A stretch of 40,920 nt of DNA from Microcaldota archaeon (GCA_027365175.1 DAHXNY010000008.1:1-40920), one strand, 5' to 3'. Shown: positions 1 through 40,920, numbered from the stretch's first letter. The notes: generated by a model from the letters alone, not told the origin. Numbers and translations: made by a program.

Positions 1-704
1 CATCAAGGTACAAAGATGAGACGTCACACCGGTTCAACGGTAAGAACTTCTGGACATGGGTCGTTGCGACAAAGGATTGGGCGTACTATACGATAGAACA
101 GAGAAGAAGTCACAAAGTTGCAAAGAACCTGGAGAGCACACATGGTGTTGACACTGTCGATGGATATGCAGGTTACAACAAACTACAATGCGAAAGGCAG
201 AGGTGTTGGGCGCATCTTCTGAGAAGGGCAAAGAAACCGATCTATCAGTTTGGCATCGACGAGAAGTTTGACGACTACAAAACGTTTGCCAAGAAACTGT
301 CTCTACTGTTTCATAATGCAAAAGTCGAAAAGAGAGAGGGAAAGTCGTCAAAGAAACTCCGCGGCAGATACGACAAGAAATTATGGAGATTGCTCCAATC
401 TGTGCCGACAGAGGGAAGGAACTTCACACGACTTACCAACTACATAATGAGATTCAATAACGAATGGTTTACCTTCCTTCAGTATGAAGATGTAGAACCT
501 ACAAATAACAGAGCTGAACGGTCTCTGCGGCCAATGGTCATAAAGAGAAGAATAAGCCAACAGAGCAGAGGAACAGACAACATGGACAGTTATGCGATGC
601 AGATGTCATTGCTTATGACATCAAAACTTCAAGGGCAGGAGTATACGGAGAATCTATCAAATATCCTGAAATCTGCCGTTCTCCCGACCCCGTACAAATC
701 TTAA
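1..704 (+). mobile_element. IS66-like insertion sequence, 3' part only
   Basis: The window begins inside an insertion sequence whose transposase gene runs off the left edge. I could not identify the right terminal inverted repeat in the AT-rich stretch after the transposase stop (705-760), so the true element boundary is unknown. It lies directly upstream of the peptide-maturation cassette, which makes it a candidate vehicle or a marker of a transferred segment. Confidence 0.7.
3..704 (+). CDS. IS66 family transposase, C-terminal part (5' end outside window)
   Basis: DDE-type transposase that would cut and join DNA ends. The frame is open from base 3 to the stop at 702-704, well upstream of the first internal ATG (390), so the gene is truncated only by the window edge. 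Reading that frame shows family hallmarks in order: DET near residue 5-7, a DGYAGYN block around residues 56-62 (second acidic residue), a CWAHLLRRAKK block around 72-82, and near the C-terminus TNNRAERSLRP, which carries the catalytic Glu. I see no frameshift or stop in the visible part, so the element may be active. IS66 elements are mainly bacterial, so presence here fits transfer. Confidence 0.85.
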   Translation, partial: SRYKDETSHRFNGKNFWTWVVATKDWAYYTIEQRRSHKVAKNLESTHGVDTVDGYAGYNKLQCERQRCWAHLLRRAKKPIYQFGIDEKFDDYKTFAKKLSLLFHNAKVEKREGKSSKKLRGRYDKKLWRLLQSVPTEGRNFTRLTNYIMRFNNEWFTFLQYEDVEPTNNRAERSLRPMVIKRRISQQSRGTDNMDSYAMQMSLLMTSKLQGQEYTENLSNILKSAVLPTPYKS

Positions 705-763
705 AGTGTTACATATTCAAAGCAACATTTAAAAACACACGTCATAAAAGCAAAAATGAAATG

Positions 764-773
764 TTTATATATT
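764..773 (+). promoter_or_regulatory. TATA box of the peptide-maturation operon
   Basis: TTTATATATT lies about 40 bases before the precursor start, so transcription would begin near 793-798. A GGTGAG ribosome-binding sequence at 795-800 and a GGTGGAG at 806-812 precede the two possible start codons (GTG 807, ATG 813). The three downstream genes are tightly packed with no further obvious promoter, so they probably share this one. Confidence 0.6.
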
Positions 774-812
774 ACCTAAACCATCACTATAATCGGTGAG
801 TAAAGGGTGGAG

Positions 813-1061
813 ATGATAAGTAAAACTAAACAAACCGGGAAAGCACAGACTACACTGAATCCAAGTAGCATAGAATTGGCAGATAGTATCAGGGATAAAT
901 CATCTGATGTATCATTTGATAAACTTGGCCGAACGTTGTTTGGAAGTTATATACGCGTTTTCAGAGATCCTGAAAGAACCCTGGCAGATAATTCAGGGTG
1001 TGATGGAGCAAATACAGGATGCCAGAACAGTGGATGCGATGGTTCTAACAGTGGTTGTTAA
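813..1061 (+). CDS. Putative RiPP precursor peptide with Cys-rich repeat core
   Basis: An 82-residue peptide (84 if GTG 807 is used). The first ~58 residues form a charged, Cys-free leader. The last 23 residues are Gly/Asn/Ser-rich with four Cys at 63, 70, 75 and 82, the last being the C-terminal residue. Spacing is C-x6-C-x4-C-x6-C, and each Cys follows N-S/T-G. The core is two copies of a 12-residue unit. It sits directly before a radical SAM enzyme, whose start overlaps its stop codon, and an M16 protease: the arrangement of sactipeptide/ranthipeptide systems such as subtilosin, where the radical SAM enzyme links Cys sulfur to a backbone or side-chain carbon and a protease removes the leader. 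Precursor status is inferred from architecture; I recognise no named family. A small metal-binding protein is the main alternative. Confidence 0.75.
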   Translation: MISKTKQTGKAQTTLNPSSIELADSIRDKSSDVSFDKLGRTLFGSYIRVFRDPERTLADNSGCDGANTGCQNSGCDGSNSGC

Positions 1062-2080
1062 TACCATTCCAAGGTGTTACAATCGATATTCTAGCTACTG
1101 TAACGGATAAGTCTTCTTTGCATAGATTCAGCGGATCAAATAACTTCAACCTTATAATATTGCCAACAGAGCAATGCAATTTTAGATGCGCCTATTGCTA
1201 CGAAGACTTTACTAATGCAAAACGAATGGATAAAGAAACTGTAAGTGGCGTTAAGAACCTTATTACTAAGCGATCCGTTTTAGGATTGGACCATTTAAAT
1301 ATCTCATGGTTTGGTGGAGAACCTCTTACAGCATACGCAATAGTCACCGACATAATGCAGCATGCTAAAAGAACTTCAGAAAGCAATAATGTATCATTAT
1401 CATCGCACATGACTACAAACGGATACTTATTAACCGCAGATAAGTTAGATGCGTTAATTGAAAACGGTGTAAAATCGTATCAGATATCATTTGACGGATA
1501 CAAGGATATTCACGACAAATATAGGCTAAGAGCAGATGGGAAAGGTACTTTCGATATCTTATGGAAAAACATTGTAAATGCTCACAAATTAAAAGACGCT
1601 GATTTTGACATTACCATACGCATACATGTTAATAATCATAATATAAGCAGTATAAAAGAGCTTCTTAGGAAAGCCAGAGACGATTTAGAAGAAGATAATA
1701 GATTCAAGTTCTTCATAAGGCCCATATCCAGACTCGGAGGACATAATGATAACAACATACCAATACTAGCAGATAACGACCGGGTTTATGCGAGCAACAT
1801 AATATCCATGTTGCGCGAAGAAGCTAAGTCATTAGGTTTGGTCCACATATCAACTTCCGAATCGAATGTTTGTTATGCTGCAAAACTCGATACGTTGCTA
1901 ATAAGACAGGATGGCAGATTGGGAAAGTGTACAGTGGCATTATACGATGATCGCAATACTGTGGGCAGGCTATTAAAAGATGGTACGGTTGATATAGATA
2001 GGGATAAAGTTCTTTGGTGGTCCAGAGGTCTATTTACCGAAGACAACTTCCAATTAACATGTCCGTTAATTGCAAAATAA
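1055..2080 (+). CDS. Radical SAM peptide maturase with SPASM-like C-terminus
   Basis: Predicted to generate the 5'-deoxyadenosyl radical and crosslink the adjacent precursor. C41, C45 and C48 form the CX3CX2C motif (CNFRCAYC) for the [4Fe-4S] cluster; GGEP at 87-90 binds SAM. The C-terminal third has a SPASM/twitch pattern: C273, an IRQDGRLGKC stretch ending at C292, a VGRL..DGT segment, then C336. Normal SPASM domains continue with more Cys; this one stops five residues after C336. There is no in-frame ATG before the cluster motif, and an in-frame stop lies at 1046, so initiation must be non-AUG: TTG 1055 overlaps the last codons and stop of the precursor, suggesting translational coupling. 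Family assignment is solid; the substrate is inferred from position. Confidence 0.85.
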   Translation: MLIPFQGVTIDILATVTDKSSLHRFSGSNNFNLIILPTEQCNFRCAYCYEDFTNAKRMDKETVSGVKNLITKRSVLGLDHLNISWFGGEPLTAYAIVTDIMQHAKRTSESNNVSLSSHMTTNGYLLTADKLDALIENGVKSYQISFDGYKDIHDKYRLRADGKGTFDILWKNIVNAHKLKDADFDITIRIHVNNHNISSIKELLRKARDDLEEDNRFKFFIRPISRLGGHNDNNIPILADNDRVYASNIISMLREEAKSLGLVHISTSESNVCYAAKLDTLLIRQDGRLGKCTVALYDDRNTVGRLLKDGTVDIDRDKVLWWSRGLFTEDNFQLTCPLIAK

Positions 2081-2101
2081 TTTGTGAATGTACGATGCGT
2101 T

Positions 2102-3280
2102 ATGATAGATTTAGTTTTAGATAATGGCCTAAGAATAACTGCACTTAAAAAAAGCACTCTTAAATCATCAAGCATAACTGCACTTGTTGACTATGGTACA
2201 GCATACGAATCAGAAAATGAATCTGCACATTTACTAGAGCATGCACTTCTTAGCAATATAAGTGAAGGTCTGCTGAAAAATGGAAGCTATGCCCATGGCA
2301 AGACGTTTCCAACATATACTACTTATTACCTGCCTTTTTATTACAAATATGCTGACGAAACTGCAGACTTGATTACTAAGTTAATGTTGCACCCTTCATT
2401 TAACGAGGAAAATATAAACAATGATAAAAGATCCGTATTGCTAGAACTCTCAAGAGTGCATGACAATCCCTTCATAGCGTTTAACGACAAGATGATTGTC
2501 GTCCTGTTTGGAGATAAAATTAAAAAATCAATACCTGAAGAGATAAACATAACAGAATCAACAAATACGGACATGTTGGAAGATACTTACTACAAACATT
2601 ACACTCCTTCAAAAACGCATATCTTCGCATACGGTGCTATAAACGAAGAAAAAATTGTTGAAAGACTAAAAAATAACTTCAGGCATGCCGGAGATGGTAC
2701 GACAGATAAAAACCGTAATCAACCAACCATAAAAAAATCTCCTGAACAAGAGGTTAAATATAATTTTGATAGTGCATTAGTCGGCACTGGATTTACTCTG
2801 CCAGGAACAGAACATTTCGGTAAAAATATGTATAGTTATTATTCATTTAGCATGGCTTTTCAAGGTCTCATCACAAGGCTTAATGATGCTCTAAAAAACA
2901 AAGGGCTTATTTACGAGGGGCAATCACAAGAACAGGTATTTAACAGTGCCGGCTATTGCTGGTATTTTGCTCCTGTGGATAAAAAGAACACAGAGGAAGC
3001 ACAAAAAACAATATCTACAGAAATTGATAGCATATCTAAAAGCGGATTCAGTAACGACGAATTCGGGTTTTATAAAAAGAGAATGCTCCTAAATTATACG
3101 GACAATAAGGAAAACAAGGAACGTTTCTCGATAGACTTCCTTAGATTTAAACTTGCATATAATCTTGAAGATAACGAAATTGAAACAAATCCGATTGAAG
3201 ACCTGCGGAAAGACAACCTAGATGAGGCTGTTTCTAATTATCTATCAAGGAGGAACGACCTTGTAATAAATAACAAATAA
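2102..3280 (+). CDS. M16 family zinc peptidase (probable leader peptidase)
   Basis: About 392 residues, one M16 unit (N- and C-terminal halves). The inverted zinc motif HLLEH is intact at residues 43-47 counted from ATG 2102, with a downstream Glu near 115 (LLELSR) as third ligand. The C-terminal half has the family pattern around SRL/LITRLNDAL..KGLIYEG. M16 proteases such as AlbF (subtilosin) and PqqF (PQQ) process radical-SAM-modified peptides, so leader removal is the likely role. It starts 21 bases after the radical SAM stop; GTG 2084 is an alternative start only three bases after it, but the conserved domain begins exactly at MIDLVLDNGL. No signal peptide or membrane segment, so it acts in the cytoplasm. 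Confidence 0.85.
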   Translation: MIDLVLDNGLRITALKKSTLKSSSITALVDYGTAYESENESAHLLEHALLSNISEGLLKNGSYAHGKTFPTYTTYYLPFYYKYADETADLITKLMLHPSFNEENINNDKRSVLLELSRVHDNPFIAFNDKMIVVLFGDKIKKSIPEEINITESTNTDMLEDTYYKHYTPSKTHIFAYGAINEEKIVERLKNNFRHAGDGTTDKNRNQPTIKKSPEQEVKYNFDSALVGTGFTLPGTEHFGKNMYSYYSFSMAFQGLITRLNDALKNKGLIYEGQSQEQVFNSAGYCWYFAPVDKKNTEEAQKTISTEIDSISKSGFSNDEFGFYKKRMLLNYTDNKENKERFSIDFLRFKLAYNLEDNEIETNPIEDLRKDNLDEAVSNYLSRRNDLVINNK

Positions 3281-3300
3281 TGAGATACTCTATTATCTAT

Positions 3301-4527
3301 TCATTTTATGTTTAGGCTCATGAGTATCAGGACAGATATTATGTAGAATGGTATTGCAAGCATGAATGTAGAGATATATGAGACATTAGCATAGAGATAC
3401 CCTGAGAATATCTGTGCAGGGAAGGCAGCTATGAGCGGCATTACGCTGAACAGAGCCATCAGCTTTCCGCGTCTCTCCTTCTCAGAGAGATTTCCCTGCA
3501 GCGTGGACATGGAAGGCTGCGCGATTGCGCCTCCGACGCCACCCGTAACGCTCCATGCAAGAAGGTCATTCATGCCGTTTGAAGATACGAATATGAACAT
3601 GGATAACGGGGAGAAGAGAGCCGAGAGGATAGCTGCCTTTTTCAGTCCTGCACGCTTTATTATCCTTACGGAGGGGATAAGCACAATCACGGTGGCAAGC
3701 CCTGTAATTCCGCTGAGCAGCCCGTATGTCACCGGAGACAGGCTCAGCTGCTTTACAAGATATATGGATACGAAGATGGTGGTGAAGCTTGCAGCTATGC
3801 TAGAAGTCACGGCATACCAGAGCAGCTTCTTTGCATCGCTGTTTGCCTTTTTGATGGTATGCACATAATCGCTTATCATCTCCCTGAAGTTCTTGAGGAA
3901 CGGCTCCTTCAGCCTGGGCCTCGGCTTATACGTCTCACCCAGCTTTATCGCACGGTAGAGCATCGCCGTCAAGCCAAGCATGCCGCTTGCAAAGAATGCG
4001 ATCTTGATCCCGTTTATATCTCCGTAGCGCACCATGAGCAATCCCCCTATAACAGGTGCAAATACTGCAGGAAGGGTGTTAAGTATTGCAAAAGAGGCAA
4101 AGCCGGAAGGTCGCATATCCTGCCTCATCGATTCGGTTAGCACAGAGTTGAACGCGGGCGTGTAGATGCTGCAAAGCGATCCTATTATAACCGGAATAAG
4201 TATGATCTGCCAGGTGTTTATGAAGAGATACAGGAAGGCGCTTCCTGCGGCAATTGTGCTGAATATCACTATGATCTTTCTCCTCCCGAATACGTCTGCA
4301 AGATAGCCACCCAGGAGCAGGGCCGCTGCAGTTACCACTGAGCTTATTGCAGCCATCACTGCGATGTACAGCAGAGGCATTCCCAGTGCCTTGAAGAATA
4401 TCGACTGGAATGGAGAATACATGAAGCTGCCGATGCCCCAGATTGCAGAAGTAAGCGTTATTATCCATGCATCTTTAGGCAGATAGAATCTGAATACTCC
4501 TGGCTTGCCGCCTCTGCGTGTCGCCAT
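3301..4527 (-). CDS. Major facilitator superfamily transporter
   Basis: A 408-residue integral membrane protein with about twelve hydrophobic segments. Motif A of the MFS is visible between segments 2 and 3 (GGYLADVFGRRK, roughly residues 73-84), and a charged cytoplasmic loop around 205-235 separates the halves. This size and pattern match drug/metabolite efflux MFS proteins, but the substrate cannot be read from sequence. Its 3' end faces the 3' end of the M16 gene 20 bases away. Base composition is clearly more GC-rich than the peptide cassette, so it is probably resident DNA rather than part of the cassette; a role in exporting the peptide is only a possibility. Confidence 0.88.
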   Translation of the reverse strand: MATRRGGKPGVFRFYLPKDAWIITLTSAIWGIGSFMYSPFQSIFFKALGMPLLYIAVMAAISSVVTAAALLLGGYLADVFGRRKIIVIFSTIAAGSAFLYLFINTWQIILIPVIIGSLCSIYTPAFNSVLTESMRQDMRPSGFASFAILNTLPAVFAPVIGGLLMVRYGDINGIKIAFFASGMLGLTAMLYRAIKLGETYKPRPRLKEPFLKNFREMISDYVHTIKKANSDAKKLLWYAVTSSIAASFTTIFVSIYLVKQLSLSPVTYGLLSGITGLATVIVLIPSVRIIKRAGLKKAAILSALFSPLSMFIFVSSNGMNDLLAWSVTGGVGGAIAQPSMSTLQGNLSEKERRGKLMALFSVMPLIAAFPAQIFSGYLYANVSYISTFMLAIPFYIISVLILMSLNIK

Positions 4528-4550
4528 GCTTCATCTTTTCGTTAGTAAAG

Positions 4551-4560
4551 AAATATAAAC
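4551..4560 (-). promoter_or_regulatory. TATA box of the MFS transporter gene
   Basis: On the minus strand this reads GTTTATATTT, about 25-30 bases before the ATG at 4527, implying a very short leader or leaderless mRNA, as for many genes in the window. Confidence 0.5.
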
Positions 4561-4736
4561 AGAGATTATACGTGTGCTCCGAGGAGCGGATAAGGACATA
4601 AGGACCATTCTTCACAATGTAAAGGCAGAGAATCTAACATGATTAGCAATGGCCTTCCCAACCCTCTGAAGAAATTACGCATAACGCATATATAATCGTT
4701 GTATAGAGTTAGACAAAAAACGTTGTAGCAGTCACG

Positions 4737-4745
4737 TTTAAATAT
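4737..4745 (+). promoter_or_regulatory. TATA box of the 64-residue protein gene
   Basis: TTTAAATAT sits about 30 bases before ATG 4775. No ribosome-binding sequence lies between, which suggests leaderless translation and supports the short gene being real. Confidence 0.55.
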
Positions 4746-4774
4746 GGTATTTTGCATCTACTGAGCGTGTATCT

Positions 4775-4969
4775 ATGCACGAAATCAAAAAAATGATCCC
4801 TAAGAGTAAACAGGCCGAAGATTTGACGCAGAAAAATCAAAAGGTCACGATTCTTGATCATCAAGGCAGATTCTCGTCAGAATTGCGCACGGATAAGGAG
4901 AGCATAGAACCTGTAGACCTGAGAAGAGGAGGCATAAGCAAGCCATTTCTTAGGAAGGCCATTTACTAG
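4775..4969 (+). CDS. Small hypothetical protein, 64 residues
   Basis: I recognise no family. The product is basic and hydrophilic, with no Cys, no membrane segment and a Lys/Gln-rich N-terminal half. It is supported by the well-placed TATA box at 4737-4745, which fixes the ATG at 4775 as a probable leaderless start. It stands alone between the divergent MFS gene and the next small gene. Cytoplasmic location is inferred. Confidence 0.5.
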   Translation: MHEIKKMIPKSKQAEDLTQKNQKVTILDHQGRFSSELRTDKESIEPVDLRRGGISKPFLRKAIY

Positions 4970-5142
4970 ACTCTGTTCTTTTTACAGAAAGACGAATGCT
5001 CTTAGATACTTTTAAATATCACAAAAACCTATTTTCCTGTATCAGTCTGCATGAATTCTTCAATTAACTGGCGACCGGGCAAAATCCAAATAACTAGAGT
5101 AAATGCGTCGTGATGACCGTGTGTGTTTAAAGATTATACGAG

Positions 5143-5430
5143 ATGAACAATATGAAATTAGTCGAAAGGATAAAGGAGAGAAAAGAGATAAGGACGCAGG
5201 TAAACGAGGCTATAGATGCAGGAAACCAGGCATTTGCCAAGGCTTTTGCAGACGCCATGCGAATGGGGCCGCTGGATGTTGATTCAAGAACAACATTCGG
5301 CATGGGAAAGATGCATGCAAAATCCGATACCGGTTTCAGATTGGAAAATGTGCTGCACGTTACAACTTTTGTGCACAGGCACGGTCTGTACAGATTTATG
5401 AGGAAGAGAGGCAACGGAGAGGGCCAATAA
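5143..5430 (+). CDS. Hypothetical protein, 95 residues
   Basis: A basic protein with a predicted helical, highly charged N-terminal third (Lys/Arg/Glu rich, to about residue 25) followed by an Ala-rich helix and a Gly/His-containing tail. I recognise no family. It starts 16 bases before the first of two bactofilin-like genes and probably heads that operon. A TTTAAAGAT at 5127-5135 is very near the ATG; a better TATA (TTTTAAATATC) lies at about 5009-5019 and would give a leader of roughly 100 bases. Confidence 0.55.
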   Translation: MNNMKLVERIKERKEIRTQVNEAIDAGNQAFAKAFADAMRMGPLDVDSRTTFGMGKMHAKSDTGFRLENVLHVTTFVHRHGLYRFMRKRGNGEGQ

Positions 5431-5446
5431 AACGATACCTGATTAG

Positions 5447-6094
5447 ATGATATTCTCGAAGAACAATGCCGCAGACGAGGCAATCTATGCGGAAAGGCAG
5501 GCTACCAGGCTTATACCTAGAGACCTTGTACTGTATAGAAATACGAGGTTTGCCGGAAGCGTGGCAGTACATGGAAATATAACGGGATACAGAGGAAGAA
5601 GATACGGTCTGGCCATTCTTGACGGGAATCTTTCTGCGCAGGACATTGTGCTGGGGGACCTTAAGCTGCCTGGAAACGTAAGCGCAAGGTCCATGGATGT
5701 GCAGAACCTCCATTGCAATAACATATCGGTAGTAAGAGAGCTGTACTGCAAAAACGTATTCGCAGCAAACATATCTGCAGATGAGATATGCGCCAAGAGA
5801 GTAAACGCCAAGGGAGACATAGCAGCGCGCATTCTGATATCACTGACAAGCATAACTGCAAAGGATCTGCTTGTAGACTATGTGAGTGCAGTAAAGGACA
5901 TAAGCATAAGGAATGCGGAGGCCAAGGACAGCATAATAACAGAAAAGGACATATTCTACAATCTGATATGCCATGCCCACAGGAAGATACTGTACAGGTA
6001 TGCGTATCCGCAGTTTGAAAATGCCACGCATCCATTTGTATCAAATGAGGACATAAATATCAAAAACAGTATTTATCAGGAAAAAAGAGGCTGA
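5447..6094 (+). CDS. Bactofilin-like beta-solenoid protein A
   Basis: A 215-residue protein. After an N-terminal stretch with a RDLVLY..TRFAGSVAVHGNITG pattern (about residues 25-50), residues 65-155 are short beta-strand repeats with a period of five to six residues (ISA, VSA, ITA, IRN type turns), as in right-handed parallel beta-helices. Bactofilins (polymer-forming cytoskeletal proteins) and similar repeat proteins look like this; they self-assemble into filaments. No signal peptide, so cytoplasmic assembly is plausible. The C-terminal ~50 residues leave the repeat pattern. The next gene is a shorter paralogue four bases downstream. Family membership is by pattern only. Confidence 0.6.
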   Translation: MIFSKNNAADEAIYAERQATRLIPRDLVLYRNTRFAGSVAVHGNITGYRGRRYGLAILDGNLSAQDIVLGDLKLPGNVSARSMDVQNLHCNNISVVRELYCKNVFAANISADEICAKRVNAKGDIAARILISLTSITAKDLLVDYVSAVKDISIRNAEAKDSIITEKDIFYNLICHAHRKILYRYAYPQFENATHPFVSNEDINIKNSIYQEKRG

Positions 6095-6098
6095 TTAT

Positions 6099-6539
6099 AT
6101 GACGACAAAAAGCATGAATCAGGAAATTAAGGAAGCACAAGAGACTGTAATAGAAAATGATCTTGTATTAGAGAAAGATGCTTCGTATCAGGGCAACCTG
6201 GTAGTAAAGGGAAGCGTATCCGGGATATATGGCTCAAGGTACACCCTAAAAGTAAACGGTGATCTGAGGGTATCGGGTAACGTAGCAGCAAGCGAGCTCA
6301 GAGTCACAGGCAGCATATACTCCGATGCGGATATCTCTGCCAGATCCATATCCGCTCTTGACATTTCAGCATGCAGAATATCTGCCAGTAGTATGCAGGC
6401 GCGTGACATAATAGCATGTAAGATAAATTCATCTTCGATAACTGCACACTCGATATCGCGCAGTGTAGAATGTGCACATGAGGACAAGACAAAGGACCAG
6501 GCGTTTAGCTCTCTTAGAAGGAGTCAAATATTATATTAG
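6099..6539 (+). CDS. Bactofilin-like beta-solenoid protein B
   Basis: A 146-residue paralogue of the preceding protein. It shares the order DLVLEKDASYQGNLVVKGSVSG (about residues 20-42), a GSRYTLKVNGDLRVSGNV block (similar to RRYGLAILDGNLSAQDI in the neighbour), then a run of short ISA/IIA repeats at about 70-120. It probably assembles with the first protein into a filament or co-polymer. Only four bases separate the genes, so they are co-translated. The N-terminal QEIKEAQ resembles QEIKAAQ in the next gene at 6602, hinting at a shared partner or localisation signal. Confidence 0.58.
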   Translation: MTTKSMNQEIKEAQETVIENDLVLEKDASYQGNLVVKGSVSGIYGSRYTLKVNGDLRVSGNVAASELRVTGSIYSDADISARSISALDISACRISASSMQARDIIACKINSSSITAHSISRSVECAHEDKTKDQAFSSLRRSQILY

Positions 6540-6601
6540 AATTTCTAAATATATCTTAGTATGATGTTATTTTTAGGACTTTATGATAAACACGTGATAA
6601 A

Positions 6602-7222
6602 ATGCAGACGATGCAAAAAATTACACAGGAGATTAAGGCGGCGCAGCATCCATTATCACAGGTGCCGATAATCTTCAAGAGATTCGGAAGGGACAATGTT
6701 CTTGATGATAGCAATAGCTCATACGAAGAGATAATGGCGCGCAGGCTGGCTCCTGTAAGGCCTGAGATACCTGAAGGACATGTGCATGTGACACTTAAGC
6801 TTGCGGCTACTTCCTTCCTGCTTAATGAGGATTTCAGAACAGACCTTTTCAGGCACTCTGTTACCATGGTACAAAGCCGTAGGATAAAATCCGAGGGCTA
6901 TTTTGAGATACTCAAAGACGGGATGACTAAGGATGGAAGGCAGACAAATAGCATGTTCGAGCCTGTAGATAGATATACATTCTACAATAGACTCAGGCCA
7001 ACGGAGAGATCATTTCATGCATGCCGAGGGGTTGGCAGTTTATACATAGATGCAAATCCTGAAAGGGGCCTGATGCTTTATACAACTCCATTCCAGCCTG
7101 ATGAGCTAAGCATAGCAGTTGTAAGAAAGGCGGATATTGAAACGGTGATGAGAAACGCTCCAATATCAAAAACAAGAGCATTTGTCAATACTCTCAAGTC
7201 CGCAGCAAGAAGATATCTGTAA
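6602..7222 (+). CDS. Hypothetical protein, 206 residues
   Basis: I recognise no family. A soluble, mixed alpha/beta-looking protein without signal peptide or membrane segment. Features include one Cys in the middle (ACRGVGSLYIDA), an early Pro/Arg-rich loop (RRLAPVRPEIPEGHVHVTLKL) and a basic C-terminal helix. Its first residues share the QEIKxAQ motif with the bactofilin-like protein B immediately upstream, so it may work with that operon, though a 60-base AT-rich gap separates them and could contain a promoter. ATG 6602 follows a GTGATAAA sequence that can serve as a ribosome-binding site. Confidence 0.6.
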   Translation: MQTMQKITQEIKAAQHPLSQVPIIFKRFGRDNVLDDSNSSYEEIMARRLAPVRPEIPEGHVHVTLKLAATSFLLNEDFRTDLFRHSVTMVQSRRIKSEGYFEILKDGMTKDGRQTNSMFEPVDRYTFYNRLRPTERSFHACRGVGSLYIDANPERGLMLYTTPFQPDELSIAVVRKADIETVMRNAPISKTRAFVNTLKSAARRYL

Positions 7223-7333
7223 TTCTAATAACCTCTTAGATATTCTGGATAAATATTAGTGGCAGTATTGTGCTGATAACGCAGGAGTAGCTATCGCACA
7301 GATATCTGGAGGAAAGCTAACAATATCTTAGCC

Positions 7334-7354
7334 ATTCTAAATAAATGTTAGAAT
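7334..7354. repeat. Inverted repeat ATTCTAA / TTAGAAT
   Basis: Perfect 7-bp arms around a 7-base loop in the large intergenic region. AT-rich, so weak as an RNA hairpin; it could be a protein-binding palindrome. Confidence 0.35.
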
Positions 7355-7804
7355 AACTTATATGGATCGGAAAACAAGTCCATTTCTTTCCATATTATTG
7401 GGCATTATCAATATTCAATGGGAAATCAACAGACTTCCAAAATATTGGTGCAAAATAGCAAACGTTTAAAGTGGTGCATTTCAGAATTATGGAAAACAAG
7501 GGCTTTTGGTGAAGCCATCTGTATTATTTGAAAAACCGGTCTGAAAATAATGGTTTTCTTCGTGCGCAAGTTTTCCTGCCAATTCTATGGAATACACATT
7601 AAAATTATCAGTTCTATGGAATTTCTGAAAGCTATATGAAAAGGGACAGAGCTGCACTGGAAAAAACGGCATCTAAATCTCCGACGACAAATTCTGCACA
7701 GAATTGCGTTTTAAGAAAGGCTTGCCTTCGTTTTAGATAAAAGTATGCCTGATCATATATGCTCTATAAACGCAAACAGTGCGGCAACCTACTATTACCA
7801 ATAC

Positions 7805-7833
7805 TATATAAGAAATACTAAGATAATACTAGA
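7805..7833. repeat. 29-bp direct repeat, copy 1
   Basis: Starts TATATAAGAAATACTAA and matches 8332-8360 at 27 of 29 positions. The two copies bracket the hypothetical gene at 7843-8271. Confidence 0.6.
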
Positions 7834-7842
7834 ATATCTCTG

Positions 7843-8271
7843 TCACTTATTATGCTCTTTAGTGAATGCCAGCCACTGCACTCTTTTTGAAAACACTATT
7901 ATATTATCAACAATGTGCTGCTGTGCATGCGAAGCCTTTACTATATCCCTTGTTGCGCCCCTGAACTGATCTGATGTATTTCCATACCTACTCTGGGCAG
8001 CAGCTGCAAATGCATAAGCCGTGCAGACTATGTCTCCTGGAGTCGCTGCAACCCTTTCCAATGCGGCTCTTATCTCTGAATTAATCACCTTATTGGCTTC
8101 AGGTTCATTGCCAAGTCTCAACGATGCCTTTGCAGCGGCAACCAGCGATTTGAGGGCCTGTTCATTCGCATTTCCGTTCATCCTGCCTCTTACCGAAGCG
8201 GCCCATGACTCTACCTCCCTTTCAAACCCTTCATATACCTTCTCAAGTTTTACGGTCTGTAGTCGTATCAT
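7843..8271 (-). CDS. Hypothetical protein, 142 residues
   Basis: I recognise no family. The protein appears mostly helical, Ala-rich (ATPGDIVCTAYAFAAAAQ) with a charged N-terminal helix (KLEKVYEGFEREVESW), and no signal peptide or membrane segment. The start at 8271 is the ATG that follows a TATA-like CTTTAAAAATG about 30 bases upstream (near 8301-8311). The gene is bracketed by a 29-bp direct repeat, so it might be a small acquired or duplicated cassette. Confidence 0.6.
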   Translation of the reverse strand: MIRLQTVKLEKVYEGFEREVESWAASVRGRMNGNANEQALKSLVAAAKASLRLGNEPEANKVINSEIRAALERVAATPGDIVCTAYAFAAAAQSRYGNTSDQFRGATRDIVKASHAQQHIVDNIIVFSKRVQWLAFTKEHNK

Positions 8272-8331
8272 TATAATCAATTATATTATAATTATAGTCA
8301 TTTTTAAAGCAATCCCAAATAAAACTAATAA

Positions 8332-8360
8332 TATATAAGAAATACTAAAATAATATTAGA
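8332..8360. repeat. 29-bp direct repeat, copy 2
   Basis: Second copy of the sequence at 7805-7833, in the same orientation, with two mismatches. It lies upstream of the TATA box of the intervening gene. Confidence 0.6.
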
Positions 8361-8491
8361 CATGTCTATTTCAGGCTTGATGCATAATAGTATTCTATAT
8401 ATGCCTCCCTACTCTGATTCTGGTTTATTCCAAACATATTCACGCCCTCAATGCGCTTCTTCCTGCAGTTCTTTGCCTATCAGGTAATGAA

Positions 8492-8510
8492 TTCCGCCAG
8501 AATGGCGGAA
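8492..8510 (-). terminator. Hairpin downstream of the 17-kDa-antigen-like lipoprotein gene
   Basis: Perfect GC-rich 7-bp arms (TTCCGCC / GGCGGAA) around a 5-base loop, 17 bases past the end of the lipoprotein gene. There is no clear T-run after it on the minus strand, so it may be an mRNA-stabilising hairpin rather than a terminator. Confidence 0.35.
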
Positions 8511-8526
8511 ATCTCCGCTACTGGCA

Positions 8527-9075
8527 TTACTCTATCTTCCAGCTTCCATCAGGCTGCCTGCACGCCACGCCTTTTATCGTTTGAGCCTGCCCTCCTACAA
8601 AGCCTGTAGTGACATAGCTCCTGCATACCTCTCCTGCCATCGACCCCTGCTGCGGCATATACTGCTGCGTAGGAGTTACCTGATAGCGGTTGCCGTACTG
8701 GTTTGTCCAATAGCTTGTCCTGCCCACTTGATTATTCGTTATGGCATTATAGGCATTTATCTGGTCCTGCCTGTCCATGCTTCTCCCTACTGCGCCTCCT
8801 ATAAACGCTCCGGCGAGTGTGCCTATTATCGTAGCTGCAGCTCCTCCCTCGCCACCACCGATCTGGTTTCCAACAACTCCTCCGAGAATTCCCCCGACAA
8901 CCTGCCCCTCCTGCTGGTATGTTGCACAGCCGGAAACAGCTACTGCCATTGCAGCTCCTACTGCCACTCCCCTTGCCATCTTCTTAAAGGCGCTTAATGA
9001 GGTTACATTATCAGCATCTCTTTTAGGTGCAATATCTCTCTTATTCGGTTCTTCAGAAATTCTTACGGTTTGCAT
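8527..9075 (-). CDS. Glycine-zipper lipoprotein, 17-kDa surface antigen type
   Basis: A 182-residue protein. A hydrophilic ~30-residue N-terminus precedes a hydrophobic segment ending in a lipobox (AVAVSGC, Cys50). Residues ~58-100 form a glycine zipper with repeated GxxxG spacing (GGILGGVVGNQIGGG...GAFIGGAVG), and the C-terminus has the family's CR..vttG..GGQAQTIKGVACRQPDGSW pattern. Known relatives are bacterial envelope lipoproteins of the 17-kDa surface antigen family, so this is unexpected in an archaeon and suggests transfer. The ATG at 9075 is preferred over 9105 because it follows a GTGTGAT site, matches the paralogue's start, and is placed right after the TATA box (9103-9114). The very long stretch before the hydrophobic segment is odd. 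Confidence 0.8.
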   Translation of the reverse strand: MQTVRISEEPNKRDIAPKRDADNVTSLSAFKKMARGVAVGAAMAVAVSGCATYQQEGQVVGGILGGVVGNQIGGGEGGAAATIIGTLAGAFIGGAVGRSMDRQDQINAYNAITNNQVGRTSYWTNQYGNRYQVTPTQQYMPQQGSMAGEVCRSYVTTGFVGGQAQTIKGVACRQPDGSWKIE

Positions 9076-9102
9076 TTTATCACACATGATATATTCATTT
9101 TT

Positions 9103-9136
9103 CATTTATAAAAGTGCCTATCAGTTTACGATGAGT
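9103..9136 (-). promoter_or_regulatory. TATA box and upstream element of lipoprotein 1
   Basis: On the minus strand CTTTTATAAATG (9103-9114) lies about 30 bases before ATG 9075. Upstream, the sequence TCGTAAACTGATAGGCA aligns without gaps to TCGTAACCTGATAAGCA before the TATA box of the second lipoprotein gene. Confidence 0.55.
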
Positions 9137-9251
9137 GGCCAATTTACTAACATGTCCCTTACACTCTCTAGGAAACTAATATCTTCGTTTATGGCTTTGG
9201 CAGGCCGCTGTATACTGCCATTTCCAGGGCTGACGTCAATAAAGGCTCCAT

Positions 9252-9713
9252 TTATCTGCGCTGCTCCCCCTGCCACATGCGTCCATCCCCGTCATCATCA
9301 TTCCGCTGCCAGTAGTACGGCTGCTGCTCCCTGAAATAGTCGTCACCGTTTCCCCAATAATATGGGATTACCGGACTGGGAGTGTAATCATCTCCTCCAT
9401 AACCATAGTATGGCACATCATCTCTGTAGCTGTAGTATGGCAATGCATTCCCATAACCATAGTATGGCACATCCTCCCTGTAGCTGTAGTATGGAATTCC
9501 TTCTCCGTATACAATCTGGCTCCCCACATATCCTCCAAGCATGCCGTCTGTCATCTGGCCTGGAAAAGCTGCGCAGCCTGAAACTGCAAAAGTAACTGCC
9601 AATGCTGCCCCAACCGCGAGTCCCCTTGCCGATTCCTTAAACGTTTCCATTTTGCTTCCGATCCATCCCTTGTGCACCCGAGTATTTGGTTCAGCGTTGT
9701 TTAGTCTTTGCAT
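9252..9713 (-). CDS. Tyr-rich repeat lipoprotein, paralogue of lipoprotein 1
   Basis: A 153-residue protein. Its N-terminal 55 residues resemble the neighbour's: hydrophilic start, ARGLAVGAALAV hydrophobic core, lipobox AVSGC with Cys47, then a short LGGYVGSQ remnant of the glycine zipper. The zipper and 17-kDa C-terminus are replaced by two 18-residue Tyr/Asp repeats (PYYSYRxDVPYYGYG) and an acidic, Tyr/Gln/Arg-rich tail. Probably membrane-anchored and exposed outside the cell. ATG 9713 follows TTGTGGTAGA and matches the paralogue's start. The two genes are separated by 176 bases and share a promoter element. Confidence 0.65.
   Translation of the reverse strand: MQRLNNAEPNTRVHKGWIGSKMETFKESARGLAVGAALAVTFAVSGCAAFPGQMTDGMLGGYVGSQIVYGEGIPYYSYREDVPYYGYGNALPYYSYRDDVPYYGYGGDDYTPSPVIPYYWGNGDDYFREQQPYYWQRNDDDGDGRMWQGEQRR
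9398..9505. repeat. Two 54-bp tandem repeats within lipoprotein 2
   Basis: Units at 9398-9451 and 9452-9505 encode the two 18-residue Tyr-rich repeats; most of the first 45 bases are identical, which indicates recent duplication and potential for length variation. Confidence 0.8.
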
Positions 9714-9741
9714 TCTACCACAATATATTGTGCCCATCCTT

Positions 9742-9780
9742 CATTCTTAAACATGCTTATCAGGTTACGACGAACAGCTA
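9742..9780 (-). promoter_or_regulatory. TATA box plus shared 13-bp upstream element, lipoprotein 2
   Basis: On the minus strand TAGCTGTTCGTCG (9768-9780) is followed after 15 bases by GTTTAAGAATG (9742-9752) and then ATG 9713. The identical 13-mer, 14 bases before a TATA box in the same orientation, precedes the 78-residue gene at 11834. This suggests a common activator or operator. Confidence 0.5.
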
Positions 9781-9835
9781 ATAGCGTCTTCTGTACTCAG
9801 AAGACCATTCCTTCCTGCATGCCGAGATAGACAGA

Positions 9836-9845
9836 GATATAAATG
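9836..9845 (+). promoter_or_regulatory. TATA box of the prephenate dehydratase gene
   Basis: GATATAAATG about 28 bases before ATG 9869, giving a practically leaderless transcript. It is divergent from the lipoprotein 2 promoter. Confidence 0.5.
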
Positions 9846-9868
9846 CCATAATAAATATACTCAAAAGG

Positions 9869-10708
9869 ATGAGCATGAAGACCAGGCCAAAAGTTGCGTA
9901 CTACGGTGAACAGGGTTCATACAGCGAGCAGGCTGCGCTCCAGCACTTCGGCCCTGATGCTACACTTGAAGGATACAGGTTCCTGCCTGAGATATTCGAA
10001 GCGATAGGCAAAAGGATTGATTGTGGGATAGTGCCTATAGAAAATTCAATAGAAGGGCCAGTTACACAGACGTACGACCTGCTTCTGGAATCAGACCTGA
10101 AGATAATAGGGGAGGAGATAGTAAAGATAGAGCACTGCCTTGTAGCAAATCCCGGAGTTCTACTTAAGGATATTAAGACCGTATACTCCCATCCGCAGGC
10201 GCTTGGACAGTGCAGGAGCTATATTGAGAAACACGGCTTCAACTCCATACCGTTCTATGATACTGCAGGGAGCGTAAAGATGATAAAGGAAAGAGGACTG
10301 ATGGATTCGGCTGCAGTTGCAAGCAGCATGGCAGCCTCTGTCTATCGGATGAAGGTGCTTGCAAAATCAATACAGTCAAACAAAAGGAATTTCACCAGAT
10401 TCATAGTAATAGCGAAGAAGAATAAGACGGCAGCGTGGAACAAGACCTCAATAGCCTTCGGCAGCAGGCACAAGGCAGGCTCTCTCTTCCGCGCTCTCAA
10501 CTGTTTTGCAAGGAACGGGATAAATCTTCTTTACATAGAGTCACGCCCGGTTCGCAGCAAGCCATGGGAGTACAACTTCTATATAGACTGCGAAGGCAGC
10601 CTGTTTGATGAAGGACTGAAAAAGGCGATAAAAGAGCTGCGTAGCGATGCAACCTTTGTCAAGGTGCTTGGCTCATACGCGAGTGCAGGAAGAGGGAGCA
10701 GAAATTAG
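9869..10708 (+). CDS. pheA: Prephenate dehydratase
   Basis: Converts prephenate to phenylpyruvate in phenylalanine biosynthesis. Length 279 residues fits the stand-alone enzyme: a catalytic domain (about residues 6-185) with YYGEQGSYSEQAA at the start, VPIENSIEG near 57-65, HPQALGQC near 110-117 and the catalytic NFTRFIVIA motif (TRF) near 174-182, then an ACT regulatory domain (about 195-275) with the phenylalanine-binding ESRP motif around 227-230. No fused chorismate mutase is present. The ACT domain implies feedback inhibition by phenylalanine. ATG 9875 is an alternative start; ATG 9869 is closest to the expected transcription start. No other aromatic-amino-acid gene is adjacent. Confidence 0.93.
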   Translation: MSMKTRPKVAYYGEQGSYSEQAALQHFGPDATLEGYRFLPEIFEAIGKRIDCGIVPIENSIEGPVTQTYDLLLESDLKIIGEEIVKIEHCLVANPGVLLKDIKTVYSHPQALGQCRSYIEKHGFNSIPFYDTAGSVKMIKERGLMDSAAVASSMAASVYRMKVLAKSIQSNKRNFTRFIVIAKKNKTAAWNKTSIAFGSRHKAGSLFRALNCFARNGINLLYIESRPVRSKPWEYNFYIDCEGSLFDEGLKKAIKELRSDATFVKVLGSYASAGRGSRN

Positions 10709-10722
10709 AATAGTCTAACTCT

Positions 10723-11568
10723 TCAGGTCTGTCTGAGGACTTTACTGATTGTCTTGGCTAACTCGGGTTTCCGTGCAGCACTCATCAGCTCCTCTTTCAG
10801 CTCCCTGTATGTATATGTTAGGAGTTTCCTCTCTGTCCTCTCCAGATCAAAGTCATCAGCCGTAAATATCGCTATGGCGAAATTAGTCCCAGCAGAATAC
10901 ACGCTCTTCCTAAGCACATGCGTTCTTTCAATGGAACTGTCCCTGAACATGTCTATTACAGTTGACAACTCTTCATTGCTCATCTCCTTCTCATGAGGTG
11001 AGGACTCGGCATACTTGCCGATAAGCGTAAACGTTACAGGAAGTATGGCTGTCTCATAGGGATTTATGGCCCCGAATACTGACTTTATTATGCCATTAGG
11101 GCCGTTATCCCTCCCTGCCGCAAAAGCCCCCTGTATAAACATGGCACAACCTTCTTCCAAAGACCATATCACTTTAGAGTTTGTGTCTTTGACAGATCCT
11201 GAATTATCGCTTTCAGCAGATGCCCCGGTCATCTTCCTCACATGATGCACGAGCTCATGGCTCAGTATCTCTCTGACCCTGCTGTCTTCGTTGAAGTCAT
11301 TCACAAAGACCTTTCCCCCCACGTCTGCATGGTAGATGTACTGGCCGTCGCATTCTTTTCTCATCATCTCAAGACACTCGAATCTTTCCTCTACAGAATG
11401 CATACGCTCTCCCATAGCGATTCCGCTCAGGGTAATTAACACAGGTGCAGGGCACTCTCTCACTGCAACTTTGTTGTAATAATCCAATATCTCTGCAGAA
11501 ACCGATTCGATAAACTTCCTGTCTGCAGGTATTGCTCCTTTCTGCTGCGCTCTCATAAAGATACTCAT
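10723..11568 (-). CDS. HExxH zinc metalloprotein of unknown family
   Basis: A 281-residue protein with a textbook zincin motif HELVHH (His104, Glu105, His108) and a candidate third ligand in LEEG (Glu138/139) about 30 residues later, the gluzincin arrangement. No signal peptide or membrane segment, so it would be cytoplasmic, unlike most secreted zincins. The C-terminal region (residues ~210-281) is helical and charged. I cannot name the family or the substrate. It begins 26 bases after a 78-residue gene and is likely in one operon with it; that operon's promoter carries the 13-bp element also found at lipoprotein 2. Confidence 0.65.
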   Translation of the reverse strand: MSIFMRAQQKGAIPADRKFIESVSAEILDYYNKVAVRECPAPVLITLSGIAMGERMHSVEERFECLEMMRKECDGQYIYHADVGGKVFVNDFNEDSRVREILSHELVHHVRKMTGASAESDNSGSVKDTNSKVIWSLEEGCAMFIQGAFAAGRDNGPNGIIKSVFGAINPYETAILPVTFTLIGKYAESSPHEKEMSNEELSTVIDMFRDSSIERTHVLRKSVYSAGTNFAIAIFTADDFDLERTERKLLTYTYRELKEELMSAARKPELAKTISKVLRQT

Positions 11569-11594
11569 ATGATCAACATGGAACTTACATTAAG

Positions 11595-11834
11595 TTACTT
11601 TCCGGCAAGTGTCTTTGACTTCGCAACTCCCTTCTTCATAACCGAAGCTGGCCTGTTTTTAGACGTTATTCTTGCCACGGAGTGGTTCATGCGTCGGAAT
11701 GCTCTGCTGAAGTCTGAGCTATCTATCACATTGTGCAGCCCATAATAATTTCTAATTATATCGTCGTATAAATCCTGTTCAATGTCCTTTTCAAGCAGCA
11801 GGCCCTGCTGTTTTATTCGTTGTGTACGGCTCAT
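11595..11834 (-). CDS. Small basic hypothetical protein upstream of the metalloprotein
   Basis: A 78-residue (83 if ATG 11849 is used) basic protein. I recognise no family. The N-terminal half is helical and charged (QGLLLEKDIEQDLYDDIIRNYYG); the C-terminal quarter is Lys/Arg/Ser-rich and could bind nucleic acid or be a degradable tail. ATG 11834 is preferred because GGTAG lies five bases upstream. Twenty-six bases separate it from the HExxH gene, so it may be an inhibitor, partner or substrate of that protein; this is inference from position. Confidence 0.5.
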   Translation of the reverse strand: MSRTQRIKQQGLLLEKDIEQDLYDDIIRNYYGLHNVIDSSDFSRAFRRMNHSVARITSKNRPASVMKKGVAKSKTLAGK

Positions 11835-11902
11835 GCTATCTACCAACATATTCAGTGTAATTTTAGAGTAATAGTAATGCTCTACTATAACATAATTTCT
11901 GA

Positions 11903-11939
11903 TTTATAAACGTATACTAGCGGTGCGACGAACAGCTAC
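11903..11939 (-). promoter_or_regulatory. TATA box plus shared 13-bp element, metalloprotein operon
   Basis: On the minus strand TAGCTGTTCGTCG (11927-11939) precedes GTTTATAAAT (11903-11912) by 14 bases. This is the same 13-mer and nearly the same spacing as at lipoprotein 2. The leader to ATG 11834 would be about 45 bases. Confidence 0.5.
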
Positions 11940-12059
11940 AAAATCCCAGTTTATCCGGATAGCTCCGAGGTAACTCCTGCAACGGCGCTGCAAAACGCAG
12001 AACCGCAAATACAGCATCTGCCGATTATGATTTCGGCAAAAGGCGAACATACTGGCGTA

Positions 12060-12068
12060 TTTAAAATA
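12060..12068 (+). promoter_or_regulatory. TATA box of the tandem YjbQ gene
   Basis: TTTAAAATA about 38 bases before ATG 12103, with TTGGTATA as a weak ribosome-binding sequence just before the start. Confidence 0.55.
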
Positions 12069-12102
12069 CCAACCATCTCATCATAATACCTTTGTTGGTA
12101 TA

Positions 12103-13278
12103 ATGGCAAATCATGTAAAGACCGGTGACAGCGCTGTAGCTGTCAATATGCGCGCTCTCTTTTCATCATCGCCGCAGCAGGCTATACAGGAAGCCCTAAG
12201 GAACGGAAATGGCAATGGGCACAATGGAAAGCAAAACGGCAACGGCACGCGGGCAGAAGGCAAGCATCTAGTAGAGATGCTCCATACCCTTCATGAAAGG
12301 GAGCGCACCGGAATTAACGAGATCAAGGACATAATGCAGCCTGTCTACTATACGGTTGTAGACCAGAAGAGGCCGTTGCAATACGGCGTTCCGTCAAGAG
12401 ATACTCTGGATGCCATGTCAAAATATGTGCCTAATGATGAATTGAAAAGGATAAGCGACAGGATGAGATTCATTGCTGATCCTATAGTGCAGGACATAGG
12501 TTCGGTTCCGGACGGAGTCATAAAAAGGAGGGAACAGCCTCTCGATACGGGACTTGCAATGGTTACGACGGTAGCTGCGGATACGGGCCTGGCCTTTATA
12601 GAGTCCGAGCCTGGGCACAAAGAGGATCTTCAGAGGATAATCTTAGGCGATCTTGATCCCACGGGCCTGCTGGCAAGGAAGCACTCGCAGGTAATACCGT
12701 TCAACGGCAGGAAGATAGAGGTGGGGACGTGGCAGAAGCTTAACTACATAGATCCGGCTGCAGTCGAGCATCCTGAAGACCCGATGCGTTTCTACGTTAC
12801 CATATTCGAGTCTACAAATCATGTTCTTATGAGGAAGAAGATAAGGAATGGCTCTCCGACAGCAGCGAAGGACATAACAGGAGACGTCGAGAAAGTTGTA
12901 GAGGAACTGGGCGTTAAGAATGGAGTAGTAGTTGTATTCGGAATGCACACCACGATAGGAACTGCATTGATGAAACCCGAGAATGTTGACAATATGATAC
13001 ACCTGCTGAATACCGTTGCACCAAATGACCTCGACTCTAACCTGCGGGTTCCGTACCAGCACCACCTGAACGTCAACGACGGAAATGGGCACAGCCATAT
13101 ACAGAGTCTTCTCATGGGGACCACCGTTCTTGCACCTGTAAGGGACGGTAAAATTGCAATCGGCGAGCGCAGGATAATGGCCTTCGATTTCGATGACAAT
13201 CAGGCCCCTAGGGAGAGAGGATTCACAATAACCGTAATAAAGGACATAGATGACGAGCGCTCTCTATTAAGGCAGTAG
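12103..13278 (+). CDS. Tandem YjbQ-like (UPF0047) protein
   Basis: A 391-residue protein. The C-terminal part (about 245-388) is a YjbQ/UPF0047 domain: KDITGDVEKVV, NGVVVVFGMHTT (His282), paired His320/321, GHSHIQSLLMG (His330, His332) and a PVRDGKIAIG segment. Residues ~125-238 look like a second, degenerate copy: TGLAMVTTVAADTGLAFIE in place of the HTT block, then FNGRKIEVGTWQ (208-211, typical YjbQ GTWQ). The His ligands are missing from the first copy, so only the second is likely to be active. The first 125 residues include an Asn/Gly-rich low-complexity linker (about 34-50). Family members are usually ~140 residues and have reported thiamin-phosphate-synthase-like activity; the role here is unknown. 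A co-oriented dehydrogenase gene follows. Confidence 0.72.
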   Translation: MANHVKTGDSAVAVNMRALFSSSPQQAIQEALRNGNGNGHNGKQNGNGTRAEGKHLVEMLHTLHERERTGINEIKDIMQPVYYTVVDQKRPLQYGVPSRDTLDAMSKYVPNDELKRISDRMRFIADPIVQDIGSVPDGVIKRREQPLDTGLAMVTTVAADTGLAFIESEPGHKEDLQRIILGDLDPTGLLARKHSQVIPFNGRKIEVGTWQKLNYIDPAAVEHPEDPMRFYVTIFESTNHVLMRKKIRNGSPTAAKDITGDVEKVVEELGVKNGVVVVFGMHTTIGTALMKPENVDNMIHLLNTVAPNDLDSNLRVPYQHHLNVNDGNGHSHIQSLLMGTTVLAPVRDGKIAIGERRIMAFDFDDNQAPRERGFTITVIKDIDDERSLLRQ

Positions 13279-13318
13279 CGCCTACGGCAAAAAGAAACGT
13301 ATGCAAATGTTGGTAGCT

Positions 13319-14221
13319 ATGGATAATGACAATAAGGAGATAGGCCTGATAGGGCTGGGGAGCATGGGGACTAACATCTCAGAAGTGCTGCTGAGGAGCG
13401 GGTATAATCTGACTGTATATAACAGGAGCGTCGATAAATACACACATTTTAATGACAATGACAAGGTAAGGTGCACAAGCAGCATAGAAGAATTCGCAGA
13501 AAAACTTCAACAAAGTGGAAGTGATGCTGCCATATGGACTATGCTGCCTGGCGGAGAACCTACCAACAACACACTATCTAAGTTATCCTCGCTTCTAAAA
13601 AAAGGTAGTATAATCATAGACGGATCAAACTCGGATTATACGGATTCTGTATCCAACTACAACAGACTGCGTGATAAAGGCATATGGTACCTTGACGTCG
13701 GAGTTGCAGGAGGTCCTGATGACGTTCTGAAAGGCGTTGCGATAATGGCAGGAGGAGACCGTGAAGCCTTCAACAAAGTAGAAGGGATATTGAAAACAGT
13801 GGCGGGCGGGGAGAAGAGATACGGATATGTCGGGAAGAGCGGAAGCGGACACAGGCTGAAGGCAGCACACAACTCCATATTCTATTCGATATTCCCAATA
13901 TTTGCAGAGACAGCAGCAGCGATCATGGGGCAGGCTGAAGGCAGGGAGGCTACAGAGGAAGCTCTCAGGCTTCTGAGCATAGCTCCTCCGATAACAAATG
14001 GGATACCAGAAGCCATACTGGGCGCTTTCAGGAAGCATGAACTCTCTAAAGAAGCGCCAAAAGTAACGGTATCAAGGATGGTAAGCTCCTATGTGGACGA
14101 TGCTGAGAGAAGTGGCACGCCTCTAGACATAACTAAGGAGGTGCTGAAGAGCTATCCTGAAATGCGCGACAGCACAAAGATAGTCTATTCAGGAGCCAAG
14201 AAGATACTGACAGGGCATTAG
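13319..14221 (+). CDS. 6-phosphogluconate-dehydrogenase-like NAD(P) enzyme
   Basis: A 300-residue member of the 6PGDH/beta-hydroxyacid dehydrogenase superfamily. The Rossmann motif GLIGLGSMG is at the N-terminus, followed by VYNRS, DGSNSDY and a GSGHRLKAAHN catalytic block. The conserved Lys181 and Asn185 are present, but Phe188 stands where true 6PGDH has the general-acid Glu, and the SGG substrate loop is AGG. So it may oxidise a different sugar acid or beta-hydroxyacid. The length matches short bacterial/archaeal 6PGDHs. ATG 13319 follows GGTAG; ATG 13301 is in frame upstream. It starts soon after the YjbQ-like gene (probable operon) and its end overlaps the 3' end of ispG on the other strand by four bases. 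Confidence 0.78.
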   Translation: MDNDNKEIGLIGLGSMGTNISEVLLRSGYNLTVYNRSVDKYTHFNDNDKVRCTSSIEEFAEKLQQSGSDAAIWTMLPGGEPTNNTLSKLSSLLKKGSIIIDGSNSDYTDSVSNYNRLRDKGIWYLDVGVAGGPDDVLKGVAIMAGGDREAFNKVEGILKTVAGGEKRYGYVGKSGSGHRLKAAHNSIFYSIFPIFAETAAAIMGQAEGREATEEALRLLSIAPPITNGIPEAILGAFRKHELSKEAPKVTVSRMVSSYVDDAERSGTPLDITKEVLKSYPEMRDSTKIVYSGAKKILTGH

Positions 14222-15498
14222 CCGTTTGCAGCCTGCTGGCTGAGCTTTGCCTTCTTGGAGTAATGCGACTCCACATATCTCTCAAGGTGCTTCTTGAATT
14301 CATCGGTTGCAACATCTGCCTTTACTGCAGCCACCTGCTTCCCATCCTCGTATATGAGGCATGAGGGGTTCTCTCCGCTGCCCGGAAGTGATATGCCTAT
14401 CTGCGCCATTCTCGACTCTCCAGGACCGTTGACAACGCAGCCCATAACCGCAACCTTCATCTCCTCCACACCGTCATATCCCGAGTTCTTCCATTCGGGC
14501 ATGCGCTCCTGCAGATATCCGGTAAGATCCTCTGCCATCTCCTGGAATGTCGTAGAGGTCGTCCTTCCGCACCCAGGGCAGCTCGTTACCACAGGCGAGA
14601 AGTGCCTTATATCAAGTGACTGAAGGATATGCCTGCACACCTTCACCTCCTCCGCCCTGCTCGAGCCTGGAGTCGGCGTAAGCGACACTCTTATCGTATC
14701 TCCTATTCCCTGTGTCAGGAGCAATGACAGCGCTGCTGACGAAGCTGCCACTCCCTTGCCGCCTATACCTGCTTCCGTGAGACCCAGGTGGAGCGGCTGC
14801 TCTATCCTAGAGGCAAGCATCTCATACGCCTTTACCATCTTTGAGACCTCAGAGATCTTAGTGCTGACTATTATCTTGTTGGGCTCTACACCGTACTCCA
14901 CGGCTTTATTCACGGACTGCACGGCGCTCTCCACAACAGCCGCAATCATTATGTCATCTGCGCTCTTCTGCACAGCTGCCTTGGTATTGTCATCCATCAT
15001 CTTCGTCAGAACGGTCTGGTCAAGTGATCCCCAGTTCACGCCTATCCTTACGGGCTTGTCATGGTCCTTTGCAACATCTAGTATTGACTTGAAATTATCA
15101 TCATGCTTATCGCCGAAACCGACGTTCCCGGGGTTTATCCTGTACTTGTCGAGCGCGTCTGCACACGAAGGAACTTCCCTGAGCAGCTGATGCCCGTTGT
15201 AATGGAAATCCCCTATCAACGGTATGTTATACCCCAGATCATCAAGCGCCTTCCTTATATCCGCTACTGCGCGTGCCATCCTTAGATTCTGTACTGTGAA
15301 CCTGACGAGCTCCGAGCCAGCCTTATAAAGCTCTATTATCTGCGCTACTGTGGCTGTAACATCTCCTGTGTCGGTATTGGTCATGCTCTGTATTGCAACA
15401 GGATGCTCAGACCCTATGTACATGTCCCTTACTCTTACCTGAAGGCTCCTTCTCCTCGGTTTCCAATCTGTATCCTTTCCCATGCTTATTGTTGCCAT
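14218..15498 (-). CDS. ispG: 4-hydroxy-3-methylbut-2-enyl diphosphate synthase
   Basis: Penultimate enzyme of the MEP (non-mevalonate) isoprenoid pathway; it reductively opens MEcPP to HMBPP using a [4Fe-4S] cluster. The 426-residue protein has the N-terminal TIM-barrel start (HPVAIQSMTNTDTGD, residues 32-46) and the cluster Cys in CPGCGRTT (Cys307, Cys310) and VMGCVVNGPGES (Cys353, Glu361), so it should be active. It begins four bases after the ispH stop, with GTGAG as ribosome-binding site, so the two are co-translated. It is the last gene of the dxr-ispH-ispG cluster. Archaea normally use mevalonate, so bacterial origin is likely. Confidence 0.95.
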   Translation of the reverse strand: MATISMGKDTDWKPRRRSLQVRVRDMYIGSEHPVAIQSMTNTDTGDVTATVAQIIELYKAGSELVRFTVQNLRMARAVADIRKALDDLGYNIPLIGDFHYNGHQLLREVPSCADALDKYRINPGNVGFGDKHDDNFKSILDVAKDHDKPVRIGVNWGSLDQTVLTKMMDDNTKAAVQKSADDIMIAAVVESAVQSVNKAVEYGVEPNKIIVSTKISEVSKMVKAYEMLASRIEQPLHLGLTEAGIGGKGVAASSAALSLLLTQGIGDTIRVSLTPTPGSSRAEEVKVCRHILQSLDIRHFSPVVTSCPGCGRTTSTTFQEMAEDLTGYLQERMPEWKNSGYDGVEEMKVAVMGCVVNGPGESRMAQIGISLPGSGENPSCLIYEDGKQVAAVKADVATDEFKKHLERYVESHYSKKAKLSQQAANG

Positions 15499-15502
15499 TC
15501 GC

Positions 15503-16450
15503 TCACATGCTCCTTGAAAGAGGTCTGTTGAGTTCGTAAGGCATGGTGAATTTCATATCCTCCTTTATCACTTGCATGCTCTCCACCGTGGCTCCGCGGT
15601 CCTTGAAGTACTGCGCAAGCTCCTGGACAAGGTACTCGGGAGCGCTGGCTCCTGCAGTAATCCCCACTGTCTTCTTGCCTTCGACCCACTCCTCCTTAAG
15701 CTCACTTACGCTGTCTATAAGATACGCATCGACTCCCAAAGCCTTTGCAGTATCGGCTAATCTGTTTGAGTTTGAAGAGTTCTTGCTGCCAAGAACCAAT
15801 ACAACATCACACCTGCCTGCAGCCTGCTTTATCGCCCCTTGCCTGTTTGTAGTAGCATAGCATATGTCAGAGGACGGCGGGGCCCTGAGCTGCGGAAATC
15901 TCTTCTTAAGAGCATCTATAACTCCCATGCACTCGTCTACAGAGAGCGTTGTCTGTGTCAGGTATGCAAGCTTTGAAGGATCCCTTACCTTTATCTCGCC
16001 GACCTCTTCTGGCGTCTCTACTATCTGCGTTATGTCAGGCCGTATCCCCATAACCCCTACCGCTTCAGGGTGGTTCCTGTGCCCTATATACAGTATCTCA
16101 AGGCCCTCCTTTGCAAACCTGCCTACCTCTATGTGTATCTTGGAAACAAGAGGGCATGTCGCATCTATCGTAGAGAGCTTCCTGGCTCTTGCCTCCTCCC
16201 TTATCTTCGGCGCTATCCCATGTGCTGAGAAGACGCAGACACTCCCTTCGGGTATCTCCGATATCTCCTCCACGAATATCGCCCCTTTCTTACGCAGTGC
16301 ATCGCACACCGTCTTGTTATGCACTATCTCGTGTTTCACATATATTGGCGCACCGAAGTTCTCAATCGCTTCCTCTACAGTATTGACTGCACGCTCCACT
16401 CCTGCGCAGAATCCTCTTGGCTCTATCAGAATTATCTTTTCAACGCTCAT
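15503..16450 (-). CDS. ispH: 4-hydroxy-3-methylbut-2-enyl diphosphate reductase
   Basis: Last step of the MEP pathway, giving IPP and DMAPP from HMBPP. The 315-residue length is typical. The three cluster Cys are present (GFCAGVERA Cys15; DATCPLVSK Cys99; DICYATTNRQ Cys197), with catalytic Glu129 in HPEAVGVMG, Thr in YLTQTTLS, SSNSNRL and ITAGASAPE. All expected active-site motifs are intact. An own promoter lies upstream (16511-16518) and GGTAG precedes ATG 16450, so it may be transcribed with ispG separately from dxr, 161 bases upstream. Confidence 0.95.
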   Translation of the reverse strand: MSVEKIILIEPRGFCAGVERAVNTVEEAIENFGAPIYVKHEIVHNKTVCDALRKKGAIFVEEISEIPEGSVCVFSAHGIAPKIREEARARKLSTIDATCPLVSKIHIEVGRFAKEGLEILYIGHRNHPEAVGVMGIRPDITQIVETPEEVGEIKVRDPSKLAYLTQTTLSVDECMGVIDALKKRFPQLRAPPSSDICYATTNRQGAIKQAAGRCDVVLVLGSKNSSNSNRLADTAKALGVDAYLIDSVSELKEEWVEGKKTVGITAGASAPEYLVQELAQYFKDRGATVESMQVIKEDMKFTMPYELNRPLSRSM

Positions 16451-16518
16451 TTCACTACCTTGTTATCATCCTTTACTAATTGCTTCAGGTCTGATTCTCT
16501 CCCCTAACAAATTTATAA
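16451..16518 (-). promoter_or_regulatory. Promoter and ribosome-binding site of ispH-ispG
   Basis: On the minus strand TTATAAAT (16511-16518) would start transcription near 16488, giving a ~38-base leader ending in AGGTAGTGAA (16451-16460) directly before the ATG. Confidence 0.5.
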
Positions 16519-16611
16519 CTATATGCGGCTACCGAATTATTTATAATAGAATACCTGTAAATGGCACATGACGAACTAGTTTTAGACAGTACTGCCATGC
16601 CTCTCCCATAA

Positions 16612-17880
16612 TCATCTACATATCCTCTTTCGTTCACCGGCAGTATCTTCGGAGAGTATCTCCTTGTAATTATGCATGACATGTTTTCTTGCCCACGAGT
16701 CTGCCTCTATTATCTGTCCCAGTGTGGGCTCCCTATTGACAGGATGGGCATCAAGGGCGCTCTTTATCAGCTTTGGCATATCCGTAAATCCTATCCTTCC
16801 GTTGCAGAAGAGCTCCACAGCTGTCTCATCTGCACCGTTAAGCACTGCAGGCGCGCTGCCGCCGAGCCTTCCTGCCCTGTAAGCAAGGGCTATGCTTGGG
16901 AAGCGTTCGGTGTCAGGCTCCTCAAAATCAAACCTTCCTATCTCTGAGAGCTCGAGCCTCTTAAGCCCCGTGTCTATCCTGTATGGGTAAGTGAGGGAGT
17001 AAGCTATGGGGTATCTCATGTCATGTGGGCCCTGCTGCACCTTCTGGCTTCCATCTATTAGCTGCACGCCCGAATGGACTATGCTCTGTGGGTGCACGAC
17101 TATCCTCACCTTATCGACCTGCACTCCGAATATCGAAGCTATCTCTATAACCTCCATTCCCTTGTTCATAAGCGTTGCAGAGCGTATAGTTATCAGCCTG
17201 CCCATGTCCCACGTAGGATGCCTCAGGGCCTGCTGAAGGGTGGCCTTATCCAGCTCCTCCCTGTTCCACTCGCGGAAAGGCCCTCCTGAGCATGTGAGTA
17301 TGAAGTGGTCTATATTGTTCTTTGCACCTCTGTGCAGATGCCATACCGCACTGTGTCTGTCCTCTGAAGCATATATCTCAGGTTCCAAAGTCTGCCATAT
17401 CGCATTCGGTTCGCTGTCTATGGGCAGTATCTCTACACCATGCCTCTTTGCGGCCTCTGTCACCAGCCTGCCTGCAGTCAGGAAGGCCTCCTTGTTAGCT
17501 ATCGGCACCGTATTTCCTGCCTCAATGGCCGCAAGCGTTGGCGCAAGCCCTGCAAATCCTGCAGTGGCTATCACCACATATCCATCGCTTATGCTCCTGC
17601 AAAGATCTACTGCCTCCTGCTCTCCTGACAGTATCTCCGTCTTAACTCCCTTTCCAGAAAGCCGTATTCTGAGATCCTCTGCCTTATCCTCGTCAACTAC
17701 TACTGCCTTTTCCGGACCGAACTCCAGAATCTGCTTCTCAAGAATATCTATATTGCTGTTGCATGCCAATCCGCATACCTTGAAATTGCGCTTGCCAGAC
17801 AGCCTTTTAACGACATCAAGCGTCTGCGTTCCTATCGAACCTGTAGATCCATGTATTACCAAGGGTATATCATCGTCCAT
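16612..17880 (-). CDS. dxr: 1-deoxy-D-xylulose 5-phosphate reductoisomerase, divergent
   Basis: Second step of the MEP pathway: NADPH-dependent rearrangement and reduction of DXP to MEP. At 422 residues it is slightly longer than usual. Visible motifs: GSTGSIG (11-17, NADPH), IANKEAFLTAG (128-137), DSE at 155-157 (metal Asp/Glu), SGGPFRE (198-204), HPTW (221-224), SATLMNKGMEVIE (234-246, with Ser, Asn, Lys and metal-binding Glu), and HPQSIVHS. Two usually invariant spots differ: the DSEH motif is DSEP (Pro158), and MGxKISVDSAT is MGRLITIRSAT. The C-terminal domain is complete. It heads the cluster with ispH and ispG, 161 bases before ispH. Metal ligands are conserved, so I expect activity, but this is not certain. 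Confidence 0.93.
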   Translation of the reverse strand: MDDDIPLVIHGSTGSIGTQTLDVVKRLSGKRNFKVCGLACNSNIDILEKQILEFGPEKAVVVDEDKAEDLRIRLSGKGVKTEILSGEQEAVDLCRSISDGYVVIATAGFAGLAPTLAAIEAGNTVPIANKEAFLTAGRLVTEAAKRHGVEILPIDSEPNAIWQTLEPEIYASEDRHSAVWHLHRGAKNNIDHFILTCSGGPFREWNREELDKATLQQALRHPTWDMGRLITIRSATLMNKGMEVIEIASIFGVQVDKVRIVVHPQSIVHSGVQLIDGSQKVQQGPHDMRYPIAYSLTYPYRIDTGLKRLELSEIGRFDFEEPDTERFPSIALAYRAGRLGGSAPAVLNGADETAVELFCNGRIGFTDMPKLIKSALDAHPVNREPTLGQIIEADSWARKHVMHNYKEILSEDTAGERKRICR

Positions 17881-17911
17881 AGCTACACGACAAGAGTCAT
17901 TGAATTCGTTT

Positions 17912-17921
17912 AGTATATATT
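17912..17921 (-). promoter_or_regulatory. TATA box of dxr
   Basis: AATATATACT on the minus strand, about 32 bases before ATG 17880; a practically leaderless transcript is implied. Confidence 0.5.
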
Positions 17922-18001
17922 GATTGGGATGCGTTCGTCAATCTGCAATTTACATAAAAAGAATAAGAAAAAAGGATAAGAAAATAAAAGGCAGGAAAGA
18001 C

Positions 18002-18724
18002 TCAGTATCCGCCTCTAAACATGTTGAATGCGTTTGCGTAGTTCTGCGCTGCATATGCCATGCCCTGCATTTGCTGTATTGCCGCGTATCTCTGCTGTAT
18101 CTGATATTGCATCGCCTGCTGTTGCTGCTGAAGGGCTAACTGCTGCCCCTGGGCCTGTTCCTGTGCCCTTAGTTGCTCTTCCTGCAGTCTGTACTGTGCG
18201 TTCTGTTCTCTTTGTTGGAGATTCAATTGTCTGTTCTGCAGTTTATACTGCATCTCCTGTACTGTCATCTGCTGAGGCTGAGCCTGTACCGGAGTCGCCA
18301 CGTATCTTGTAACATATCTTGTGACATACTCTTTTACTACTGCAGGATGCTGTGCTGCAGAAGCCTGGCTGTAATGCACCGCTTCAGGGTGCTCCACGGC
18401 AACCTTCTTATACGGGGGGTGCTGTGCCTGCTGCATGCCCTCGCTTATTGAGGTCTCTACAACATGAAAGAATCTCTTGACTTCCTGATGGTGTATTCCT
18501 GCATCATAAATGCCTACTGCCGCAATCCCTGCAAGAAGTACTGCCGGCCATTTCTTACCATGTTTTGGCTTATACTCCGGCTCTCTCTGCCTGTGCTGAG
18601 CGTTCCTCCTATCATCATTCTCAGCCTGCCTGTCGCTTGAAACGTTCTCGTGCAATACATTAGGTCCTTCTGCATGTCTACTATCATCAGATGCTTCCTC
18701 CTTCCTAGTTTTGTATTTGTTCAT
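18002..18724 (-). CDS. Gln-rich single-pass membrane protein
   Basis: A 240-residue protein of no recognised family. Residues 1-57 are hydrophilic and charged (likely cytoplasmic). A single hydrophobic segment at about 58-75 (KWPAVLLAGIAAVGIYDAG) is followed by a His/Pro-rich linker with a duplicated YVTRYVTRYV (about 135-145), a long Gln-rich coiled coil (about 155-215) and a Tyr/Met/Ala-rich tail ending FNMFRGGY. The Gln-rich helix could mediate self-assembly or attachment to a surface structure. A TATA box at 18757-18765 fixes the ATG at 18724. It converges on no neighbour and seems monocistronic. Confidence 0.65.
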   Translation of the reverse strand: MNKYKTRKEEASDDSRHAEGPNVLHENVSSDRQAENDDRRNAQHRQREPEYKPKHGKKWPAVLLAGIAAVGIYDAGIHHQEVKRFFHVVETSISEGMQQAQHPPYKKVAVEHPEAVHYSQASAAQHPAVVKEYVTRYVTRYVATPVQAQPQQMTVQEMQYKLQNRQLNLQQREQNAQYRLQEEQLRAQEQAQGQQLALQQQQQAMQYQIQQRYAAIQQMQGMAYAAQNYANAFNMFRGGY

Positions 18725-18756
18725 CTAAATCCCACATAGTATTAATGCGTTTATGG

Positions 18757-18765
18757 TATTTAAAG
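18757..18765 (-). promoter_or_regulatory. TATA box of the Gln-rich protein gene
   Basis: CTTTAAATA on the minus strand, 33 bases before ATG 18724. Confidence 0.5.
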
Positions 18766-18848
18766 CATACCGTAGGTATTGGATGAATGTCAATCTATGA
18801 GGAAAAGCGGAAATATGAACGCAAAGACTCTAATCGGCATCTTGTGAA

Positions 18849-18873
18849 GCCTGCATGCTTATACCATGCAGGC
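18849..18873. repeat. Perfect 9-bp inverted repeat in an intergenic region
   Basis: GCCTGCATG and CATGCAGGC around a 7-base loop (CTTATAC). On the plus strand it is followed by CTTTATT, so it could be a transcript end, but no expressed gene ends here on that strand. It lies inside a 69-codon ORF (18787-18996) that has no other support. The 18725-19080 gap otherwise shows only promoters. Confidence 0.5.
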
Positions 18874-19043
18874 CTTTATTCCCCTCCCCATCCTTTCGGA
18901 TGTACCCCTGCTTCCGTAAAATGCGTATTATCTGCCTTTGTTTACAGATACGTTTTTCTGGTATTTAAAGCTATGTCCGGACCGATTTTTGAATAGGAAA
19001 AACCGGATCATAGCAGAAGAAAAACAGAAGGACCTGCTACTTG

Positions 19044-19053
19044 TTTATAAATG
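19044..19053 (+). promoter_or_regulatory. TATA box of the DUF4382-like surface protein gene
   Basis: TTTATAAATG, about 33 bases before ATG 19081, with no ribosome-binding sequence between; a leaderless start is likely. Confidence 0.6.
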
Positions 19054-19080
19054 TTTACTGACAGATAACTAACGATTAGC

Positions 19081-20619
19081 ATGAACAAAGGAGTGATCGT
19101 TGGAGCAGTAGTGCTCTTGGTGGTAATAATAGCAGGCGCATATCTCATAATGCAGAACCAGGCAAATCTGGGCAGCAATGCAAACCTGGCAGTGATAAGC
19201 CTTACTGATCCTCCTAATGTCCCTAACGGCACAACCTCACTCATGATCTCATATTCGGCAGTACAGGCGCATGTTGTAAATACAAGCTCTTCGGGATGGG
19301 TAAACATACAGGGAAGCGGTTCTGTCGACCTTCTCTCACTGGTTAACGTATCGCAGATAATAGCCAATTCAGGCATATCCTCAAATTCAACTATAAACAT
19401 GGTAAGGTTCAAAGTGAATTCTGCCAATATAACAATAAACGGAGTAACCTCCAATGTGAGCGTACCAAGCAGCATGATAACCGCAAACGTAAGCAACAGC
19501 GGAAACAATACCTCGCACATACTTGTAGACCTCTCGCCTTCGATAGTAGCAATATACACGAATTCATCGACTATCTTTGTCATGGTCCCATCAGTACGCG
19601 CGGTAGCCTTCTCAGGAAGCCACGGGCAGGTGCAGATAGGGGCAAGGACGCAGCTAAATTCCACTGAAAAGGCAGAGATAGCTGTAAGGCCAAATCTCAG
19701 TATAACAAGCGAATCTGTGATGAACTCGGGAAACAGCAGCACAGTCAGCGTAACAGTAAAGAATAACGGGAACCAGAGCATAACGATAAAGCATGTGATG
19801 GTAAGGGGCAGCATGCAGGTAGTGGTAAAGCCGTTCGCAAGCGTAGACGCATCGGAGAATGCAAATGTAAACTCTTCCAACGGCACAGGAGTAAATGCCT
19901 CTGGAAAATCCGAGACAAATGTAAACTCACAGAGAAGGCCACTGGTGATGGGAGTACTGAATGGCAATGCAAATGCCAATGCAGATTCTAATGCAAGCGG
20001 ATTAAACATGGGCCTTAATGGCTCTTACGGCGCAGGCCTGTCCAATGGAAACGTTAGCGTAAACGAGAGCACAATTATCAACAACGGAAAAGCGCTGCTA
20101 AACGAGACCATACGTGTGGTAGCAGGCAATGTAGTTAAGATAGGGGACCTATTCATAAATGGAAATGCGATAACATCTGGAAATGTGAGCATAAACGGCT
20201 CTGTTGTCAGGATAGGCAACATAGTCAGCATAAACAACGGAGAGATAGAGGTTGACGGCAGAGGCACAGGAGTCAGGATAAGCGGCCAGGGAGCGCAGGA
20301 AGCTGCAACTCTGGGTGCAGACATGAAGTCAAGGGTAAACTCCCTGGCAACTCTGGGAATAGAGATACATGACCTGAAGGCAGTGAATTTTGCCATATCG
20401 AGCAACGGCACAATGGTACTACCCAACTCAGAGAGGTCTGCTGAGGGAGAGAACGGATACGTTCTTGCTTCAGGCGCACAGGCAACGTTCACCTATTCCG
20501 GGACAATGTCGGCAGGAAACGGCCATGTACTGATAACTTTCGTTCCTGGAAGCAACTATGGCGTATATGTGCAGGGACAGGAGGGAGCTAATGCAAGGGC
20601 AAACGTGACCGCATCATGA
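19081..20619 (+). CDS. N-terminally anchored surface protein, DUF4382-like domain
   Basis: A 512-residue protein with an N-terminal hydrophobic anchor (residues 4-23) and an otherwise extracellular chain. Residues ~33-175 match the DUF4382 pattern: a repeated beta-strand lead (SLMISYSAVQAHVV), GWVNIQGSGSVDLLSLVN, a line of hydrophobic strands and VPS. The rest is Asn/Ser/Gly-rich, with an Asn-Ala-Asn stretch at ~290-310 and beta-strand repeats at ~340-400 (GNVSINGS, VVRIGN). About twenty N-x-S/T sequons predict heavy N-glycosylation. Function unknown; probably an envelope or adhesion protein. A long antisense ORF on the other strand is an artefact of its biased composition. Confidence 0.7.
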   Translation: MNKGVIVGAVVLLVVIIAGAYLIMQNQANLGSNANLAVISLTDPPNVPNGTTSLMISYSAVQAHVVNTSSSGWVNIQGSGSVDLLSLVNVSQIIANSGISSNSTINMVRFKVNSANITINGVTSNVSVPSSMITANVSNSGNNTSHILVDLSPSIVAIYTNSSTIFVMVPSVRAVAFSGSHGQVQIGARTQLNSTEKAEIAVRPNLSITSESVMNSGNSSTVSVTVKNNGNQSITIKHVMVRGSMQVVVKPFASVDASENANVNSSNGTGVNASGKSETNVNSQRRPLVMGVLNGNANANADSNASGLNMGLNGSYGAGLSNGNVSVNESTIINNGKALLNETIRVVAGNVVKIGDLFINGNAITSGNVSINGSVVRIGNIVSINNGEIEVDGRGTGVRISGQGAQEAATLGADMKSRVNSLATLGIEIHDLKAVNFAISSNGTMVLPNSERSAEGENGYVLASGAQATFTYSGTMSAGNGHVLITFVPGSNYGVYVQGQEGANARANVTAS

Positions 20620-20645
20620 TGTGGCACAATCTCCCTTTGCATACG

Positions 20646-20653
20646 TTTAAATA
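20646..20653 (+). promoter_or_regulatory. TATA box of the DUF4870-like gene
   Basis: TTTAAATA. Expected transcription start is near 20675, downstream of the first ATG (20667), so ATG 20685 is the better start. Confidence 0.55.
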
Positions 20654-20684
20654 GTTTGCAGAGAAAATGCTACTAGTGGTTAAG

Positions 20685-20999
20685 ATGTCAGCATCGAAAA
20701 GCCAAAAGGGCGAAAGAAACCTGATACTTTGCGTAGGCACATACTTTTTTACATGGCTATCTGGCATAGTCGTATACCTTTTTATAAATAAAAAGGAGGA
20801 CGCATACCTCAAGTTCCATGCGCTACAGGCAATACTTCTGGGTGTTGTGATAACTGTAATATTCTGGATACCGATACCATTTCTGCCTATCCTATCATTG
20901 ATACTGTGGATATATGGGATATATGTCGGATATGAGGCATCTCAAGGACATGATGTGGAGATGCCAGTCATAGGGGAGTTTGTAAAAAAGCATATGTAA
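20685..20999 (+). CDS. Small DUF4870-like membrane protein
   Basis: A 104-residue protein with about three hydrophobic segments (roughly residues 14-36, 44-62 and 64-84). Between segments 1 and 2 lies the KKEDAYLKFHALQAILLG signature, which matches DUF4870 (Tic20-like) proteins, a widespread family of unknown function with the conserved FHA-Q motif. The C-terminal tail ends IGEFVKKHM. The start at 20685 follows GGTTAAG and is consistent with the promoter position; the ATG at 20667 would lie before the expected transcription start. Confidence 0.72.
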   Translation: MSASKSQKGERNLILCVGTYFFTWLSGIVVYLFINKKEDAYLKFHALQAILLGVVITVIFWIPIPFLPILSLILWIYGIYVGYEASQGHDVEMPVIGEFVKKHM

Positions 21000-21039
21000 A
21001 CTCTCTCACATATCTGCATGACAGATAGAAACTGCTTAG

Positions 21040-21615
21040 TCATACTGATGTAGAGGCGGTTGTATATATGGTAGTTGTGGATACGGATACTGTCTGTGAA
21101 GTTGTCCAGAGCATAACGCGCAGTTCGGCAGGCACACCGTTACCAAGAATTACCGGAGTGTTCTGTACGACTACTGTTGTGGCATTATACTCCAGGGGGT
21201 TTGGCCCTATGCTAAGGTTATACAGCTGAGGGGAATAGATCACTATATAATAATTATAGCTGACTCCGAGCAGCTGCTTTGATGCCTGATAATTAATCAG
21301 GGCGAGCGCTGCAAGCTTTGCTATCTTGGCTTCTGACAGTGCGCTGCCATTGTTGCTCGCAAGACCTATGCTGGCGTTTGTCCATGTTGACAGATCCGAG
21401 GGATCAACTACATAATACCAGTCAGAAGGCGTCCCTGTTGTCAATAGTCTGTTGGTAAGCTGCTGCATATTTGACTGCATGTTGCCATATGTATTTGAGT
21501 ATGTGATAGAAAACTGCTGCGATACGTTAAACCATACATAAGTCAGAATAACCATGGTTATCGCGAATATCACTATCGCAAAGATCATATCCATAGACCA
21601 GAATTGTAGCTTCAT
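21040..21615 (-). CDS. Pilin-like envelope protein
   Basis: A 191-residue protein with a short charged N-terminus (MKLQFWSMD) followed at once by a hydrophobic helix (MIFAIVIFAITMVILTYVWF), the layout of archaeal type IV pilin-like or class III signal proteins. The rest is a Ser/Thr/Tyr-rich extracellular domain. Its ATG overlaps the TGA of the giant LamG gene upstream as ATGA (21612-21615), so it is translationally coupled to it. It may be a pseudopilin or a partner of the LamG protein on the cell surface. No transmembrane segment at the C-terminus. Confidence 0.65.
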   Translation of the reverse strand: MKLQFWSMDMIFAIVIFAITMVILTYVWFNVSQQFSITYSNTYGNMQSNMQQLTNRLLTTGTPSDWYYVVDPSDLSTWTNASIGLASNNGSALSEAKIAKLAALALINYQASKQLLGVSYNYYIVIYSPQLYNLSIGPNPLEYNATTVVVQNTPVILGNGVPAELRVMLWTTSQTVSVSTTTIYTTASTSV

Positions 21616-24600
21616 GTTCCCCAACTCAAAGGTACCTGCTCCGTGTATGTTATCGGCAACTGGTTGTTATAAAGCTGATATACTTGGCCAGGCGTAAGAG
21701 AGGCGTTATAGTATTCTATATTTGCAATGCTGCCTGCAAGATTAGGGCCGACGACAATAGGGCTTGAGGATATTCCTGATGAAGAGGTGCCTTTGGCAAG
21801 AAGCACTCCATCGGCATAATAACTTACGTTATTTCTATCAAATGTGCCTACCACATATGTCCATTTTCCAATAGGGAATGTGGTAACACTATTGGAGGTC
21901 GCACCTCCTCCGCCGACTACGAATCCTTGTTTTGAAGAGGTTCTGAAAAGCCCATAATATGAACTTCCAGGAGTGCCTAGATAAACTCCGGATCCCGAGA
22001 CCGGCTGATCCAGATAAACCCAGGAGGCTATGCTGAAGCGCTGATAATTGCGATTATTCGCTACCATTGCATTTCCTGAACCTACTGAGGATATCCCATA
22101 TCCGCCCAATCCAGGTATGGCAGACGGATTTGACAGATATTCATATGTTGTAACGTTCTCCACTCCGTTATTCCCGTTGCCGCTGTAATCATTTGCATTG
22201 CCATTCAGCGGCCACCATGCAACAAGCCCGTCATTAGGCCTGGGCATCCCATAGAATCCGGAGTTGTATAACGTGCTGATTTCGCTTTTAGGCAACGCTT
22301 CGCTATATAGCTGCACATCTGCAATGACTCCATTAAACCCGTATGAATCGCCAGATGCATAAGAATTACCTATCTCAAATGGGACCGCCTGCGCAAGATC
22401 AAGGTGTGGGCTCAGCATAACAGAATTAACTGTCGTATTATCCATGTATACTGATGCCTGCCCTGTGCTTCCGTTATACTCTGCAGTTACCATCTCCCAA
22501 GTATTCAGAGGGAAGTTAGGTGTTACACTGGTCCACTTTACAATTTGTCCTGCAACGGTTAACGGATATTCTGAAGCGGCAAAATCCGTACAACCATAAA
22601 ACTGGAATCCGGTGCTCCCAGAGATGTCTCCAGCTATACCTTCCCAACCTGTGCATGAGTTCATGTATATCCATGCGGTTACTGTGAACGATCCGCTTGT
22701 CAATATATCTGCATAATTGTTTATACTATTGACAGCCATGTAACTGTCATATGCCTGGTTGAAACCAGTTGCAAGGAAGCTACCTATATTGTTATTTCCA
22801 TATTGTTGTACCTTCGGACCAGTGAAACCAAAGCTTCCTACACCAAAGCCGTTGTTCCCGTTTCCTGAATAATCATTAGTATTCCCATTCAGCGGCCACC
22901 AGCCTTCGTCAGTTATGCCCTGCCCTGTTTCCTGGGAACCTCCAATACCTTTATTATATAACTGCAGCACCTCTTGCTGTGTCAGACTTCCTTTATATAA
23001 TTGGACGTTTGCAATCTGTCCGGTGAATGAACTTGCACCAGGACAGCCATATGAAGAAGAACTACGATTGGATCCTATTACCATATCCAATGTATTTGCA
23101 GAAGCAGACCATACTCCGCTCGACGTAGGTCCATATATCTGTGCACCGTCTACATACATGGATATTTCACTAGATGCTCCTTGTGTAGTCAATACTATGT
23201 TGTACCATCTGTTATTCGATAAATTGTAAGTTCCAGTTGCACTCTCTCCGCCAGAACCATCTCCGAATATTATCTGCTGGTTACCTACGCATGCAGCATA
23301 TCCGCCAGGTTTGAATACTACGGACTCAAGTTTCTGTGTTTGTGATGGCGATACCCAAAAGGACAGGCTGATAGGAGTATTGTAAAGCTCCGTACTGGCA
23401 GAATTTGGAACATCCACATAGCTACTATATCCTGAGAACTGGCCGACGTAATTGACGCTGTTCCAATATCCGTTCTCCAGAGTGCCAGATGCCGAACTGT
23501 TAGCAAGATTGAAGAGTACGTTGCCCTGGTTGGTATTCAGCGGCCACCAGCCTGTAAGATTCTTTACAGTATACACATTTCCTTCGAAAGGATTGACCTT
23601 GACCGTTGCATATCCTGTATTGTTCGTCTGCATCAGGAAAGCTGTTGCAATACCATTATTATTTGTAAAATTGGATGCTGACTGTCCATTTCCCTCAAAG
23701 CTGCCAAGAGTTGATGAAAAGCCTACAAGGTCCCCTTTTACAGGAGACAGAGTGGCATTTGTCACATTTGCATATATCTGAGCAACTGTGGGATAAGCTA
23801 TCAGATATGCTCTTCCGTTATTGTTGTTTCCGCTGTAGTCATTCGCATTTCCGTTCAGCGGCCACCATGCTGACAGATTTTCTGATTGCACAGGCTGCCC
23901 GTTTATCCCACCGTTCTGAAGCTGGGCTATCTGGTTAGAGTTAAGTGCGGTGCTGTATATCTGCAAGTCAGATAACGAGCCGTTAAAAGGGCTGCTGCTT
24001 TGGCAGGCTCCCTGGCCGTTATCGTATGTATAACCGGTTGAACCCATAACGAGATTATATATATAGCTTGCAGGATCCATAGGGACCACGCCTTTTGCAA
24101 TAGTCTTTCTCCCATTCACATAAAGGGTGAGAAGGTTTGTTGCATCGGAGTAGGTCCATGCTACAAAATACCACGTATTGCTCTTTATGGGAAGGAAAGC
24201 CGCTGAAGAACCCTTATTTATATTCTGGAAACCGCCGTATATGTTATTCCCAGACACGTATATCATAGGGCCAAAGCAGTAACTTCCCTGCTGAGACGTC
24301 CCATAATTGACCACTGCCATATCTCCTAAACCAGAAGGTAGCTGTTTTACATATACCCATGAAGACATTGTTATTGAATTGTAAACAAATGGTTGCAGGA
24401 GGCTGGGGGAGTTTGCAACATAGACGTAACTGCTCTGTCCGTTCATCTGTGCAACATGCGTTACCTTCGTATATACATTCAGTCCGGAATTCTGTGCAGA
24501 TGTGGTGTTGCAGACATAATCTATGCATATGTCCCCATGAGAATTCTGAATATAGATAAGGCCGCTTGCAACAGGCATGTTATACGTATGGATGGCGTTT

Positions 24601-24962
24601 GGAGACGCATACTTCTGAGAGGATATTACTCTTCCTACAGGGGCATAAGCATATGCATATGAGAGCTTCCCAGTAGCGTTATTATACACTATCACCGTCC
24701 CTGAAGAAGTGACAGATAGGTTATAGCCGACAAGCCCTGTGCCTGAAGGCAGGCTGACGTTCTGCGCATAACCGTTTCCAGAGGTTGACGCTATGCTAAT
24801 ATCCTGTGCTATGCTCTGGGCGATTACCTGCAGCTGCGCATAATCCTGCTGCTGTGATGACTGCACGCGCTGTGTTGCTACTAAGCCGAATATCAGCACG
24901 AATATTATCAGCACGAAGGAGAATACTATCACGTAGTCTATTGAGAGTTGGGCCTTTATCAT
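21612..24962 (-). CDS. Giant LamG-domain surface protein with class III signal
   Basis: An 1116-residue protein. The start MIKAQLSIDYVIVFSFVLIIF has the QLSIDY class III signal used by archaeal pilins and related surface proteins. Then come four LamG/concanavalin-like domains, each ending in a LQIYS..L...QI..LY/LQNGGI-type strand and followed by a GWWPLNGNxNDYSGNxNNG linker: about residues 175-350, 500-665, 715-900 and 955-1110. Between the first and second lies an Ig-like (Big1-type) domain at ~405-480. LamG domains usually bind glycans or proteins, so host or biofilm adhesion is likely. I chose ATG 24962 because the signal begins there. Its 3' end is coupled to a pilin-like gene. Confidence 0.82.
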   Translation of the reverse strand: MIKAQLSIDYVIVFSFVLIIFVLIFGLVATQRVQSSQQQDYAQLQVIAQSIAQDISIASTSGNGYAQNVSLPSGTGLVGYNLSVTSSGTVIVYNNATGKLSYAYAYAPVGRVISSQKYASPNAIHTYNMPVASGLIYIQNSHGDICIDYVCNTTSAQNSGLNVYTKVTHVAQMNGQSSYVYVANSPSLLQPFVYNSITMSSWVYVKQLPSGLGDMAVVNYGTSQQGSYCFGPMIYVSGNNIYGGFQNINKGSSAAFLPIKSNTWYFVAWTYSDATNLLTLYVNGRKTIAKGVVPMDPASYIYNLVMGSTGYTYDNGQGACQSSSPFNGSLSDLQIYSTALNSNQIAQLQNGGINGQPVQSENLSAWWPLNGNANDYSGNNNNGRAYLIAYPTVAQIYANVTNATLSPVKGDLVGFSSTLGSFEGNGQSASNFTNNNGIATAFLMQTNNTGYATVKVNPFEGNVYTVKNLTGWWPLNTNQGNVLFNLANSSASGTLENGYWNSVNYVGQFSGYSSYVDVPNSASTELYNTPISLSFWVSPSQTQKLESVVFKPGGYAACVGNQQIIFGDGSGGESATGTYNLSNNRWYNIVLTTQGASSEISMYVDGAQIYGPTSSGVWSASANTLDMVIGSNRSSSSYGCPGASSFTGQIANVQLYKGSLTQQEVLQLYNKGIGGSQETGQGITDEGWWPLNGNTNDYSGNGNNGFGVGSFGFTGPKVQQYGNNNIGSFLATGFNQAYDSYMAVNSINNYADILTSGSFTVTAWIYMNSCTGWEGIAGDISGSTGFQFYGCTDFAASEYPLTVAGQIVKWTSVTPNFPLNTWEMVTAEYNGSTGQASVYMDNTTVNSVMLSPHLDLAQAVPFEIGNSYASGDSYGFNGVIADVQLYSEALPKSEISTLYNSGFYGMPRPNDGLVAWWPLNGNANDYSGNGNNGVENVTTYEYLSNPSAIPGLGGYGISSVGSGNAMVANNRNYQRFSIASWVYLDQPVSGSGVYLGTPGSSYYGLFRTSSKQGFVVGGGGATSNSVTTFPIGKWTYVVGTFDRNNVSYYADGVLLAKGTSSSGISSSPIVVGPNLAGSIANIEYYNASLTPGQVYQLYNNQLPITYTEQVPLSWGT

Positions 24963-25035
24963 TGCAACGCAATTTATACTAATCAACGCAGCTTAAAAAA
25001 GATTTAGTTACATAACAGGCAAGTTTTACAGATAC

Positions 25036-25047
25036 ATATTTAAATTG
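25036..25047 (+). promoter_or_regulatory. TATA box of the sORF-LamG operon
   Basis: ATATTTAAATTG about 25 bases before ATG 25065. The large LamG gene starts 107 bases further down, so without the small ORF its leader would be unusually long for this genome. Confidence 0.5.
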
Positions 25048-25064
25048 TCAAACAGAAGTTAATC

Positions 25065-25175
25065 ATGTGGCCAGAAATGAAAACATACGTGCACAATGCT
25101 GTATCTAAAAACTATTATGATTACTGGTGCACGGCACAGGATGATTTGTCGATGGCAAAGCGTGTTTGCAAATGA
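25065..25175 (+). CDS. 36-residue ORF overlapping the next surface-protein gene
   Basis: An uninterrupted 36-codon ORF whose start lies where transcription should begin and whose TGA overlaps the ATG of the following gene as ATGA (25172-25175). The peptide has an aromatic centre (NYYDYW), two Cys and a basic C-terminus (MAKRVCK); no membrane segment or known family. The promoter spacing and the precise overlap argue it is translated, as a regulatory leader peptide or a small partner. A shorter start (ATG 25077) is possible. A gap of leader RNA without coding role is the alternative. Confidence 0.5.
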   Translation: MWPEMKTYVHNAVSKNYYDYWCTAQDDLSMAKRVCK

Positions 25176-27481
25176 AAGGGATTGTCTTTACATTGGATGC
25201 AGTTTTTGCAATAATGATAGCCACAATTGCCATATCAATTCTTCTTTACTTCCATTACACCTCTATAAACCAATATTCCATATCGGTAACGTCCGTCAAC
25301 AAGCTTGTATACCTGCTATCTGCAACTACTCTTGGCAATTTCACAGGTAGCCCTCTCGCCGCACAGATGAATAACCAGTATCAAGGCAGGCAGCAGACAT
25401 GGCCTGAATTTTACCAGAATAATTCAAATGATGCAAGCAATCCGAACGGCCCATATTCCGACAGCCTGCTGCTTGTTTTTAATTCGACCGGCGCCATATA
25501 TCCGAATTCGGTTATTGCAGGGAACGGAAGCATATTCTTCATGGAAAATTATCCGAACAGCAATACTCTTCTAGGTCACACTTCGATATTGGGCAGCATT
25601 CCCTCTTACTCACACAGCTATCCAAACGCATTTTTTGGCACCAATCCTAACTATGCCACGGTTGCTAACTCTATGACAGATATTACTGCAGACTTATTAT
25701 ACAATAATATTCCGATATATGCGAATAAAACTGCATTAACCGCAGCAGGCCAATGGGTCAACAAAAACGCAATACCTTCATCAGGGGTAGTTTCATCTCC
25801 GATGCTGGCTTATGACAATATCATACTTGTTCCAATCTACACGAGCAGCAACGCGGCAGAAACTGGGATAATGGGATTCTATGCCAACAACGGCACAGAG
25901 GCATGGACCATAAATGCAGGAGGCGAAGTTAACTCCATCGCAATAGTTTCAGGATCCATAGCTGCGGAGGTGGGGAACACCGTTAAAATATTCTCATTTC
26001 AAAACTACGGCACTCCGTTTAGCATATACGATACAGCCTATCCGTATATGCCTACGGGTATGGTAGTTTACGATGGATCTGTCCATGTTGCAAATTCTGC
26101 ATTGATTTCAGGAATGTCTGCTTACAACGGCTCCCTGTTTTACCAATCTGTGTCTGATTACACTTCTGCAACAGGGAACGTGAACACTGGCGCATGGAAG
26201 GTATACATGCCTTCATACGTTGGCCAGGCATTGTCCAATAGCCAGCCTGTCGCATCTAACGGCAACCTGTACACGCTGTGGTCTAATAACTACCTTGTGG
26301 ATCAAAACACAAACAACGGCGCAATAAAGTGGGTATTACACATACCATATCCGGGCACTCTCTCGCCGCACATGGTGCTTGCATACGGGGAGCTGTTTGT
26401 AACGGTAGGCAATAAACTGCTTGGATTCGGGAGCTGCCCCGGAAATTCAAACATGTCTCTTCTTTCCAACATGGTCTCTCTTTACGTGAACACACTGTCA
26501 AGCTGTACAGACGCTCTGCTGAACACTGCAAATCCCTCACAGAACGCTTCCATAACGGTCAATGCTATAGATTCCCCTGGTGTAGTTTATTTTGATTTCA
26601 TGTACCCATACGTGATGAACTTCACCGGAAGCCACAATAATTATGTCGATATCGGAAACAACAGCTCCCTTAGTCCAGAGGCAGGCTCTTCTGGAAGAAT
26701 GTCCCTCTGCACGTGGTACAGGATAAACTCATTATCCGGATATAATGGCCCTTTGATAAAAGGAAATGCTCCTCCGAGCAGCGGCAATGCCTGGGAGTAC
26801 ACGCTTGACCAGGAAGGCTATGTTCCAGGCGTATATACGCACCCTTCATTTACTGTATGGAGTCCGTCAGGAGCAAACATTGCGTTCGGAGAAGCAAACG
26901 CCGTGACTTTTAATAGCATGGTAAATAACTGGTCATTTGCGTGTTTCACGTACAATTATCCAGGCCAGAAAGCATACTACTACTTTAACGGGAGGCAGTA
27001 TAATGCAAGCATTACCAGTGCATATGGTCCGGCTTCTGCAGGCACCGGCAGCCTTATCGTAGGCTCTGGAGAGAATCACACGGATCCAACAGGCAAGCCT
27101 GGCTATTCAAACGTAGCAGTGGCCGATCTCCAGATCTACAACACAATACTCTCATACAACCAGATAAAACTCCTATATAGCCAAGGCATTACTGCCTCTC
27201 CGGTACAGTCTACCGGACTTGTAGGATGGTGGCCGCTTGGAGGAGACGCTAATGACTACAGCGGTAACGGACATACAGGATTCCCATACAATGCTATCTC
27301 AACATATGCGGGATTCATTTCTCCCGGTTATCTTGATGCGTATGATATCGAAGTGTCCAGGGCGGTTGTAACGGCCCAGGGTCCATCTGCAATATTCTAC
27401 AATGCCGGTGGAAATACAGTATATTGGATAAATTATCCTCAGAACAGCACATATCCTGCAGGTGTTTATACTTGGAAATAG
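25172..27481 (+). CDS. Surface protein with beta-propeller and LamG domains
   Basis: A 769-residue protein. MKGIVFTLDAVFAIMIATIAISILL is a class III-like N-terminus (charged residue then helix, with FTLDAVFA in place of QLSIDY). Residues ~205-425 contain PQQ-like beta-propeller repeats (MLAYDNIILVPI, GFYANNGTEAWTINAGG, GNLYTLWSNNYLVDQNTNNGAIKW), and ~480-670 a LamG domain ending DLQIYNTILSYNQIKLLYSQGI, followed by the VGWWPLGGDANDYSGN linker. The product is surface-exposed with many sequons. ATG 25172 is chosen over a TTG six bases earlier. It is followed ten bases later by another LamG protein, so they form an operon. Confidence 0.8.
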   Translation: MKGIVFTLDAVFAIMIATIAISILLYFHYTSINQYSISVTSVNKLVYLLSATTLGNFTGSPLAAQMNNQYQGRQQTWPEFYQNNSNDASNPNGPYSDSLLLVFNSTGAIYPNSVIAGNGSIFFMENYPNSNTLLGHTSILGSIPSYSHSYPNAFFGTNPNYATVANSMTDITADLLYNNIPIYANKTALTAAGQWVNKNAIPSSGVVSSPMLAYDNIILVPIYTSSNAAETGIMGFYANNGTEAWTINAGGEVNSIAIVSGSIAAEVGNTVKIFSFQNYGTPFSIYDTAYPYMPTGMVVYDGSVHVANSALISGMSAYNGSLFYQSVSDYTSATGNVNTGAWKVYMPSYVGQALSNSQPVASNGNLYTLWSNNYLVDQNTNNGAIKWVLHIPYPGTLSPHMVLAYGELFVTVGNKLLGFGSCPGNSNMSLLSNMVSLYVNTLSSCTDALLNTANPSQNASITVNAIDSPGVVYFDFMYPYVMNFTGSHNNYVDIGNNSSLSPEAGSSGRMSLCTWYRINSLSGYNGPLIKGNAPPSSGNAWEYTLDQEGYVPGVYTHPSFTVWSPSGANIAFGEANAVTFNSMVNNWSFACFTYNYPGQKAYYYFNGRQYNASITSAYGPASAGTGSLIVGSGENHTDPTGKPGYSNVAVADLQIYNTILSYNQIKLLYSQGITASPVQSTGLVGWWPLGGDANDYSGNGHTGFPYNAISTYAGFISPGYLDAYDIEVSRAVVTAQGPSAIFYNAGGNTVYWINYPQNSTYPAGVYTWK

Positions 27482-27491
27482 GTAATTGTTT

Positions 27492-30400
27492 ATGAAAGCG
27501 CAGCTTATGACTATAAGTGTACTGGTGCTATTCGTTCTTATGCTTGCAGAGCTGATAATATTCATCACGCTCACTACTGGATACAATAGCATATCTCAGG
27601 CGTATTCACAACAAACGAATCTTTTAAGTTACAGTTCGCTTATGGCATCAAACAGCAGGGCATTCGCTGCCGAAGCTTTAAGAGCTTCATTGTTCAGCTT
27701 AGCAAATTATGAGAATCCTTATAAACCGACTATACCTTCCAGAGAAACAAACCTAATCTCCAATTCTTCTCTTTATTTAGCATATCTTATAAAGAACGGA
27801 ACGGTTCCGAATATGCAGACATTCGTTCTGTTTAATGGGTTGGGGCCAGGGGCAAACCAGTATCTAACAGAACCTCTTTCAGATCAAATGACATTATATA
27901 CTTTCAATAAGTCCATAATAACGACACCTCCGTATGGGGCATCAAACATCATAATAAACGAGACCATGCCTGTGGTGTATCAGAGCAATCCGTACACCAT
28001 ATCTGTTAAATACACTGAAAATCTAAAATTTAATGTAAGCAGCACAACATATCGTTATTCAATGCCTGTAAACGCAACAATATCCCTCAATGGGACTCCT
28101 GATCTTTTCTACGCCCAACAAGGCATCGTCAGATATATGAACTTCGGAGATATGGGCAGCTTGGTGGAGAATGTGGGAAATGCCCAAGCGCTAAACGGCA
28201 CCACTAACCTGTTTGCTTACGGTTCTGTTTTGGATTACGGCAGCAATACGCTATGTCCTAGCAGCAATACGCTGATAACACCGCAGATAATATTCGCTAC
28301 TGACAATGCCAAGGCAATAAACTGCAACGGCAGCAGTTTTGGAGGAATAATCTCATATACTTCCCCTTCCGCAAGCCCTGCCAACTACGTACCGTATCTC
28401 AATTATCAATTGTCGTCAGATTACATTAGCAACAGCCTGAGCAGCGGCCAGACGGCGCTTTTGTATGGGCCGTCAGCTTCTACTCTGGACATAAGCGGCC
28501 TTAGAAATGCAATTGAAAACGGCTATTATTTTGCATCGCCTTTTGCACCTTCATATCTTGACAGGGCAACAGGAAATCTAGCAAATAGCTCAGTGGATGG
28601 GATATTCACATTCACAGGCCATAGCAGGAAGGTAGCGTATCTCGAAAGCAATTCATACATAACAGGAAACCGCATCAGCACACCAAGCATAACTAATTTT
28701 GAATGGGTATACCCTATGAGCAACCAGTCCTTCGACCCCATAGCAGAATTTGACGGTGCTTCTGCAGGTTCAGGCTTCTATAACATCAGTCTTGACAGCG
28801 GGAACATTGTTATATGGAACGGGGCTAAGAAGTACGCCAGCGCGTTCGAAGTACCTGCATATCAGTGGAGCTTCATAGGCTTCTCCTTGAATGGAACATC
28901 TATAAGAGTGTTTGACAATGGGAATTCCCAGCTCTTCCATTCATTGTCAAACCCGAGCCCAAACGCACAGAATAATGACTGGATAATAGGTGCGCAGCTC
29001 GGCAGCATCAACTATTACACTAAAATGGCCATTGCAAACATCCAGGTGTATGGAAACGTACTGCCGACGCAGCAGGCATACAAGGAATATCAAAACGGCA
29101 TTGGTAGCATCCCTATAGCGAATAACGATATTATGCTATGGATGCCGCTCAATAACAATACGCTTGACTACAGCGGAAGCGGCATCTACGAATTTGTTTT
29201 ATGGTCAGGTGGCATAGGCCACATATATGTTGTAGACGGGCATAATACGACGGTAGGCCATTCAATATACTATGGCCTTCCAGACAATTATAACAGGGAC
29301 AGCGCACTGATAGTGCCTACCGCACAGCCTACCTTCCCTATACCTGGAATACTCTCTTGCAGCAACAACCAGCAGTGCGCTAACTTAACCTCTCCGCATT
29401 TGTACCTTGCAGACATGCCATTGGAATATGGTCCAAGACTTGCAGCCTCTTTCAATCCCAGTGTGAGCAGCATGATAGTGATGCAACAACTAAACGCAAC
29501 GCCTCTTACAAAGTCCACTTCCTTTACTTTCTCAGCATGGCTGTACGGTTACGGGCCCACTACTGGCGGCGAGACGATAGCGAACAGTTCAAGCAATAAC
29601 AACAATGCTGGATTTGACTTGCTATTCTCGAAATTGGGTGGCGGACAGTCTGATTACGTATTATCGATAGCGCCTTGCTGCAATAACAGGGTTCCATGGC
29701 CAAACGGGGTAGACAGCCTGCCTCTGGACACATGGGAGATGGTGACCGCAGAATACAATACGACTACAGGGATAGCAAGCGTGTATCTCAATTCTACCCT
29801 CTTCGTGTCTAAGAATGTGGGAAAAGGGCTTACAGTAGGACAGCTCCTTCCTGTTTATCTGGGAAGCAATAGCGTTTCTGGAGGAGCAGACTCGACATTC
29901 AACGGACTGATGTCAGACACGCAGCTCTACAATGCAACTCTGGATCAGAACCAGATATCCTCGTTGTACTCAGAAGGGACAGGTGGAGCACCTCTTTCAT
30001 TAAGCAGCCTTGTTGCATGGTGGCCGCTGAATGGGAATGCAAACGACTATAGCGGCAATGGAAACGATGGCCTTGCCTATAATCTAACATACACTCCGTT
30101 TACAGGATACTCTGAATACGGGGCATCTACCCCTACTGCAGTATCCAATGAGTGGGAAGCTCTTGGTTTCGGAGCTGCCCCTCAGCAGAGCATTTTCTGG
30201 AACGTTACCGAATGGACAAGCTCAAGCGGCATGCTTCCTTACTCCTCTGTTACGGCAAGTCCTGCGCTTCCGCAGGGGGTCAGTGTCGACACATCAAACA
30301 TCGCAGGATGGTATGGGATACCCACATACAGGAACAATGCCAACGGGCTCTCCGGATTTACGGGGTGGGCTTACGAGAGCAATACCCTCTCTAACAGGCA

Positions 30401-30740
30401 GATAGATCTGATGAATGCAGTGCCATTCCCTGTGCCCTTCAACGGGTTCAACAGCGCAATAGCATGCGGATCAGGAACAGGGTATACTGCTACAGCTAAC
30501 CTTACTCTTACAGGAATATACACCGTAAACGTATATACTACCGGAGCCACTCAGGTGTTCTACAGACAAAAAGGGTCAGATATCTGGAATCCTGTGCTTC
30601 CATCAGCAGCTTGGGGCTCGAACAACGGCCAGACATATTCAGGAAGTTTTACGCTCACTCCTGGAGCATACCAGTTTGCAGTGGACTATGAAGAGTCGTG
30701 CGGGACGGGAACGAGCGCATTCTCAATGAGCTATGGCTAA
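27492..30740 (+). CDS. Giant LamG-domain surface protein, two LamG domains
   Basis: A 1082-residue protein with a pilin-like N-terminus (MKAQLMTISVLVLFVLMLAELIIFI). A ~330-residue N-terminal region of unknown fold is followed by a LamG domain at ~370-535, a linker of the LWMPLNNNTLDYSGSG type, a second LamG at ~675-845 ending SDTQLYNATLDQNQISSLYSEG, the WWPLNGNANDYSGN linker, and a C-terminal ~120-residue beta domain. A GGTAA sequence precedes ATG 27492, ten bases after the previous stop. Paralogous to the other two LamG genes; together they likely form surface adhesive structures. Confidence 0.8.
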   Translation: MKAQLMTISVLVLFVLMLAELIIFITLTTGYNSISQAYSQQTNLLSYSSLMASNSRAFAAEALRASLFSLANYENPYKPTIPSRETNLISNSSLYLAYLIKNGTVPNMQTFVLFNGLGPGANQYLTEPLSDQMTLYTFNKSIITTPPYGASNIIINETMPVVYQSNPYTISVKYTENLKFNVSSTTYRYSMPVNATISLNGTPDLFYAQQGIVRYMNFGDMGSLVENVGNAQALNGTTNLFAYGSVLDYGSNTLCPSSNTLITPQIIFATDNAKAINCNGSSFGGIISYTSPSASPANYVPYLNYQLSSDYISNSLSSGQTALLYGPSASTLDISGLRNAIENGYYFASPFAPSYLDRATGNLANSSVDGIFTFTGHSRKVAYLESNSYITGNRISTPSITNFEWVYPMSNQSFDPIAEFDGASAGSGFYNISLDSGNIVIWNGAKKYASAFEVPAYQWSFIGFSLNGTSIRVFDNGNSQLFHSLSNPSPNAQNNDWIIGAQLGSINYYTKMAIANIQVYGNVLPTQQAYKEYQNGIGSIPIANNDIMLWMPLNNNTLDYSGSGIYEFVLWSGGIGHIYVVDGHNTTVGHSIYYGLPDNYNRDSALIVPTAQPTFPIPGILSCSNNQQCANLTSPHLYLADMPLEYGPRLAASFNPSVSSMIVMQQLNATPLTKSTSFTFSAWLYGYGPTTGGETIANSSSNNNNAGFDLLFSKLGGGQSDYVLSIAPCCNNRVPWPNGVDSLPLDTWEMVTAEYNTTTGIASVYLNSTLFVSKNVGKGLTVGQLLPVYLGSNSVSGGADSTFNGLMSDTQLYNATLDQNQISSLYSEGTGGAPLSLSSLVAWWPLNGNANDYSGNGNDGLAYNLTYTPFTGYSEYGASTPTAVSNEWEALGFGAAPQQSIFWNVTEWTSSSGMLPYSSVTASPALPQGVSVDTSNIAGWYGIPTYRNNANGLSGFTGWAYESNTLSNRQIDLMNAVPFPVPFNGFNSAIACGSGTGYTATANLTLTGIYTVNVYTTGATQVFYRQKGSDIWNPVLPSAAWGSNNGQTYSGSFTLTPGAYQFAVDYEESCGTGTSAFSMSYG

Positions 30741-30794
30741 AGCACAAGCCTAATATATCAGTCTCTATTACTTTCAAAGGATTCGGGTTTTGAT

Positions 30795-31154
30795 ATGCAT
30801 GAGACAGTGGCAAAAACGGACTACAAGCCATTTACCATGACAAAAAAGCAGCTGGCATCAACAGAGTTCACGTTTGTGAACAGCGATAAGAGCGTCATGG
30901 TGGAGCGCATAACCGATGGCAGGAGTCCTGGCTCATACCTGCTGAAAGGATATGTGGAGAGCAAGGACAGGAAAGGTACGTACTTCCAGGTGGATATAGT
31001 AATATCTGATAACAAGCACAACAGCATACCCTGGAGCAACTGCACCTGCACGAGCACCCATTACAGGCCCAATCCGTGCCACCATGCACTAAGGATGCGC
31101 GATGTCTTCCTTGCAAATAGGAATAACATGCTGAAAGGCGCTATGAGAAGGTAA
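30795..31154 (+). CDS. Small SWIM-type zinc finger protein
   Basis: A 119-residue protein with CTC...NPCHH at residues 83-97, matching the SWIM CxC-x(n)-CxH pattern (Cys83, Cys85, Cys95, His97). The preceding ~55 residues form the beta-hairpin lead (GSYLLKGYVES..YFQVDIVIS) typical for SWIM. SWIM domains bind DNA or proteins and here occur alone, without a fused helicase or nuclease. A TATA-like TAATATATC lies about 45 bases upstream. The preceding LamG operon ends 54 bases before it. Confidence 0.65.
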   Translation: MHETVAKTDYKPFTMTKKQLASTEFTFVNSDKSVMVERITDGRSPGSYLLKGYVESKDRKGTYFQVDIVISDNKHNSIPWSNCTCTSTHYRPNPCHHALRMRDVFLANRNNMLKGAMRR

Positions 31155-31204
31155 GAGCAGGAGCAGGATAAACTATATTAATCTGAATTTGCAATGGTAT
31201 TAGT

Positions 31205-32266
31205 ATGAAAAGCGGGAAGCTCATAGGTCTTGGACTAAATGCGGCAAAAAGCAATTTTACAGAGCTTGACAGGCCTTACAAAATGACCTTTGCCATAACC
31301 TACAGGTGTCAGTCTAGATGCCTCACGTGCAACATATGGCAGCGCAAGCCCGTAAACGAACTGACAACGGATGAGATCCGGGAGTTTGCAAAAAAGAACA
31401 ATCATTTCAGGTGGCTAGAGATTACCGGAGGGGAGCCGTTCCTAAACAGCGATATTGTTGAGATAGTGAGGGCCTTTGTTCAGAATTCGAATGGGCTTTT
31501 CATACTGACAATGCCTACAAATTCGCTGTGCAACCAGGAGATGCTTATGGGAAAACTCAGACAGATACTGGATCTGGGCATACCAAAGGTGTCGATAACA
31601 CTGAGCCTTGACGGAAACAGGGAGCTGCACGACAAGATAAGGGGCATACCTGGGAACTTCGACAGAGTTATGTCAATGGCGAGAAGGCTTAAGGAACTGC
31701 AGAAGGAGTACAAGAACCTCTTTTTTGTCTTCGGATATACTATGTCAAGGCTTAACCAGGGCCATCTTGAAGAGACCATAAACGATGTAAGGAAGGAATT
31801 GCCATGGGCAACTGCAAACAACTTCCATGTAAACGTTGGCCAGCTATCAGGCATGTATTATGGAAACGATGACATGCAGATAGCAGCCGACAGGGAATCC
31901 GTAGCGAAAGAGGTAAAGCTGCTCCTTAAGATGAGGAAGACGGAGATTGGCATAATACCGATAATAGAGGGCATATTCCTAAGGAAGCTTGTCGATTATG
32001 TTACTACGGGAAAATCTCCTATGAGGAGCAGGAGCATGGACGTCTCTCTATTCCTGGATAGTTATGGGAATGTCTTCCCTTCGATAATGTGGGATAAGAA
32101 GATAGGGAACATAAGGGATACCGGCTATGACCTTGGCGGGATATGGTCGAGTCCTGAAGCGGATGAGATAAGAAGGAGCATAAAGGAGGGAAAGGAGCCA
32201 GATTCATGGACTGCATGCGAAGCATACCAGACAATAGTAGGAGATATAAAAGAAGCAGTAATATAG
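31205..32266 (+). CDS. Radical SAM protein in a carbamoyltransferase/glycosyltransferase cassette
   Basis: A 353-residue radical SAM enzyme: CX3CX2C at Cys35, Cys39 and Cys42 (CQSRCLTC), TGGEPFL at 74-80. The C-terminal region has a SPASM-like layout (SLFLDSYGNVFPSIMWDKKIGNIRD, GGIWSSPEADEIR) but only one Cys, so no second cluster is expected: a twitch-less remnant. Substrate unknown. GGTAT precedes ATG 31205. It lies 15 bases before the carbamoyltransferase gene, so these and the glycosyltransferase that follows probably modify the same glycan or small molecule. Confidence 0.82.
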   Translation: MKSGKLIGLGLNAAKSNFTELDRPYKMTFAITYRCQSRCLTCNIWQRKPVNELTTDEIREFAKKNNHFRWLEITGGEPFLNSDIVEIVRAFVQNSNGLFILTMPTNSLCNQEMLMGKLRQILDLGIPKVSITLSLDGNRELHDKIRGIPGNFDRVMSMARRLKELQKEYKNLFFVFGYTMSRLNQGHLEETINDVRKELPWATANNFHVNVGQLSGMYYGNDDMQIAADRESVAKEVKLLLKMRKTEIGIIPIIEGIFLRKLVDYVTTGKSPMRSRSMDVSLFLDSYGNVFPSIMWDKKIGNIRDTGYDLGGIWSSPEADEIRRSIKEGKEPDSWTACEAYQTIVGDIKEAVI

Positions 32267-32281
32267 ATATCTTGCTACGGT

Positions 32282-33994
32282 GTGTTCTTGGCATATATTC
32301 TGGGATTATGGGACGGGCATGATTCAGGGGCAGCCCTTATTGAAGATGGAAAGATAATATTCGCTGCAAACGAAGAGAGGTATACGAAGCGCAAGCTCGA
32401 GATAAAGTTCCCATACAATGCCATAAGCAACGCGCTTGCTTTTGCAGGCATAAAGCCGTCTGACGTGGAGACAGTTGCATTTCCAACAACAGAGCTGACG
32501 AAGACCATCTCGAGAGTCTTTCCAAACCAGAAGGAAGCATACTACAAATTCAGAAGAAGGAAGATGCCAAAGCCGAGGATGGAAAGGCTGATGCACTACT
32601 ACAAATATGCGACAACTACGGTAGGTGTGCTTCCACTCTGCGATGCAGTAAGCAAGAGCGTGATAAACAGGCAGCTGAAGCACATAGGATTCAGCAATTT
32701 CAGGCTCCATTCAATAGACCATCACATGGCGCATGCCGCTACTGCTGCATTTACCTCTGGAATGGAACATGCCCTGGTGATAACATTGGACGGTCTTGGG
32801 GATGGCCTTTCAGGAAGCATTTCAGTGTTTGAGAACGGAAAGCTCGAGAGGAAGGTAGCGATACCTGCAAGGGATTCCATAGGCATATTCTACGAGCAGG
32901 TAACAAATCTAGTGGGCATGCGTGAACTTGAGGATGAGGGGAAGGTAATGGCTATGGCCGATTACTCATTCCCGTTCTCATTCGAGGAGAACAAGCTCAA
33001 GGATTTCTACAGCGTTGAAGGGCTGGAAATAAAGGCAAAATACGGCCCTGTAAAGCAGTACCGGATGCTTGACAGGCTCCTGTGGACTATTCCCAGGGAG
33101 CAGTTTGCATATATGGCCCAGCAGGTCCTTGAAAAGATAGAGAGCGAGCTTGTTGCCAATGCCATATCACATTTCGGTATAGATTCGGTAGTCTTTTCTG
33201 GGGGCATCATGTCCAATGTAAAGGTAAATATGCGCATAAGAGAGATAGACGCACTTAAAAAGTGGTATATATTCCCGCATATGGGAGACGGCGGAATAGC
33301 CCTTGGAGCTGCAATGTATGCCGATTACGAGACAAAAGGCACTCACACTTATGAATTCGAGAACGCCTATCTTGGCAATTCGTACAACGAGGACAGGATA
33401 CTCCAGGCCCTTAAGGAAGAGGCCAATATGTCATACCAGATAGATGGTGACAGGTTCAACCACGCTGCTGAACTGATAGACAACGACGAGTATGTATTCT
33501 GGTTCAACGGACGCATGGAGTACGGCCCAAGAGCTCTTGGAGACAGGAGCATACTAGCAAACGCTGGCTCGGATACGGTGAAGGACAAGCTCAATACCTA
33601 TGTGAAGCAGAGAGAGTGGTATCAGCCTTTTGCACCATCAATTCTGAGAGATGACGCGGAACAGCTTCTGGAGGATGTAAAGGGCCATGACCGCTTCATG
33701 ACGATGGCATATGCGATACAGAAGGATAAGAAAGAGGTCATGAAATCCGTAGTGCACGTTGACCTTACAGCGAGGCCGCAGATGGTAGGGGAAGAGAACA
33801 GGGATTACATGGCGCTTATAAGGGCCGTGAAGAGCAGGACCGGATTCGGTGTTGTGCTCAACACGAGCTTCAACATACACGGCTCTCCCATAGTCGCATC
33901 TCCTGAGGATGCCCTACTTACGATGAAGAAGACCAAGACCAGGTACATGTTCCTGGGAGAGTATTTCGTGGAGAACAAAGAGGCCGCTAAATGA
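32282..33994 (+). CDS. Carbamoyltransferase, NodU/CmcH type
   Basis: A 570-residue protein that would transfer a carbamoyl group from carbamoyl phosphate (via carbamoyl-AMP) to a hydroxyl of a sugar or metabolite. The N-terminal domain starts ILGLWDGHDSGAAL and has the DHHMAHAATAA metal-binding motif (about residues 145-155), a TLDGLGDG loop and FSGGIMSNVKVNMRI. The C-terminal domain (from ~400) has WFNGRMEYGPRALGDRSILANA and NTSFNIHGSPIVASPEDAL. Starts at GTG 32282 (TTG 32288 possible). Sits between radical SAM and glycosyltransferase genes and overlaps the latter by ATGA. Surface glycan decoration is the likely purpose. Confidence 0.9.
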   Translation: MFLAYILGLWDGHDSGAALIEDGKIIFAANEERYTKRKLEIKFPYNAISNALAFAGIKPSDVETVAFPTTELTKTISRVFPNQKEAYYKFRRRKMPKPRMERLMHYYKYATTTVGVLPLCDAVSKSVINRQLKHIGFSNFRLHSIDHHMAHAATAAFTSGMEHALVITLDGLGDGLSGSISVFENGKLERKVAIPARDSIGIFYEQVTNLVGMRELEDEGKVMAMADYSFPFSFEENKLKDFYSVEGLEIKAKYGPVKQYRMLDRLLWTIPREQFAYMAQQVLEKIESELVANAISHFGIDSVVFSGGIMSNVKVNMRIREIDALKKWYIFPHMGDGGIALGAAMYADYETKGTHTYEFENAYLGNSYNEDRILQALKEEANMSYQIDGDRFNHAAELIDNDEYVFWFNGRMEYGPRALGDRSILANAGSDTVKDKLNTYVKQREWYQPFAPSILRDDAEQLLEDVKGHDRFMTMAYAIQKDKKEVMKSVVHVDLTARPQMVGEENRDYMALIRAVKSRTGFGVVLNTSFNIHGSPIVASPEDALLTMKKTKTRYMFLGEYFVENKEAAK

Positions 33995-35124
33995 AGATAG
34001 CTATAGTCTATGATGTGCCTTATCCGTGGCATGTAGGAGGGATAGAAGCCATGCATTATAACGCAGCTGTAGAGCTTGCTAAGAAGCATGAGGTACACTT
34101 CTTCACAACAAAATGGCCTGGAATGAACGACGAGTTTGTCCATAAGGGAATACATTACCATGCGACCCACGAGACAAACCAGGAAAAGATCTACAGGCAT
34201 GGAAGGCGTTCCATAAGGGAAGCCGCACTCTTCAATTCCTCCATAATCAAACTATTCGGATACAATTTTGACGTAGTGTTAACCGACTACTTTCCGATGC
34301 TGCACCTGCCTCTGGTAAAACTTTACTGCAAAAGCAGAGGTGCAAAGCTCATCATAGCCGTTGCAGAGTATTGGGATGTGGAGTACTGGAGAAAGTACCT
34401 GGGAGGTGCGTCATGGCCGGTTGCAAGCGCCTTCTCAGCATCTGCGATAAAGGGTGCAGATGCATATGTGACAATCAGCAGTACTACGATGCAAAAGATG
34501 GCCGAAGCAGGAATCGGCAAGGACAAAATAAACATATTTGCTCCTGTAATAGACATAAAGGATTTCCGCGGTGCGCTTCGAAAAAAGAGCAAGCACTTGA
34601 AGCAGATAGTATTCTCGGGAAGGATGATAAAGGAGAAGAGGATTGACAAATGGCTCAATGCGGTAAAGCAGGCAAACAGGATTGGGGCTGGTGCCAAGGG
34701 GATCATAATCGGAAGCGGGCCTGAAAAACCGATGCTGATAGCTATGTCAAAACGGATTGGGATTGAAAGATCCATAGAATTCATGGATTTCTACAAGGAC
34801 AAGAGGAAATTCTACGACCTTCTGAAGAGTTCCTCATTGCTGCTTAATATGTCGGAAAGAGAAGGACTTAGCATAATATGCATAGAGGCCGCAGTTCTAG
34901 GCATACCTGTTCTCCTTCCATCATACTCTCCAATACCTGAAGAGGTGAAGGAGATGTGCGTCGTAAAGGACGAAAAGGATATCCCATCAGAGATCAAGAG
35001 CATAATGCACAGCAGAGACATCGGTTCTTTTGTAAAGAACAGGAAGAACCTGAAGAGATATCTAGTATCAGAGACGAATATGTTTTATTCTAGGCTATTC
35101 AAGGATATCGGGGCTAAGCATTAG
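33991..35124 (+). CDS. Glycosyltransferase family 4
   Basis: A 377-residue GT-B fold enzyme: MKIAIVYDVPYPWHVGGIE at the N-terminus (acceptor domain), and in the C-terminal donor domain (from ~190) IVFSGRMIKEKRIDKWLNAVK, IIGSGPE and the EREGLSIICIEAAVLGIPVL signature with the E-x7-E pair. Transfers a sugar from a nucleotide-sugar donor to an unidentified acceptor. ATGA overlap with the carbamoyltransferase indicates coupling. With the radical SAM gene it forms a three-gene unit with no apparent promoter inside. Confidence 0.88.
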   Translation: MKIAIVYDVPYPWHVGGIEAMHYNAAVELAKKHEVHFFTTKWPGMNDEFVHKGIHYHATHETNQEKIYRHGRRSIREAALFNSSIIKLFGYNFDVVLTDYFPMLHLPLVKLYCKSRGAKLIIAVAEYWDVEYWRKYLGGASWPVASAFSASAIKGADAYVTISSTTMQKMAEAGIGKDKINIFAPVIDIKDFRGALRKKSKHLKQIVFSGRMIKEKRIDKWLNAVKQANRIGAGAKGIIIGSGPEKPMLIAMSKRIGIERSIEFMDFYKDKRKFYDLLKSSSLLLNMSEREGLSIICIEAAVLGIPVLLPSYSPIPEEVKEMCVVKDEKDIPSEIKSIMHSRDIGSFVKNRKNLKRYLVSETNMFYSRLFKDIGAKH

Positions 35125-35132
35125 ACTAAATG

Positions 35133-35141
35133 CTTATATCC
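35133..35141 (+). promoter_or_regulatory. TATA box of leuS
   Basis: CTTATATCC about 40 bases before ATG 35178; the leader contains TTTGGTGC as ribosome-binding sequence nine bases before the start. Confidence 0.5.
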
Positions 35142-35177
35142 TTTGCCAATGACCAATTAACATTTGGTGCTTAAAAA

Positions 35178-37997
35178 ATGAACTATGAAGAGATAGAGAG
35201 CAAATGGCAGCAGGAGTGGGAGGATGCATCTGTATTCGATGCTGATCCCGACCAACGCCAATCCTATATGGTAACTTCTGCTTTCCCATATGTAAATGGA
35301 CCTCCGCACATGGGGCACGTGCGCACGTATGGAACAGCAGATGTTCTTGCAAGATACAAGCGTATGCGCGGCTTCAATGTCCTTTTTCCCATCGGCTATC
35401 ACGTTACCGGAACTCCAATAATCGCCCAATGCAAAAGGATAAAGAGCAAGGATCCCGTCATGATAAAGGACCTCAAGAAATTTGGCATATCCGATGAAGA
35501 CATTGAGAAGATGGCTGATCCCCTCTATCTCGCATCCTATTTCATAAACGAGTTCAGAAACGCATTCCATGTACTTGGATTCAGCATGGATTGGCGCAGG
35601 CAGCTTGTATCGATAGACCCTAAGTTCAGCAGGTTTGTAGAATGGCAATTCTCAATACTCAATGAAAACGGCCTTCTGACAAAAGGGAAGCATCCTGTCG
35701 GCTGGTGCCCTAACGAGGACAATGCCGTAGGCATGCATGATACAAAGTCGGATGTAGAGCCGGAGATAGAAGAGATGCTCGGAATAAAGTTCCAGGTAGA
35801 AAATGAAGATTACAAGATAGTATGTGCCACATACAGGCCCGAGACGCTTTATGGCGTTACAAATATCTTCATCAAGGACGGCGTAAGATACGCAATATGC
35901 GAAGTTAACGGTGAGAGACTCTGCCTTTCAAGCACGGCTGCAGAGAGACTGGCACATCAGGCAAATGTCAAAGTCGTATCTGAGATAGAAGCGGCAGATC
36001 TGCTTGACAAGAAATATATAAATCCTAAGACTGGAACCAGTGTTCCTGCGCTGCCTGGCTTCTTTGTTGACGAAAAGTTCGGCACTGGGATAGTGATGAG
36101 TGTACCTGCCCATGCGCCTTTTGACTATGCTGCATTATTAGACCTGAAGAAAAAAGGGTCTGAAATCGCCTCTGCGATAACTCCGATAAAGGTGATAGAA
36201 CTGGCTGGTCCTGCAAAAGGGCAGGAGATACCCTCCGTAGTGTATATAGATGTGGAGAACCAGGAGGGCGATCCTGACAACGCAGCGATAGAATCTGCAA
36301 CCAAGAACCAGTACAAGGAAGAGTTGCGAAGCGGAATCATGTTAATTGGAGATTACAAGGGCCAGAGAGTGAAGGAGGCTAGAGACAGGATGTGGAAGGA
36401 TCTCATCGCTGGCAAGGATGCTTTCGGAGTATATGTTATAGCGAACAGCGCAGTATGCAGATGCGGCTTTTCAGTAGTAGTCAAGATAGTCGATGACCAG
36501 TGGTTCCTCAATTACGGCGATGACGGATGGAAGGTGAAGGCCCGTGAAGCCTTGAAGAACACCAAGATTCTCCCTGAAAAGTTAAGGCCTACGTTCGAAG
36601 GCGCATTGGAATGGATAAATCTCCGCGCAGTTGCAAGGGCGCAAGGCTTGGGCACAAAGTTCCCTCTTGATAATACTAAAATAATAGAATCCCTTTCCGA
36701 TTCCACGATATACATGTCACTGTATACCATATGGGATATCATAGAGGATGTAAAGAGCGAAAAGCTGACAAATGAGTTCTTTAATTATGTATTCCTTGGA
36801 AAAGGTTCTGCCGAAGCGGTATCAAAGGCTACTGGCATATCTTATGAGATTGTTAAGAGAAGCAGGGAGTCGTTTGAATACTGGTACGCCTTTACATCAA
36901 GGCACTCTGGAACAGATCTTATCTTCAATCATCTTACGATGTATATCTTCAACCACGCCGTAATCTTCAACAGAAAGTACTGGCCAAAACAGATAGCCGT
37001 TAACGGGACGGTTTTATGCGAAGGGGAGAAGATGTCAAAGAGCCTGGGCAATACCGTTGATGTGAAGGAAGCGGTAGGAAAGCACGGTGCAGATGTCACC
37101 AGATTCATGATTGTTTGCAGCGCAGACCTGTTTGGAGACTCCGAATACAATAACGAGGCTGCACGTGGCATAAAGGAACGCCTTGATTATATTGATTCAG
37201 TAGCTGGAAACCTGAGCCTATACTCACCTTCTGAATTGAAGCATATAGACTATTGGCTGTATTCCAGACTTAACAGTAAGATAATTACAGTTACGGAAGC
37301 GATAGACAAGCTTGAGCTCAGAACAGCATCTACGGCTGCTTTGTATGAAGCCGTTATCGAATTGAAGAGATACTTCCTCAGAGGAGGGAACAACCAGATA
37401 GTCATAACGGAATATCTGTTAAACCTTTCACTCATGCTCGGTCCTCTCACACCTCATTTCTCAGAGGAGCTGTGGCATAAACTGGGAAACGAGACCTTTG
37501 TCGCAAAGGAGAAATGGCCTACTGCAAACGAGTCGATGCTTAACAGCAAGATAGAGATGGAGGAGGAGCTCATGGACAGGATGATAGAGGATTCAAAGCA
37601 TGTGATCGACCTTGTAAAGAGAAAGGGAACGGAGCCCAAGGAGATGAAGTACATAGTTGCAAGTGAATACAAGTACATACTGAACAATGAGCTTGCCAAG
37701 GACAAGAATGTAAAACGCGTGATGGACATGATAAAGAGCGGTGAGCTTGAAAACAGTTATTCTATCAAGTTTGACCTGCAGAAGTGCATGGATTTCGTCT
37801 CATCTATGGCAAAGCACATAAACACAGTAAACACCGTTGAGACCAACCCTGCAGATCAATTCGACATAATAAACGATGCAAAAGAGTATATCGGCAGTGG
37901 GACGGGCTGCAGGATAACTGTTGAAAAGGAAGACGAGTCAAAATCTTCAAAGGCAGCTGCATCTACGCCAATTAAGCCAGGGATAGAGATACTGTAA
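35178..37997 (+). CDS. leuS: Leucyl-tRNA synthetase, archaeal/eukaryotic type
   Basis: Class I synthetase charging tRNA-Leu. The 939 residues, HMGH (44-47) and GEKMSKSLGN (KMSKS 618-622) with WYAFTSRHSGTDLIFNHLTMYIF define the catalytic core; a large CP1 editing insertion (about 170-480) holds TYRPETLYG and the family's SVPAHAPFDY segment. The C-terminal anticodon-binding and tail region is archaeal in layout. The last ~20 residues are a charged, Ser/Ala-rich extension. Essential housekeeping gene and the best taxonomic marker in the window. Confidence 0.96.
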   Translation: MNYEEIESKWQQEWEDASVFDADPDQRQSYMVTSAFPYVNGPPHMGHVRTYGTADVLARYKRMRGFNVLFPIGYHVTGTPIIAQCKRIKSKDPVMIKDLKKFGISDEDIEKMADPLYLASYFINEFRNAFHVLGFSMDWRRQLVSIDPKFSRFVEWQFSILNENGLLTKGKHPVGWCPNEDNAVGMHDTKSDVEPEIEEMLGIKFQVENEDYKIVCATYRPETLYGVTNIFIKDGVRYAICEVNGERLCLSSTAAERLAHQANVKVVSEIEAADLLDKKYINPKTGTSVPALPGFFVDEKFGTGIVMSVPAHAPFDYAALLDLKKKGSEIASAITPIKVIELAGPAKGQEIPSVVYIDVENQEGDPDNAAIESATKNQYKEELRSGIMLIGDYKGQRVKEARDRMWKDLIAGKDAFGVYVIANSAVCRCGFSVVVKIVDDQWFLNYGDDGWKVKAREALKNTKILPEKLRPTFEGALEWINLRAVARAQGLGTKFPLDNTKIIESLSDSTIYMSLYTIWDIIEDVKSEKLTNEFFNYVFLGKGSAEAVSKATGISYEIVKRSRESFEYWYAFTSRHSGTDLIFNHLTMYIFNHAVIFNRKYWPKQIAVNGTVLCEGEKMSKSLGNTVDVKEAVGKHGADVTRFMIVCSADLFGDSEYNNEAARGIKERLDYIDSVAGNLSLYSPSELKHIDYWLYSRLNSKIITVTEAIDKLELRTASTAALYEAVIELKRYFLRGGNNQIVITEYLLNLSLMLGPLTPHFSEELWHKLGNETFVAKEKWPTANESMLNSKIEMEEELMDRMIEDSKHVIDLVKRKGTEPKEMKYIVASEYKYILNNELAKDKNVKRVMDMIKSGELENSYSIKFDLQKCMDFVSSMAKHINTVNTVETNPADQFDIINDAKEYIGSGTGCRITVEKEDESKSSKAAASTPIKPGIEIL

Positions 37998-38033
37998 ACG
38001 CATCCGTTCTTTCATCGCGATGCCACTCCTTTT

Positions 38034-38777
38034 TCAGAACAGGCGCACATTACGGCTGAATACCGAGAAGAATAGTGCTATTATCAGCATGAAGACGAAG
38101 CTAAAGAGAAGGTATGCTACTGGGAATATGAAAAGCAGTATTATGAATATTGTCAATACTGTAGCTCCGTACGCTGCTTTATTCCACCTGAAGACCTTGC
38201 TGCCATCGAGCGGATATATTGGGAGCATGTTGAAGAAGGCGAGTATTATGCTTATGAGGAGTGTCAGGTTTATCAGATTCTCAAAATATGGCAGAGTCAG
38301 TATGCCGTTTCCGAATGTGACAAGAAGATGCGATGTGAACGCACTTCCGTAAATAGCAATGCCTGCTACAAAGAATACTGCAAAAACCGCAAAATTTGTG
38401 AGAGGACCTGCCAATGAGACTATGCCCTCCTCCTTCCTTGTGAAGGTGCTGGTGTATATGATTGTAGCTCCAGGTATGCCTAAAAGGAAACCGAACAGCG
38501 AAGATACCAATGTTATGAGCACTCCTATATCGGATTTCTTGAATGCTGCTATTGCGCCGTACTTCTGGGCTGTTTTCTTATGCATGTATTCGTGAAGTAT
38601 AAATGATAATGAGACTGCAACCAGAGACATCGGGAAGAAATATACCAGCAACGAGAGGCTTGAACCTATGCCTCCTGCAAATATTACTGAAAAAGCAAAT
38701 GCGAGAGCAAGGTCGGCTATCACTATGTCCTCAATCTCTTTCTTGAAGAGGTCATGCTCTCTTATATACATTCCCAT
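38034..38777 (-). CDS. M50 family (site-2 protease-like) membrane protease
   Basis: A 247-residue membrane protein with about six hydrophobic segments. HEYMH (residues 62-66) supplies two His ligands and the catalytic Glu; SLAGPLTNF follows in a later segment, and NMLPIYPLDGSK near residue 190 provides the Asp ligand. This order fits group of site-2 proteases without PDZ domain. Such enzymes cleave membrane proteins for signalling or maturation. ATG 38777 is chosen since TTTATATAC lies ~30 bases upstream (38807-38815). Its 3' end faces leuS. Confidence 0.88.
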   Translation of the reverse strand: MGMYIREHDLFKKEIEDIVIADLALAFAFSVIFAGGIGSSLSLLVYFFPMSLVAVSLSFILHEYMHKKTAQKYGAIAAFKKSDIGVLITLVSSLFGFLLGIPGATIIYTSTFTRKEEGIVSLAGPLTNFAVFAVFFVAGIAIYGSAFTSHLLVTFGNGILTLPYFENLINLTLLISIILAFFNMLPIYPLDGSKVFRWNKAAYGATVLTIFIILLFIFPVAYLLFSFVFMLIIALFFSVFSRNVRLF

Positions 38778-38806
38778 AATAGCACGCAAGTAACTTTATT
38801 GCATAA

Positions 38807-38815
38807 GTATATAAA
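38807..38815 (-). promoter_or_regulatory. TATA box of the M50 protease gene
   Basis: TTTATATAC on the minus strand about 30 bases before ATG 38777, suggesting a leaderless transcript. Confidence 0.55.
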
Positions 38816-38842
38816 AATGAATCATTTAATAGCAATACCTAC

Positions 38843-38915
38843 AGCCCCGTAGTCTAGTGGTCAAGGATAGCGGACTCTGAATCCGTTGACGCCAGTTCGA
38901 ATCTGGCCGGGGCTA
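38843..38915 (+). tRNA. tRNA-Gln (anticodon CTG)
   Basis: A 73-base cloverleaf: acceptor AGCCCCG/CGGGGCT, D stem GTCT/GGAT, anticodon stem GCGGA/TCCGT with loop CTCTGAA (anticodon CTG), T stem GCCAG/CTGGC with loop TTCGAAT, discriminator A. No CCA is encoded and no intron is present. The A1-U72 pair is the identity element recognised by the archaeal GatDE amidotransferase, which supports an archaeal host with indirect Gln-tRNA formation. Its 3' end lies seven bases from the end of a minus-strand radical SAM gene, in a region that looks acquired. Confidence 0.97.
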
Positions 38916-38922
38916 AGTCCAC

Positions 38923-40077
38923 TTACCGAATGTATTCTAGTAGGTTATAGGCAGCACACTCGCCAACCTTTATTTTACCTCGGTTCCGTTCAGTAACTCT
39001 ATTCCTCATCGGTATTATCATACCTCTTAGGCTCTCATTGATAACGAAGTCTAGATCATAAGTCGACCATGCAGCTTCAGCAACACATCCTAGGTTACAC
39101 AACTTGCATGCCTCGTAATGCTTATACACCTCCTGTGTACTCTTCTGCTTCCATATATCCAGAAGCCTTGTTTCACGTAAATTGAACCTTTTTCCGCTGA
39201 TGAAAAGGCATGGCGCCAGAAGCGTCCCTTCATGATTGATCTGTATACACTTCCAAGGGTTGCAATTATAGTCGTAGTTGCCTGATTGCTCAAAATAACG
39301 AACGCTATTAAGTATTGGGTAAACTGTTTTATGCTCCAGAACGGTCTGTTTGTAGAATTTTATCTGATCTTCTGTAGGTACAAAGTTCTTTGCAGTTGGA
39401 CTGCCCTTGGGATCTAACAAGTTGAATGAAACGCAGTCCATTTTCAAGTCATCGAATATAGTGTGGAGAAGATCATGCATCTCATAAGCATTTCTATTCG
39501 AAACAGTGACCATAGCGCAAACTGCCGTACTAGATTTCATGTTTGCAAGACCCTCCATGATTTTGCGGATACTTTGTTTATTATGCTCAAGCCAGTTTAC
39601 GCCTCTTGTTTCTTGATATACCTCTGGTTTTGTGCTATCTATAGATATTCCAAAAAAATCAAAACTTTGCGAGATCTTTTCTACCCATGTATCTCTAAAC
39701 AAACTAAGATTTGTTACGACCATCGTGTACAATCCTTTTGACCGCGCGTATGCAGCAAGCTCAAATAGATCCTTGTTAAGAAATGGCTCTCCACCACTGA
39801 AGGTGAGTGATATGGCGCCTATTGACCGTATGTCATCTATTACCATCTTCCATTCTTCAGCATTTGGCTGATTGCCTTTCTTCGTCTCCCACATATTACA
39901 ATAGTTACATTTTGAATTGCATACTGATTCTATGGTTATATATGCATAAGTAGGCCGTTTAGATCCGTCTGAAATTCTATTCTGGATATGATTATACATG
40001 AACCGTAAACTATTGGTATCTATCAACGAGCCGCTCCTCGTCTTGGGCTTTGATACGGCCACGTATTCTATTTCCAT
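38923..40077 (-). CDS. Radical SAM/SPASM protein next to tRNA-Gln
   Basis: A 384-residue enzyme. CX3CX2C at Cys53, Cys57 and Cys60 (CNSKCNYC), FSGGEPFL at 93-100, and a full SPASM-like C-terminus: CNPWKC, INHEGTLLAPC, then Cys324, Cys327, Cys331 in EACKLCNLGC followed by VAEAAW. Such proteins modify peptides or proteins, or make small metabolites. The gene directly upstream (40127-40372) encodes an 81-residue Cys/His-rich protein that could be its substrate or partner, and the gap is only 49 bases. The AT-rich DNA and position behind tRNA-Gln suggest horizontal acquisition. Confidence 0.85.
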   Translation of the reverse strand: MEIEYVAVSKPKTRSGSLIDTNSLRFMYNHIQNRISDGSKRPTYAYITIESVCNSKCNYCNMWETKKGNQPNAEEWKMVIDDIRSIGAISLTFSGGEPFLNKDLFELAAYARSKGLYTMVVTNLSLFRDTWVEKISQSFDFFGISIDSTKPEVYQETRGVNWLEHNKQSIRKIMEGLANMKSSTAVCAMVTVSNRNAYEMHDLLHTIFDDLKMDCVSFNLLDPKGSPTAKNFVPTEDQIKFYKQTVLEHKTVYPILNSVRYFEQSGNYDYNCNPWKCIQINHEGTLLAPCLFISGKRFNLRETRLLDIWKQKSTQEVYKHYEACKLCNLGCVAEAAWSTYDLDFVINESLRGMIIPMRNRVTERNRGKIKVGECAAYNLLEYIR

Positions 40078-40126
40078 TAATTCAACTACTAGTTCTAATC
40101 CAGTACCTCATTTCGTGGCACTCCGG

Positions 40127-40372
40127 TTATCTGACTGCCTTAGATGTTAGTACATCGTAGCTACTTGGCATAGACACGTTTCCCAATTCAAAATTGAGCG
40201 GAGTTATATGCGTGCCACCTTCTTCAGGACGGTGCGCTACTCCTCCAAAACACACATGATGGCCCTCATGTCCTTTTTGAAGTGCACAGAAATGTGCAAC
40301 TTTCAAACCAAGCTCCCTAGCCTCCTCTTTAGTTTGTGCCATATAGTACTTATCACATAATTCTTTGTTCAT
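40127..40372 (-). CDS. Small Cys/His-rich protein upstream of the radical SAM gene
   Basis: An 81-residue protein. A helical N-terminus (to about residue 25) is followed by HFCALQKGHEGHHVCFGG (residues 27-44), a C-x5-H-x2-H-x2-C cluster that resembles small zinc knuckles of the C..P.GH.G.H kind, then a Gly/Pro-rich tail. ATG 40372 is preceded directly by GGGTGGGTGT, an excellent ribosome-binding site, and an AT-rich AAAATATATT precedes that. Proximity to a radical SAM/SPASM gene permits a precursor role, but a zinc-binding protein is as likely. Confidence 0.6.
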   Translation of the reverse strand: MNKELCDKYYMAQTKEEARELGLKVAHFCALQKGHEGHHVCFGGVAHRPEEGGTHITPLNFELGNVSMPSSYDVLTSKAVR

Positions 40373-40483
40373 ACACCCACCCATAATATATTTTTCATTA
40401 GTATACCGTTGTGACTCCTGGAAAATGGCTAGGGAAAATGCCAATATCCTACTCGCAATGCATTTGTATACAACTGTCAGTTA

Positions 40484-40660
40484 TTAGCTGCGCTCCTTTA
40501 CCTGCCTTCTTAGTTTCCCTATCTTTTCACTTGCTTTCCCTTTCGCCTGTTCAACTTTGCCTTCTAGCTGCTCTGTTTTGTTATTTGTTAGCTTCCCTAT
40601 CTCTTCCTGTATCTTTCCCCTGATCCTTCTCCCCCTTCCTCTAATCTCTTGTTCATTCAT
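40484..40660 (-). CDS. CsbD-like stress protein
   Basis: A 58-residue, very hydrophilic protein. The pattern EIRGRGRRIRGKIQEEIGKLTNN followed by QLEGKVEQAKGKASEKIGK matches the CsbD family, small helical proteins induced by general stress in bacteria. ATG 40660 is preferred because GTGAG lies just upstream and the family motif begins right there. Function in archaea unknown. It lies upstream of the Cys/His protein and may be co-transcribed with it (111 bases apart). Confidence 0.72.
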   Translation of the reverse strand: MNEQEIRGRGRRIRGKIQEEIGKLTNNKTEQLEGKVEQAKGKASEKIGKLRRQVKERS

Positions 40661-40820
40661 ATACTCACTCATCGTAAATTCTTTCATAGTTACATCGGTA
40701 TACCTTAATCTCTCTTCCAGTTCCATCAGCGCTCTTCACTTGGTTCCTTGTATCCACTACATTGTCCATCTCCACACCCTCCAAAGCTAAGTTCAGTAGT
40801 TGGTCATAATGGGCGTCATT

Positions 40821-40916
40821 CTATTGCTTATAGTCGACTAAATTGAGGATCATTCGATCTATGTACGTCCTGTGGTGTGAGAAATTTTTACGTGGTGCTT
40901 TCTGTTTCAAAGCCAT
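40821..40916 (-). CDS. Possible 31-residue basic peptide ORF
   Basis: A short ORF starting four bases from the window edge; basic N-terminal half (ALKQKAPRKNF) and a hydrophobic C-terminal half. No upstream sequence is visible to judge a promoter. Probably chance, listed because the region 40661-40920 otherwise has no gene. Confidence 0.15.
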   Translation of the reverse strand: MALKQKAPRKNFSHHRTYIDRMILNLVDYKQ

Positions 40917-40920
40917 TTAT

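Follow-up and report, generated by a model that had tools for sequence, protein, structure and literature searches.

A probable ranthipeptide-like biosynthetic cassette with tandem Asn-Cys motifs in a Microcaldota archaeon

Gene content of the locus

The DNA analyzed here, referred to below as the window, is a stretch of 40,920 nucleotides from a Microcaldota archaeon (GCA_027365175.1, DAHXNY010000008.1:1-40920). Positions 764 to 3280 hold a set of three genes, all on the plus strand, behind a TATA box, which confirms the layout described in an earlier note on this DNA. The first gene (813-1061, with an ATG start at 813; an alternative GTG start at 807 adds 2 amino acids) encodes an 82-residue candidate RiPP precursor with the leader motif DVSFDKLGR at residues 32 to 40. 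As the note had said, this peptide has a Cys-free leader: its Cys residues are at positions 63, 70, 75, and 82, the last of these being the final residue. The core, residues 60 to 82 (990-1058), reads NSGC-DGA-NTGC-Q-NSGC-DGS-NSGC, so that the core motif, previously reported as unrecognized, is in fact made of four N-[ST]-G-C repeats (N60-S-G-C63, N67-T-G-C70, N72-S-G-C75, and N79-S-G-C82).

The second gene (1055-2080) starts with a TTG at 1055 that overlaps the stop codon of the precursor gene and encodes a radical SAM protein of 341 amino acids, the candidate maturase, with the CX3CX2C motif CNFRCAYC at residues 41 to 48 (C41, C45, and C48) and the GGEP motif, both as originally read. The third gene (2084-3280) begins 3 nucleotides past the second and encodes an M16 metalloprotease of 398 amino acids if started at the GTG at 2084 or 392 amino acids if started at the ATG at 2102.

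To the left of the set is an IS66-type transposase gene (3-704, plus strand) truncated by the contig end, which sits at the position of a membrane-protein gene in the congeners. To the right is a resident transporter gene of the MFS type (3301-4527, minus strand), which lies outside the set and marks its border.

The TATA box, TTTATATA (764-771, plus strand), is the sole recognizable promoter of the set. The number of its occurrences in the window (4 observed versus 2.7 expected) is not significant and was dropped as an argument. The box is instead supported by the conservation of the block AAATGTTTATATATTAC in the congener G003.

The archaeal origin of the contig is indicated by its leucine--tRNA ligase, which scores 851 bits on the archaeal model (cut-off, 648.5), and an archaeal 23S rRNA is present in a genome of the same order. 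The genome that contains the window is 795 kb in size and 89% complete, and its small size and lineage suggest a DPANN-like host. The genomes of the phylum that were compared with it are fragmented assemblies.

An AT-rich insertion between resident genes

The GC content of positions 813 to 3280 is 36%, versus 46% elsewhere in the window. The same bias is seen at third codon positions, with GC3 values of 0.27 for the precursor gene, 0.34 for the radical SAM gene, and 0.31 for the M16 gene, versus 0.58 for the MFS gene. In four genomes of the genus (G001, G002, G004, and G005), the MFS gene is separated by only ~55 to 60 bp from the membrane-protein gene, with nothing between them. The left flank of the set, at positions 713 to 737, appears to be a remnant of this resident intergenic sequence, and the cassette starts to the right of it: the flank matches the cassette-free intergenic stretches of G001 (25 nucleotides at 88% identity) and G002 (18 nucleotides at 94%), both of which are short and individually weak matches.

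G003 carries at this locus the promoter block and an M16 gene with 60% identity, without the precursor and radical SAM genes. The 50 nucleotides preceding its M16 gene resemble the end of the radical SAM gene and can be read as QLTC-LLLVK-stop, against QLTC-PLIAK-stop in the window; such a resemblance was reached in 2 of 500 in-register shuffles and in 18 of 200 generic ones. Judging by the MFS protein, G001 and G002 (93% and 92% identical to the window) are closer to the window than G003 (84%), and the unit has therefore been gained or lost more than once. This sporadic presence of an AT-rich insertion among congeners suggests a moving cassette. Such behavior would fit a role in competition or signaling, which we offer as a proposal. 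Each of the six searched genomes of the genus has the MFS gene as a resident, so it cannot be counted as an exporter of the product.

The scar in G003, together with the four congeners that have no cassette, indicates that the locus erodes, and it could be argued that the cassette is decaying in this strain as well and its product is no longer made. We regard this as very improbable: the three frames in the window are uninterrupted, all catalytic residues are in place, and the core repeats fit the rule of the family (see below) in four cases out of four.

The precursor and its family

A cluster of Cys residues at the end of an open reading frame is not by itself sufficiently rare: among 261 open reading frames, 14 carry four or more Cys within their final 22 amino acids, and 4 of those are Cys-free before. 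Four terminal Cys being weak evidence, the identification of the precursor rests on homology. When a precursor profile was built with the window sequence left out, the window open reading frame ranked first of 911, with an E value of 0.0035 (the next one had 1.4). Thus, homology lends good support to the RiPP reading of the cassette.

At an E value threshold of 1e-70, the radical SAM profile finds 8 of the 301 genomes of the phylum; a ninth, G273 (1.4e-31), falls outside the group. Among the seven other genomes with the radical SAM gene, five encode a related leader and core Cys residues in small genes located directly 5' of it, two each in G231 and G243 and one each in G069, G226, and G228. 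One of the two products in G231 reads NGGC-NNNGC-...-DSHC-TNKGC. In alignment, the leaders of the phylum share the motif [VI]-x-[FVIL]-D-x-x-G-[RK]. The full precursor profile has matches in 6 of 296 genomes (E < 1e-3), all of them within the 8 genomes with the radical SAM gene; since the rows of the profile came from those very loci, it is the absence of matches elsewhere that is informative. A search of the 296 genomes for precursor homologues without the radical SAM gene gave none that is convincing: a weak match in G171, which has no radical SAM homologue at E ≤ 1e-30, covers the Cys region only (0.002). Of the two radical SAM loci without a precursor match, in G089 and G262, the former is at a contig end.

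At the G262 locus (L090, 5453-6565, minus strand), the radical SAM protein itself begins with an in-frame fusion to a leader-like stretch, LSFDKFGRLVF, which provides independent support for recognition between leader and enzyme. There is no Cys core near this fusion, and a second radical SAM gene follows it.

Outside the archaea, plasmids from Streptomyces, Sinorhizobium, and Bradyrhizobium carry the pair of precursor and radical SAM genes, as do chromosomes of Xanthomonadaceae (7 of 199 genomes); in the latter, the enzyme gene is often followed by another precursor gene. Because a tblastn search of plasmids with the Streptomyces precursor returned only its own record, the other precursors were located by position. 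In the databases searched, these bacterial relatives carry no family name, and no description of the precursor family was found in the open-licence literature. Homology and the co-occurrence of the pair thus uphold the view that in this archaeon a RiPP precursor is paired with a radical SAM maturase dedicated to it. The Cys repeat ascribed to the precursor is not general in the family, as several homologues (those in G226, G228, and Bradyrhizobium) have two Cys and no repeat.

Spacing of Asn and Cys in the core

In the 19 precursors of the family, 32 of the 69 core Cys residues have an Asn three positions before them, versus 11.6 expected, a value reached in none of 2,000 permutations in which the non-Cys residues were shuffled within each core (the sequences are related and thus not independent). 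At the other upstream offsets, save -4, Asn is at or below expectation. The window core taken alone has Asn at -3 of all 4 Cys (0 of 20,000 permutations), and the archaeal precursors without the window have it at 9 of 21 Cys versus 2.7 expected (1 of 5,000). The first core Cys is part of an NxxC motif in 14 of the 19 precursors; the homologues in G226 and G228 have no such motif. In Xanthomonadaceae, all 30 core Cys residues have an Asn at -3 or -4, and this mixture of NxxC with NxxxC means that ring size cannot be uniform. This analysis is not circular, as the precursors were chosen by position, Cys content, and leader, without regard to Asn. The CX3D motif was not found in the window core.

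The radical SAM enzyme

The radical SAM domain is recognized by Pfam (Radical_SAM, E = 6.8e-18), and its CX3CX2C motif (C41, C45, and C48) is found in all 19 full-length sequences of the family. The tail had been called SPASM-like, and this holds in part: instead of a full SPASM domain, 3 of the 7 Cys residues (C273, C292, and C336) are present in a twitch-like arrangement, which is invariant in 20 of 20 sequences. The segment C273-X13-G-X4-C292 corresponds to the SPASM motif in its first half, whereas the later CX2CX5CX3C half is absent, so that one auxiliary cluster, bound by three protein ligands, is to be expected.

Among NCBIfam models, the best match of the window enzyme is TIGR04463 (rSAM_vs_C_rich, a radical SAM/SPASM RiPP maturase), with 146.3 bits against a cut-off of 525; the window enzyme and the bacterial short forms score 131 to 146 bits on this model. 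Further matches are to several peptide maturases, all below the respective cut-offs, including the PapB/freyrasin model (NF047865; 111.9 bits, cut-off 340) and the SCIFF maturase model (TIGR03974; 72.6 bits, cut-off 425). The enzyme starts level with the SAM domain and lacks ~60 N-terminal positions of the TIGR04463 model in addition to the second half of SPASM. In contrast to the long bacterial forms, it has no recognizable RRE-like N-terminal region. A PqqD-type domain (PF05402), the partner expected in a PQQ-type pathway, which the earlier note had named for comparison, was not found at E ≤ 1 in the genome (89% complete). Given the lack of a recognizable RRE in the enzyme and of a PqqD-type domain in the genome, the leader probably docks directly on the enzyme.

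The predicted structure of the enzyme (pLDDT 69.7, pTM 0.73, with low confidence in the region of the twitch and terminal Cys residues) has the thioether maturase CteB (5WHY; E = 3.7e-11) as its nearest fold, and CteB is also the best sequence match in the PDB. In a phylogenetic tree, the archaeal enzymes separate, with weak support, from most bacterial ones. An alignment search of viral contigs gave no relatives of the enzyme. A PADLOC match to viperin (2.6e-16) reflects similarity at the superfamily level, as the enzyme scores 54 bits on the NCBIfam viperin model, whose cut-off is 180.

The presence of viperin and the epimerase EpeE among the fold matches shows that related short folds can perform other chemistry, and the scores to the models of several maturase families lie close together. 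The enzyme might thus catalyze epimerization or oxidation of the backbone or of side chains, with the Cys residues binding a metal or forming disulfides. We consider this unlikely, as the spacing between Asn and Cys singles out the side chain at -3, the top sequence matches with known chemistry are thioether maturases (PapB with 112 bits and the SCIFF maturase with 73), and CteB is the best PDB match by both sequence and fold.

Predicted chemistry and relation to known systems

Taken together, the data make it fairly probable that the cassette is a horizontally mobile gene set for a ranthipeptide-like RiPP that bears at most four thioethers between Asn and Cys (-8 Da), the M16 protease probably cutting off the leader. 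The type and number of the bonds, the docking of the leader, and the role of the M16 protease are what we infer from the comparisons described above. The main ground for predicting Asn-Cys thioethers is that the NxxC motif of the core is that of NxxcA, in which the Cβ of Asn20 is joined to Cys23 in a thioether (PMC8326336; PMC11002830).

In the proposed mechanism, the leader, probably a β-hairpin (V-S-F-D-x-x-G-R) followed by a helix, would dock straight on the short, RRE-less enzyme. The CX3CX2C cluster would cleave SAM, and a hydrogen would be taken from the Cβ of each core Asn. The thiolate of the core Cys, possibly held at the open site of the three-Cys auxiliary cluster, would then close the bond; in CteB, the open site of the Aux I cluster is bound by the substrate Cys (PMC6231123). 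Each N-[ST]-G-C unit would give one i,i+3 Asn-Cys thioether ring, which makes at most four rings and a loss of 8 Da in total. Finally, the M16 protease would probably remove the leader.

Subtilosin-type sactipeptide clusters had been named for comparison earlier. Cross-linking of the Cys residues indeed appears likely, but the nearest chemistry is the Cβ thioether of NxxC ranthipeptides. The same genes could serve a sactipeptide, with a bond from Cys to the α-carbon of a different residue, of the kind seen in subtilosin or SKF: maturases of both thioether types share the plan of radical SAM plus SPASM or twitch, and the sactisynthase SkfB, which is also of the twitch type with one auxiliary cluster (PMC6231123), turns up as a fold match (6efn; E = 2.2e-7). 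However, CteB is a better fold match than SkfB. In most known sactipeptides, the donor Cys residues are N terminal to the acceptors in a hairpin (PMC8326336); this order is not seen in the window core, where a candidate acceptor Asn invariably stands three residues before each Cys, as in the Cβ-linked NxxcA. For these reasons, a sactipeptide seems improbable.

The predicted ranthipeptide-like product, for its part, differs from the characterized systems in several respects. It resembles NxxcA/NxxcB of Streptococcus orisratti in combining a radical SAM enzyme with an N-x-x-C precursor, a likeness drawn from the precursor motif; NxxcA has one ring and a streptococcal host, whereas the window core has four motifs. 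Ranthipeptides, whose products have thioethers from sulfur to Cβ or Cγ, combine a radical SAM maturase having a SPASM or twitch auxiliary cluster with a precursor in which Cys and a defined acceptor residue lie at a fixed spacing. The window offers twitch-type Cys residues and an Asn at -3 of each core Cys, but an RRE in or beside the maturase, usual albeit not universal among ranthipeptides, is not recognizable here. SkfB, which shares the twitch, has an RRE and makes α-carbon links (PMC6231123). CteB and PapB form Cys-based non-α thioethers as well, with Thr or Asp as acceptors where the window offers Asn, and CteB has both an RRE and a full SPASM domain.

The claim that such systems are scarcely described in archaea was too strong, as a 2025 survey lists, by automated annotation, clusters for ranthipeptides and sactipeptides in a range of archaea, DPANN among them, without products in that group (PMC12144867). 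What appears to be new, judging from the sequences, is the NxxC-type ranthipeptide logic with four tandem motifs and a twitch-type enzyme devoid of an RRE. Whether this amounts to a separate RiPP family of DPANN-like archaea and bacteria, defined by a radical SAM enzyme with a single auxiliary cluster and no RRE, a β-hairpin leader, and up to four tandem Asn-Cys Cβ rings, is nearly an even question, and we advance it tentatively. Such a family would include the first multi-ring NxxC product and, as far as we could find, the first archaeal thioether peptide made by a radical SAM enzyme with a defined precursor family. The compact enzyme appears not to need the leader-binding domain that is usual in such systems, and the predicted four losses of 2 Da offer a specific and cheap test of whether an archaeal lineage with small genomes performs thioether RiPP chemistry; some of the bacterial relatives belong to culturable genera.

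The M16 protease

The product of the third gene matches Peptidase_M16_C (8.7e-15) and Peptidase_M16 (2e-8) in Pfam. Its HLLEH motif at residues 49 to 53 is intact, as the note had it, with the zinc motif H49-E52-H53 complemented by the Glu ligand E121, and these residues are also kept in G003. A dN/dS ratio of ~0.22 between the window genome (G000) and G003, at a dS near saturation, indicates that the protein was kept functional during at least part of the divergence. Physically, the M16 gene belongs to the moving unit.

M16 enzymes are proven RiPP proteases, and M16B members mature class III lanthipeptides (PMC8960859). Removal of the leader by the cassette protease is therefore plausible and, by analogy, has slightly better than even chances; PttP1/2 and Bcn-gP1/2, the M16B enzymes of that system, are heterodimers encoded outside the cluster (PMC8960859), whereas the window has one M16 gene within the cassette. 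The case for the M16 as leader peptidase is weaker than originally presented. Although the gene lies inside the inserted unit, only 2 of 296 genomes have an M16 of this type, none is near the radical SAM gene at the seven other loci of the phylum or at the short-form bacterial loci, and G003 retains the TATA box and the M16 gene alone, having lost the precursor and the radical SAM gene. The three-gene co-occurrence looked for in relatives thus extends to the precursor and the radical SAM gene but not to the protease. A search of plasmids with the cassette M16 gave no match.

A competing explanation, somewhat short of even odds, is that the protease has no part in maturation but is a passenger or serves general proteolysis or self-protection, the leader being removed otherwise or never. 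Against it are the location within the inserted unit, on the same strand, 3 nucleotides after the radical SAM gene and with the same low GC3; the divergence from the second, resident M16 of the window genome (C11), to which it is only 22% identical; and the precedent of other RiPPs matured by M16 enzymes. As this alternative concerns one part of the cassette, it is compatible with our preferred reading of the precursor and the radical SAM enzyme as a ranthipeptide-like pair.

At two other loci of the phylum, the place of the M16 gene after the radical SAM gene is taken by a gene for a protein with PPDK_N and PEP-utilizer domains (L061, 9442-11484, in G069; L086, 2613-4607, in G243), possibly a second tailoring enzyme. 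On two Deinococcus plasmids (L073 and L076), a long-form relative of the radical SAM enzyme is found beside an LLM-class oxidoreductase. Lantibiotic dehydratase genes accompany it, and L073 has in addition an annotated M16 protein of the pitrilysin family. These plasmids were not counted in support of the M16, given the long form of the enzyme and the different context.

Other genes in the window

Several other regions of the window deserve mention. Adjacent genes at positions 14218 to 17880 on the minus strand encode three enzymes of the bacterial MEP pathway to isoprenoids, IspG, IspH, and Dxr, each scoring above the cut-off of its TIGR model; the usual isoprenoid supply in archaea is through mevalonate routes. 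Positions 21612 to 30740 encode three very large secreted pilin-like proteins (771 to 1,124 amino acids) with N-terminal hydrophobic segments and repeats that resemble LamG domains. Another twitch-type radical SAM gene, followed by genes for a NodU-like carbamoyltransferase and a glycosyltransferase, is found at positions 31205 to 33994. Finally, two small bacterial-looking proteins with a lipoprotein-like, glycine-rich start (MAVSGCA...) are encoded on the minus strand at positions 8527 to 9105 and 9252 to 9737.
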